A stretch of 47,966 nucleotides of DNA, taken from NCBI GenBank assembly GCA_029263015.1, contig JAJCYI010000019.1, positions 1-47,966 of the forward strand. The letters run 5' to 3'. The translations under genes and the position numbers were made by a program. The DNA is from Saprospiraceae bacterium. Its GTDB lineage: Bacteria; Bacteroidota; Bacteroidia; Chitinophagales; Saprospiraceae. Below, one piece after another: positions 1 through 47,966 of the stretch (positions are counted from its first letter, which is position 1; every line of letters begins with the position of its first letter). The notes under the pieces were generated by a model. The model made no database searches. It saw only the letters and a list, made by a program, of their open reading frames with translations, and was not told the origin of the DNA.

Positions 1-140
1 TTTCCTGTTTTTAGCGAGGTTATTTTTATTTTGAATAAGGCAAAAAAATGGAGCATAGTTGATTACGTGATATTTTTTTAACGCAATTCAAAGTCAAAAG
101 AAGCCGATAAAAGCGGAAAATATTTAGGCTCGACTACTTA
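1..140. mobile_element. Right part of a MITE-like element (family B), cut by window edge
   Basis: This stretch aligns by eye with the interior and right end of the complete element at 44336-44496. Shared stretches, in the same order, are GAGGyTATTTTT, AAGGCAAAAAA (AGGCAAAAAA in the other copy), ATATTTTTTTAACG (one T fewer in the other copy), and a right end GGCTCGACTACT followed by TA, against TGCTCACCTACT followed by TA. The left inverted repeat lies outside the window, so completeness cannot be judged. It encodes no protein and lies directly upstream of the gene at 155. The relationship is seen in the sequence; calling it a mobile element is inference from the full copy. Confidence 0.55.
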
Positions 141-154
141 ATCAACAAACCATT

Positions 155-517
155 TTGCAGTATTCAGCAGAACAAATAATCGCCATTATTGATAGTTGGG
201 AGAAAGAGACCTTGACATTCTTTTATCGGCAAGTTTCCACCAACCTTACCATTTCGCACCGTGTAATTGGAGAAGATAAATCTTTATCTGATAGTGAGAA
301 GCTTGCAGAAATGACCCACCTTAATGAGTTCCACCATAAAATGTTGAGTTGGCTCAATGAAGGATTCGACCAGGTAATAAGTGAAAATGGTGCAGGAAAA
401 TTGATGGGTTTTTTGAAATTCCATGCAGATAAAATGAAAAGAAGAGGTGCAGTTGAATTCCCCGTTGCTTCTGCATTTGAAACCACAAAGAGCAAATTGG
501 CCGGGAAAAACAATTGA
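155..517 (+). CDS. Small hypothetical protein, probably helical and cytosolic
   Basis: A 120-residue protein that I do not recognise. It starts with TTG at 155; there is no in-frame ATG near the front, so the start is uncertain. The chain is rich in charged and amphipathic helix-forming residues (for example SDSEKLAEMTHLNEFHHKML) with no signal peptide or membrane segment. It ends with TGA at 515-517, four bases before the ATG of the SGNH hydrolase gene, which argues for one transcript with 522-1229. No catalytic motif is visible. The family B repeat element ends about 15 bases upstream of the start and may contribute the promoter region. Confidence 0.55.
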   Translation: MQYSAEQIIAIIDSWEKETLTFFYRQVSTNLTISHRVIGEDKSLSDSEKLAEMTHLNEFHHKMLSWLNEGFDQVISENGAGKLMGFLKFHADKMKRRGAVEFPVASAFETTKSKLAGKNN

Positions 518-521
518 AGGG

Positions 522-1229
522 ATGAAGACAGTCTTGCTGTACATATCCCTGATTGTCAATGTTTTTATAATTGTGGCCGTCTTGTTTGCTTTGAATAAAT
601 ATGGTGGATGGAAAAACCTCTGGGCCAAGGTCAATAACCGAGGTATCGAAAATTCTTATTTCCATCGCAAAAATCTTTTTGAAATGTTGCCAGTCAGAGA
701 TAGTGGGATTGTTTTTTTGGGAAACAGCATCACGGCTCAGGGCGAATGGTCGGAACTGTTCAACGGCCAAGACGTGGTGAACCGAGGCATTCCTGGGGAT
801 CATTGCGATGGTATTCGGGAACGGCTCGATGAAATTGTAAAACTGCAACCACGAAAGGTATTTCTATTGATCGGCGTAAATGACCTGGCCTACCACCCAC
901 CTGAAGTGGTTTTGGTGAAATATGAAAAGTTGCTTGTTGATATTTTGGGAAAAATGCCTACCACCCTCGTTTACCTTCAGACCCTTTTTCCAGTAAATAA
1001 CAAGGTCAGCCCAACGCCTATCAGCAATGATGCCATCAGAGAATTGAATGCGGGCATTAGGAGGTTAGCGGTTGACAATCAATTGACAATCATTGATTTA
1101 CACCCCCTCTTGCAAGATGCCAATGGCAATTTAGATTCAATATATACCCTCGATGGTTTGCATATCAACGGATTGGCCTATTTGAAATGGGCTGCTTTGA
1201 TTGCCGATAAAGTTAAAGATGACCGTTGA
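522..1229 (+). CDS. Membrane-anchored SGNH/GDSL-family hydrolase
   Basis: A 235-residue protein. An upstream in-frame ATG exists at 447, but the ATG at 522 fits better: it follows the previous stop by four bases and gives a clean N-terminal signal anchor (MKTVLLYISLIVNVFIIVAV). SGNH blocks are visible: block I FLGNSIT with the nucleophile Ser69, block III-like GVND, and block V DGLHINGLAY with Asp211 and His214. Block I has GNS where the family usually has GDS. Proteins of this family remove or transfer acyl or acetyl groups on sugars and lipids; here it sits outside the inner membrane. Directly downstream are an MBOAT acyltransferase and a second SGNH-like protein, so a role in acylating or deacylating an exported glycan is likely. 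The exact substrate cannot be read from the sequence. Confidence 0.85.
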   Translation: MKTVLLYISLIVNVFIIVAVLFALNKYGGWKNLWAKVNNRGIENSYFHRKNLFEMLPVRDSGIVFLGNSITAQGEWSELFNGQDVVNRGIPGDHCDGIRERLDEIVKLQPRKVFLLIGVNDLAYHPPEVVLVKYEKLLVDILGKMPTTLVYLQTLFPVNNKVSPTPISNDAIRELNAGIRRLAVDNQLTIIDLHPLLQDANGNLDSIYTLDGLHINGLAYLKWAALIADKVKDDR

Positions 1230-1391
1230 TTTTGTAGCTGCTTTGGAATCAGGAGTCAGGAGTCAAGGGCAGATGAAAAATATGGGAAATGGAATTTTTT
1301 GATTCCAACAGACTTGGCCTGATCTTTCCAAGACAAGAGATTTACTTTTTTAGAAATTTTACCACCCCTGACCCCTAAGCAGAAGCACAAA

Positions 1392-2819
1392 ATGATCTTT
1401 AACAGTCTCACATTTTTGGTTTTTGTGGCAGTGTTCCTGCCTGTCTATTTCAATTTGAAAGGACGGAACAGGCTGATATGGGCGCTGGCGGGGAGCTACC
1501 TTTTTTACGGCTGGTGGGACTGGCGGTTTCTCAGCCTGATTGCCATATCGACGATGGTAGATTTTTACCTCGGTTCGAAGATGCATGTTGAAGATGACGA
1601 AAGGAAAAGAAAGCAACTATTGTTGGCGAGCATGGTATTAAACTTGGGCTTACTTGGCTTCTTTAAATACTTCGGTTTTTTTACAGACAGCTTTGTGGCC
1701 ATGCTGCAAAATTTTGGGTTAAACCCATCCATCCATACCCTCAATATAATCTTGCCTGTCGGAATTTCATTTTACACTTTCCAGTCGATGAGTTATACCA
1801 TTGACATTTTTCGAAAAAAATTAACGCCAGAACCAGATGTGCTAAGGTTTGCCACATTTGTTGCCTTTTGGCCTCAGCTTGTTGCTGGGCCAATTGTTCG
1901 AGCCAGCGACTTTTTACCACAATTCAGGAAGGATCACAATTTTGAGTGGAACCGGTTCACCTCTGGGATTGCTCAAGTTCTGTGGGGATTTTTCAAAAAA
2001 GTAGCAGTAGCAGACAGCCTTTCGCCCATCATTGACCAATGTTTTGGTGAGCCAAATGCATTTGCTTCCATTTATCTATTGATTGGGGTCGTTTTTTATA
2101 GTTTCCAAATCTATTGTGATTTTTCTGGGTACTCTGACATTGCCATTGGCTTTGCCCGGATGCTCGGTTTTGATTTTCCTCACAATTTCAGAACACCCTA
2201 TTTTTCAAAAGGCTTTAGTGAATTTTGGCGCCGATGGCATATTTCCCTGTCCAGTTGGTTGCGGGATTACCTTTACATTTCGCTTGGCGGAAATAGAAAA
2301 GGAAACGTGAAAACATATCGTAACCTCATGCTCACCATGTTGCTCGGAGGACTGTGGCATGGCGCCAATTGGACCTTTGTTTTTTGGGGTTTCCTGCACG
2401 GCTTGTATTTAATGGTTGAGCGTTTTTGGAGTAAAAGTTTCGGCGCTATCATGGATTTTCTAAGATTTCCAAAAGCGTTAAAGTTGACAATCAACCTCCT
2501 GTTGGTTTACTTCTTCACCTGTTTTGCATGGATCTTTTTCCGCAGCCCTGATTTCGGAACTGCCATGGAGGTAATTAATGGAATAGCTGGCCTGGAAGGA
2601 TTTAATGCGGTCAATATCATGAATAAATTTATCGTGATGAAAGGAGTCATGTTGATTTCCTTTTTATTGGTTGTTGAGATCTCAGACCTGAAATGGAATT
2701 GGGGCGAGGTCGTTCTGAGAAACCCTGTTTTCCGAGTGGCCTCGTTTGCAGTGCTATTGTGGATGATAGCCTTTTTTGGAACATTTGGATCGAATGCATT
2801 TATTTATTTTCAATTCTAA
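1392..2819 (+). CDS. MBOAT family O-acyltransferase (AlgI-like)
   Basis: A 475-residue polytopic membrane protein of the membrane-bound O-acyltransferase family, AlgI/DltB/PatA branch. It has a hydrophobic N-terminus (MIFNSLTFLVFVAVFLPVYF), the conserved FWRRWHISLSSWLRDYLYI stretch, and the catalytic-histidine motif LGGLWHGANWTFVFWG with His323. These enzymes move an acyl group, often acetyl, from a cytosolic donor across the membrane to an extracytoplasmic acceptor, usually with a separate SGNH-type partner that completes transfer to the polysaccharide. Here such proteins lie on both sides (522-1229 and 2825-3700). Length is normal for the family. The acceptor (exopolysaccharide, peptidoglycan or other) is unknown. 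Confidence 0.93.
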   Translation: MIFNSLTFLVFVAVFLPVYFNLKGRNRLIWALAGSYLFYGWWDWRFLSLIAISTMVDFYLGSKMHVEDDERKRKQLLLASMVLNLGLLGFFKYFGFFTDSFVAMLQNFGLNPSIHTLNIILPVGISFYTFQSMSYTIDIFRKKLTPEPDVLRFATFVAFWPQLVAGPIVRASDFLPQFRKDHNFEWNRFTSGIAQVLWGFFKKVAVADSLSPIIDQCFGEPNAFASIYLLIGVVFYSFQIYCDFSGYSDIAIGFARMLGFDFPHNFRTPYFSKGFSEFWRRWHISLSSWLRDYLYISLGGNRKGNVKTYRNLMLTMLLGGLWHGANWTFVFWGFLHGLYLMVERFWSKSFGAIMDFLRFPKALKLTINLLLVYFFTCFAWIFFRSPDFGTAMEVINGIAGLEGFNAVNIMNKFIVMKGVMLISFLLVVEISDLKWNWGEVVLRNPVFRVASFAVLLWMIAFFGTFGSNAFIYFQF

Positions 2820-2824
2820 AATCA

Positions 2825-3700
2825 TTGAAAAACCTAACCTGGATCTTAGCAGTATTGATACTTGCCTTTGTTGGCGACCGAGCTGGTGCTTGGCTTTTGG
2901 GTACCATCACCCAACAAAGCCAATTCCGATATTCCAGGCTTTATAATGGAGCGGCAGCATGCGATGTACTACTGATTGGCAATTCCAGGGGGTTGATTTT
3001 TTATCAACCATATATTGAAGAAAAAACAGGTCTGTCCACCACCAACATTAGTTATAATGGTCTTCCCATGGATTTGGCCTCCGTCCTCGTGAAGGATTTT
3101 ATTGATAAAAACGGTGCGCCGAAATTACTTTTGGTGGATGTGACGATGTTGGACAAGAGAATGGATGAACGTCTGCTGACAGGATTTAATTTGTATGTTC
3201 CAGATTCTGATCGGCTATCCAAATTGATGGAGGAAAAATATCCTACATCATATTTCGGTGGCCAGGTCTCCAATCTCTATCGGTACAACAGTGAGGTATT
3301 CCAGCGAGCATTATATTATTGGAACCGTTCGGACAAAGACTGGTTGCTCGACCGGGTCATTTCACCAACCATGCAAGCAAATGCAGCGTATTTGGATTCT
3401 TTTGATTATGATTATTCCCCTGAAATGCTGAATGACTTGGCGGATCTGCTCCAATTTACCGAAGGTAAAAACATAAAAGTGGAGCTTGTGATAAACCCGT
3501 ACTACCCGCCGTTTGCAGAGAAAATTGGAAACCTTGGGACTTTAAAAGAAGCAATAAAAAATGCCACCCAAAAAGAAGTACTCGATTATTCAAATTCAAT
3601 ACAGGGAGTAGAGGGTTTTGGAGATTACCAGCATTTGAACAAAACTGGCGCAAAAGCCTATCTGGATATGTTGATTGAAGATGGTGTATTGGATTACTGA
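2825..3700 (+). CDS. SGNH-like extracytoplasmic protein, partner of the MBOAT enzyme
   Basis: A 291-residue protein if started at TTG 2825, six bases after the MBOAT stop. This start gives a normal signal anchor (KNLTWILAVLILAFVGDRAG); the open frame extends further upstream but would overlap the MBOAT gene without a plausible signal. Visible SGNH traits are LLIGNSRG with Ser54, and a C-terminal GDYQHLNKTGA with Asp267 and His270 as the likely Asp-x-x-His pair. The layout resembles the AlgJ/AlgX or DltD type partner of MBOAT enzymes, which finish acyl transfer outside the membrane. The family is assigned from motifs and neighbourhood only. Confidence 0.72.
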   Translation: MKNLTWILAVLILAFVGDRAGAWLLGTITQQSQFRYSRLYNGAAACDVLLIGNSRGLIFYQPYIEEKTGLSTTNISYNGLPMDLASVLVKDFIDKNGAPKLLLVDVTMLDKRMDERLLTGFNLYVPDSDRLSKLMEEKYPTSYFGGQVSNLYRYNSEVFQRALYYWNRSDKDWLLDRVISPTMQANAAYLDSFDYDYSPEMLNDLADLLQFTEGKNIKVELVINPYYPPFAEKIGNLGTLKEAIKNATQKEVLDYSNSIQGVEGFGDYQHLNKTGAKAYLDMLIEDGVLDY

Positions 3701-3791
3701 TTTGGACAACATCCTTTACAAGGCATAGACAGTCAATAACTTAGAAGGTTCAACATTCAGCATTCACCGCTCAACATTCACCATTAAAGGA

Positions 3792-4526
3792 TCACTTCCT
3801 CATCCTTTCCTCCACTCTTTTTGCTGTTTCCCAACGCACCCCGATAATTTCTTCCAAAGCCAGTTTTGTAAGTTCCACATCTGTTTCAGCGATTAATTTA
3901 CGCTCCAAAGTGCCGTTATATGATGCAGAGGCTTGGAGCAAATCCTTCATTTCAAGATCAGCATTTTTAAATTGTTGTTGTGCCAAATTATAAGTGTTGT
4001 TAGAATCCTCTTCGGCCTTTATCCTTACTTTCAATGTTTCAATGGATAGTAAAAATATGTGGTATCGGGTAAGCGTTTCGGCACGGATTTCCATTTTATG
4101 TGTATTGGATTCCATTTCTGCTATTTTAACATCAAACGCTTCAATCTCCTTTTCTTTTTTAGTGTTGGTAAAACTCCCGAGGCTTACTGCTGCTGAAAAT
4201 TGGTACAAAGGGTAGAGCACAAAATTGTTGGGGTCAGGGGCGATGACATTTTCCAAGCTCACCTCATTGATGTTAAACATGAAATTCACATCGTCCATCC
4301 ATTCCGTTCGTTTGAGTTCAACTTCTTTGGCTTCCTTACTTTTTTTATAGTTTAATATTTGTGTCTCTGGACTGTTCAGCCAGGCCAATTGAACCAAATA
4401 TTCTTCAAAGTTGACGGTACGTTGACCTTCTGGAACTACAATCTGATTGAAGTTGATTGTTTGGGCCTGGAGTCCCATCAAAGACACTGTAAAAAAAAAC
4501 GATATGGCTAATATGTTGGATTTCAA
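3792..4526 (-). CDS. Short TolC-like outer membrane protein
   Basis: A 244-residue secreted protein with a signal peptide (MKSNILAISFFFTVSLMGLQ, ending at AQT). The rest is mostly long alpha-helical, heptad-like sequence with the look of TolC-family efflux proteins (a stretch from about residue 40, VNFEEYLVQLAWLNSPETQI, then helices around FDVKIAEMESNTHKMEIRAE and LKVRIKAEEDSNNTYNLAQQ). A full TolC protomer is about 400-480 residues with two repeats; this one carries only about one. It could be a half-size relative or a degenerate copy. It is convergent with the SGNH-like gene and diverges from the NRPS-PKS gene, so its role in product export is possible but unproven. Confidence 0.65.
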   Translation of the reverse strand: MKSNILAISFFFTVSLMGLQAQTINFNQIVVPEGQRTVNFEEYLVQLAWLNSPETQILNYKKSKEAKEVELKRTEWMDDVNFMFNINEVSLENVIAPDPNNFVLYPLYQFSAAVSLGSFTNTKKEKEIEAFDVKIAEMESNTHKMEIRAETLTRYHIFLLSIETLKVRIKAEEDSNNTYNLAQQQFKNADLEMKDLLQASASYNGTLERKLIAETDVELTKLALEEIIGVRWETAKRVEERMRK

Positions 4527-4915
4527 TACTTTGGAATTGTATTGGATCAGTTAATCAAATGGGAATAATTTGAATCGACTGAATTTAAAAACTTAAAGAA
4601 ATCTTGTTTGGATGTTATGTTGAATTATTTCACTTGGGAAATTCAACAATTAGGCCATAGCGTGAGGTAAGGATGGATGTCACAAGAATGCGTAAAACTA
4701 CAATTAAGACTTGAGTTGCATTGGTTTTTCTCGTATTTTTGTAATTCAATTTTTCTCCCCCAGTATTTTGCTGATTTCTGTTTATGCCAATTGGCATCAC
4801 CTCACATTATTCCCTGGTTTAAATTATCACTGGTTTTCCAGAAAGCATTCTTCCACATTGTTTCAAACAAACACTATTAGGCATAGCTGACCACAAGCTA
4901 ATCCGACGATTTTTT
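4527..4915. other. Divergent intergenic region upstream of the megasynthase
   Basis: There are 389 bases between the TolC-like gene (leftward) and the NRPS-PKS gene (rightward). It is AT-rich and holds one good promoter candidate for the megasynthase (4711-4741), which would leave a leader of about 165-170 bases. A 67-codon open frame at 4677-4880 shows no recognisable protein features and starts before that promoter. I see no hairpin typical of an attenuator and no clear operator palindrome. Confidence 0.5.
4711..4741 (+). promoter_or_regulatory. Predicted Bacteroidota-type promoter for the NRPS-PKS gene
   Basis: The -7 box is TATTTTTG at 4734-4741 and matches TAnnTTTG fully. A TTG at 4711-4713 lies 20 bases upstream, the expected spacing for the -33 element, though the consensus TTTG is reduced to cTTG. 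It is the best match in the intergenic region. Prediction from pattern only. Confidence 0.5.
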
Positions 4916-6520
4916 ATGAGCAAACACTTAAACGTACCAAATATTTCCTTTCCGTCAGATTTGGGTCTTCATCAACTATTGAGCCGAGAAGTTGAGCGCA
5001 GCCCTGATCGAGTAGCCTTGGTATTTCAGGATAAGGCTATGACATACAAAGAGTTGGACGCACGAGCCGATAAATTGGCCGCATACCTCATCCACCTTGG
5101 ATTACAAAAAGAAAATTTCGTTGCATTATACCTGGAGCGATCATTTGAAATGATCATTGGTATTTTTGGTATCCTAAAAGCAGGCGGAGCCTATGTGCCG
5201 ATAGATGTGGATTACCCAAAAGAACGCATGGCTTTTATGGTGCAGGATGCAGGGGCCAAAGTCATACTCACCCAAAAACACCTTAAAAATAATTTACCGG
5301 AAACGGCAGCGAAGGTTTTATGTTTGGATGAGCCACTCAAGAAAAAACCCTGTAGTTCTATTTCCACCCAGAAATTTGAACCATCGAACCTCGCCTATAT
5401 GATCTATACTTCTGGCTCAACAGGGAAGCCAAAAGGGGTGATGATCTCCCACGAAAACGTGTGCAACCAATTGCAAGGACAACAAGCCATCGCACCCGAG
5501 CCAATCGGGACAATGATGCTCACTTGTTCCGTCAGTTTCGATGTGTCGGTGCTCACTTTCTTTTGGACATTGTTGCAAGGCGCAACATTGGTTTTGCCAG
5601 AACAAGGAGAGGAGCGGGACATGTCCAAATTGACTGATACTATCTTTAAGAATAAGGTGACCCATATTTTGACCTTGCCTTCCCTTTACACCTTGCTCCT
5701 CGAACAAGGTGCTCCCGAAAAATTGCAGTCACTCGAATTGGTCAATGTTTCCGGCGAAGTTTGTCCTGTTTCGCTTGCCCAAAAACATGAACAGATTATT
5801 CCGAACGGCCAACTCTACAATTTGTATGGCCCGACCGAGGCAACTGTTAATTGCACTTATTTCACATTTCCGAAAGGGTTCAATGCAGAAAAAACACCAA
5901 TCGGGAAACCAATTTTGAATTATGAAATTTTGATCCTCGACAAAAACCAAAAGGAAGTACCCAGAGGTCAAGTTGGCGAAATATATATTGGTGGTACCAA
6001 ACCAGTCGTTGGCCGAGGTTATTGGAACCGCCCCGAATTAACTGATGAACGCTTCAGCCCCCTCCCAGCCTCCAGCCTCCCCCCACCCCCCTCCAAAGGA
6101 GGGGGAGACGTGACATCTCCCCCCCCTTTGGGGGAGGTCGGGAGGGGGCTGCTCTATAAGACCGGTGACCTAGCCCGTTGGATGCCCGATGGAAATATTG
6201 AATTCCTCGGACGCACCGATTTTCAAGTAAAATATCGAGGCTTCAGGATTGAACTCGGAGAGGTGGAAACTGCTATCTCAAACCATCCAGTAATTAAGGA
6301 AACGGTCGTTGTGCTAAGAAATCAACATGAAGTGAACAATCAACAGTTGGTGGCATATTTAACTGCCAATCAAGGATTTAGTGTCACTATTTCTGAGCTT
6401 CGGGATTTTTTGACAGGAACGCTCCCCGAATACATGCTTCCATCCCATTTTGTTTTTTTAGAAAAAATGCCACTTACAACAAATGGCAAATTTGACCGAA
6501 ATGCCTTGCCTGCTCCAACG
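4916..6520 (+). other. Domain: adenylation domain 1 (loading module)
   Basis: Core motifs are visible: A3 YTSGSTGKPKG, A4 FDVSV, A5 NLYGPTEATVN, A7 YKTGDLARWMPDGNIEFLGR, A10 TTNGKFDRNALP with the catalytic Lys525. The Asp at the start of FDVSV (position 235 of the PheA numbering) points to an alpha-amino acid substrate rather than a fatty acid. My by-eye pocket reading is D-V-L-L-N-S-L-V-N-K; I cannot match it to a known substrate. A proline- and glycine-rich repeat insertion lies at 6055-6151, just before the A7 motif. Confidence 0.85.
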
Positions 6521-9500
6521 AATGAAAGGCCTGTTTTGTCGGAAATATTTGAAGGCCCGTTATCAGGTTCGGAGCAGAAGATTGCTGAAAAGTGGGAATC
6601 CATTTTGGGCATTACCCCGATCGGCAGGAACGATAAATTTTTTGAATTGGGAGGCACGTCCATTCAGGCTGCCAAGTTCATTGGAGAGATGATGACAGAA
6701 CTTAAAACTTCTATTTTTATCACCTCCATTTTTGATTTTCCGACGGTGGCAACCTATGCCCGTTTCATCGAAAAAAACTATCCAAATTTTATTACTGATT
6801 TATTTGATAATTCTGTCAAATTAGAATCTCATGAACAGGATGGGAGTGAAAAAGGCTCCCTCCTGGTTTTGTCAAAAAAACAAATTACCGACTTCCCTAA
6901 TTACATTCCAAGCCACCTAACCCAGAACCAAAAACCCAGAACCAAAAACCCAGACTTCCGTCCCATTTTTATCTTGGCACCGCCCCGTTCGGGAACAACC
7001 CTCCTGCGGGTTATGCTGGCAGGGCATCCAGGTTTATTTGCTTGCAATGAGTTGCAACTGCTTCATTTTGAAACACTTGTGGAGAGGGGCGATGCATATT
7101 CAGGCAAGTTTAAGTTGTGGACGGAAGGGTTGATTCGGGCCGTGATGGAATTGAAAGATTGCTCGGCAGAAGAGGCAAATAGCACTCTCCAGGGTTTTGA
7201 GGAAAAGGGCATCTCTACAACAGATGTATTTTTGAAATTGCAAAATTGGATAGGTGACAGGAGTCTTGTTGACAAATCACCAAGTTATCTTTTGGATCCT
7301 TTGGCCCTTGAAAAGGCAATCCAGGATTTTCCAAATGCACGTTTTATCCACCTAGTGCGGCATCCGTACAGCATGGTCAAGTCTTTTGAAAAGTACCATA
7401 TGGATCAGGTGCTTTATCTGGAAAAGCATAATTACAATGCCAGGGAGCTGGGGGAGTTGGTTTGGCTGTGGAGCCACCGCAATGCCGTTGAATTTTTGGA
7501 TAAAATACCGACTCGGCAGCAATGCAGGATCGTTTACGAGGACTTGGTAAAAGAACCCGAAAAAACAATGCAGAGGATGTGCTATCAACTCGGCATCCCG
7601 TTTCACGAAAACCTACTTGACCCGTATCGGGATTTGGATAAAAAAATGACCGATGGCCTGTATTCGGACAGCCGCTCGATGGGGGATACCAATTTTGACA
7701 AAAAGAAAAGGATTGACCCCAAAAAGGCCGAGGATTGGAAAGGGGTTCTGAATAATAATTTTTTATGCAACGAAACTTGGAAAGTAGCAGAAGAATTTGG
7801 TTTTGAGCGTGTTGGCCATCAATCATCAATCAACAATCAGCAATCAACGATCAGGAGCCAGCAATCAACAACCAACAATCAACAATCAAACATCGCCATC
7901 ATCGGCATGTCCTGCCGTTTCCCTGGCGCAAAAAACATCGAAGAATTTTGGCAGAACCTGATCCATGCCAAGGACGTAAGCAGGACGGTAACAGAGGAAG
8001 ACTTGCAGGCAGAAGGTGTAGCTGTTCCAGATAACTATGTTTGGAAAACCTATTCCCTCGACAACCCCTATTGTTTTGATGCTTCCTTTTTTGGTTACCA
8101 TCCTAAAGAAGCTGAACTGACCGATCCGCAGCATCGGGTATTTTTGGAAACGGCCTATCAGGCACTGGAGACTGCAGGTTACAACCCTTATAACTTTGAC
8201 GGAAAAATCGGTGTATTTGGTGGCGTGGCGAGGAATACGTATTTCACAAATAATATCACCTCCAACCCCGAATTGCTCAAAGAAGCTGGCGGATATCAAG
8301 AAATGTTGGCGACAGAAAGCTCCTTTTCCATCAGCCGTGTGGCGTACAAACTCAACTTGCGTGGCCCAGCTGTGAATGTGCAAACCGCTTGCTCCACTGG
8401 TGGGGTGGCGGTACATTTGGCTTGTCAGAGTTTGTTGAGCGGCGACAGCGATATGGTTATTGTTGGTGGTGGAAGAATTCAATCCCCTGTAAATGGGGGT
8501 TACGAATATGTGGAAGGTGGGCCGCTATCGCCCGATGGCAGTTGCCGGGCTTTTGATGCCGATGCCAACGGTATGGTGCAAGGCAACGGAATGGGTATGT
8601 TGGTTTTAAAAAAATTGGACAAAGCGGTGGAAGATGGCGACCATATCTGGTCCGTTATTAAATCTTCAGCAATCAATAACGATGGTTCTGATAAATCTGG
8701 AATTACTGCTCCGAGCCACAAGGGACAATCTGACTGCATTGCCGATGCCATTGAAAAAGCTGGATTGTTGGGAAGCCAAATTGGCTATTTTGAAACACAT
8801 GGCACGGGTACTTTTATTGGTGATCCCATTGAAATTCAGGGACTTACGAATGCTGTTTCCCACACAGCTGTTTCTGGGAAAATTCCAATCGGCAGCGTCA
8901 AAACCAATATCGGACACCTTGATGCAGGGGCCTGCATTGCTGGAATTATTAAGACGGCCTTATCGCTCCATCACGAAATGCTGCCCCCAACCATGCATTT
9001 CAAAAAGCCGAATCCACAAATCGGATTTGATAAAACGGCATTTTACGTCAACGACAAATTACAACCCTGGTTAACTGGTAATGAGCCAAGAAGGGCAGGG
9101 GTTAGCTCGTTTGGATTGGGTGGTACAAATGCACATATTATCTTGGAGGAAGCTCCTGGTTCAGTCGGCACCGGGCAGAGGACAGTCGGCAGTCCGCAGT
9201 TGATGCTGGTTTCTGCGAAAACGGATATGGCGTTGGAATCTGCTGGTGAACAGTTGCGTGATTTTATCAAAAACAATCCTGAAACAAACCTGTCCCACGC
9301 TGCCCAAACACTCGCCACTGGCCGGCCTCATTTTGCTAAAAGGAAGGCATTGGTTTTTGATGGTGAAAACAAATTTATTTCAATACCAACCCCCAAGAAC
9401 CAACCCCCAAGAACCAACCCCCATTTCATTTTCATGTTCCCCGGAGGCGGCGCCCAATATGAAAACATGGCTCGTGACCTGTATGAATCCAATATTTTTT

Positions 9501-12500
9501 TCAAGAAACAATTGGAAAGGTGTTTTGAAATTTTAATTCAAAACCATGATTTAGATATTAAGGACAAAATGTTCCCAAAAGCAACTGATGGCAAAACTCA
9601 AAGTAGTGTTACCAGTGATTTGGAGCGACCGACATATGCACTCGCCTCTTTGTTCACCATTGAATATTCCCTGGCCAAACTCTGGCAGCATTGGGGCATT
9701 CGGCCCGCTGAAATGATCGGTCACTCAATGGGGGAATACGCGGCAGCCTGCCTTTCTGGTGTGATGAGTTTGGAGGCTGCACTTGGTTTGGTGGCGGTGC
9801 GGGGAAAACTGTTTGAAACGTTGGAGGGGGATGGTTGTATGCTGAGCATTGCAACAACGGAGCGGCAGTTGGAACCTGTTTTGGATGTTGAGCACACCAT
9901 TTCAGTCATCAATAAAGAGGACAGTTTGGTGGTGAGTAGCACACGGGCCGGAATCGAACGATTGCAAAATAAATTGAACGCATTAGGTATTGAGAATACC
10001 AAAATACACATTTCGGTGCCAGCTCATTCTCCGCTGATCGAACCCATCTTGAATGACTTTAGGGAATATTTGCAAAGTGTTGATTTACAAGAACCTACGA
10101 TTCCTTTTGTTTCAAATGTTACAGGTACTTGGATCAAGCCAACAGAAGCCACTGACCCTGAATATTGGATTCGCCATATCCGCCAAAAAGTCCGTTTTGC
10201 TGATGGCCTGAATACACTGATAAATGTAGAAGATCAATCGTTAACATCTTCCAATTCACCATTCACCATTCACCATTCACCATTAAAAAAGAATCGTATC
10301 TTCCTCGAAGTGGGACCCGGCCAGACGCTCAGTACGTTTGCCCGGGCCTTTCCCACTCTGAATGGGGAAAAGCGATTGGTCCTGGCCTCTGTTCGGCATC
10401 CAAAGGAAGTGACCAATGATGCGACATTTATTTATAAGTCAGTCGGTAAGCTATGGGTAAATGGCGTAGATGTTCAGTGGGATAATTTTTATGAAAACCA
10501 AAATTTTAAGAGCATACCTCTTCCAACTTACCCATTTGAAAAGAAAAAATATTTTGTAAAACCACGATTTGAAATAACAGTACCCCAACCGAATGAACCT
10601 CCCTCAGCTTTGCCTTTGAAAACACCTCTGTTATTAGAAAACACACCTAACCCTACTATGAAATCCATAACACGTATCCCCATTTTAATCTCAGAAATAA
10701 AACAGTCTTTGCACGAACTGAGTGGAATGGAACCAGCAGATATGGATGCAGAGGCCACGTTTTTGGAGCTTGGTTTCGACAGTCTTTTCCTGAGCCAAGC
10801 AGTTATTAAGTTCAATTATAAATTCAAGTTGAAATTGAGTTTCAGGATGTTGTTTGAGGAGGCATCCACCATTGCAGCACTGGCCGAATATGTGGACAAT
10901 GAAATACCTGAAGATATGTTTGTCCCTGAGCCAATAACATCACCAGCTCCTGCTATAGGAATTTCAGGTACGCCTTTAACTGATTCATTATCAACGAATT
11001 CGCAGAGACAGGAAAATGTGGCTCAACCAGGAAATGATCAGTTGGAAAACTTGATTCAACAACAATTATCGATCATGCAGCAACAACTGAACTTGCTGCG
11101 TGGAGAGGTAATTCAAAATACCCAAAGCCCCCTTCACCCCCTTTCTAAAAAGGTTGTTTCAAGTCCTGTTAACACTTCAAATGCTGACAGGGCCAATGGT
11201 ACTGCTGGCCAAAAAGAAGTTGAGATCGAACGGAAGACGAAAGGCGTCACCGCCAAAATGGGGAATTACAAAAAGATCGGTAGTGACAATGAACTGACCA
11301 AGCAGCAACAGAAAGGGTTAAGGGATTTCATAGAACGGTATAATGAACTGACCAAAGGATCAAAAGACCTGGCGCAGCGTCACCGCCAATTCTACGCCGA
11401 TCCACGAAGTGTAACAGGGTTTAGCAAGTTATGGAAAGAAATCTGTTACCAAATCGCCCATGAAAAATCGAAAGGTTCAAAAATATGGGACGTGGACGGC
11501 AACGAATACATTGACTATGTAATGAGCTATGGCGTGGCCCTTTTTGGGCATATGCCAGACTTTGTTGAAAAGGCGGTGACGGCTGCTATTCAACGCGGCA
11601 ACAGCATTGATCTGCTGCCGCCAGAAGCCACGGAGATTGCCAGGATTATTTGTAAAATAACTGGTTATGACCGGGTCACTTTGGCAAATACAGGAACAGA
11701 GGCGGTGCTCGGTGCTGTGCGTACTGCCCGGACTGCAACAGGCAAAGACCGCATCGCCGTTTTTGATACAGACTACCACGGCATGATCGATCAGTTCATG
11801 GTACGGGGCATCAATTTGAATGGTAAAAACAAAACCCTGCCCGGCTCGCCCGGCATTCCTAACTTCCTTGTTGAAAACACCTTGACACTTGATTACGATG
11901 ACCCAGCCGTTTTACAAAAACTTGAAAACGAAATCTCAGATTTGGCAGCGGTTGTGATCGAACCTGTGCAGGCCCAGAACCCTCATTGGCAACATAAGGA
12001 ACTGATTCAAAAAATCAGACAACTCACTGAAAAACATGATGTTGCGTTGATATTTGATGAGATAATCAATGGCTTTCGGATGCACCAACGGGGCGCTCAG
12101 GGCTGGTATGGGGTGGATGCCGATATTTCAGCTTACGGCAAAGGGATCAGTGGTGGATTTCCCATAGCAGCTATTGCAGGCAAAGCCAAATACATGGATG
12201 CATTTGACGGCGGAGTTTGGAATTATGGAGATGAATCTTCACCCGATGGGGTCATTACCTATTTTGCCAGCACGTTTATCAAAAACCCGATCAGCGTGGC
12301 GGCTGGACATGCTGCTCTGATAGAAATTGAGCGGCTGGGGCCTGCTTTACAAGAAGGGTTGAATGAAAAAACGCTGCAATTTGCGAAGCGAATAAAAGAA
12401 ATATTCTTGCAGACCAAAGCTCCGCTGATGATCCAATGTGTTTCTTCCTTTTTTATGATAAAAAATGCAGATGGCAGTCCGTTGACTCGCCTGTTTCATT

Positions 12501-15500
12501 ACTTCTTGAGAGCACGGGGCGTGAATGTCAGGGAGCGGCCCTGTTTCATTTCCACTGCTCACACAGCGGAGGATTTTGAAAAAACATACAAGGCATTCGA
12601 GCTGGCAATTCAGGATATGTTTGAGGCAAACCTGTTGCAGCCATGGATAGGGGAAGATTTGAACGTGATTGTGGAGACGGCAGACGGCGGACGGCAGACA
12701 GCGGATGAATTTCAAGAACCAAAAACCAAAAACCCTGCCTCGCCGGCAGGCAGGCAAGAACCCCGAACCAAAAACCAAATCCCTCTTACCGAAGGGCAAC
12801 AGGAGATTTACCTTTCCAGTCAATTCACGCCAGAGGCATCGAAAGCTTACAACATCGCAACTGAAATAAAGCTGGAAGGAGCGTTTGATGTGGAACGAAT
12901 GAAGGCGGCCTTGCAAGCCCTTGTGAATAGACATGAAGCATTGCGGACGGTGATGAATGAGGATGGCATGACCCAGACTGTTTTAGGTGAAATGCAAATA
13001 GAAATTCCCGTAATTGATTTGAGTACAAAGGCTCTTTCTTCTGGGGGCAGTTCGCTGCAACAACTTTACATCGAGGAAGCTGAATATCTTTTTAATCTTA
13101 TTAAAGGCCCACTCGTCCGTTTCAAAATAGTGAAACTGGGAGACGAGAAACACCTCGTTTTCATCAATGTACACCATATTATATGTGATGGCTGGTCACT
13201 GGGGATTTTGACGCGTGAATTGGGTGAAATGTATGGTTCAAATGCCACAAACATTCCCAGTCTCCAAAATTTGGAAAGCCTCTCTGATTCCAAACAACTT
13301 GGTGAGTATGCCATAGAACAAGCTGATTTACAACAACTTGACGTTTACAAGGATAATGAAAAATACTGGTTAGAACAGTTCAGCGACGGTGTGCCTGTCC
13401 TGAACCTGCCAACTGATTTTCATCGACCACCGGTGCGGACATTTCCAGGTGCAGTTGAGAAGATTTCGTTTGAACCAGCTTTCACGGTGCGGCTTAAAAA
13501 AACTGCAGCCACGAATGGTTCGACTTTTTATGTGTTCATGTTGGCAGCTTACCAGGCTTACCTCAGCCGCATTACGGGACAGGACGATTTTGTGGTTGGC
13601 ATTGCAGCGGCAGGACATAATATGCAAGGTAATCAAAACTTGGTGGCACATGCCATCGGACTCCTTCCTGTGCGCACCAAATTGGAAAGAGCAGCCACTT
13701 TCAAGGACTACCTAAAAACAGTTCGGGGCAATGTGCTGGATGCTTTTGATCACCAGCAATTTACCTTTGGTTCACTGGTGAAGCAGTTAAAATTGGAACG
13801 CTTCGTCAACCGCAATGCTGTTGTGAATGTGGCTTTCAACCTAGACAGCCCACTGGATGATTTGGCTTATGGGAAATTGCAGGCAAGCACCAAGGCCATC
13901 CCTCGACATTATGAAACATTCGACAGTTTCATCAACCTCAAACCGGTTGGCGAAGGATTTGATTTTGAATGGAATTTCAACACCGATCTTTTCAAGAAAG
14001 AATCCATTCAACTTCGTTTGCAAGAATTCAAGAACTTTTTGCAGGACATATTGGAGGATGCGGGAAAACCAATAACCGGGTTGCGCCTTTTACCAGATTT
14101 TGAGAGCCAACAACTTTATTCCTTTGGACAAGGTGATAAAGTTGACTTCCCGCTCCACCAATGTCTGCATGAATTGTTTGAGGAACAGGCCGAACGTACC
14201 CCTGATAACATTGCCGTGCAAATGACTGATGGTAGTCAGTTGACCTATCACCAACTAAATGAAAAAGCCAATACGCTGGCTGGCGTCCTGATTGAAAAAG
14301 GTCTTGAGTCAGGGACTTTTGTTGGCCTTTGTGTGGAGCGGTCATTGGATACGTTGGTGAGCATTTATGCGATTTTGAAAGCGGGTGGTGCATACGTCCC
14401 CATTGATCCAAGAAACCCAAAAGAACGGATCCGTTTTACCCTTGAAGATGCTGGTTGTCAAATACTTGTGACTCAAAAAATACTAGTGGGGTCCTTGCCA
14501 AATTTCGATGGTGTAGTTGTTTTTCCCACCGAAACCCTAAAACAAAATAAGCAGCCACTCAAAACTCATCACTCAAAACTCATCACTCAAAACTCCCCCG
14601 CCTACGTCATTTATACTTCCGGTTCAACGGGAAGACCAAAAGGCGTTGTCGTACGACATGAGAATGCCGTGAATACATTATTTGCAATAAACCGTCTGCT
14701 GAAAATGTCTGAGGGTGACACTGTTTATTCTGTGTCTTCGATGTCGTTCGATATGTCAATCCCTGATTATTTTCTCACCCTCATGACTGGGGCAACTTTG
14801 ATCTTGGCCGATGAAACGACCAAAAAAGACGGTTTTGCGCTGCGGGATTCTCTCGAAAAAGTTCAACCAACTTTCATGCAGGCTACTCCAACCACTTGGA
14901 AGATATTGATGCTTTCTGGTTGGCAGGGCGATCCTGGCCTGACAGCAATTGCAGGAGGCGAAGGTTTCCCAAAATTACTCGCTGCTCAAATGGTCGAGTG
15001 CTGCAAATCAGTATGGAATGGCTATGGGCCAACGGAGACAACCATTTATGCAACCTATCAAAAAGTGACACCTAAACATTTGCAGTCTTGTCCTGGTGAA
15101 TTTGTCGCCATAGGTTCACCGATAGCAAATACCGAAATGTATGTTTTGGATAAAAATGGATTGCAAGTTCCAATCGGTATCCCCGGTGAACTTTACATTG
15201 GCGGTAGCGGCATTTCAGATGGATATTTGAACCGACCAAAATTGAACAAGGAGCGTTTCAGCCCCCTCCCAACCTCCCCCAAAGGAGGAGGAGTTGCTGC
15301 CACGTCTCCCCCTCTTTTGGAGGGGGTCGGGGGGAGGCTTTACAAAACCGGTGACCTCGTCCGCTATTTGTCAACCGGCGAAATTGAGTTCCTTGGAAGA
15401 ATAGACAATCAGGTAAAAATCAGAGGATATCGCATTGAATTGGGAGAGATTGAAGAAGTCATCTTGCAAAACCAACAGGTGGATCAAGCGGTGGTCAATA

Positions 15501-16828
15501 TTTTTGAGGACAAAACTGGAAATCCTCAATTGGCAGCTTACGTTGTTGGTCAAAATAGCGTGGCACAGGGACTTAAATCTTTTTTGAAAACAAGATTGCC
15601 GGGTTATATGATCCCTGCTTTTTTTGTTGAAATGGAGGAGCTGCCGATGAGCACATCGTTGAAAGTTGATCGCAAGGCATTGCCAAAACCTGATACCTCC
15701 ATTTTACAAACCGAAAAAATTGAACTACCTGTCACAAAGGGAGAAGTATTGTTGACCGATATTTGGAAAGACCTATTGGGCGTGAAAGAAGTCAGCGTAA
15801 AGGACGACTTTTTTGAATTGGGTGGCCATTCTTTGGCAGCAGTACAATTGATGTCAAGAATTAAGGAAGCGACGGGTAAAAAATTGCCGTTGACCACACT
15901 TTTCCAGCATTCAACAATCCAAACATTGGCTGGCCAGCTCAATGGTTTTAATAAGCCAATTAAGAACGGTATTTCCAGGAAAGGTGAACGAGAAGGGCCA
16001 TTCACATCACTCATTTGTATCAGGAAGGGAGGAGATAAAACACCGTTATACCTTGTGCATGGAGGAGGGTTGCATGTCCTTTTTTATCAAAATTTGGCAA
16101 AGTACCTTGATGAGGACCAACCCATTTATGCACTCCAGGCCGTCGGCTTGAACGAGGGCGAAGAGTCTTTGGATAACATCGAAGACATGGCGGCGCATTA
16201 TATCCGGGAGATCAAAATTCAAAACCCTGGTGGCCCCTATTGCTTGGCTGGCTACTCCCTTGGCGGATTGATTGCCTGGGAAATGGCCTCCCAGTTGAAA
16301 GCAGAGAATAAAGACGTTCCGTTGCTTGCCCTTTTTGATGCTGTGGCAAAATACGAGTGGGCCGGAAATGGAAGGAATAGCGATTTGAAAAAGAAATTTA
16401 AGAAACTTGGTTTCAACCTTTCATTAATGATGAAAGATCCTGCTGGGACGTTGGGTTACAAGTCTTCTGTTTTGAAAATGCAATTCCAGCACATGAAAGG
16501 AAAACTCACCATGGCCTACCGGAACAACCAAACTGATAAAATTGAGGAAGGGTTTATCCCATATGGGAAAGAGGTGTACGAGAAAAGTTTGGAAGCATAC
16601 GATAAATACGAATTGAAGCCTCTGGACATTCATGTGGACTTGTTCAAAGCAAAAGAACAGATGTTTTATCTTCACGATCCCGAAAATTATGGATGGGATC
16701 AATTCGCCCATGATGGCCTGACCATCCATTTGATCGAAGGTAATCATTTGACCCTTTTTGACGACCCTCATGGGAAGGAAGTGGCCGAAGCACTGAAAGG
16801 AAGACTTAAGGAAGTTATGAGTTTTTGA
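4916..16828 (+). CDS. Hybrid NRPS-PKS megasynthase with sulfotransferase and aminotransferase domains
   Basis: A 3970-residue complete assembly line in one gene. Domain order with approximate residues: A1 1-535, T1 550-622 (phosphopantetheine Ser582 in GGTS), sulfotransferase 682-965, KS 993-1415 (Cys1159, His1295, His1334), AT 1507-1828 (Ser1604 in GHSMGE), ACP 1922-1995 (Ser1956 in GFDSL), Gln-rich coil 2042-2068, class III aminotransferase 2122-2580 (Lys2409), C 2622-3045 (HHIICDGWS, 2753-2761), A2 3077-3590, T2 3600-3675 (Ser3639 in GGHSL), TE 3700-3960 (Ser3781 in GYSLGG, His3944). It has no N-terminal C domain, so A1-T1 is a loading module; no ketoreductase is present. The expected course is: load an acid, extend once with a malonyl-type unit, transaminate the beta-keto group, couple to one amino acid, release. 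All active-site residues checked look intact. Linkers are full of in-frame repeats. The PPTase gene follows 206 bases downstream. The product is unknown. Confidence 0.96.
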   Translation: MSKHLNVPNISFPSDLGLHQLLSREVERSPDRVALVFQDKAMTYKELDARADKLAAYLIHLGLQKENFVALYLERSFEMIIGIFGILKAGGAYVPIDVDYPKERMAFMVQDAGAKVILTQKHLKNNLPETAAKVLCLDEPLKKKPCSSISTQKFEPSNLAYMIYTSGSTGKPKGVMISHENVCNQLQGQQAIAPEPIGTMMLTCSVSFDVSVLTFFWTLLQGATLVLPEQGEERDMSKLTDTIFKNKVTHILTLPSLYTLLLEQGAPEKLQSLELVNVSGEVCPVSLAQKHEQIIPNGQLYNLYGPTEATVNCTYFTFPKGFNAEKTPIGKPILNYEILILDKNQKEVPRGQVGEIYIGGTKPVVGRGYWNRPELTDERFSPLPASSLPPPPSKGGGDVTSPPPLGEVGRGLLYKTGDLARWMPDGNIEFLGRTDFQVKYRGFRIELGEVETAISNHPVIKETVVVLRNQHEVNNQQLVAYLTANQGFSVTISELRDFLTGTLPEYMLPSHFVFLEKMPLTTNGKFDRNALPAPTNERPVLSEIFEGPLSGSEQKIAEKWESILGITPIGRNDKFFELGGTSIQAAKFIGEMMTELKTSIFITSIFDFPTVATYARFIEKNYPNFITDLFDNSVKLESHEQDGSEKGSLLVLSKKQITDFPNYIPSHLTQNQKPRTKNPDFRPIFILAPPRSGTTLLRVMLAGHPGLFACNELQLLHFETLVERGDAYSGKFKLWTEGLIRAVMELKDCSAEEANSTLQGFEEKGISTTDVFLKLQNWIGDRSLVDKSPSYLLDPLALEKAIQDFPNARFIHLVRHPYSMVKSFEKYHMDQVLYLEKHNYNARELGELVWLWSHRNAVEFLDKIPTRQQCRIVYEDLVKEPEKTMQRMCYQLGIPFHENLLDPYRDLDKKMTDGLYSDSRSMGDTNFDKKKRIDPKKAEDWKGVLNNNFLCNETWKVAEEFGFERVGHQSSINNQQSTIRSQQSTTNNQQSNIAIIGMSCRFPGAKNIEEFWQNLIHAKDVSRTVTEEDLQAEGVAVPDNYVWKTYSLDNPYCFDASFFGYHPKEAELTDPQHRVFLETAYQALETAGYNPYNFDGKIGVFGGVARNTYFTNNITSNPELLKEAGGYQEMLATESSFSISRVAYKLNLRGPAVNVQTACSTGGVAVHLACQSLLSGDSDMVIVGGGRIQSPVNGGYEYVEGGPLSPDGSCRAFDADANGMVQGNGMGMLVLKKLDKAVEDGDHIWSVIKSSAINNDGSDKSGITAPSHKGQSDCIADAIEKAGLLGSQIGYFETHGTGTFIGDPIEIQGLTNAVSHTAVSGKIPIGSVKTNIGHLDAGACIAGIIKTALSLHHEMLPPTMHFKKPNPQIGFDKTAFYVNDKLQPWLTGNEPRRAGVSSFGLGGTNAHIILEEAPGSVGTGQRTVGSPQLMLVSAKTDMALESAGEQLRDFIKNNPETNLSHAAQTLATGRPHFAKRKALVFDGENKFISIPTPKNQPPRTNPHFIFMFPGGGAQYENMARDLYESNIFFKKQLERCFEILIQNHDLDIKDKMFPKATDGKTQSSVTSDLERPTYALASLFTIEYSLAKLWQHWGIRPAEMIGHSMGEYAAACLSGVMSLEAALGLVAVRGKLFETLEGDGCMLSIATTERQLEPVLDVEHTISVINKEDSLVVSSTRAGIERLQNKLNALGIENTKIHISVPAHSPLIEPILNDFREYLQSVDLQEPTIPFVSNVTGTWIKPTEATDPEYWIRHIRQKVRFADGLNTLINVEDQSLTSSNSPFTIHHSPLKKNRIFLEVGPGQTLSTFARAFPTLNGEKRLVLASVRHPKEVTNDATFIYKSVGKLWVNGVDVQWDNFYENQNFKSIPLPTYPFEKKKYFVKPRFEITVPQPNEPPSALPLKTPLLLENTPNPTMKSITRIPILISEIKQSLHELSGMEPADMDAEATFLELGFDSLFLSQAVIKFNYKFKLKLSFRMLFEEASTIAALAEYVDNEIPEDMFVPEPITSPAPAIGISGTPLTDSLSTNSQRQENVAQPGNDQLENLIQQQLSIMQQQLNLLRGEVIQNTQSPLHPLSKKVVSSPVNTSNADRANGTAGQKEVEIERKTKGVTAKMGNYKKIGSDNELTKQQQKGLRDFIERYNELTKGSKDLAQRHRQFYADPRSVTGFSKLWKEICYQIAHEKSKGSKIWDVDGNEYIDYVMSYGVALFGHMPDFVEKAVTAAIQRGNSIDLLPPEATEIARIICKITGYDRVTLANTGTEAVLGAVRTARTATGKDRIAVFDTDYHGMIDQFMVRGINLNGKNKTLPGSPGIPNFLVENTLTLDYDDPAVLQKLENEISDLAAVVIEPVQAQNPHWQHKELIQKIRQLTEKHDVALIFDEIINGFRMHQRGAQGWYGVDADISAYGKGISGGFPIAAIAGKAKYMDAFDGGVWNYGDESSPDGVITYFASTFIKNPISVAAGHAALIEIERLGPALQEGLNEKTLQFAKRIKEIFLQTKAPLMIQCVSSFFMIKNADGSPLTRLFHYFLRARGVNVRERPCFISTAHTAEDFEKTYKAFELAIQDMFEANLLQPWIGEDLNVIVETADGGRQTADEFQEPKTKNPASPAGRQEPRTKNQIPLTEGQQEIYLSSQFTPEASKAYNIATEIKLEGAFDVERMKAALQALVNRHEALRTVMNEDGMTQTVLGEMQIEIPVIDLSTKALSSGGSSLQQLYIEEAEYLFNLIKGPLVRFKIVKLGDEKHLVFINVHHIICDGWSLGILTRELGEMYGSNATNIPSLQNLESLSDSKQLGEYAIEQADLQQLDVYKDNEKYWLEQFSDGVPVLNLPTDFHRPPVRTFPGAVEKISFEPAFTVRLKKTAATNGSTFYVFMLAAYQAYLSRITGQDDFVVGIAAAGHNMQGNQNLVAHAIGLLPVRTKLERAATFKDYLKTVRGNVLDAFDHQQFTFGSLVKQLKLERFVNRNAVVNVAFNLDSPLDDLAYGKLQASTKAIPRHYETFDSFINLKPVGEGFDFEWNFNTDLFKKESIQLRLQEFKNFLQDILEDAGKPITGLRLLPDFESQQLYSFGQGDKVDFPLHQCLHELFEEQAERTPDNIAVQMTDGSQLTYHQLNEKANTLAGVLIEKGLESGTFVGLCVERSLDTLVSIYAILKAGGAYVPIDPRNPKERIRFTLEDAGCQILVTQKILVGSLPNFDGVVVFPTETLKQNKQPLKTHHSKLITQNSPAYVIYTSGSTGRPKGVVVRHENAVNTLFAINRLLKMSEGDTVYSVSSMSFDMSIPDYFLTLMTGATLILADETTKKDGFALRDSLEKVQPTFMQATPTTWKILMLSGWQGDPGLTAIAGGEGFPKLLAAQMVECCKSVWNGYGPTETTIYATYQKVTPKHLQSCPGEFVAIGSPIANTEMYVLDKNGLQVPIGIPGELYIGGSGISDGYLNRPKLNKERFSPLPTSPKGGGVAATSPPLLEGVGGRLYKTGDLVRYLSTGEIEFLGRIDNQVKIRGYRIELGEIEEVILQNQQVDQAVVNIFEDKTGNPQLAAYVVGQNSVAQGLKSFLKTRLPGYMIPAFFVEMEELPMSTSLKVDRKALPKPDTSILQTEKIELPVTKGEVLLTDIWKDLLGVKEVSVKDDFFELGGHSLAAVQLMSRIKEATGKKLPLTTLFQHSTIQTLAGQLNGFNKPIKNGISRKGEREGPFTSLICIRKGGDKTPLYLVHGGGLHVLFYQNLAKYLDEDQPIYALQAVGLNEGEESLDNIEDMAAHYIREIKIQNPGGPYCLAGYSLGGLIAWEMASQLKAENKDVPLLALFDAVAKYEWAGNGRNSDLKKKFKKLGFNLSLMMKDPAGTLGYKSSVLKMQFQHMKGKLTMAYRNNQTDKIEEGFIPYGKEVYEKSLEAYDKYELKPLDIHVDLFKAKEQMFYLHDPENYGWDQFAHDGLTIHLIEGNHLTLFDDPHGKEVAEALKGRLKEVMSF
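6055..6151. repeat. GC-rich palindromic repeat inserted in frame in A1
   Basis: A 97-base insertion with outer arms AGCCCCCTCCC and GGGAGGGGGCT and inner palindromes around CCCTCCAAAGGAGGG and CCCTTTGGGGG. It is translated as a Pro/Gly/Ser-rich loop (FSPLPASSLPPPP to LGEVGRGLL) between the A6 and A7 core motifs of the adenylation domain, a place where A domains normally have a few residues. The copy at 15260-15339 occupies the same place in A2. Confidence 0.85.
6921..6954. repeat. In-frame AACCAAAAACCC repeat in the T1-sulfotransferase linker
   Basis: Two to three copies of CCAGAACCAAAAACC in tandem, translated as NQKPRTKNP. The same words occur between genes at 22686-22728 and 36749-36772, and elsewhere in this gene at 12719-12778. 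Confidence 0.7.
6959..7810 (+). other. Domain: sulfotransferase embedded between T1 and KS
   Basis: About 285 residues with the two PAPS-binding signatures of sulfotransferases: the 5'-phosphosulfate loop PPRSGTT (residues 689-695) and the 3'-phosphate element RHPYSMVKS (from Arg815). It resembles the Sulfotransfer_3 type of domain. It is bordered by repeat-rich linkers (6921-6954 and 7819-7890). In the curacin synthase CurM a sulfotransferase activates a beta-hydroxy acyl chain before decarboxylation, but there it sits next to the TE; here it follows the loading carrier protein, so it more likely sulfates the starter unit. That last step is inference. Confidence 0.85.
7819..7890. repeat. In-frame CAATCAACAATCA repeat in the sulfotransferase-KS linker
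   Basis: Imperfect tandem units of AATCAACAATCAGC type, translated as a Gln/Ser/Asn-rich linker (residues about 968-991). It begins right after the sulfotransferase fold and stops one residue before the KS start, IAIIGM. Confidence 0.75.
9386..9422. repeat. In-frame CAAGAACCAACCCC repeat before the AT domain
   Basis: Three imperfect units of CCAAGAACCAACCC, translated as PKNQPPRTNP, directly before the AT start FMFPGGGAQ. Confidence 0.65.
10253..10284. repeat. In-frame ATTCACC tandem repeat inside the AT region
   Basis: Four to five units of ATTCACC, translated as NSPFTIHHSPL, shortly before FLEVGPG. The intergenic stretch at 3750-3786 holds the same words (CATTCACCATTAAA). Confidence 0.65.
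11279..12655 (+). other. Domain: PLP-dependent class III aminotransferase (AMT)
   Basis: A glutamate-1-semialdehyde-aminomutase-like domain of about 460 residues. The PLP-binding Asp2381 lies in IFDEIINGFR and the Schiff-base Lys2409 in AYGKGISGGFP. The same fusion, ACP-AMT-C, occurs in iturin/mycosubtilin synthases and in microcystin McyE, where the AMT converts a beta-ketoacyl thioester to a beta-aminoacyl thioester. The preceding Gln-rich coil at residues 2042-2068 is a likely docking or spacer helix. Confidence 0.9.
12674..12781. repeat. Composite repeat in the aminotransferase-C linker
   Basis: Three repeat types follow each other: CAGACGGCGGACGG units (12675-12703), AACCAAAAACC units (12717-12734 and 12764-12778), and between them the palindrome CCTGCCT...AGGCAGG (12734-12754). 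All are translated in frame into a linker of about 36 residues. The palindrome has the same 7-base arms as the one nested in the MITE at 31076-31095. Confidence 0.75.
14556..14595. repeat. In-frame CACTCAAAACTCAT repeat inside A2
   Basis: Three units of CACTCAAAACTCAT, translated as HSKLITHHSKLITQN in approximate register, shortly before the A3 motif of A2. The intergenic repeat at 16948-17009 uses the same CACTCAA/AACTCAA words. Confidence 0.65.
15260..15339. repeat. GC-rich palindromic repeat inserted in frame in A2
   Basis: An 80-base relative of the repeat at 6055-6151, with the left arm CAGCCCCCTCCC, the inner stretches CCTCCCCCAAAGGAGG and CCCCCTCTTTTGGAGGGGG, and the right arm GGGGGGAGGCTT. 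It is read in the same frame (FSPLPTSPKGGG... SPPLLEGVGGRL) and sits just before YKTGDL, exactly as in A1. The two copies differ in length and detail, so they are not a recent perfect duplication. Confidence 0.85.
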
Positions 16829-16947
16829 GTTCCTGAGTTTTTAAGATATGAGTGGATATGCATTGGAAACTGGAGTTGTTTTAATCTGTGTGGAGATCGA
16901 GTAATTCCCGTACCTATAAAAGATCAATTTTTTTCAGGTGCAAAATA

Positions 16948-17009
16948 CCCATCACCCATCACCCATCACTCAAGAACTCAAAAACTCAGGAACTCAAGAA
17001 CTCAAAACT
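16948..17009. repeat. Intergenic CCATCA / AACTCAAG tandem repeat upstream of the PPTase gene
   Basis: Three ATCACCC units are followed by about five AACTCAAGA/AACTCAAAA units in the 206-base gap between the megasynthase and the PPTase gene. It is not translated in any plausible gene. Similar words lie in frame in the megasynthase (14556-14595). I see no clear terminator in this gap. Confidence 0.65.
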
Positions 17010-17034
17010 AATTTTTTACCAAACACTATAAACA

Positions 17035-17814
17035 ATGGAAAAACACTTAAAAGAGGCGATCCAGATCTTGGATCTCAGCGCCCATCCAGAATTAGAAGAT
17101 GTGCGGATTTACCTCATGGACGTAACTTGTTTGCCTCCAGAGGTATTAGCTTATTTGACTTCAACTTTATGTTTGAAAGAAAAAAAGAAAGCTGTGCGGT
17201 TCAGGAAAGAATTGGACAGGCGGGTGTATGTGGCTGGGAGGGGAATGTTGCGGGTACTGGTCGGTGAATGCCTGAATCTTTATCCCCCTGAAATTGAAAT
17301 TGCTGAAGAGCGATTTGGTAAACCTTATTTGAAGGGTTTTCGGGATGCTTTTCAGTTCAATATTTCCAATTCCCACCAATATGTGGCAATAGCCATCCAC
17401 CCAGGCGATCAGCAGATTGGGGTTGACTTGGAATATATTAATACGAAACTTGATTATTGGGAAATTGCATCCCATTATTTCACGAGCAACGAATGCGACA
17501 ATATCTTCACGCACCGCGATTTCTATTGTAATTGGACAAAAAAAGAGGCGCTGCTGAAAGCAACTGGCGTCGGCTTGATAGATGAGCTGAACACGTTGGA
17601 TTTTTCTAAGGAAGTCAACTTCGTGGATACAAGTGATGAACGGCTTCGTTTATTCAAAAATAGAAAATATACATTATATACCCTTGGTAATGAAGAAGTT
17701 ATTGTCACTCTTGGAATCCGGGAGCAATTGGCTCGACCTGACTATTTCGACATGGAAGTGGTCGAAGAAGACCCACATGCTGCTGCTGCTGTCAGCCATG
17801 TTTTTCTGGTGTGA
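17035..17814 (+). CDS. 4'-phosphopantetheinyl transferase, Sfp type
   Basis: A 259-residue enzyme that moves 4'-phosphopantetheine from CoA to the carrier-protein serines, here most likely Ser582, Ser1956 and Ser3639 of the megasynthase encoded upstream. Family motifs are clear: FNISNSHQYVAIAI, IGVDLEYI with Mg-binding Asp131 and Glu133, and WTKKEALLKATG from Trp167 with Glu171 and Lys175. Length fits the Sfp/Gsp group. The last 38 bases overlap the start of the next gene in another frame, and the C-terminal tail there is a short Ala run. The start ATG follows an AAACAATGG context typical of the region. Co-transcription with the megasynthase is likely but the 206-base gap could hold a separate promoter. 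Confidence 0.93.
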   Translation: MEKHLKEAIQILDLSAHPELEDVRIYLMDVTCLPPEVLAYLTSTLCLKEKKKAVRFRKELDRRVYVAGRGMLRVLVGECLNLYPPEIEIAEERFGKPYLKGFRDAFQFNISNSHQYVAIAIHPGDQQIGVDLEYINTKLDYWEIASHYFTSNECDNIFTHRDFYCNWTKKEALLKATGVGLIDELNTLDFSKEVNFVDTSDERLRLFKNRKYTLYTLGNEEVIVTLGIREQLARPDYFDMEVVEEDPHAAAAVSHVFLV

Positions 17815-20029
17815 AAATACCTTTTCTCAAGACCCGTTGAATAGATCGGTACAGGTTAGCATGGGGATTCAGGAAAATCCTATGCGATTCAATTTTACAT
17901 GGGATTGGGACTGGTCGTCGGGGGAATACACCATATATCGGAAGTCGCCTGAAGAACCGAACTGGGGCGACCCGATTGCGATTTTGCCATGGGGGGAGAT
18001 TTCCTTTACCGATGAAAACGTTGAACAGGGAATTCCCTATGAATATGCATTTTACAAAAAGGAGTTTGATACAATTGTCACAACAATAGATGTTCCCGTC
18101 AATGAAACCTTGATTTTTTCTTTTGAAAATGTTTTTGGCGATGGCCTTTGCTGCAACTTCGGATTTGGGTGGTATGAAGCTGAAGTTTGTGGTGAAATAG
18201 TTCTTCAAGGTAGTGATTTTGGATTTATCCAATCCGATACTTTCACCGTTTGCGATTTTGGAAACGAAACCGAACAGCTCACCCTTTCCATCCTGCCCGA
18301 CATGATGGTCAATAACTCCTGGTGGTCATTGGAAGATACTGCAGGGGTTCAAATAGCCAGTTCCGGCACACCCGGAACTTGGCTCGATGACCGTCCAAAA
18401 TACGGTTACATTCTCGCTGGCAAAGCATTGCCAAGAACTGAATACAGGGGCTCCATTTTAATATTGGTCGATGATGTTTATTCGGTCCCTTTGCAGGATG
18501 AAATAGCTGGGTTAGAAAGAGATTTGGTTGCAGATGGGTGGCGGGTCATCCGAGAGGAGGTGAATAGGGAATACCCGATGAGTCAGGTTAAAGCATTGAT
18601 TATCAATGTTTATAAAGCGGTTGATGATTTGAAAATGGTTTATTTGCTGGGGCACATACCTGTCCCATATTCCGGTAGCATTTACCCAGATGGCCATGTC
18701 GAAAATCATTGGGGGGCTTGGCCAGCAGATGTTTATTATGGGGATTTGGATGGAGTATTTTCTGATACCCTGGTTAACAACATTTCTGCTCAATTTGCTA
18801 GCAACCACAATATTCCTGGTGATGGGAAATTTGACCAATCAGCCATTTCTTCCTCAGTGGAACTCGCCATTGGAAGGGTTGATTTTTACAACATGCCAGC
18901 TTTCGGCATTGGTGATGTTGAACTGACCCGCCGTTATCTTGAAAAAGCACACCTTTTCAAAACTGGCCAGCGTGAAGCAACCCGGAGAGCATTGGTTGAT
19001 GACAATTTGAATATTGTCCTGGGCAGTCCAGCGGCCAGCGGTTGGAGAAATTTTGCACCCATGTTTACGGCTGACAGTGTGCAGGCACTCGACTATTTTT
19101 CAACGATGAAAAATGAAAGTTATCTTTGGTCTTATGGGTGCGGAAGTGGCACCCATCAGAGTGCTAACGGGATCGGGACAACCACGGATTTTGTAAACGA
19201 CACGTTAAAAAATATCTTTACGATGTTGCTGGGTAGCCAGTTTGGTGATTGGGATAATAAAGACAATTTCCTCCGTGCCCCGCTTGCATCCTCGTCCTGG
19301 ACGCTTGCCAGTTGCTGGGCAGGCAACCCGCCTTTTGTTTTTCACAAAATGGCTATGGGAGAGCCAATTGGTTATAGTCTTTTGGCCACACAGAATGCTT
19401 CATCAGTAGATTATTATCCTGGGCCCGCACTTATCCACACATCTTTAATGGGTGATCCTACATTGCGCTTGCACCCAGTTAAAATACCCTCTGATCTTAA
19501 TTTGCATGCAACCGGAGAATCAGTGGAATTAAATTGGCAAGCTCCTGAAAATGAGGATGTTATTGGCTATTCTGTTTACAGGAAAGATTCGTTATCGTAC
19601 GAGTTTGTCTTATTAAATGCGAATCCTGCATTGAATACTTTTTACATAGATATACAACCTCCAGAAGGCACACATACTTATATGGTACGAGCATTGAAAT
19701 TGGAAACTTCCGGGAGTGGGACTTATTTCAATTTGAGTTTAGGGGTGATAGATACGGTTTCCTATCAATACATTTCTGGAGTAGAAAATGAAGATGCAAG
19801 CAGCCTTGTCTCGGTATTTCCCAATCCTTCGAGCGGTGAGGTGTTTTTGGATTTTCCTATTGAATGGGGTGTCTTAAAGATTGAAGTGTTTGATGTGGAA
19901 GGGAAAGTTGTTCTGGAAAGGAAAATGACAAGTGGAATCTTGGACTTAAGTAATTTTGGTAGGGGAGTATATTTTATAAGGGTTCATGCTAAGAAAAACG
20001 AAATATCCAAATTTATTAAGTTGGATTAA
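17777..20029 (+). CDS. Secreted gingipain-fold-like protein with Fn3 and T9SS type A sorting domain
   Basis: A 750-residue protein if started at ATG 17777; upstream in-frame ATGs exist (17633, 17692) but only this one gives a compact signal peptide (MLLLLSAMFFWCENTFSQ). The middle resembles peptidase C25: KALIINVYKAVDD, VYLLGHIPVP, ELAIGRVDFYNMP and LLGSQFGDWDNKDNFLRAPL. The usual catalytic contexts look changed: SYGCGSGTH stands where gingipains have a His in a GHG motif, and LGSQFGDW stands near where the catalytic Cys is expected, so proteolysis is doubtful. Next is an Fn3-like domain (PSDLNLHATGESVELNWQAP) and a C-terminal sorting domain starting VSVFPNPSSGEV and ending ISKFIKLD, which targets it to the T9SS. 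The overlap with the PPTase gene is 38 bases. Confidence 0.8.
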   Translation: MLLLLSAMFFWCENTFSQDPLNRSVQVSMGIQENPMRFNFTWDWDWSSGEYTIYRKSPEEPNWGDPIAILPWGEISFTDENVEQGIPYEYAFYKKEFDTIVTTIDVPVNETLIFSFENVFGDGLCCNFGFGWYEAEVCGEIVLQGSDFGFIQSDTFTVCDFGNETEQLTLSILPDMMVNNSWWSLEDTAGVQIASSGTPGTWLDDRPKYGYILAGKALPRTEYRGSILILVDDVYSVPLQDEIAGLERDLVADGWRVIREEVNREYPMSQVKALIINVYKAVDDLKMVYLLGHIPVPYSGSIYPDGHVENHWGAWPADVYYGDLDGVFSDTLVNNISAQFASNHNIPGDGKFDQSAISSSVELAIGRVDFYNMPAFGIGDVELTRRYLEKAHLFKTGQREATRRALVDDNLNIVLGSPAASGWRNFAPMFTADSVQALDYFSTMKNESYLWSYGCGSGTHQSANGIGTTTDFVNDTLKNIFTMLLGSQFGDWDNKDNFLRAPLASSSWTLASCWAGNPPFVFHKMAMGEPIGYSLLATQNASSVDYYPGPALIHTSLMGDPTLRLHPVKIPSDLNLHATGESVELNWQAPENEDVIGYSVYRKDSLSYEFVLLNANPALNTFYIDIQPPEGTHTYMVRALKLETSGSGTYFNLSLGVIDTVSYQYISGVENEDASSLVSVFPNPSSGEVFLDFPIEWGVLKIEVFDVEGKVVLERKMTSGILDLSNFGRGVYFIRVHAKKNEISKFIKLD

Positions 20030-20035
20030 AATGGT

Positions 20036-20446
20036 TCATTGAGATTGTAATATTTCAATAAATTCAGTCATTCTCAATACTCTAATTCGAGGGAATTGAA
20101 TTGACTTTAAGATATTGAAATGTTTGTCATTGGTGACCAAGTAGTGTGCATTTGACGCAATAGCGGAATCAATAAATTTATTGTCATCCAAATCTCGATA
20201 AATTAGCTGCCATTTGAAATAAACTTCTGTGAATTGGACATTGCTTTTCAAAAGCATAGCGCCAATAGTCAGTTCTGCAACTTTTGGACTGAAATTACTT
20301 GCCAGTTTTTCTTCATATTCAAGTAAGATTTCTGTGGTAAGGCAAAGTGTATATTCCCCTTTTTCAAACTTGTCAAAAATAACTCTATAAGGTGAATGAG
20401 GTGAAATTGAACTTAGGATAACGTTGGTGTCGAGGACAATTTTCAT
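20036..20446 (-). CDS. PIN-domain ribonuclease, putative toxin
   Basis: A 136-residue PIN domain. The acidic metal-binding residues are in place: Asp6 in MKIVLDTNVI, Glu43 in LLEYEEK, Asp87/Asp88 and Asp93 in DLDDNKFID, and Asp107 in LVTNDKHF. PIN toxins of the VapC type cut RNA, often tRNA. A 71-codon gene lies two bases upstream on the same strand and is the likely antitoxin. This PIN subtype (putative toxin-antitoxin toxin component, PIN family) is common in Bacteroidota and cyanobacteria. Confidence 0.85.
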   Translation of the reverse strand: MKIVLDTNVILSSISPHSPYRVIFDKFEKGEYTLCLTTEILLEYEEKLASNFSPKVAELTIGAMLLKSNVQFTEVYFKWQLIYRDLDDNKFIDSAIASNAHYLVTNDKHFNILKSIQFPRIRVLRMTEFIEILQSQ

Positions 20447-20448
20447 GG

Positions 20449-20664
20449 TTATTGGGCGTCTTCATTATTCATCCACTTTTCTATTGTTTGGTCGTCATAT
20501 TTTTTTTCTTTCCAAATTTCACCGGCTTCCTTCCGGGCTTTGTTTAAGAGGTATCGAGCAATCAATTCTTTGATTTCTTTTAAATCTTCATCTCGAACGC
20601 CCGCGGCATATAGTTTGAGGAGTTCCATTTGCATATTTGAAAAAGGTGGTTGTACAGTCAGCAT
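20449..20664 (-). CDS. Putative antitoxin of the PIN-domain pair
   Basis: A 71-residue protein encoded directly upstream of the PIN gene with two bases between them. It is mostly helical and strongly charged (ELLKLYAAGVRDEDLKEIKE, then KARKEAGEIWKEKKYDDQTI), as is usual for small antitoxins that wrap around PIN toxins. No clear DNA-binding fold can be read from the N-terminus. The assignment rests mainly on the gene order. Confidence 0.7.
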   Translation of the reverse strand: MLTVQPPFSNMQMELLKLYAAGVRDEDLKEIKELIARYLLNKARKEAGEIWKEKKYDDQTIEKWMNNEDAQ

Positions 20665-20821
20665 ATATCTTCATTTTTAACAAATTTACGATAATTGTTT
20701 TTGGAGTAAGATAAGAAGTAGCACTTTTTTAGTAAGTGTCACTTTTGGCCTGTCTTGTCCTGTTATTTTGTTAGATTCATAATTTTCCCGACTTTCGGAT
20801 TTCAAAACAAAATAGGACAAT

Positions 20822-22510
20822 ATGAAAAAGACCGCCTCACCTTTATTCCTGCTCCTCCTTTCCATTTCAATTTTTGCTCAAGACCGCATCACAGGCCTTC
20901 CATGGGCCACCCGTTCGGAAGTCATTGCCCAAAATGGCATGGCTTGCACGAGTCAACCTCTTGCCACCCAAGTTGCTTTGGATATTTTAAAACAAGGTGG
21001 CAATGCGATGGATGCAGCGATTGCTGCAAATGCCTGCCTAGGGCTGATGGAGCCAACGGGTAGTGGAGTTGGTGGCGACCTTTTTGCGATCATTTGGGAT
21101 GCCAACACGCATAAATTGTATGGCCTAAATTCTTCTGGCCCGTCACCCAAAAACCTGACTCTGAGTTATTTCAAAGAAAATAATATTGAAAAGATACCCG
21201 CTCTCGGGCCACTACCAGTGAGTGTACCTGGGGCAGTAAGTGGCTGGTTTGCTATTAATGAGAAATTTGGAACGATGGGAATGGATAAAATCCTCAGCCC
21301 TGCCATTCAATATGCCGAGCAAGGATTCCCTGTTTCTGAATTGATTGCTTATTATCTCGACAAATCAGTGCCCCGGCTGTCAAAGTTGTTTCCGAATGTG
21401 GCGGACACTTGGGCGCCAGGTGGTCATGTTCCAGAGAAAGGGGATGTTTTTAAAAACCCATATTTGGCGAACACCTATCAGAAAATTGCCAAAGGAGGTA
21501 GGGATGCTTTTTATAAAGGTGAAATAGCGAAAACGGTTGCTGGATTTATTCAGGAACAGGGCGGTTTTTTGAGTGTTGAGGACATGGCCGATTTTGAATC
21601 GGAATGGGTCGAACCAGTTTCAACCAATTACCGGGGTTACGATGTTTGGGAATTGCCACCGAACGGGCAGGGTATTGCAGCCTTGCAGATGCTAAATATT
21701 TTGGAGGGATTTGATTTCAGTAAGTGGGGGTATGGAAGTCCAGAACATATCCACCATCTGGTCGAAGCTAAAAAATTGGCTTTTGAAGACCGGGCTAAAT
21801 ATTATGCTGATCAAAAATTTGCTGAGGTACCAGTGGGTACACTCATTTCAAAGGGGTATGCCGATGAGCGCCGTAAATTGATTCATTCTGACAAAGCTGG
21901 CCAATATACTGCTGGCGAAATCACCGCAGGTGAAACCATCTATCTGACAGTGGCTGATAAGTTTGGCAACATGATCTCCTTGATTCAAAGTAATTACCGT
22001 GGAATGGGTTCGGGCATGGTGCCGCCGAAACTAGGCTTTATGCTCCAAGATCGTGGGGAATTGTTTAGTTTAAATGAAGATCATGCAAATGTTTATGAGC
22101 CAGGTAAACGGCCGTTTCATACAATCATACCCTGCTTTGTCACCAAAAACGGAGAACCTTATATGAGTTATGGGGTAATGGGTGGCGGTTTTCAACCACA
22201 AGGCCATGTGCAAATAATTATGAACATGATTGATTTTGGGATGAACCTGCAAGAAGCGGGCGACGCTCCAAGAATAGACCACGGAGGCTCATCAAGTGTA
22301 ACTGGACAAGCAGCAGTGGGCAGGGGAGTGGTGTCAGTTGAATCAGGGATTGGTTATGAAACTATCAGGAAATTGATGGATTTGGGGCACACTGTCAAAT
22401 ATTCGAGAGGGATTTATGGAGGCTACCAGGCCATACTCTGGGATGCAGAAAAGAAAGTATATTTCGGTGCATCGGAATCCAGAAAGGATGGACAAGCTGC
22501 GGGGTATTGA
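20822..22510 (+). CDS. ggt: Gamma-glutamyltransferase
   Basis: A 562-residue secreted precursor with a signal peptide (MKKTASPLFLLLLSISIFAQ). GGT features are clear: GGNAMDAAIAANACLGLMEP, the GSGVGGDLFAI glycine stretch, ELPPNGQGIAALQML, the autoprocessing/catalytic threonine Thr372 in GETIYLTVADKFGN, and GSGMVPPKLGFMLQDR. The usual Asp-Thr-Thr-His around the nucleophile reads Glu-Thr-Ile-Tyr, a deviation that is seen in distant GGT-like hydrolases. The enzyme splits the gamma-glutamyl bond of glutathione and related compounds in the periplasm after self-cleavage into two subunits. It is alone on its strand, with about 157 bases upstream. Confidence 0.92.
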   Translation: MKKTASPLFLLLLSISIFAQDRITGLPWATRSEVIAQNGMACTSQPLATQVALDILKQGGNAMDAAIAANACLGLMEPTGSGVGGDLFAIIWDANTHKLYGLNSSGPSPKNLTLSYFKENNIEKIPALGPLPVSVPGAVSGWFAINEKFGTMGMDKILSPAIQYAEQGFPVSELIAYYLDKSVPRLSKLFPNVADTWAPGGHVPEKGDVFKNPYLANTYQKIAKGGRDAFYKGEIAKTVAGFIQEQGGFLSVEDMADFESEWVEPVSTNYRGYDVWELPPNGQGIAALQMLNILEGFDFSKWGYGSPEHIHHLVEAKKLAFEDRAKYYADQKFAEVPVGTLISKGYADERRKLIHSDKAGQYTAGEITAGETIYLTVADKFGNMISLIQSNYRGMGSGMVPPKLGFMLQDRGELFSLNEDHANVYEPGKRPFHTIIPCFVTKNGEPYMSYGVMGGGFQPQGHVQIIMNMIDFGMNLQEAGDAPRIDHGGSSSVTGQAAVGRGVVSVESGIGYETIRKLMDLGHTVKYSRGIYGGYQAILWDAEKKVYFGASESRKDGQAAGY

Positions 22511-22685
22511 GTTGGTTGATTTAAGATTTTTTATTGCACAGGAAAGCAATCAAAAATCATAAACCAAAAATCGTGTAATCTTAAATCGGAAAGAAGTTTA
22601 TTGAAATTTTTCTAATCCGCCGCGGCAACTAAAAAGTAAAACCTTTGGCCCGCTTACCCAACACATTAGCATTCGTAACTGAGCG

Positions 22686-22728
22686 TCAAAACCAAAAACC
22701 CTGAACCAAAAACCAAAATCCAACCATA
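22686..22728. repeat. Intergenic AACCAAAAACC tandem repeat
   Basis: Four imperfect units of AACCAAAAACC type lie directly in front of the MBL-fold gene start. The same words are found inside the megasynthase gene (6921-6954, 12717-12778) and before greA (36749-36772). Confidence 0.6.
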
Positions 22729-22734
22729 AACAAT

Positions 22735-23619
22735 ATGATCAAAATCATCGACTTGGAATTTTTGGGACATAAAGAAACCATTGCTGCTTTTTTGATTGAA
22801 TCCAGCGAAGGGCCAATATTAATAGAGACAGGCCCACATTCCACCTTGCCTACTTTGAAAAAAGGAATTGAGGATGCTGGACATTCATTCAATGATGTGA
22901 AGCATGTTTTCCTTTCGCACATACATCTCGATCACGCTGGTGCGGCCTGGGCATTCGCTGAATATGGTGCAACAATTTACCTGCACCCATTCGGGAAACG
23001 CCACATGGAAAATCCTGAGAAGTTATTGGCGTCGGCGAAAATGATTTACAAAGATGATATGGATCGGCTTTGGGGTACCTTAAAACCCATTGCAGAAGTT
23101 CAATTGCACACAGTAGCCCACAATGAAACGATCAAGATTGGCAATGTTAAATTGAAAGCCCTGTTCACCCCAGGCCATGCCGTACATCATATTGCCTGGG
23201 CATTTGGAAAAATACTTTTTACAGGCGATGTCGCTGGCGTTAAGATTGGTAAAGGGATCGTTGTGCCACCGTGCCCTCCTCCAGACATTAACATTGAAGA
23301 TTGGAAATCTTCTATAAAATTGATTAAACAAAAGCGTTTCGATTCATTGTACTTGACTCATTTTGGAGAAATTACCAACCCAAAAGAGCACCTTCAAGAG
23401 TTGGAAGGACGGCTGAGCAATTGGGCGAACTGGATGAAACCGTATTTTGATAAAGGGGCAGATCCAAAATCCGTTACTCCGTTATTTCAAGAATATGTCA
23501 AGAAACAATTGCTATCTGGAGGGATAGATGGGGAATCGATAGAAAGGTATGAAAGTGCCAATCCATCGTGGATGAGTGTAGCAGGTTTAATGCGGTATTG
23601 GCGGAAAAAAGAAGTGTGA
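22735..23619 (+). CDS. MBL-fold metallo-hydrolase
   Basis: A 294-residue cytosolic enzyme of the metallo-beta-lactamase fold. The zinc ligands are visible: HIHLDHAG (His62, His64, Asp66, His67), TPGHAVHH (His148), FTGDVAG (Asp165) and LTHFGE (His209). The spacing fits the glyoxalase II/general MBL group rather than true beta-lactamases. The substrate cannot be told. The gene is flanked by a simple repeat upstream and a terminator hairpin downstream (23643-23673). Confidence 0.9.
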   Translation: MIKIIDLEFLGHKETIAAFLIESSEGPILIETGPHSTLPTLKKGIEDAGHSFNDVKHVFLSHIHLDHAGAAWAFAEYGATIYLHPFGKRHMENPEKLLASAKMIYKDDMDRLWGTLKPIAEVQLHTVAHNETIKIGNVKLKALFTPGHAVHHIAWAFGKILFTGDVAGVKIGKGIVVPPCPPPDINIEDWKSSIKLIKQKRFDSLYLTHFGEITNPKEHLQELEGRLSNWANWMKPYFDKGADPKSVTPLFQEYVKKQLLSGGIDGESIERYESANPSWMSVAGLMRYWRKKEV

Positions 23620-23642
23620 AAAGAATATGCTTGAAAAAAAAA

Positions 23643-23673
23643 GCACAAGCTGATTCAACTCGTGCGTTTTTTT
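23643..23673. terminator. Rho-independent terminator after the MBL gene
   Basis: The stem GCACAAG / CTCGTGC (23643-23649 with 23659-23665, one G-U pair) carries an A-run before it and a T-run GTTTTTTT after it. The A/T flanks suggest it could work in both directions, ending the MBL gene and also the small leftward gene at 23694-23918. Confidence 0.75.
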
Positions 23674-23693
23674 ATGCTTAAAAGGGCAGGTTA

Positions 23694-23918
23694 TTATTGA
23701 GGGATGACCATTTTGGTCAGGTCGATAATCTTTTTGATAAGCGCAATGTCTGGAAACAAAATTTTGGTTTCATCTCCATCTGGATTTTCAAAAGAGGACT
23801 CCTCAACAACATATTCCTCAACATTTTCAACTGAAACGGAATTCAAATAGAAATAGGAACACAAACTAAAAGCAACCAATAAAGTCCATAAAACAGAGCG
23901 AAATTTAATATATTTCAT
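23694..23918 (-). CDS. Small membrane-anchored hypothetical protein
   Basis: A 74-residue protein not recognised by me. It has an N-terminal hydrophobic segment (RSVLWTLLVAFSLCSYFYL) followed by an acidic tail (EEYVVEESSFENPDGDE) and a short hydrophobic C-terminus. It ends at the terminator shared with the MBL gene, which supports it being a real transcription unit. It may be a small secreted or membrane peptide. Confidence 0.5.
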   Translation of the reverse strand: MKYIKFRSVLWTLLVAFSLCSYFYLNSVSVENVEEYVVEESSFENPDGDETKILFPDIALIKKIIDLTKMVIPQ

Positions 23919-24104
23919 TTGTGAAAAATTTATATCAAAGTAACAATTCTGAAAGTAAAAGCCAAAAATGCCTTTCTTTCTACTAAGATGGGTAGAAACT
24001 TCGACAACTGGCTTTGTTTCACTGACAAATAACTACCCTATAGACTATGTCTGAGTAATTTTGGTTGCAAAATTAAGCTTATTTTTTCCATGATTTTATG
24101 GAAT

Positions 24105-25841
24105 TTATCGATTGATTTGCACGTAGCCGGAGATTGGCTTCTCGCCGTCCACTTCAAAAATGTAATAATAGGTCCCGTCAGGAAGTAATTTGTCATCAAA
24201 GCTTTTACCGGCCCAATCATTTTGATAGTTGGAAGTTTCATAAATCATGTTGCCCCAGCGATTGAATATTTGGAGTGAATTAACAGGATAACGATCTATA
24301 TTAAAAATGCGGAAAGTATCATTGATGCCATCATCGTTAGGGGAAAACCCATTGTAAACAAGTGGTTTTTTACACTGCACCAAAATGCTGGAAGTAGAAG
24401 TGTCACAGCCAATTTCATTGCATATTTCGTAGGCAAAAGCATCTACGCCACAAAAATCCTGGTCAGGTTCATATGTTATGCTAAAGTCAGTGCCGATTGT
24501 CACCGTCCCGTTTTGTGGATATATGATTATGTAAATATTCTTCAGGTCTCCGTTTATTAAATCGTTGTCCAATAGGTTAAGTATGATGGGGATATTCTCC
24601 TCAGTTGTATCATTGTCAATGCGGGCGATTGGAAAAGAATTATCATCCCGAATCGTGATAATCTGCAAAGTAGAATCGCAAAACCCGAAATCATCGCAAG
24701 CAATAATCAGCAATGAATCAGTTCCCACTGCAATGCCCCTGTAATCAAAACATGCCCCGTTTTGGGTAACACTAATATTTTGACACCCGCTACAAAGCTG
24801 GTCGATGGACGCTGGATTACCGGGTAAATTGCTGGTGTCAATGCAAGCCGTCTTGGTTTGGTTAATGGCAATTGTGTCAAAACTGGTTTTCATTACACTG
24901 CAATGGATGGCTGCAGAAAAAGTATCCACACAGTAGTCGTATAACTGATGGGTAAGGATAACATTATGTAGGCCAGTAGGCAAATTGATAAATGAACCAA
25001 CTGGTGCTGTAGTTGAGTTTTTACTTAAAATAGAAATATCAGTTGTCGATGATTGGATAATGGTCATTTGCCCATAATCGGAACTAGTATTGAAACTGTT
25101 GACATTAAGTGAAACAGTGTCCAGTAACCAGTAACCATTTGGATCAAGCATGTTCATCAGATCGGTTAGCTCGAATATGTTATCGAAAGTCCCGCTCAAA
25201 GTATTTCCATCTACAATCCACGATTGGAGTTCGTATGGCCCTGAAAACCCTCCGCCAGGGAGGGAAGAAAAGCTGTAACTAAACAAGGTGTCAAAAGAGC
25301 AAATGCCAATATTGCCCGTGTAAGGTTCGCCGTTGATTGAATAATCGTAAAGCAATGCCTCTCCCAGAGGAAATGGATTACAGATTTTTACCAAATCATT
25401 ACACTCCGTGACAGATATAGTCACCAAATCGTCACTCAAGTTGGCGCATGGGATTTGTTGAACGCAGTTTTCGACAAATATTTCAAAAAAGAAAGTATCG
25501 CACACGTTGGCGTCATCACAGACCACGATACAAGTAAAATCATCTCCAAAGAAATTGGCGTCTGGATAATAGTAAAAACATGTATCGTTCTGAAAGGTGA
25601 GCGTTCCGTGTAAAGGAGCTTCACAAATGTTGGTTGTGTTCAAATTGCTGACCAGCCCATTCAAGTTTGCGCATATTTGGAGTGAATCCTCTCCACATTC
25701 CAATACTATTGAAATGACATTCGGGTCAGACGAAGGAGGGTGGAGATTTGAACCTTTCAGCCCCATGGAAAGAAAGGTGAGCATTGTCAAAATGCTAATA
25801 AATTTTTTATCTGAAAAAAGCGGGAAGTTTTGGAAAATCAT
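24105..25841 (-). CDS. Secreted multi-domain protein with T9SS type B sorting domain
   Basis: About 578 residues if started at ATG 25841 (an upstream in-frame ATG at 25913 is less likely because a hydrophobic signal follows the later start: ISILTMLTFLSMGL). The body contains Ig/cadherin-like repeats rich in paired cysteines (CIVVCDDANVCDTFFFEIFV; LLIIACDDFGFCDSTLQI; DAFAYEICNEIGCDTS). The last 90 residues match the gliding-motility-associated type B sorting domain: YNGFSPNDDGINDTFRIFNI, LQIFNRWGNMIYET, LPDGTYYYIFEV, ending GYVQINR. Such proteins are surface-bound adhesin-like products exported by the T9SS. Confidence 0.85.
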   Translation of the reverse strand: MIFQNFPLFSDKKFISILTMLTFLSMGLKGSNLHPPSSDPNVISIVLECGEDSLQICANLNGLVSNLNTTNICEAPLHGTLTFQNDTCFYYYPDANFFGDDFTCIVVCDDANVCDTFFFEIFVENCVQQIPCANLSDDLVTISVTECNDLVKICNPFPLGEALLYDYSINGEPYTGNIGICSFDTLFSYSFSSLPGGGFSGPYELQSWIVDGNTLSGTFDNIFELTDLMNMLDPNGYWLLDTVSLNVNSFNTSSDYGQMTIIQSSTTDISILSKNSTTAPVGSFINLPTGLHNVILTHQLYDYCVDTFSAAIHCSVMKTSFDTIAINQTKTACIDTSNLPGNPASIDQLCSGCQNISVTQNGACFDYRGIAVGTDSLLIIACDDFGFCDSTLQIITIRDDNSFPIARIDNDTTEENIPIILNLLDNDLINGDLKNIYIIIYPQNGTVTIGTDFSITYEPDQDFCGVDAFAYEICNEIGCDTSTSSILVQCKKPLVYNGFSPNDDGINDTFRIFNIDRYPVNSLQIFNRWGNMIYETSNYQNDWAGKSFDDKLLPDGTYYYIFEVDGEKPISGYVQINR

Positions 25842-26024
25842 AACCAGCATTATTCTTTTGGCTGTTGCCAAAATATTTCCCCGAGGGGATATTGATTGGA
25901 TAATGGTTGCCAAGGTTCTGGCAACAAGTACTATTGAGGTGAGTGGTTTGCTTGTTTGAAACTCGAAGGGTGTACTTTAGGTAATAATTCAGGTGGATCA
26001 CTTCAAAAATTGTGACAAATTGGC

Positions 26025-26058
26025 TTAGGGAGTAGGTTATTTGTTGCCTACTCCCTTA
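26025..26058. mobile_element. Minimal family A element: two inverted repeats with TTA duplication
   Basis: The core GGGAGTAGG-TTATTTGTTG-CCTACTCCC (26028-26055) is flanked by TTA on both sides. Its right half matches the right inverted repeat of the element at 37666-37831 (TTATTTGTTGCCTAyTCCC). It looks like an internally deleted element reduced to its two ends. The hairpin lies 17 bases after the stop of the leftward lipoprotein gene and could also end its transcription. Confidence 0.6.
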
Positions 26059-26075
26059 AAGTGTGGCAAATGTTC

Positions 26076-26720
26076 CTAAAACGCTATTTCCTTCCAATCC
26101 GAATAATACGATTGAGTGATGGTGCAAGTGCAATTTTCTTGTTCTGCATAATAGGTCTTGGTGCGAACGATTGACATTGAAGCTGTTGAGGATATAAATT
26201 TAGCAATGGCATTACTGGTGACGTTAACACCTAATTCATCTGTTGGGCCAACAAACTCCAAATTTGTTTTGCCATTTACTTTGCTGTTAAAAAGCAAAGT
26301 CAGTTTCTCATTTTTTTCTAAAGGTGGGGCGTCTATGTTTAGGAGGTAATCTTTTTCGGTTGGACCAAGTTTGAAATTACCAATATTGATAGGTTCCATT
26401 TCGAAAATAGTTTTGGTCCCGTCGTCCCCATTCCAGGAAAAAGAAAGATTCTTTGGCAAATCAATGGTGCGTTCGAATTGGTATCGAGTCAATTTCTCAT
26501 TGAACACCATGTTGCTTCCAATAAAAGCTACGCTACTTTCCATCCGTATTTGCATATTCCCATCAGTTGTAGACAATTCGAAAAAGGTAGCTTCTGCTTT
26601 CATCTTTCGATGATCTTGTTCGTAACGCATGTAGAGATTGCATGTGATCGGACTCGGTTTGGGGTTAAAACAGGAAGGTAAAAGCAAAATGGTCGAGAAA
26701 AAGACAATGGTGTATTTCAT
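26076..26720 (-). CDS. Hypothetical lipoprotein
   Basis: A 214-residue protein with a lipoprotein signal (MKYTIVFFSTILLLPSC; lipidated Cys17). The mature part is beta-rich with no motif I recognise (RYEQDHRKMKAEATFFEL, FERTIDLPKNLSFSWNGDDG, LLFNSKVNGKTNLEFVG). Two cysteines near the end (ENCTCTI) may pair. It is expected on the periplasmic face of the inner or outer membrane. It stands alone on its strand. Confidence 0.75.
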   Translation of the reverse strand: MKYTIVFFSTILLLPSCFNPKPSPITCNLYMRYEQDHRKMKAEATFFELSTTDGNMQIRMESSVAFIGSNMVFNEKLTRYQFERTIDLPKNLSFSWNGDDGTKTIFEMEPINIGNFKLGPTEKDYLLNIDAPPLEKNEKLTLLFNSKVNGKTNLEFVGPTDELGVNVTSNAIAKFISSTASMSIVRTKTYYAEQENCTCTITQSYYSDWKEIAF

Positions 26721-27217
26721 TATGTTTATATCAAATAGTGTTGAAAACCTGATTTTAAAATGGGTTTCAAATATAGCCTATTTATAATTTTAAGAAAGGC
26801 TATTCTTTTCTTGTCTGCAAGATTGCAAATCTGACTTTTGGACAAATACGAAATTGTTTATTATCGGACATGCTCCTCCGATATTTACCTTGTGTTTGTT
26901 CAACATGATAAGGTATTCAGCATTTTTTCTGTATAATGAAATAGATCATTGATACTATTTGGAATAAGAGTGGAGACCATTGAAACGACATTTAGAAACC
27001 TGATTTATTAAAGAAATTGGTCGTGATCTTCAGTTGTATATCCCTATTTTTGAAGCACAAATGAAAATCAAAATAAATCCAGCGGCAAACCAGACGACAA
27101 ACCGATTGCAAGAACCATTACAAAGACTACATAAAGGATTTTGTGAGGACTTATGTTTTCACTATTATTGCGCTTTCTCTCTGTCAAATCTATTCTATTT
27201 AAATTATATTAAAATTC
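26721..27217. other. 497-base divergent intergenic region before the TonB receptor
   Basis: An AT-rich region between the leftward lipoprotein gene and the rightward TonB receptor gene. It holds a good promoter candidate at 27140-27170. A weak stem ATAGCCT / AGGCTAT (26773-26803) lies near the left end. An open frame from 27034 runs into the receptor gene in another frame and shows no protein-like features. No other structure seen. Confidence 0.5.
27140..27170 (+). promoter_or_regulatory. Predicted Bacteroidota-type promoter of the TonB receptor gene
   Basis: A TTTG at 27140-27143 is followed after 19 bases by TATTATTG at 27163-27170, one mismatch from TAnnTTTG. The leader to the ATG would be about 40 bases. 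Pattern-based. Confidence 0.5.
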
Positions 27218-30200
27218 ATGTTTATGGCACGTTATTTACTACTCACCATCGCTTTTTTGATAGCTGGAATTGCTGCTTCTGCGCAAACCACACTTCGAGG
27301 AACGGTGACAGATGCTGATACCGGAGAGCCTATCATTTTTGGAACCGTAGCACTTTATAAAAATGATGTGCTGATTACCGGTAACCAAACTGATTTCGAC
27401 GGTTTTTTCAGTATTACAGAATTGGATCCAGGTACTTACGATGTAGTGTTCTCCTACACCGGCTACCAGGATCAGCGCGTTACTGGCGTTCTTGTAAATT
27501 CAGGGAAGTCAAACCAATTGAATGCCAAGATTTCTTCTGGGGTCAACCTCGACGTGATCGTGGTAACCTACGAAAGGGAGCTTGTTTCAGCAGATGAGAC
27601 AACCCAGGGCAAAATTTTCAGCGCTGATGAAATTAAAAACCTTCCCACGAGGAGTGTAAATGCACTTGCCTCGCTTGGCGCAGGCGCATCCTCTGCTGAT
27701 GAAGGCGGCGCTATCACAATCCGGGGCTCTCGCTCTAATGCTACCAACTACTACATTGATGGTATCCGCGTAAGTGGACGGATGGTTACTAAGCAGGACA
27801 TTGAAGAACTGCAAGTGGTGACCGGAGGAGTTGAAGCTAAATATGGAGATGTGACAGGTGGTGTTATCTCGATCACGACCAAAGGTCCTTCAGACCGATT
27901 CAGCGGAGGTATAGATCTTGAAACGTCCGAATACCTCGACGATTTCGACCAACGTCTGGTGGGTTTGAATCTTTCTGGACCTATTTTGAAAAGGAAAGGG
28001 CGGACATTATTAGGTTTTCGCGTAGGAGGCCAGTACCTGTTCAATAGGGACGACGATCCCCCTGCTACTGTAATATACAGGGCAAAAGATGAATACATCG
28101 CCCAACTGGAAGCCAACCCAATACGCCGCATCGGCGCCACTTCTTTCCCAGAAGCCCGGTTTGCAAACAATGACAATGTAAATGTCATGGATTACAATCC
28201 GAACGAGGATCGGACTACTTATGATTTGAGTGGTAAATTGGATGCCAATCTTGGAAATAATATTGATGTGACCCTTTCGGGCACGTTTTATCAGATCGAT
28301 GACAAGTTTACCCCTGGTCGTTGGTCAGTTTTCAACAGCCAGAATAATCCAACCCAGGAAGATACTCGATATCGGACCAATTTCCGTTTTCGTCACCGTT
28401 TGGGTACAACCACTGCATTGGCAACCGATCAAGATGCTACCGGAAAAGGCTCTTTGATCCAAAATGCCGTTTACACCTTGCAGTTTGGTTATGAGAAGTT
28501 TAACAGGGAACAAAAAGATCCTCGGCATAAAGACAACCTCTTCAATTATGGTTACGTAGGTGACTTTGACCTCCGATGGGAGCCAAGGGTGGATAGTTTA
28601 AATTTTGAATTGCTCGAAAACTTCATTTGGGAAAGCCCTACTGGTATCGACACTATTCCATTGGTAGGCAGTCTTTCTTCTGAACATGTTGACTATACCA
28701 GGACCTTGTTCGGTTATACGCCTGACCCGAATATAAATCCAATATTGGCGAGGTATAACTTCAATGGAGCAGATATCACCGATTTTGACCTTTTTGATGC
28801 ACGTAACGGTAGGGTTGTAGGTGGTCTTGGTACAACTTGGAGCGATCACTATACTAATGTGGGGATGGTTTACAATCTTAACCGGAAGCGCCAAAACGAA
28901 GTTTTCACTTTCAATGCTAATACATCCTTTGAACTGGTACCAGGTGGATCGGGTAATTCCCGTCATAATATCCAGTTCGGAATCCTTTATGAATCAAGGG
29001 TTGAAAGAGGGTATGACATCAATCCACGCGGCCTTTGGACAGTTGCTGAACTTTTGGCCAACCAACATTTGGATGGAGCAGGATTGGATTCCAATACTGT
29101 AGTTGGCACCTACACAAGCCCATTCCAATTGGTTGATATTTTTACAGGAATTCCCCTTGTGGATGCAAATGGAGTTGAGCAAGATTTCCAAAATTTTGAA
29201 TACCCTATTTACGCAGTTGATCCCCTCATCAATCCTGAAAGTCAATTTTTTAGTGCTGTTAGGGCATTGGATGGAACACCTCTCAACCAATTTTTCAATG
29301 TGAATGGGGTTGATCCTAACCTATTGAGTTTGAGTATGTTCTCTGCCCGGGAATTGAATGACCAGCAATCAATTCTCGGTTTGAACTATTGGGGCTATGA
29401 TTATCTTGGCAATCAGGTTGATAATGTATCTTTTGATGACTTCTTCACCGCGACGGATGGGAATGGATTACGTACATTTCCTGTTGCAGCCAACCGTCCA
29501 AACTACCAATCTGCTTTCATTCAGGACAAGTTTACTTTCAAAGACATCATATTCCGTGTAGGTGTTCGTATCGATCGATTTGATGCCAACACTAAGACAT
29601 TGAAAGATCCATATTCTTTGTATGAAATACAAAAAGCAGGAAATTTCTCTGGAATCCAACACCCTGGTAATATCGAAAATGATTTCAAAGTCTATGTTTC
29701 AAGTGATGGTGGTGATGTGATCAAAGCTTACCGTGATGAGGATACCTGGTATCACCCCAACGGCACACCTGCCAATAGTGGAGGTGAAATCTTTGGTGGA
29801 GGTTTGGTATTTCCAAGCCATGTAGAGCAAAATGAGCAAAGGAGGGATGTCACCAGCCCAGATTTTGACCCTGACATTTCGTTTGAAGATTATTCACCTC
29901 AAGTGAACTGGATGCCACGATTGGCATTTTCGTTCCCGATTTCAGAAGAGGCTAATTTCTTTGCACACTACGACGTGTTGGTACAGCGCCCACCATCCAA
30001 CGCCCGTTTCAGTCCACAGACCTATTTTTATTGGGAAACAAGTGGTAGCGGGTTGAGGAATAATGCTAACCTGAAACCAGAGAAGACGATTGATTACGAA
30101 GTAGGTTTCCAGCAGAAATTGAGCAATAGTTCTGCGATAAAAATGTCCGCATATTACAAAGAATTGCGTGACATGATCCAAAGTCGCTGGATTCTATTTG

Positions 30201-30973
30201 CTGCACCGGTTACCGAATATGAAACTTTTGACAACCTTGATTTCGCAACCGTAAAAGGATTCAACCTTTCCTATGATTTGAGAAGGACTGGCAATGTTTC
30301 CGTGAACCTTGCGTACACGCTTCAATTTGCTGATGGAACTGGATCGGATGCAAACACATCTAGAGGCCTTTCCTCCAGGGGCATCCAGCGAGCCTTGTTC
30401 CCAATGAGTTTTGATGAGCGCCATAGGTTGACAGGCATTATTGATTATCGTTACCGTTCAGGTAAAGAATACAATGGTCCAAGGGTGAGTGGAATTGATG
30501 TCTTAGCGAATACAGGATTGAATATCACTACGATTGCGGTATCAGGAAGGCCTTATACTGCCGCTCAGCAACCAGCTGCATTCGGTGCGGATGGTAACAA
30601 AGGAGCGCTTAATGGCTCAAGGCTACCGTGGAATTTCACAGTGAATGCTCAGCTGGATAAATCATTCAATTTAACCAAACCAGGTGCTGCTAGGTCAATT
30701 GGGTTGAATGTTTACCTTAGGGTATCCAATATATTTGACCGCAGAAACATCTTAGGGGTTTACCGTGCTACTGGTTCACCAACAGATGATGGGTTTTTGA
30801 CTTCTTCACTTGGCCAAGCTTTCTTGCAAACTGATCAATTCAAAACACAAGCAGGAACAGTAGATAACGAACTTAGAGGTGCATATCTATCATCATATAG
30901 TTGGAAATTATTGAACCCAGACAATTTCAGTCTTCCAAGAAGAATTTTCTTGGGTGCTGTAGTTGATTTCTAA
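27218..30973 (+). CDS. TonB-dependent receptor with carboxypeptidase-regulatory-like domain
   Basis: A 1251-residue outer membrane receptor; ATG 27224 is an equally possible start. It has a signal peptide (LLLTIAFLIAGIAASAQ), an N-terminal carboxypeptidase-regulatory-like beta-sandwich (TLRGTVTDADTGEPIIFGTV, GFFSITELDPGTYDVVFSYT), a TonB-box-like DVIVVTYER, then the plug (LASLGAGASSADEGGAITIR, YYIDGIRV) and a large barrel with a terminal aromatic residue (GAVVDF). Architecture fits the Oar-like/SusC-like Bacteroidota receptors; no SusD gene lies nearby. Instead a T9SS cargo protein and a PorV-like protein follow on the same strand. The ligand is unknown. Confidence 0.92.
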   Translation: MFMARYLLLTIAFLIAGIAASAQTTLRGTVTDADTGEPIIFGTVALYKNDVLITGNQTDFDGFFSITELDPGTYDVVFSYTGYQDQRVTGVLVNSGKSNQLNAKISSGVNLDVIVVTYERELVSADETTQGKIFSADEIKNLPTRSVNALASLGAGASSADEGGAITIRGSRSNATNYYIDGIRVSGRMVTKQDIEELQVVTGGVEAKYGDVTGGVISITTKGPSDRFSGGIDLETSEYLDDFDQRLVGLNLSGPILKRKGRTLLGFRVGGQYLFNRDDDPPATVIYRAKDEYIAQLEANPIRRIGATSFPEARFANNDNVNVMDYNPNEDRTTYDLSGKLDANLGNNIDVTLSGTFYQIDDKFTPGRWSVFNSQNNPTQEDTRYRTNFRFRHRLGTTTALATDQDATGKGSLIQNAVYTLQFGYEKFNREQKDPRHKDNLFNYGYVGDFDLRWEPRVDSLNFELLENFIWESPTGIDTIPLVGSLSSEHVDYTRTLFGYTPDPNINPILARYNFNGADITDFDLFDARNGRVVGGLGTTWSDHYTNVGMVYNLNRKRQNEVFTFNANTSFELVPGGSGNSRHNIQFGILYESRVERGYDINPRGLWTVAELLANQHLDGAGLDSNTVVGTYTSPFQLVDIFTGIPLVDANGVEQDFQNFEYPIYAVDPLINPESQFFSAVRALDGTPLNQFFNVNGVDPNLLSLSMFSARELNDQQSILGLNYWGYDYLGNQVDNVSFDDFFTATDGNGLRTFPVAANRPNYQSAFIQDKFTFKDIIFRVGVRIDRFDANTKTLKDPYSLYEIQKAGNFSGIQHPGNIENDFKVYVSSDGGDVIKAYRDEDTWYHPNGTPANSGGEIFGGGLVFPSHVEQNEQRRDVTSPDFDPDISFEDYSPQVNWMPRLAFSFPISEEANFFAHYDVLVQRPPSNARFSPQTYFYWETSGSGLRNNANLKPEKTIDYEVGFQQKLSNSSAIKMSAYYKELRDMIQSRWILFAAPVTEYETFDNLDFATVKGFNLSYDLRRTGNVSVNLAYTLQFADGTGSDANTSRGLSSRGIQRALFPMSFDERHRLTGIIDYRYRSGKEYNGPRVSGIDVLANTGLNITTIAVSGRPYTAAQQPAAFGADGNKGALNGSRLPWNFTVNAQLDKSFNLTKPGAARSIGLNVYLRVSNIFDRRNILGVYRATGSPTDDGFLTSSLGQAFLQTDQFKTQAGTVDNELRGAYLSSYSWKLLNPDNFSLPRRIFLGAVVDF

Positions 30974-31016
30974 AGATTTAACTATTGGCCCAATGAAATA
31001 AATAAATTGAATTTCA

Positions 31017-31200
31017 TTAGGCACACTGATTAAATAAATGCTCAAATTTTGGGTAGCTTATTTTGGTTTTAGTTTCCTGCCTGTCGGTAGGCAGGTTCTT
31101 TAAAAGAAGGAATATTGTTGATACTATGACTGATTTTAAAGAAAAAATAAGAGCAAAAGACGCAGCCAAAAATGAACATTTATTTAGTCAGCGTGCCTTA
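31017..31200. mobile_element. MITE-like element, family A, copy with nested palindrome
   Basis: A 178-bp element (31020-31197) with TTA on both sides. The inverted ends, GGCACACTGATTAAATAAATG against GGCACGCTGACTAAATAAATG (reverse strand), differ at two bases. The interior (AAAAGAAGGAATATTGTTGA, TACTATGACTGrTTTTAAAG, AGCCAAAAATG) aligns with the copy at 46636-46800. Between two T-runs (31076-31095) a 20-base palindrome CCTGCCTGTCGGTAGGCAGG has been inserted that the other copy lacks. No coding capacity. It lies between the TonB receptor and the giant secreted protein genes. Confidence 0.8.
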
Positions 31201-31222
31201 GGCCTATCTAAACGAAAATATT

Positions 31223-34200
31223 ATGCGATATCTTAAATTTTTACTCGCATTTTTCTTTGGTCTGTGCTTAAATACTGCTTCGGTATTTGCCTATTACAAT
31301 CCAAAGGAAAAGCCAGTTGCCCCGAAAGAAGAGTCTATCACATTTAGGGATCAATGTCTTACTGCCAGTCAGCAGATTGACCAAGACATAAACAACGTGC
31401 GGGCACGTTTGACCACTGGTGGGGATGTATGGTGGAACCGGAACGATGGCAAATATGTCGTGCCGAAAGTAGAACCAGGAGACCAGGAAATTTCTTCCAT
31501 ATTTGCAGGTGCTGTGTGGTTGGGTGGACTTGACCCAGGCGGCAATCTTAAAGTTGCCTGTCAAACTTATGGGAATGCAAGCTCCCAAAGTGATTTCTGG
31601 TCTGGCCCTTTGAATGATGAAACAGGAACAACTGATAAGCTGATCTGTGACCAATGGGACCGCTTTTTTGAAGTTTCTGGCGATGAGATCAAAACTCACC
31701 TTGACCTTTTCAACCAGGCAAGGAATGGTGAAATTGAATACACAGAGGATATGATCCCTTTAGGTGTTCGGGCTTGGCCAGCAGTCAAGAACCCTTATTT
31801 CTTCAATGCAATCGGTTGGGACCTTCCAATAACCACACAAGGTTTGGCTGGTTTTTGGGATGAAGATGTGGATGGTGAATACGATCCACTTCAGGGTGAT
31901 TTCCCTACCATCGAAATCCGGAGGTGTGGGGAAGCGGAGCCACAGTTTCCAGATGAAATGATTTTCTGGATATACAATGATGAAGGTGGTGGAGCCATAC
32001 ATGGCGAAACAAATGGCCTTGCCATTAGGATGGAAGTACAAGTACAGGCGTTTGGATATGCGACCAATGACCAGATCAATAATATGACCTTCCAAAGGTA
32101 TAAGTTGATCAACCGTGCCCAAGAGGATATAGATAGCACTTATTTCGCTATGTGGGTTGATGCTGATCTTGGTTGTTTTGTTGATGACTATATTGGCAGT
32201 GATACTTCCAGAAGTCTGGCCTATACTTATAATGAAGATGCTGTTGATGGCGATGCACAATGTACTGGTATTGGTGTTTACGGTGAAAAAATTCCTATCA
32301 TCGGGATTGATTATTTTCAGGGACCTTTAGATGAAAACCGAAAGGAGTTGGGTATGTCTTCTTTTACTTATTTCAACAATCCTGGAATTGGTGAACCACC
32401 TCCAGAAGTTGGGACGACTGACCCCGCGTTGGATATAGAGTATTACCGTTACCTGTCTGGTAGTTGGCGGGATGGTACACCTTTTACTTTTGGTGGTGAT
32501 GCCTATGACCCAACAAGTACTAATTTTATTGATTTTGCATTTACAGATCCACCAAATGATGCCAATGGTTGGTCGATGTGTAATCCTGAACCATCCCAAT
32601 CCAGTGAACCACGCCTCCCACCTTATGATCGCCGTACCGTGCAGGCTTCTGGGCCATTTACTTTGCAGCCTGGTGCCGTGAATGAGTTGATCATTGGTGC
32701 AGTTTGGGTGCCAGATTTGGAGTACCCTTGTCCTGATATTACTCAATTGCTTGCGGCAGATGATATTTCCCAGGATTTGTTTGACAATTGTTTCAATATC
32801 GTGGATGGACCAGATGCCCCAGACATTGACTGGATCGAACTGGATAGGGAATTGATAGCAGTTTTGACAAACAAAGAAGGTGTCTCGAACAATTACTTAG
32901 AGCAATACGAAGAAGCAGGTATTGGTTTTCCCGACGGTATAGCTGATACCACTTACAAATTTGAGGGCTACCTCATATATCAATTGTCTGGGCCAAATGT
33001 TGACAGGGCTGAGGGACTTGACGATCCAGAACAGGCAAGATTGGTCTTCCAAGTGGATTTGAAAAATGGTATTAAAACATTATTTAATTGGATCAGTGTA
33101 GATAACCCTAGTCACGATCCAACTGATCCTGGTTCTAGTCCATTCATTTCCTATCCTGAAGTGAAAATTGAAGGTTTGGATCAAGGAATCAGTCATACTT
33201 TTAGAATTACTACTGATCAATTTGCAACGAGTGATCCAAGAATTGTGAATCATCGCAGGTATTATTTTACTACCTTGGCATATGCCTATAATAATTATGG
33301 GGATTATGATTTTATTGAAGATCTTGGCCAAAAAGTAACTTACCTTGAGGGTCGTAACAATATTCGGACCTATGGGCCTATACCTCGGCCAATCATCGAT
33401 AGGGACCTTAATTCAGAATTTGGAGACGGGCCGGTTATCACCCGAATTGACGGAATTGGAGCAGGTGGTCAATTCCTCGATTTATCGGAGGAGACCAATG
33501 CGAAAATTGAAGAAGCGATAAGAACTGGATCTGCTGTTGATGGTGAATTAACTTATGCTCAGGGAAGAGGCCCACTTGACGTAACTATTTTCAACCCACT
33601 TGATGTAGTGGATGGTGAGTATGAAATTACGTTTGTAGATGAAAACATGGCCAATGATGAACTCGACAATGAGGTCTTTTGGGAAATGACCGATTTGAAT
33701 ACTGGCGATGTTGTCGTATCTGACTTTACACTCGACCAGTTGAACGAGCAGATCCTTGGTGATTTTGGATTTACTGTCACCGTTGGTCAAACTGCTGATG
33801 TAGGAGATTGGATTGACCCTAATGATGGGGCGATTGGTTATGAATTGGATTATCAGGCTGTTGATAAACCATTTTGGTTCTCTGGTATTCAGAGCGGTTT
33901 CACTTCGGAAGATTTTCCACCGTTTGCAGCAATATTTTTCAACTATACTACTCATCGTGAAAGCTGGGACACCCGCAACCATGAAGTGTTGGGACATATT
34001 GGCCCTGGTTATTTTGTGCCCTACCAAGTCAGTGATTTTGAACAAAGACAATTCCCTTATCTGACGCCAGCATGGAGAAATTATGGTGGAGGTTCAGGTG
34101 CATTGGCCCAGAAAGAAGAGCTTATCAGGGATTTGAACAATGTTGATATCGTGTTCACTTCAAACAAAGAACTTTGGAGCCGCTGCGTTGTGGTAGAGAC

Positions 34201-35284
34201 CATGATGCCAGAATATACTACAGTATTTGCACCTGGCGGCAATGCCGAATTGATCACTGCCGAATACAACGATGTGATTCCTGGCTTTAATGGCCCAATT
34301 GAGCACTTCGATTTACGTGGTGAAGTTTCTGTTGGCAAGGATGCTGGCCCTGATGGCAAAGCTCTTCCAGATGGTGACGGATACGGAATGGGTTGGTTCC
34401 CAGGCTATGTGATCGATGTTGAAACCGGAAAGCGGTTGAATGTTTTCTTTGGAGAAAATTCAGCCTACCGTGAAGAAGTTTTCGGTAATGATGTTATCAC
34501 CAATTTTGGAGGATCCATAAATGGCGGTGACATGATGTTCAATCCTACTAGCCAACTCTTTGTTGATTATGGTGAAACAGACCTTCGTTCATTCTTTGTT
34601 GGAGGACAGCATTGGTTGTACGTGACCAATACAGAATATGATGAGTGTGAATTCTATCGCGACCGTTTTGATCCAGATCAAACACCGCTCAGGAAAGTGA
34701 ACGCACTTAAAGACATCACTTGGACTGGAATGCCAGTTCCTCAATCTGGCCAAGGCTTACTTTCATATGCCGATGGCCTTATTCCGAACGATGTGACCGT
34801 CAAGTTGCGTGTTGACAATCCATATGATGTAGAAATAGGAACAGGTGACTTCAATGGTTACCCTACTTATCGCTTCAAGTTGGAAGGGGCACAGGCAGCA
34901 ATGCTGACAGCAGAGGGAGTTGAGGGTGCACTTGATAAAATCAATGTAGTGCCAAACCCATATTATGCATTTTCAGATTATGAAAATGCAACGAACTCAG
35001 GGATTGTCAAGATTACCAACCTGCCTCCTAAATGTGTGGTCACTATTTACACTATTGACGGCAAATTTATCCGCCAATACAATAGAGATGAAGAACCAGG
35101 CAACCCATTTGGAGACGGCATCAAGAATTCACAAGTTATTCCTGATTTGGAATGGGATATCAAGAATAACAAAGGAATAGCTGTTGCAGCAGGTGTTTAC
35201 TTGATTCATATCGATTCCGAAATGGGTGAACGCACACTCAAATGGTTCGGTATCAACCGTAAGTTCGATCCTTCGGGATTGTAA
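31223..35284 (+). CDS. Giant secreted T9SS cargo protein
   Basis: A 1353-residue protein with a signal peptide (LLAFFFGLCLNTASVFAYY). The body is rich in Asp, Gly and aromatic residues and contains motifs such as SSIFAGAVWLGGLDPGGNLK and GFWDEDVDGEYDPLQGDFP, the latter with acidic, calcium-site-like spacing. The C-terminal part holds NVVPNPYYAFSDYENATNSG, VTIYTIDGKFIRQYNRD, and VAAGVYLIHIDSEMGERTLK, a type A-like T9SS sorting domain, followed by an unusual tail GINRKFDPSGL. I do not know the function; similar large proteins are common in Saprospiria next to PorV-like genes. The stop is 80 bases before the PorV-like start, so the two are probably co-transcribed. Confidence 0.82.
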   Translation: MRYLKFLLAFFFGLCLNTASVFAYYNPKEKPVAPKEESITFRDQCLTASQQIDQDINNVRARLTTGGDVWWNRNDGKYVVPKVEPGDQEISSIFAGAVWLGGLDPGGNLKVACQTYGNASSQSDFWSGPLNDETGTTDKLICDQWDRFFEVSGDEIKTHLDLFNQARNGEIEYTEDMIPLGVRAWPAVKNPYFFNAIGWDLPITTQGLAGFWDEDVDGEYDPLQGDFPTIEIRRCGEAEPQFPDEMIFWIYNDEGGGAIHGETNGLAIRMEVQVQAFGYATNDQINNMTFQRYKLINRAQEDIDSTYFAMWVDADLGCFVDDYIGSDTSRSLAYTYNEDAVDGDAQCTGIGVYGEKIPIIGIDYFQGPLDENRKELGMSSFTYFNNPGIGEPPPEVGTTDPALDIEYYRYLSGSWRDGTPFTFGGDAYDPTSTNFIDFAFTDPPNDANGWSMCNPEPSQSSEPRLPPYDRRTVQASGPFTLQPGAVNELIIGAVWVPDLEYPCPDITQLLAADDISQDLFDNCFNIVDGPDAPDIDWIELDRELIAVLTNKEGVSNNYLEQYEEAGIGFPDGIADTTYKFEGYLIYQLSGPNVDRAEGLDDPEQARLVFQVDLKNGIKTLFNWISVDNPSHDPTDPGSSPFISYPEVKIEGLDQGISHTFRITTDQFATSDPRIVNHRRYYFTTLAYAYNNYGDYDFIEDLGQKVTYLEGRNNIRTYGPIPRPIIDRDLNSEFGDGPVITRIDGIGAGGQFLDLSEETNAKIEEAIRTGSAVDGELTYAQGRGPLDVTIFNPLDVVDGEYEITFVDENMANDELDNEVFWEMTDLNTGDVVVSDFTLDQLNEQILGDFGFTVTVGQTADVGDWIDPNDGAIGYELDYQAVDKPFWFSGIQSGFTSEDFPPFAAIFFNYTTHRESWDTRNHEVLGHIGPGYFVPYQVSDFEQRQFPYLTPAWRNYGGGSGALAQKEELIRDLNNVDIVFTSNKELWSRCVVVETMMPEYTTVFAPGGNAELITAEYNDVIPGFNGPIEHFDLRGEVSVGKDAGPDGKALPDGDGYGMGWFPGYVIDVETGKRLNVFFGENSAYREEVFGNDVITNFGGSINGGDMMFNPTSQLFVDYGETDLRSFFVGGQHWLYVTNTEYDECEFYRDRFDPDQTPLRKVNALKDITWTGMPVPQSGQGLLSYADGLIPNDVTVKLRVDNPYDVEIGTGDFNGYPTYRFKLEGAQAAMLTAEGVEGALDKINVVPNPYYAFSDYENATNSGIVKITNLPPKCVVTIYTIDGKFIRQYNRDEEPGNPFGDGIKNSQVIPDLEWDIKNNKGIAVAAGVYLIHIDSEMGERTLKWFGINRKFDPSGL

Positions 35285-35364
35285 TGGCCCTTGATTCCTG
35301 GTTTTTGATTAAAAAAAAAGTCGAAAACCAGGAATTATTTTTCAATTTTATTAAAAGAAAATCT

Positions 35365-36429
35365 ATGAATAAGTCTATATACATTATTTGTTCATTGGCA
35401 TTTTTGCTCTTTGCAGCTGGCACGACTTGGGCCGGTAACCCTGATCGGCAGGGCGAAGCTGGGGCACCAGAGTTGCTGATGAACCCTTGGGCAAGGAGTG
35501 CTGGGCTTCATACCATGACAACGTCCATGATTACTGGTGTGGAGGCTATGCGCCTCAATATTGCTGGCTTGGCGAGGATAAACAAAACGGAAATTATTCT
35601 TGCAAATACCAGTTACCTGAGCGGCACCGACATCCAGTTCAATTCGATTGGATTGGCACAAAAGATAGGAAACAATAGTGCAATTGGTATTTCCTTGATG
35701 TCTGTTGATTTTGGGGATCTTCCAGTAACTACTACTAATTTACCAGAAGGGAATGGCGCTACTTTTAAGCCGCGTTATTTCAATTTCGGGCTTGGTTTTT
35801 CACATATTTTTGAAAACAAAGTGACTGTAGGCGTACTTGTTAGGTCAGTATCTGAGGCAATTGAAGATGTATCAGCTTCTGCCATAGCTCTTGATGCAGG
35901 TATACAATATGTCACAGGAGATCAAGATAATTTCAAGTTTGGTATTTCGCTCCGCAACGTTGGTGGAAGGATGGAATTCAAGGGAGAAGGTCTTGGAAAT
36001 AGTCTCAATATCCCTAGTTTTGATAACGAACGCTTCGTTACCATCAACCAGCGTGCTACTCCTTTCGAACTTCAATCGGTCCTTAACATCGGGATGTCTT
36101 ACGACTTCTATGTTGGAAGTGATAACCGAGTAACTGCAATTGGCAATTATACTTCCAATGCATTTTCAGAAGATCAAATTGGTGCTGGATTGGAGTTCTC
36201 TTTTAAGGAACTGATTATGTTACGAGGTGCTTATAAACTGGATTTCAGCCGACTCAATGATTCTGTTGATGATGAAGATCCACTCTATACAGGCCTTGCA
36301 TTAGGTGCTACTTTGAATGTGCCTGTCAGTAAAAAAGAGGGCGCACCGAGGATCGCATTCGATTATGCATATCGTACAACAAAAATTTTCGACGGCACCC
36401 ATAATTTTTCAGTGAGGATTAATTTGTAA
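35365..36429 (+). CDS. PorV/PorQ-like outer membrane beta-barrel protein
   Basis: A 354-residue protein from ATG 35365; the open frame reaches back to 35284 but the signal peptide (MNKSIYIICSLAFLLFAAGT, ending TWAG) fixes the start. The mature part begins GAPELLMNPWARSAGLHTMT, the hallmark N-terminus of PorV-like proteins, and continues as a barrel with many alternating strands (YFNFGLGFSHIF, KFGISLRNVGGRME, MLRGAYKLDF), ending FSVRINL. PorV shuttles T9SS cargo from the translocon to the cell surface; this paralogue next to a giant cargo gene may serve that protein specifically. A terminator follows at 36483-36515. Confidence 0.83.
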   Translation: MNKSIYIICSLAFLLFAAGTTWAGNPDRQGEAGAPELLMNPWARSAGLHTMTTSMITGVEAMRLNIAGLARINKTEIILANTSYLSGTDIQFNSIGLAQKIGNNSAIGISLMSVDFGDLPVTTTNLPEGNGATFKPRYFNFGLGFSHIFENKVTVGVLVRSVSEAIEDVSASAIALDAGIQYVTGDQDNFKFGISLRNVGGRMEFKGEGLGNSLNIPSFDNERFVTINQRATPFELQSVLNIGMSYDFYVGSDNRVTAIGNYTSNAFSEDQIGAGLEFSFKELIMLRGAYKLDFSRLNDSVDDEDPLYTGLALGATLNVPVSKKEGAPRIAFDYAYRTTKIFDGTHNFSVRINL

Positions 36430-36781
36430 TATTTTCATCATTGCTTTTATATTCCTTACTTTTGTGCCAAGCAAAAGCCAAGAACGTTTCTATCTTATTC
36501 AGGTAGAAGCGTTTTTGCCTTTTGATCTTAGCCTGAAAACATAAAGACTGGGGATTGTCCAAGAATTGGAGAGGCCACGGCAATCAGTTTTTCTTGTCTT
36601 TATTTTTTTCCTTCAAAACGATAATGTTCCTGCCTTTTTCAAGATAACAACTTGAAAGAGTTGGGATTGATTGATTTGTGGGGACTATGAAAGAAGCTAT
36701 AACTCATTGGATGAGCGTGTACACGTCTGGGGGCAATATAACTACTAAAAACCAAGGACCAAGAACCTTAAACTTTTCAAT
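36430..36781. other. Intergenic region between the PorV-like gene and greA
   Basis: It holds the terminator at 36483-36515 and, further right, the leader of greA with a short repeat of CCAAGGACCAAGAACC (36749-36772). A T-rich stretch around 36590-36610 could carry the greA promoter but no box matches well. Nothing else supported. Confidence 0.5.
36483..36515 (+). terminator. Rho-independent terminator after the PorV-like gene
   Basis: The stem AACGTTTCTA / TAGAAGCGTT (nine canonical pairs and one G-U pair) has an 11-base loop and is followed by a T-run. It lies 54 bases after the PorV-like stop. Confidence 0.75.
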
Positions 36782-37258
36782 ATGGCAACCAATAATTATT
36801 TGACACAAGAAGGCCACGATAGATTACGTGCTGAACTAGATGACCTCAAAGGAAGGGGAAGGCGAGAAGCATCAAGGGATATTGCTGAGGCAAGAGAAAA
36901 AGGAGATCTCTCCGAAAATGCAGAATACCATGCGGCCAAAGACGCACAAGGACTTTTGGAGGCAAAAATAAACGAACTTGAAAAGGCTCTTGTCAATGTG
37001 CGAATTTTGGACGCAGCCAATGTCGATACTTCGGAAGTGCGCTTACTGACCAGCGTTCGCATCAAAAACAAGAAAGTGAACAAGGAAATGGTTTATACCA
37101 TTGTTTCTGAACCAGAAGCTAACTTGAAAGAGAAAAAAATATCCGCAGGCTCTCCAATTGGTGCTGGATTGTTGGGTAAAAAAGTAGGAGAAATCGCAAA
37201 GATCCAAATACCTGCTGGTGTGATGGAAATTGAAATACTTGATATTTTCATTTCCTAA
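36782..37258 (+). CDS. greA: Transcription elongation factor GreA
   Basis: A 158-residue protein, the normal GreA length. The N-terminal coiled coil (EGHDRLRAELDDLKGRGRRE, IAEAREKGDLSENAEYHAAK) carries the conserved Asp/Glu tip GDLSENAEYHAAKD that reaches the polymerase active site, and the C-terminal FKBP-like domain ends SPIGAGLLGKKVGEIAKIQI. GreA rescues backtracked RNA polymerase by stimulating RNA cleavage. The HIT gene follows after 14 bases, likely one transcript. Confidence 0.96.
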   Translation: MATNNYLTQEGHDRLRAELDDLKGRGRREASRDIAEAREKGDLSENAEYHAAKDAQGLLEAKINELEKALVNVRILDAANVDTSEVRLLTSVRIKNKKVNKEMVYTIVSEPEANLKEKKISAGSPIGAGLLGKKVGEIAKIQIPAGVMEIEILDIFIS

Positions 37259-37272
37259 AACCATCTTTTCAA

Positions 37273-37668
37273 ATGGCCAGCATTTTTACCAAAATAATCA
37301 ACGGCGAAATCCCCTGCCACAAAATCGCTGAGACGGAAGACCATTTCGCGTTTCTTGACATCAATCCAACAGCTAAAGGCCACACGTTGGCCATTCCAAA
37401 AAAAGAAATTGATTATCTATTTGACCTTACCGACGAACAGTTGTCTGGTTTGATGGCTTTTGCAAAGCGGGTTGCCAAAGCCCTCGAAATAACGATTGAT
37501 TGCAAGAGGGTGGGGGTGTCGGTGATTGGGACGGAAGTGCCCCATGCGCATATCCATTTAATTCCTTTCACACAAGAAACACAAATGAACATCGTTGGGT
37601 CAAAGATGACCATTACTCAAGATGAATTATCCAATATTGCAAAGGACATCCGAGCCAATTTCAAATAA
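37273..37668 (+). CDS. HIT family nucleotide hydrolase
   Basis: A 131-residue histidine-triad protein, HinT/PKCI-like. It has FTKIINGEIPCHKIAE, FLDINPTAKGHTLAIPK, and the triad VPHAHIHLIPF with His91, His93 and His95. These enzymes hydrolyse AMP or GMP esters and amides. The stop codon TAA is also the left target duplication of the family A element that follows directly (37666-37831). Confidence 0.95.
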   Translation: MASIFTKIINGEIPCHKIAETEDHFAFLDINPTAKGHTLAIPKKEIDYLFDLTDEQLSGLMAFAKRVAKALEITIDCKRVGVSVIGTEVPHAHIHLIPFTQETQMNIVGSKMTITQDELSNIAKDIRANFK

Positions 37669-37831
37669 GGGAGTAGGCAATAAATAAGCTACCCAATTTT
37701 GCGAAGTTATATTTTCTTGTAAAAGTGCTTGAAAAACTAAGAATAGTGGGGCTATGGTTCTTTTTTCAAGTGTTTTTAGAAGGAAAAAGAACGAGCCCAA
37801 ATGGGTAGGTTATTTGTTGCCTATTCCCTAA
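37666..37831. mobile_element. MITE-like element, family A, abutting the HIT stop codon
   Basis: A 160-bp element (37669-37828) between TAA duplications. The inverted ends GGGAGTAGGCAATAAATAAG and, read on the other strand, GGGAATAGGCAACAAATAAC agree over 24 of 27 bases. The subterminal GGGTAGCTTATTT (reverse strand) is shared with the copy at 31017-31200. It lies between the convergent HIT and ruvC genes and its hairpin ends may help stop both transcripts. No coding capacity. Confidence 0.75.
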
Positions 37832-37847
37832 GTTTTAATACTATTTT

Positions 37848-38408
37848 TCAAGTTTTTCTGCCAGGGTTGTCTTTTATGAACCCCGACCAATCCTTGTATT
37901 TTTTTCCTTTCCCGATGGCTGAGTTTGATTGAAAATAATGGCACATTGCTGTGGCCAAAGCATCTGTAGCATCTAAATATGCATTGTCTAATTTGATGTT
38001 TAAGATACTTTCCAACATGGCAGCTACCTGCTCCTTGCTTGCATTGCCGTTTCCTGTTACTGACTGTTTTATTTTTTTGGGAGAATACTCTGTAACCTCG
38101 ACGCCATTGGTAATGGCGGCTGCCATAGCTACGCCTTGTGCCCGCCCCAATTTCAACATAGATTGGACGTTTTTACCATAAAATGGAGCTTCGATGGCCA
38201 ACTCTTTTGGCTTGTATTTTTGAATGAGTAATTGCAATTCCTCAAAGATCATTTTTAACTTTAGTTGGTGTTCTTTGAGGAAGCCCATTGAGATTGCGCC
38301 CATTTCCAGGACGGTCACTTTCTTTTGAACAATTTCAATAATGGCGAAGCCCATTACATTTGACCCAGGATCAACTCCGAGGTAGCGATATGTACTGTTT
38401 TTGTTCAT
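37848..38408 (-). CDS. ruvC: Holliday junction resolvase RuvC
   Basis: A 186-residue endonuclease. The four acidic catalytic residues are visible: Asp13 in LGVDPGSNVMGFAI, Glu73 in AIEAPFYGKNVQS, and Asp146 and Asp149 in DATDALATAMCH. RuvC cuts Holliday junctions together with RuvAB. It is divergently oriented to the flippase-like gene, with 69 bases between the starts. Confidence 0.96.
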   Translation of the reverse strand: MNKNSTYRYLGVDPGSNVMGFAIIEIVQKKVTVLEMGAISMGFLKEHQLKLKMIFEELQLLIQKYKPKELAIEAPFYGKNVQSMLKLGRAQGVAMAAAITNGVEVTEYSPKKIKQSVTGNGNASKEQVAAMLESILNIKLDNAYLDATDALATAMCHYFQSNSAIGKGKKYKDWSGFIKDNPGRKT

Positions 38409-38477
38409 AATTCGGGTAAATCTAAACTTAATTCAGTTCAATTCGATACTTTTCCAAGTCCTAAACCCGCTTCAATT

Positions 38478-39473
38478 TTGCCAAAGAAAAAACTTCTCAA
38501 TTTATTGATTAAAATTGTAATTGCTGTCCTGTTGGCAGGGGCAATTTATATGCAAGTATTTTCCCGACAAGATGCATCATCGCTTTGGCAAGCTCTTTTA
38601 CAGCATTTCACATTTCCGAATTTAATGTGGTTGGTTATGGTGGTCTTTTTAGCTCCTTTTAACCTCGCATTTGAATCGCTCAAATGGCGGAAACTGATCC
38701 GATCATTTACCAGAATTGGATTTTGGAAAACATATAAAGCAGTTCTTTCAGGAGTCACGATTGCCATATTCACCCCAAACCGGGTAGGGGAATATGGTGG
38801 CAGGGTGCTGTTTATTGAGCCTGAACATAATTGGAAGGCCGTTATTGCAACATTGGTAGGGAGCTTGGCACAACTGCTGGTCATCCTTTCGGCAGGTTTG
38901 CTTGGGTTGGTTTATTTTTCAAATAACTTTTTGAGGTTTGATTGGGAGGTGTTGCCTTTGGTCATGAGTTTGGGTGTGGTGCTGGTTGGGTTAATGGTAT
39001 TTTGCTTTTTTAATATTGACCTTCTTATACCGGTGGTAAAACGATTGCCGTATGTTCACTTTTTTAAACGTTACTTCAAACACCTCTTGGTACTGAAAAG
39101 CTATTCTTCCAAAGAACTATGGACAGCACTTGGCTATGCCTTTCTAAGATTTTGCACTTATTCATTGCAGTATTATTTATTGTTAAAATTCTATGGCATT
39201 CCGGTGTCTTTAATAACTGGGATGGCCGGTATAACTACGATTTTTTTTGTTCAGGCGAGTATCCCTTTGCCACCTGTGATGGGGCTGCTTGCCAGGGGAG
39301 AAATTGCCTTGCATATTTGGGGATTTTTTAGTGAAGATCAGGTCGGCATATTGGCAGCCACATTCACACTTTTCGTAATAAATATAGCTATCCCTGCGTT
39401 ACTCGGTTTGGTGTTTATTGTCCAAATAAACATTTTAAAATCCTTAGGTTATAAAAATGGTAATGAAGGCTAA
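38478..39473 (+). CDS. Flippase-like integral membrane protein (lysylphosphatidylglycerol-synthase TM family)
   Basis: A 331-residue polytopic protein starting with TTG at 38478; no ATG lies close. It has about eight hydrophobic segments, starting LLNLLIKIVIAVLLAGAIYM and ending IALFVINIAIPALLGLVFIV-like, and the typical charged motif FTPNRVGEYGGRVLFIEP after the third segment. The family (UPF0104/flippase domain) moves lipids across the inner membrane in several systems. The stop overlaps the next gene by 17 bases, so the two are translated together. Confidence 0.85.
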   Translation: MPKKKLLNLLIKIVIAVLLAGAIYMQVFSRQDASSLWQALLQHFTFPNLMWLVMVVFLAPFNLAFESLKWRKLIRSFTRIGFWKTYKAVLSGVTIAIFTPNRVGEYGGRVLFIEPEHNWKAVIATLVGSLAQLLVILSAGLLGLVYFSNNFLRFDWEVLPLVMSLGVVLVGLMVFCFFNIDLLIPVVKRLPYVHFFKRYFKHLLVLKSYSSKELWTALGYAFLRFCTYSLQYYLLLKFYGIPVSLITGMAGITTIFFVQASIPLPPVMGLLARGEIALHIWGFFSEDQVGILAATFTLFVINIAIPALLGLVFIVQINILKSLGYKNGNEG

Positions 39474-40317
39474 AATATTGATATTCAGCTGTATGTGCGT
39501 GTTTTTGTCCTTTCAGAATGGAACGACCTCAATGCGAGGGAAGCCAAGTGTTGATCTTGTTTTCAGTGATCCTTGTTTCTCTCAAAACCTGGCTTTCGAA
39601 TCAGGTGAACAACTGACTTATAAGATATTTTACAATTGGCATTTTATCTGGTTATCTGCTGGAGAAGTAACCTTCAAAGTGATTGACGATGACGATCAGT
39701 TTCATTATCAGGTCATTGGAGAGACGTACCATTCCTACAATTGGTTTTTTGAAGTGAAAGACTATTTCGACTCATGGGTTCAAAAGGATAACCTTTTACC
39801 GATCCGTGCAATAAAATCCATCAAAGAAGGAAAATACCAGGTGTATGATGACCTGACTTTCGACCAGACGAGAAACAAGATTTACAATGAGCGAGGAAAG
39901 GCGAAAGACGACATTCGGGAAAAGCACAATTTCCAAGTTGAAGGTTGCATGTACGACATGGTTTCAATCTTGTATTATGCCCGCAATATTGATTTTTCAG
40001 ATACCAGCGAAGGGGCTGTTTTTCCGATAAATATTTTTGCAGACAAAGAAACCTGGCCGCTAAAAGTGGTATATGAGGGTAAGGAATCACATAAAAAAGT
40101 AAAAGGAAAGGGCTATTTCGATACGCTCAAGTTCAGTCCTGAGGTGATCGAGGGGGATTTATTTCCAGATGGTGCTCAGGCACACGTCTGGGTCAGTGAT
40201 GATGGAAATAAAATACCTTTGATCATCGAATCGCCATTGTCGGTAGGCTCGGCAAAAGCTATTCTAAAAAAACATGAGGGTTTGCGATACCCTTTGACTT
40301 CCATGATTGGGGATTGA
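39457..40317 (+). CDS. DUF3108 domain-containing secreted protein
   Basis: A 286-residue protein with a signal peptide (KAKILIFSCMCVFLSFQNGT). The mature part matches the DUF3108 pattern: FESGEQLTYKIFYNWHFIWL, AGEVTFKVIDDD, YHSYNWFFEVKDYFDSWVQ, LPIRAIKSIKEGKYQVYDD, and VWVSDDGNKIPLIIESPLSVGSAKA-like. The family is beta-rich, periplasmic and of unknown function. It overlaps the flippase-like gene by 17 bases. ATG 39463 is a second possible start. Confidence 0.85.
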   Translation: MVMKAKILIFSCMCVFLSFQNGTTSMRGKPSVDLVFSDPCFSQNLAFESGEQLTYKIFYNWHFIWLSAGEVTFKVIDDDDQFHYQVIGETYHSYNWFFEVKDYFDSWVQKDNLLPIRAIKSIKEGKYQVYDDLTFDQTRNKIYNERGKAKDDIREKHNFQVEGCMYDMVSILYYARNIDFSDTSEGAVFPINIFADKETWPLKVVYEGKESHKKVKGKGYFDTLKFSPEVIEGDLFPDGAQAHVWVSDDGNKIPLIIESPLSVGSAKAILKKHEGLRYPLTSMIGD

Positions 40318-40399
40318 GTTGTCATTAGTGTGTCAAGGAATTTTCCTGTTCAGGATAGGCGTGCATTTTACATTTCTCATTTTACATTTCTTTTCAATT

Positions 40400-41008
40400 A
40401 TGAAAAAATGGCTCGTTATCGTTGGCTTACTTCTCACTTTCTTGTTAGGGGTAATCGTGGCTCGTTGGTATTTTGAAATTCCAGATGTAAAATCTACTGA
40501 AAATGCCACGGTATTGCTTGAAAAGATAAAGGCCGTCACCAAACTGATTACCGTGGAAGGTTATCTTTCCGAAATTTATGACTATCAAGATTACTATGGT
40601 TATGACTTGCCCGGCTTCCGGAAAAAAGCATTGTTGCGTATAAAAGCAAAAGTATCAGTAGGTTATGATTTGGAAGGAATGAAAATTACTTCCTTTCCAG
40701 AACGGAAAACAATAGAGATCTCAGAACTTACATTTCCTGAATTGCTTTCGTTGGAACACGAACTTGATTATTACGATATACAAGAAGGAGTTTTCAATAA
40801 TTTTTCAACAGATGATTATAATAAACTGAACGCCAACGCTAAGGATTATATCAGGCAGAAAGCCCAGGAAAGCGAATTATTTGACCGGGCTAGGTTACAG
40901 CGGAATAACGTCTTTGAAATGATCCAACTTTTGGTTGAGGGCGCAGGGTGGCAATTGGTGATTTTGGAGACCGAAGGAATGTTAACTCCTGACACTTTGC
41001 AGCAATAA
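40400..41008 (+). CDS. DUF4230 domain-containing membrane-anchored protein
   Basis: A 202-residue protein from ATG 40400, which opens the signal anchor MKKWLVIVGLLLTFLLGVIV; the open frame extends upstream to 40307 without sense. The outer part carries the DUF4230 pattern (ITVEGYLSEIYDYQDYYG, LLRIKAKVSVGYDLEGMKI, ERKTIEISELTFPELLSLEH). Function unknown. It follows the DUF3108 gene by about 80 bases on the same strand and may belong to the same operon. Confidence 0.82.
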   Translation: MKKWLVIVGLLLTFLLGVIVARWYFEIPDVKSTENATVLLEKIKAVTKLITVEGYLSEIYDYQDYYGYDLPGFRKKALLRIKAKVSVGYDLEGMKITSFPERKTIEISELTFPELLSLEHELDYYDIQEGVFNNFSTDDYNKLNANAKDYIRQKAQESELFDRARLQRNNVFEMIQLLVEGAGWQLVILETEGMLTPDTLQQ

Positions 41009-41103
41009 CTGTTGACTCGGATTTTATTTTGAAAATAAACACCATCTTGGTGCGAGATTTTCTTCCCTCAAGCCTACTACCATTCGGATACCAAATCAGA
41101 TAA

Positions 41104-41763
41104 ATGGAATTTTCCTCCGACAATAATTTGGAAGCTTTGTGTGACTCGTTTAAAGGCATGACCAAGCAAAAGGCCTTTGTTGTCCTGCACGAGCTGGATG
41201 ATAATCAACTGTGGCAGTTGTACAAGTCAGGATTGGAGGATGGGTTGGTTATGCTTTTCAGAAAATACCACCGCCAAATAGTTGTATTGGTGTACAAGAA
41301 GTTGAATGCCAATGGAGATGTGAAATTGGGTCAAGTGCAGGATGGTTTTGGAGATTTTATTGAACAGGTGCTCGCTGGTCGTTATTCCGATGAGGTTTTG
41401 AAAAAGAACTTCACCGCATTTTCAGTTCACCATCTTTCTTATCTGGTACGATCAAAAATGAAGCTAGCTGTGAACACTAGGGTGGAAAGATTAAATGAAT
41501 CTACAGATTTTCACAATCATAGCGCTCCAGGCCTTCATGTGGAAGAGAAAATAGATTTCAGTAAAGTTGTTGATTTCATTCCTAAAATATCAAATGCAGC
41601 ATATCGCATGGTGTTGTACCTTGTTTTTATCATGGGGTACAACAGCAAAGATTTGATTGAAATATTTGGACAACGTGAAAAGGCTTACAACAATCGATCA
41701 AGGGCGCTGAAAGCCTTCCGGGTTCTCCTGGAAAAAGAAGGTGTTTTAGATGAACTTCGGTGA
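41104..41763 (+). CDS. Divergent ECF-type sigma factor-like protein
   Basis: A 219-residue protein. A region 2-like stretch (LVMLFRKYHRQIVVLVYKKL) and a region 4-like C-terminus (YRMVLYLVFIMGYNSKDLIE, QREKAYNNRSRALKAFRVLL) with a helix-turn-helix look can be made out, but the motifs are weak and the spacing is longer than in standard ECF factors. The next gene overlaps by 14 bases and encodes a single-pass membrane protein, the usual layout of a sigma/anti-sigma pair. The assignment is an inference from layout and weak similarity. Confidence 0.55.
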   Translation: MEFSSDNNLEALCDSFKGMTKQKAFVVLHELDDNQLWQLYKSGLEDGLVMLFRKYHRQIVVLVYKKLNANGDVKLGQVQDGFGDFIEQVLAGRYSDEVLKKNFTAFSVHHLSYLVRSKMKLAVNTRVERLNESTDFHNHSAPGLHVEEKIDFSKVVDFIPKISNAAYRMVLYLVFIMGYNSKDLIEIFGQREKAYNNRSRALKAFRVLLEKEGVLDELR

Positions 41764-42196
41764 ATTGACTAAAATATCAAAAATGAAATTTGAAAAAATA
41801 TTGCCATTTGACACATTATTGGATTACTTGGAAGGGAAAGTAAACCTTCCTAAATCCGATCAAATTCAAGAATTGCTGCACCAAGATGTGGAAGCACAAG
41901 AACTGGTCGAGGGATTGGAAGCGATCTATGCCAATGAGCAATTGGACAGGGAGGCATTGGAATCAAGTTTTGCCAAAATGGAATTGGTCATTGAAGAGAA
42001 AATATATTCTCATAAATCCTTCGGGAACCACCTAATTGACTTAAACCGGCAGCTGCGTAGAGCGGCTGCTCTTTTTATTCTTTTCTTCACTTTTTCATTT
42101 TTGGTAATGGAGGGTCTTTCCAATAGCAATTATGAACGACCCCAAGTATATTCTGGCCCCTATGACCTGGCCATGGGGAGCAAGATAGCTCCTTAG
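41750..42196 (+). CDS. Membrane protein, putative anti-sigma factor
   Basis: A 148-residue protein (ATG 41783 is an alternative start). The N-terminal half is acidic and helical (LDYLEGKVNLPKSDQIQELL, DVEAQELVEGLEAIYANEQL), as in cytosolic anti-sigma domains; one transmembrane segment follows (AAALFILFFTFSFLVMEGL) and a short outer tail. It overlaps the sigma-like gene by 14 bases, which implies coupled translation. No known anti-sigma motif (such as the zinc HxxxCxxC) is present. Confidence 0.55.
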   Translation: MNFGELTKISKMKFEKILPFDTLLDYLEGKVNLPKSDQIQELLHQDVEAQELVEGLEAIYANEQLDREALESSFAKMELVIEEKIYSHKSFGNHLIDLNRQLRRAAALFILFFTFSFLVMEGLSNSNYERPQVYSGPYDLAMGSKIAP

Positions 42197-42303
42197 TTAT
42201 CAACATCTTATGTGATATTTTTTAAAAATTCTTTCATTCCTCATAAAAACTTCTATTTTCGCCGTTCTAACAAATAAATTTTTTCACTAAAACATAATTT
42301 TTT

Positions 42304-44316
42304 ATGGCTCCTGCTTATAAATTGATGCTTATATCCTGGCTATGCGTGGCAGTGTGGGTAGCATTTGTTATTATTTCCAATAAAAAAGTACACCCAAAAG
42401 CATTGTTCGCTTTGTTCATGGTAGAGCTTTGGGAACGCTTTAGTTATTATGGTATGCGAGCATTGCTCGTGCTGTACATGATTGCCCAAGTTTCTACGGG
42501 GATTGATGGTGGGTTTGGTTTTAGCGATGCAAAAGCATTCGGTATTTATGGGGCATATGGGGCCTTGGTTTATTTGACTCCGATCATCGGAGGATATTTT
42601 GCCGACAAAATGATGGGCTTCCGAAAAGCGATCACATGGGGCGCACTCCTTATGGCCGCAGGGCAGTTTACATTGTTCATGGACAACAAAACGACCTTCT
42701 TTCTTGGATTAGCGTTGCTGGTCGTTGGTAACGGTTTTTTCAAACCCAACATATCCAGTATGATTGGCCGTTTTTACCCAGAAGGTGATCCTCGGCGTGA
42801 TGGGGCGTTCACTATTTTCTACATGGGAATCAACATTGGGGCTTTTCTCGCACCGCTTACTTGTGGAGTAATTGGTGAAATCGAAGGTTGGAAATATGGT
42901 TTCTTGGCAGCAGGCATAGGCATGTTTGTTGGCTACTTGACCTTCATTTGGGCACAAAACAAAGGTATTTATGAAAAATTTGGATTGCCGCCCGACAATG
43001 TTGATGAAGTCAGGATGGCAGGCATTGGTGCCAATCTTCTACCTTATGTGGCTACCTTGATTTTAGTTCCTTTGGTTTGGATGCTTGTCATCCAAAATGA
43101 TGTGGTGGACGTGCTGTTGGTGATTGTTGGCGGGGGAATACTTGGTTACTTGTTGTTTGTGGTGGCACCGAAATATGAAAGAGAACAACAACAGCGTATT
43201 TGGGTAATCGTTTTGTTGCTGTTTTTCACCACCGTTTTCTGGACGTTTTTTGAACTGGCGGGATCAGCACTTAATGTCTTTACTGCCCGTAACGTGGATA
43301 AAAACATCCTTGGTTTTGAGGCGCAGACAACTTTGTTCCAATCTGTCAATCCGTTTTTCATCATGCTGTTTGCACCGATTTACTCTTGGATGTGGATCAA
43401 ATTATCGAAAGCAGGTAAGGAACCAGCGGCTCCCTATAAATTTGGAGTCGGTCTGATCCTTCTTGGGGCTGGATTTTTAGCACTGAATTTAGGAGGAGTA
43501 GGTGCTGCGGCAGGCCTTGTCCCAGCATTTTTCCTTATCATGCTTTATCTGCTCCACACGCTTGGTGAACTGACTCTCTCACCTGTTGGCCTTTCGTTGG
43601 TTACAAAACTGGCACCGCTGAAGATTGTAGGCTTTTTGATGGGCATTTGGTTTCTATCCTCTTCCATCGCTCATCAGGCTGGAAAACACATTGCAAAAAT
43701 GATGGCTGTGGATGAAGCAAAAGTTGTTGCCAGCGATACTTTTCAAGGATGCATGGACAATGAAGAGATCAAGTCGGCTCTCAAAGCTGATTTTTTCCAA
43801 GCCTGGTTGAGCGACAATCAAGAAATTGCCGAAGGTGGAACAGATCCTTGTGCAGGCCTGACCGGCGATGCACTTGATCTTTGTAAGGGAAAACAATCGT
43901 TGGACGATGGTCTTGCCCATCCTGAATTTGTAAAATATTTGAACCAGCAAGTTGGCAGTACTAAATATTATGCTGGCAAATTGCAGATCAAGGAACTGAA
44001 AGAAAAGGCCGAAAAGATCGGTAATGCACGTGCCAAGGAAAAGGAGATGAATAAAAGTTTCGTGACCTTCTTGACAACCGACTCTGCGCTGGCAGCACCC
44101 ACAGGCAATGCTGAGGTCAGAGTTATGACCAAAGTAGAAGCAGAAGCTGCAACTGCTAGTAGTAGTTCTGGAGATGTTATTCAGTGCTTGCGCCAAGATA
44201 CACTTGGCCTGGCGCTCGGAGTTTTCCAGAAGCTTGGATTCATAGCCATCGGCTGTGGCATACTCTTGTTCCTTCTTGGGCCTATGGTTTCCCGTTGGAT
44301 GCACGGCATCAAATAA
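42304..44316 (+). CDS. POT/PTR2 family peptide transporter with an inserted loop
   Basis: A 670-residue proton-coupled oligopeptide transporter. The signature LFMVELWERFSYYGMRALLV gives the E-x-x-E-R motif, followed by YGALVYLTPIIGGYFADKMM, GNGFFKPNISSMIG and FYMGINIGAFLAP. The C-terminal part has GELTLSPVGLSLVTKLAP and LMGIWFLSSSIAHQAGKHIA. Unlike standard POT proteins (450-520 residues), about 160 residues are inserted before the last membrane segment: a charged, helical stretch with a possible disulfide (DPCAGLTGDALDLCKGK) and a Ser-rich run. The last segment LGFIAIGCGILLFLLGPMVS follows. The insertion is probably extracytoplasmic. Many Bacteroidota POT members have such additions. Confidence 0.92.
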   Translation: MAPAYKLMLISWLCVAVWVAFVIISNKKVHPKALFALFMVELWERFSYYGMRALLVLYMIAQVSTGIDGGFGFSDAKAFGIYGAYGALVYLTPIIGGYFADKMMGFRKAITWGALLMAAGQFTLFMDNKTTFFLGLALLVVGNGFFKPNISSMIGRFYPEGDPRRDGAFTIFYMGINIGAFLAPLTCGVIGEIEGWKYGFLAAGIGMFVGYLTFIWAQNKGIYEKFGLPPDNVDEVRMAGIGANLLPYVATLILVPLVWMLVIQNDVVDVLLVIVGGGILGYLLFVVAPKYEREQQQRIWVIVLLLFFTTVFWTFFELAGSALNVFTARNVDKNILGFEAQTTLFQSVNPFFIMLFAPIYSWMWIKLSKAGKEPAAPYKFGVGLILLGAGFLALNLGGVGAAAGLVPAFFLIMLYLLHTLGELTLSPVGLSLVTKLAPLKIVGFLMGIWFLSSSIAHQAGKHIAKMMAVDEAKVVASDTFQGCMDNEEIKSALKADFFQAWLSDNQEIAEGGTDPCAGLTGDALDLCKGKQSLDDGLAHPEFVKYLNQQVGSTKYYAGKLQIKELKEKAEKIGNARAKEKEMNKSFVTFLTTDSALAAPTGNAEVRVMTKVEAEAATASSSSGDVIQCLRQDTLGLALGVFQKLGFIAIGCGILLFLLGPMVSRWMHGIK

Positions 44317-44335
44317 GATTTACCTATTTCAATAT

Positions 44336-44496
44336 TAAGTAGGTGAGTGTATATAATCGACATTTTGAACGAGGCTATTTTTTCGATAATTGAGGCAAAA
44401 AATATTTGAATAGCCAAGTTATTGAAATATTTTTTAACGAGGAGTATCGGAAAAGGAGTCCGTTCAAAGTGTCGATTATATATGCTCACCTACTTA
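44336..44496. mobile_element. MITE-like element, family B, complete copy with TA duplication
   Basis: The ends are AGTAGGTGAG...CTCACCTACT, flanked by TA on both sides. The two inverted repeats are 35 bases long (44337-44371 and 44461-44495) with three mismatches. The interior is AT-rich and non-coding and is shared with the partial copy at 1-140. The element sits exactly between the POT stop codon (44316) and the terminator at 44498-44534. TA duplication suggests mobilisation by an IS630/Tc1-like transposase, which is not in this window. Confidence 0.85.
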
Positions 44497-44497
44497 T

Positions 44498-44534
44498 AAG
44501 CCTCCTTTCATTTAGTTTTGGAAGGAGGCTTTTT
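44498..44534 (+). terminator. Rho-independent terminator of the POT transporter gene
   Basis: A perfect 10-base-pair stem AAGCCTCCTT / AAGGAGGCTT (44498-44507 with 44522-44531), a 14-base loop and the T-run TTTTT. It now lies 181 bases after the POT stop because the family B element has entered between them. From here to 44694 I see nothing further than AT-rich leader sequence. Confidence 0.88.
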
Positions 44535-44694
44535 AAATAAATAGTCCAAGTTGCGATAAATACAGACCAAGGTTAAAGGGTCTATTGGTTAAAGGTGTTT
44601 TGATCTTTCGGGGGTTTATGCCAATAAACCATAAACCGGTAGACCGATTTCCTTTTCAGATATGGATTCATGGCAACTTGGATTAAACACTATA

Positions 44695-45162
44695 ATGACC
44701 ACACAAACTTTTCAACCCAAGAGCTTCAAAGCTATCGTCATTATTTATTATGCCTTGTTTGTGGGACAGGCGTTATTGGGGCTTGTAATTTTTTTTTTGA
44801 TGCAAGGCGTTGAAAGGACAGAATCATTGGAAAGCCCGTTCAATATTATCATTCCAGGAGCTGTCGCTTTGGGGATCATTGGAGCATATTATATCGGCCA
44901 GTACCAAAAGAACAATTTACCTCCAATGAGCAGTACTGCAGACGAAAAGCTCGAACATTTTAGAAGGTGGAGTGTCGCTCGATTCGCCATTGCCGAAAGT
45001 GGAAATTTGGCTTCACTTGTGCTCGCTTTTTTATTTGGCAGCATCAATTATATGACCTACTTCGTGATTGGTTTGGCCGCTTATATCTTATTGAGGCCAA
45101 TAAAGGAGAAGTTTATTGATGACTACAAACTCGGCCAATCCGAAGCGATGAAGTTGCAATAA
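44695..45162 (+). CDS. Small integral membrane protein
   Basis: A 155-residue protein from ATG 44695 (an upstream in-frame ATG at 44662 is possible). Four hydrophobic segments are visible: AIVIIYYALFVGQALLGLVI, IIPGAVALGIIGAYYIG, FAIAESGNLASLVLAFLFG and YMTYFVIGLAAYILLRPI. It has the look of small Bacteroidota inner membrane proteins of unknown function. It ends at a strong bidirectional terminator. Confidence 0.75.
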   Translation: MTTQTFQPKSFKAIVIIYYALFVGQALLGLVIFFLMQGVERTESLESPFNIIIPGAVALGIIGAYYIGQYQKNNLPPMSSTADEKLEHFRRWSVARFAIAESGNLASLVLAFLFGSINYMTYFVIGLAAYILLRPIKEKFIDDYKLGQSEAMKLQ

Positions 45163-45164
45163 AA

Positions 45165-45194
45165 AAGAGGTCACTTTTAACGAAGTGACCTCTT
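45165..45194. terminator. Bidirectional terminator between convergent genes
   Basis: A perfect 12-base-pair stem AAGAGGTCACTT / AAGTGACCTCTT with a 6-base loop, with an A-run on the left, which serves as the T-run for the leftward surA-like transcript. For the rightward gene the T-run is weaker. Confidence 0.85.
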
Positions 45195-45236
45195 CTCATC
45201 TGATAATTTTCCAAAAACCCCAATCCCCGAATCATC

Positions 45237-46598
45237 TTACGGCTTCACCCGATCCTCGATCCATTTTTGCAAGTTTGGGCAACCCTCAAATTTGGCATCT
45301 ATGCGGATGTATGTTGAATTGACTTTTTGTGTGATCCAATCAGACATGAAATTAGCTCTTTTTTGTTCAATAGTGGCATCTTGAATCCTTGAATAATCCC
45401 TGTCCAAACTGGCAGTATGAGGCACGGTACGGCTTTGTAATTGAACAATGCGATAAAAAGTCTCACCTCTTTGGTCGGAATAGGAATAGGCGGAAGAAAC
45501 ACTCCCTATCTCCATGGTGTCAATTGTAAAGTAAACGTCGGGCTCAAGATCAGCTATTTCAAAATAGGTATTACCTGAACCTGGATTAATCATTTTCCCA
45601 TCGTTGTTAAAACTTTGCACATCCTCATTACTATACTTTTTAACTGCTAGGGAAAAGGAAATAGAATCAACCAGCAATAGGTTTCTTATCGAATCAAGTT
45701 TCATTTGGCTCTTTTTCAAATCATCATCTGTAATTTCTGGCTTAATAAGGATGTGTCGGGTATTGATCGAATTTCCTCTGCGGGCGATCAATTGGATCAG
45801 GTGAAACCCGAATTCACTTTCCACGATCTCCGAAATCTCGCCATCGGCCAACTTATATGCTGCTGCTTCAAATTCAGGAACAAACTTCCCCCTTTTTGTC
45901 CAGCCTAAATCACCACCTACTCTTGCACTCCCAGGATCATCGGAGAATATGGAAGCCAATTCAGAAAAATCTTCGCCATCCTCCAAAATACGCTTTCGTA
46001 GATTGGTGAGTTTTTCCATTGAAATTTCGCGTTGTTCAGCATTTACTTTGGGTTTCATCACTATTTCGCCAACTTCTACTTCTGAATCGAAATATGGCAA
46101 ACTATCCTTGGGGATGTTTATATAAAATTGTTTTACTTCAGATGGCGTAACCGTTACGTTTTGCATGACCGAGCCACGCATCCGGTCTGACAGGAGTTGG
46201 TTTTGCAGGTCATTACGGAAAGCGTCTTTGACTTCTGTTACCGTTTGTCCATAATATTCTTGAAATTGATTCAGATCGCCTCCCATATATTCCAGGATTT
46301 GTTCGATCCGGGCATTCAGTTGCGCTTCTACTTCAGATTCTGACACTTCTACACTATCAAGTTTAGCTTGGTTGACAAGTAGTTTTTGAGTCAAAATATT
46401 ATCGAGGATCATGCATCGTGCTCCATCAGGTAAATCAGCCTGACGTTCCCTGATTAATGCAAATTGTTCTTCCAGTTCGGACAAGAGCACGATTTCGCCA
46501 CCTACCTCGGAAATTATTTTTTCAATCACTTCCTTTTGAGCAGAAAGACTGGTGGTCAGACAAAAAAGGAGTATTATGGAAGATATTCTTTTAATCAT
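45237..46598 (-). CDS. surA: SurA-like periplasmic peptidyl-prolyl isomerase/chaperone
   Basis: A 453-residue protein from ATG 46598 with a signal peptide (MIKRISSIILLFCLTTSLSA). The SurA-type N-terminal helical domain comes first (EKIISEVGGEIVLLSELEEQ, CMILDNILTQKLLVNQAKLD). A good parvulin domain follows (EDGEDFSELASIFSDDPGSA, GGDLGWTKRGKFVPEFEAAA, IVESEFGFHLIQLIARRG), then a second, more diverged one starting NTRHILIKPEI. SurA helps outer membrane proteins fold in the periplasm. The lipoprotein gene upstream on the same strand encodes a related chaperone-like protein. The gene name is by architecture. Confidence 0.88.
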   Translation of the reverse strand: MIKRISSIILLFCLTTSLSAQKEVIEKIISEVGGEIVLLSELEEQFALIRERQADLPDGARCMILDNILTQKLLVNQAKLDSVEVSESEVEAQLNARIEQILEYMGGDLNQFQEYYGQTVTEVKDAFRNDLQNQLLSDRMRGSVMQNVTVTPSEVKQFYINIPKDSLPYFDSEVEVGEIVMKPKVNAEQREISMEKLTNLRKRILEDGEDFSELASIFSDDPGSARVGGDLGWTKRGKFVPEFEAAAYKLADGEISEIVESEFGFHLIQLIARRGNSINTRHILIKPEITDDDLKKSQMKLDSIRNLLLVDSISFSLAVKKYSNEDVQSFNNDGKMINPGSGNTYFEIADLEPDVYFTIDTMEIGSVSSAYSYSDQRGETFYRIVQLQSRTVPHTASLDRDYSRIQDATIEQKRANFMSDWITQKVNSTYIRIDAKFEGCPNLQKWIEDRVKP

Positions 46599-46635
46599 AT
46601 TATTAAGATAAAAATTCAATAAAAGGTCTAAAGTC

Positions 46636-46800
46636 TAAGGAACGGTGATTAAATAAATTGACATTCATTGGGTAGGTTATTTTGGTCTTAGGTTTTCTTT
46701 AAAAGAAGAAGTATTGTTGATACTATGACTGGTTTTAAAGGAAAAAATAAGGGCAAAAGAAGCAGCCAAAAATGTAAATTTACTTGGTCACTGTTCCTAA
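46636..46800. mobile_element. MITE-like element, family A, copy between two chaperone genes
   Basis: A 159-bp element (46639-46797) between TAA duplications, with inverted ends GGAACGGTGATTAAATAAAT and, on the other strand, GGAACAGTGACCAAGTAAAT. The interior (AAAAGAAGAAGTATTGTTGA, TACTATGACTGGTTTTAAAG) aligns with the copy at 31017-31200 in the same orientation, without the nested palindrome. It ends 3 bases before the stop codon of the leftward lipoprotein gene and separates that gene from the surA-like gene. Confidence 0.8.
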
Positions 46801-46803
46801 AGG

Positions 46804-47661
46804 TTATTGAAACACAGAAACGCCATTTTTTCGCATGGCCTCATCGTATAATTTGTCTTTCATTTCTTCAAGTAATTTGCTTCTCCGCTTGTGCAATATC
46901 ACGACCCTTATTTGGCCTTCAACATATACTAAGGGTGCTGTTTTGGTTTTTGAAACCTTATCCAAAAGCTGAAACATGTACACCGAACCTTCGTCATTTT
47001 GAACAAATTTACTCTTGGCATCAAAATTATCGACGGTCAGCATTTCTTGTGGCATATAAGCGCCGATGTCTTGCACTTTGTACCAAATACTATCCTGCAG
47101 ATGATGTACACTAGCATTCGAACCACACCAGTTTTTCAAAGCAGCCAAATCAGATTTTTGGCCGGCCTTCCACCAATCAAGTGCTTGTTTCAATTGTGGT
47201 GCATCTTTGTTTGCTTTGATAAACCTACACTGCATGATTGGCGATTCGAGTTTGTATTGTTCTTTATTCTTATTGTAAAAACCCTCTAATTCCGAAACGG
47301 TGATGATCGAATCAAGTAACTTTTCGACCAGCACGTTTTCATAGTTGTGCTTAATCAATGAAGCCCTGTAATCTTCAACCAACTGGTCAATGTCCAGCTC
47401 ATGGGGTATGTTTTTTTCTGCCTCCCTTAAGAGAACTGCCTCACGAACCCAATTCCCAACAAATTTATTGATAATCAAAGAACTATCCTCCGTTGACATG
47501 CCTCCTGGCAATATGCCATCCATATCGGAAAGAAATAATGACTTGTTATAAACCCTGGCCAACAACCTGTCAGATTCCAAGTGGGTAGCAGGTGGATTAC
47601 ATTGAGTAAACAGCACTCCTATACCCAGAGAAAAAACTATGAATAATATCCCGTATTTCAA
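46804..47661 (-). CDS. SurA-N-like lipoprotein, putative chaperone
   Basis: A 285-residue lipoprotein (MKYGILFIVFSLGIGVLFTQC; lipidated Cys21). The N-terminal half resembles the SurA/trigger-factor helical chaperone domain (IINKFVGNWVREAVLLREAE, ELDIDQLVEDYRASLIKHNY, VSELEGFYNKNKEQYKLESP), and no parvulin domain follows. In Bacteroidota, surA-like genes often come in runs with such shortened relatives. It probably works with the SurA-like protein encoded just downstream at the outer membrane. Confidence 0.75.
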   Translation of the reverse strand: MKYGILFIVFSLGIGVLFTQCNPPATHLESDRLLARVYNKSLFLSDMDGILPGGMSTEDSSLIINKFVGNWVREAVLLREAEKNIPHELDIDQLVEDYRASLIKHNYENVLVEKLLDSIITVSELEGFYNKNKEQYKLESPIMQCRFIKANKDAPQLKQALDWWKAGQKSDLAALKNWCGSNASVHHLQDSIWYKVQDIGAYMPQEMLTVDNFDAKSKFVQNDEGSVYMFQLLDKVSKTKTAPLVYVEGQIRVVILHKRRSKLLEEMKDKLYDEAMRKNGVSVFQ

Positions 47662-47966
47662 TGTTCAATTTTATGTAGTTGGTTCTTGGTTTATTGTTCT
47701 TAGTTCTGGATAAAAATTCTAGCAAATTTGAAACAGGTCAACAAACCAAAAACCAATCAGCCTCTCTTATCTTTGGTTCTTTGATAAATCCCGTGGAAAC
47801 CCTCAAACCAAATGGTAAAAGGAAGCCAAACATGAGTCATCCCATAAGTAAAGTGTACACGTTTTTTCGCTCTTTTGGACTGAAAAACGTGCAAATTCCA
47901 GTGGATAAAGGGATAAATGGGACATTTTAGGAAGAATCCTTTAGCTATTGTTCTAAATTATTCTCC
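47662..47966. other. Right-edge region, no supported gene
   Basis: 305 bases upstream of the leftward lipoprotein gene. It holds GGTTCTTGGTTTATTGTTCTTAG-type words (47679-47705) and a short AACAAACCAAAAACCAATC stretch (47741-47758), the same simple-sequence words found elsewhere. Short open frames (47679-47930) have no protein features. Confidence 0.45.

Follow-up and report, generated by a model that had tools for sequence, protein, structure and literature searches.

Aminotransferase (AMT) domains between an ACP and a condensation (C) domain are familiar from mycosubtilin MycA, and the iturin synthases and microcystin McyE have ACP-AMT-C modules of the same kind. In those lines a fatty or phenyl unit begins the chain, and for that reason an AMT of the MycA/McyE type yields a simple beta-amino acid. 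Sulfotransferase (ST) domains are known from other assembly lines. In CurM and the olefin synthases (OLS), KS, AT, KR and ACP come first, ST-TE last, and the product is an alkene. The substrate of their ST is a beta-hydroxyacyl chain bound to a carrier (PMC3903477). An ST inside an NRPS loading module has already been reported from the cyanobacterial aeruginosins, e.g. suomilide and varlaxin, whose AerB has an OMT-FkbH-PCP-ST initiation and retains the sulfate, as 2-O-methylglyceric acid 3-O-sulfate (PMC10143770). In sulfazecin biosynthesis (SulM/SulN) a carrier-bound amino acid is sulfonated by an ST that works in trans, on nitrogen, in the last module; the TE there uses Cys (PMC11298585).

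The synthase described here resembles AerB in that an ST comes immediately behind the initial carrier of the NRPS line, but where FkbH loads glycerate in AerB and a C domain follows, we find an adenylation (A) domain that would load an amino acid, and KS-AT-ACP-AMT next. The likeness to sulfazecin lies in the predicted sulfonation of a carrier-bound amino acid. With MycA it shares the order of a beta-amino module, a MycA-like AMT between ACP and C, but in place of a fatty or aryl acyl-ligase starter it has an A domain that appears from its sequence to be of the amino-acid-activating type.

Domain organisation and surroundings of the synthase gene

The window, by which we mean the whole stretch of 47,966 nucleotides analysed, is contig C19 of a 6.95-Mb Saprospiraceae genome in 245 contigs. 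It contains one intact ORF of 3970 aa, with an ATG start and zero internal stops, that encodes the domain order A-T-ST-KS-AT-ACP-AMT-C-A-T-TE. The features of the locus are:

3792..4526, - strand: outer-membrane efflux (OEP) protein, upstream and divergent; beside the synthase in close relatives
4916..16828, + strand: whole NRPS-PKS gene, 3970 aa (ORF and Pfam)
4958..6520, + strand: A1, starter adenylation, code DVLLNSLVNK (Pfam; code by alignment; His-type clade in the A-domain tree)
6560..6781, + strand: T1 carrier, GGTSI, Ser582 (Pfam and motif)
6941..7795, + strand: ST, PAPS-dependent-type sulfotransferase domain (Pfam; nearest solved chains 4gox and 4gbm, the CurM ST)
7871..9325, + strand: KS, ketosynthase including C-terminal extension (Pfam and motif)
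9386..10315, + strand: AT, acyltransferase, GHSMG (Pfam and motif)
10676..10900, + strand: ACP, GFDSL, Ser1956 (Pfam and motif)
11291..12625, + strand: AMT, class-III PLP aminotransferase (Pfam; nearest solved chain MycA AMT 6kfm)
12752..14125, + strand: C, condensation domain, HHIICDG; no second one detected in the genome (Pfam and motif)
14216..15700, + strand: A2, adenylation, code DMPQIGGIYK; groups with A domains of the Gly type (alignment and tree)
15716..15955, + strand: T2 carrier, GGHSL, Ser3639 (Pfam and motif)
16016..16819, + strand: TE, thioesterase, serine nucleophile motif GYSLG (Pfam and motif)
17035..17814, + strand: 4'-phosphopantetheinyl transferase (PPTase), adjoining the synthase downstream, as in many relatives

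The original prediction of eleven domains with intact active-site motifs in one protein withstood a profile search, which might have shown a named domain to be absent or inactive. AMP-binding (two stretches), PP-binding (three stretches), Sulfotransfer_3, ketoacyl-synt N and C, Acyl_transf_1, Aminotran_3, Condensation and Thioesterase all score above the curated Pfam cut-offs. The Pfam table gives the best stretch per family only; where the repeated A and T domains stand in the line was read from a motif scan, which recovered two A3/A5/A7/A8/A10 sets, the carrier serines in GGTSI, GFDSL and GGHSL, the KS motifs TACS, ETHGTGT and KTNIGH, GHSMG in the AT, RSGTT in the ST, YGKG in the AMT, HHIICDG in the C domain and GYSLG in the TE. 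With A, T and C domains and KS, AT and ACP in one line, motifs intact, the protein is a type I hybrid NRPS-PKS. By the usual AT motif rules, the AT would be malonyl-type. A TE ends the line, as predicted; the sole condensation-domain match in the genome is the one inside this ORF, and the PPTase gene lies next door as had been stated.

Among the best 80 of 238 relatives, a PPTase homologue is found downstream in at least 17 of 41 loci with ST and KS fused, and an OEP homologue, which may serve in export, upstream in at least 10 of the 41; these are lower bounds, because many loci end before that place. No oxygenase or hydroxylase family, and no extra cyclase family, was recognised among the window ORFs scanned with Pfam, of which eight matched no family. 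The lack of a hydroxylase family among these neighbours favours a starter that already carries its hydroxyl. An APS kinase is present in the genome, away from the locus.

The ORF contains 7- or 14-base tandem repeats (6919-6954, 7820-7889, 9385-9423, 10254-10284, 12675-12705 and 14556-14595), several of them in interdomain linkers. In 38 fused ORFs there are 63 such arrays, and 26 of them fall outside the domain calls, in linkers that account for about 14% of the length. A change in copy number would move the reading frame. We considered phase variation through these heptamer repeats and rejected it: in L055, the one interrupted relative checked, where A-T and ST-KS-... lie in two different frames, there is no repeat at the break.

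Fused and split relatives

With the ST domain as query (E <= 1e-60), 48 of 398 sampled Saprospiraceae genomes match, in 16 of 112 genera, as do 13 of the 14 genomes of the window's own genus, its own genome being included in both counts. A separate search of 100 genomes gave 19 matches at 1e-10, own included, one of which (G040) is a weak match to a short separate gene. Against plasmids, megablast with window positions 1-20000 returned no matches, and tblastn with the window ST returned 13 records, the best at 40%.

A scan of species genomes yielded 238 relatives, of which the best 80 were taken, corresponding to 79 loci (L043-L121), many of them titled Saprospiraceae MAGs. Within these best 80, ST and KS share a single ORF in 41 of the 79 loci, and 29 of the 41 have exactly the eleven-domain order. 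As for the other fused loci, seven end at a contig or locus edge, L050, L051 and L085 have an additional C-A and then the contig or locus end, L053 has one extra carrier, and L055 is the interrupted relative described above. Two members of the genus, followed through to the end of the gene, have an additional C-A-T ahead of the TE, giving about 5020 aa. The 29 further loci exclude chance as the source of the order, and since it is seen again in them we rejected an annotation artefact or chimera.

Eight loci among the best 80 relatives (L061, L069, L072, L086, L089, L091, L093 and L111) have a split form, A-T-ST followed by KS-AT-ACP-AMT-C-A-T. The A-T-ST and KS-AT portions are in neighbouring ORFs, the second of which goes on with T-AMT-C in seven of the eight and further with A-T in six. 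The record titles name Gammaproteobacteria, Trueperaceae, Gemmatimonadetes, Pedosphaera, Nitriliruptorales and Anaerolineae. All eight are MAG contigs, some short, so misbinning of single contigs is possible. The ST domains of the fused and split lines make up a single clade (FastTree 0.987; UFBoot 97) that also takes in L071, where no KS gene adjoins the A-T-ST gene; the KS domains of the two forms likewise make up one clade (FastTree 0.923). Distances for ST and KS are correlated over 49 loci, window included (r 0.81), and none of 2000 permutations (0/2000) gave a value as high. The gammaproteobacterial MAG L069 has, beside its split line, a gene with formyltransferase, A, luciferase-like monooxygenase and T domains (3302-7975) and a separate sulfotransferase gene (18695-19594).

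The original prediction that no described pathway has this exact order survives in part. We found no account of the order in the open literature on STs in NRPS-PKS, on Saprospiraceae NRPS and on specificity codes, a search whose scope ended short of most subscription papers, supplements and MIBiG; the order is not a single oddity, however, being conserved within the family and having split MAG relatives.

The sulfotransferase and the fate of its sulfate

The solved chains nearest to the window ST are 4gox (E 6.5e-60), titled 'Polyketide synthase' and presumably the Ols ST, and the CurM ST 4gbm (E 9.5e-59). In an alignment of 93 ST domains, R691, G693, K787, Y791, R815, S823, E847 and D924 are present in 100%, window included, and E712, also present in the window, in 98%. 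By sequence relationship and conserved core residues, the window ST is a member, at the domain level, of the CurM/OLS ST family. Its identity to the STs of five OLS-type loci is 37-44%, and to those of four cyanobacterial loci of AerB-similar layout (L155-L158) 45-46%.

Membership in this family does not extend to the pathway. The window ST follows a loading A-T and precedes the KS, no KR was found with Pfam, and in a wider ST tree the OLS STs are one branch (UFBoot 97) with the window ST outside it; we therefore rejected an alkene-forming OLS/CurM pathway. Many NRPS modules of the forms C-A-T-ST-C and A-T-ST-TE, and four cyanobacterial T-ST-C-A-T loci, also fall in this wider tree; the OLS STs and the window ST are inside one larger, mostly NRPS-embedded ST tree (all roots are midpoint roots and do not give the direction of descent). 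Among the cyanobacterial loci, L156 has an FkbM-type methyltransferase ahead of T-ST, which fits the suomilide/varlaxin AerB layout, and L155 is without one; Pfam made no FkbH call in either, these being the two of the four that were scanned.

Genes for sulfate activation accompany some of these STs: an ATP-sulfurylase/APS-kinase gene in L096, an adenylyl-sulfate kinase in L023 and cysND in L022. The last locus, on Agrobacterium vitis plasmid pRvVAT039a, has an A-T-ST-TE gene (16057-19701) and also an ectB-annotated aminotransferase, a methyltransferase and a 2OG-Fe dioxygenase. L090 (ORF from 6530) and L098 (ORF from 3686) each have a C-A-T-ST-TE module, one with a Thr code and the other with a homoserine-like code; by analogy with OLS, the Thr-coded one might end in an enamide.

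The window ST probably acts on the T1-bound starter. Because it groups with the CurM/OLS and NRPS-embedded STs, the sulfate may be a leaving group and not a decoration, displaced by the alpha-amine or another nitrogen to give an aziridine or small N-ring, or lost by elimination to leave a dehydroamino acyl unit, either ahead of KS extension or following it. The STs of the nearest solved relatives serve to create a leaving group (PMC3903477), and in azinomycin a neighbouring amine displaces sulfate as the aziridine closes (PMC9570651). In CurM/OLS, however, the loss is tied to an adjacent TE, and here a KS follows the ST; AerB PCP-ST keeps its sulfate (PMC10143770), and the scan of the window neighbours recognised no added cyclase. 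We regard the leaving-group reading as doubtful, though a possibility to be taken seriously. A broader form of it, in which carrier-coupled NRPS STs across many bacterial groups turn amino-acid hydroxyls into sulfate leaving groups, the window is a KS-extended branch whose seryl-O-sulfate would pass by aziridine formation or elimination to a vicinal-diamine dipeptide with an aziridine or dehydro group, and olefin synthase is an offshoot, seems to us unlikely. On the simple question of whether sulfate is retained or lost, our judgement, which was not computed, puts retention as slightly likelier.

The ST might instead sulfonate an amine, as the trans-acting SulN does before closure of the sulfazecin beta-lactam, where N-sulfonation of a carrier-bound residue is established (PMC11298585). 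The Kordia relative L105 bears on this reading, as PALP and ornithine-cyclodeaminase-like genes there (5290-7234) adjoin two T-ST-C modules and possibly supply diaminopropionate. Genes of these two types are, by analogy, of a kind that could make that compound. Against this, the nearest solved relatives of the ST sulfonate oxygen (PMC3903477), and the window TE has a serine motif, GYSLG, versus the cysteine of SulM and ObiF. We consider N-sulfonation highly improbable, and a monobactam-type line was rejected for the same want of a Cys nucleophile.

Starter residue and proposed product

That an amino-acid-type A domain starts the chain is borne out by the alignment, in which A1 keeps the equivalents of Asp235 and Lys517, as amino-acid-activating domains do. 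All codes were read by alignment. The A1 code DVLLNSLVNK, which was not found in the open-literature texts searched, is identical in 16 of the 36 fused loci with a readable A1 (L043-L121, the best 80 of 238 relatives); 3 of the 36 are one letter off and 17 have DGLLSAQVGK or near variants. It agrees with Ser codes at 5/9 positions; of 70 distinct codes, 9 come up to that level, and only some of those nine are Ser codes. In the A-domain tree, A1 of the fused lines clusters with DSALIAEVWK (His) domains (support 1.0) and apart from the split-line Ser A domains, suggesting that A1 was replaced or has diverged. With agreement at only 5/9 positions and a different clade, we rejected a firm assignment to serine, and the identity of the starter in the window line is uncertain.

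A 2025 survey assigns DSALIAEVWK to His and says that the beta-OH form can also be accepted (PMC12283262), and the grouping raises the possibility that A1 loads histidine, beta-hydroxyhistidine or another His-clade residue, with the ST acting on a trans-installed beta-hydroxyl or on a ring nitrogen. DSALIAEVWK also occurs in L071 and in two ST modules from Pseudoalteromonas, and the fused relative L074 has DGVLSAEVCK, 5/9 to it. The window code itself matches at 3/9 with the Glu322 equivalent lost, and no hydroxylase for the trans step was recognised among the scanned neighbours, so we think this reading quite improbable.

Three things speak for a hydroxylated starter: the split relatives, the ST and the lack of a recognised hydroxylase nearby. 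Of six split lines with a readable A1, L069, L072 and L111 read as Ser and L091 as Thr, and L061 and L086 are Ser-like, at 8/9 and 6/9 to a Ser code. An enrichment of Ser, Thr or Hse codes before an ST is seen only with the split lines counted, in 11/29 cases versus 4/40 among other A domains (p 0.007); without them the figures are 6/22 versus 4/34 (p 0.13). This count covers L043-L121 and L022, excluding fused ST-KS proteins, L055, L115 and codes starting GG, TG or NT or with two gaps; L024-L042 were outside it because they repeat genomes met again later. In several ST modules the preceding A domain has a Val, Met, Asp, Gly or Arg-like code. A hydroxylase scan of ST loci without a Ser/Thr/Hse A domain gave one TauD (L102) in 10 proteins from six loci, many contigs being truncated. 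For A2, the window domain (code DMPQIGGIYK) clusters with Gly-type domains from split lines (support 0.984); the six readable split A2 codes are Gly-type in L069, L072 and L086 and not Gly-type in L089, L091 and L111.

The AMT was predicted to be of the mycosubtilin type, and its nearest solved chain is indeed the MycA AMT (331 bits, versus 181 for the best non-MycA chain). We tentatively propose, at a little under an even chance, a pathway that sulfonates the T1 starter on oxygen, lengthens it by a malonyl unit, turns it by transamination into a 3,4-diamino acid and couples this to a glycine-like residue before release. The PPTase would arm the three carriers, and A1 would charge T1 with an alpha-amino acid that bears a hydroxyl, serine or something close to it being the simplest candidate. 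The ST would then move sulfonate from PAPS onto the side-chain hydroxyl; this proposed substrate, a beta-hydroxyacyl thioester, matches that of the CurM/OLS STs. The KS and AT would add one malonyl unit to give a 4-amino-3-oxo acyl-ACP, whose 3-keto group the AMT would convert to an amine. Since the starter is itself an amino acid, we predict a 3,4-diamino (vicinal diamine) unit; the MycA-type AMT thus upholds only part of the earlier expectation of a beta-amino acid, the plain form giving way to the diamine. The C domain would couple this unit to the residue chosen by A2, glycine or one like it, and the TE would free the acid or close a small ring. A dipeptide-like, possibly sulfated product is what we infer and not what we observe.

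Sulfated or ring-closed vicinal-diamine dipeptides would, to our knowledge, be a new product class, and a single gene with its PPTase is a convenient expression target. In the synthase, an ST in an NRPS loading module is combined within a single conserved protein with a starter of the amino-acid kind, a KS and an aminotransferase. Judged by its sequence and recurrence, the eleven-domain synthase is a conserved assembly line in part of the Saprospiraceae, a family met here almost only as MAGs.
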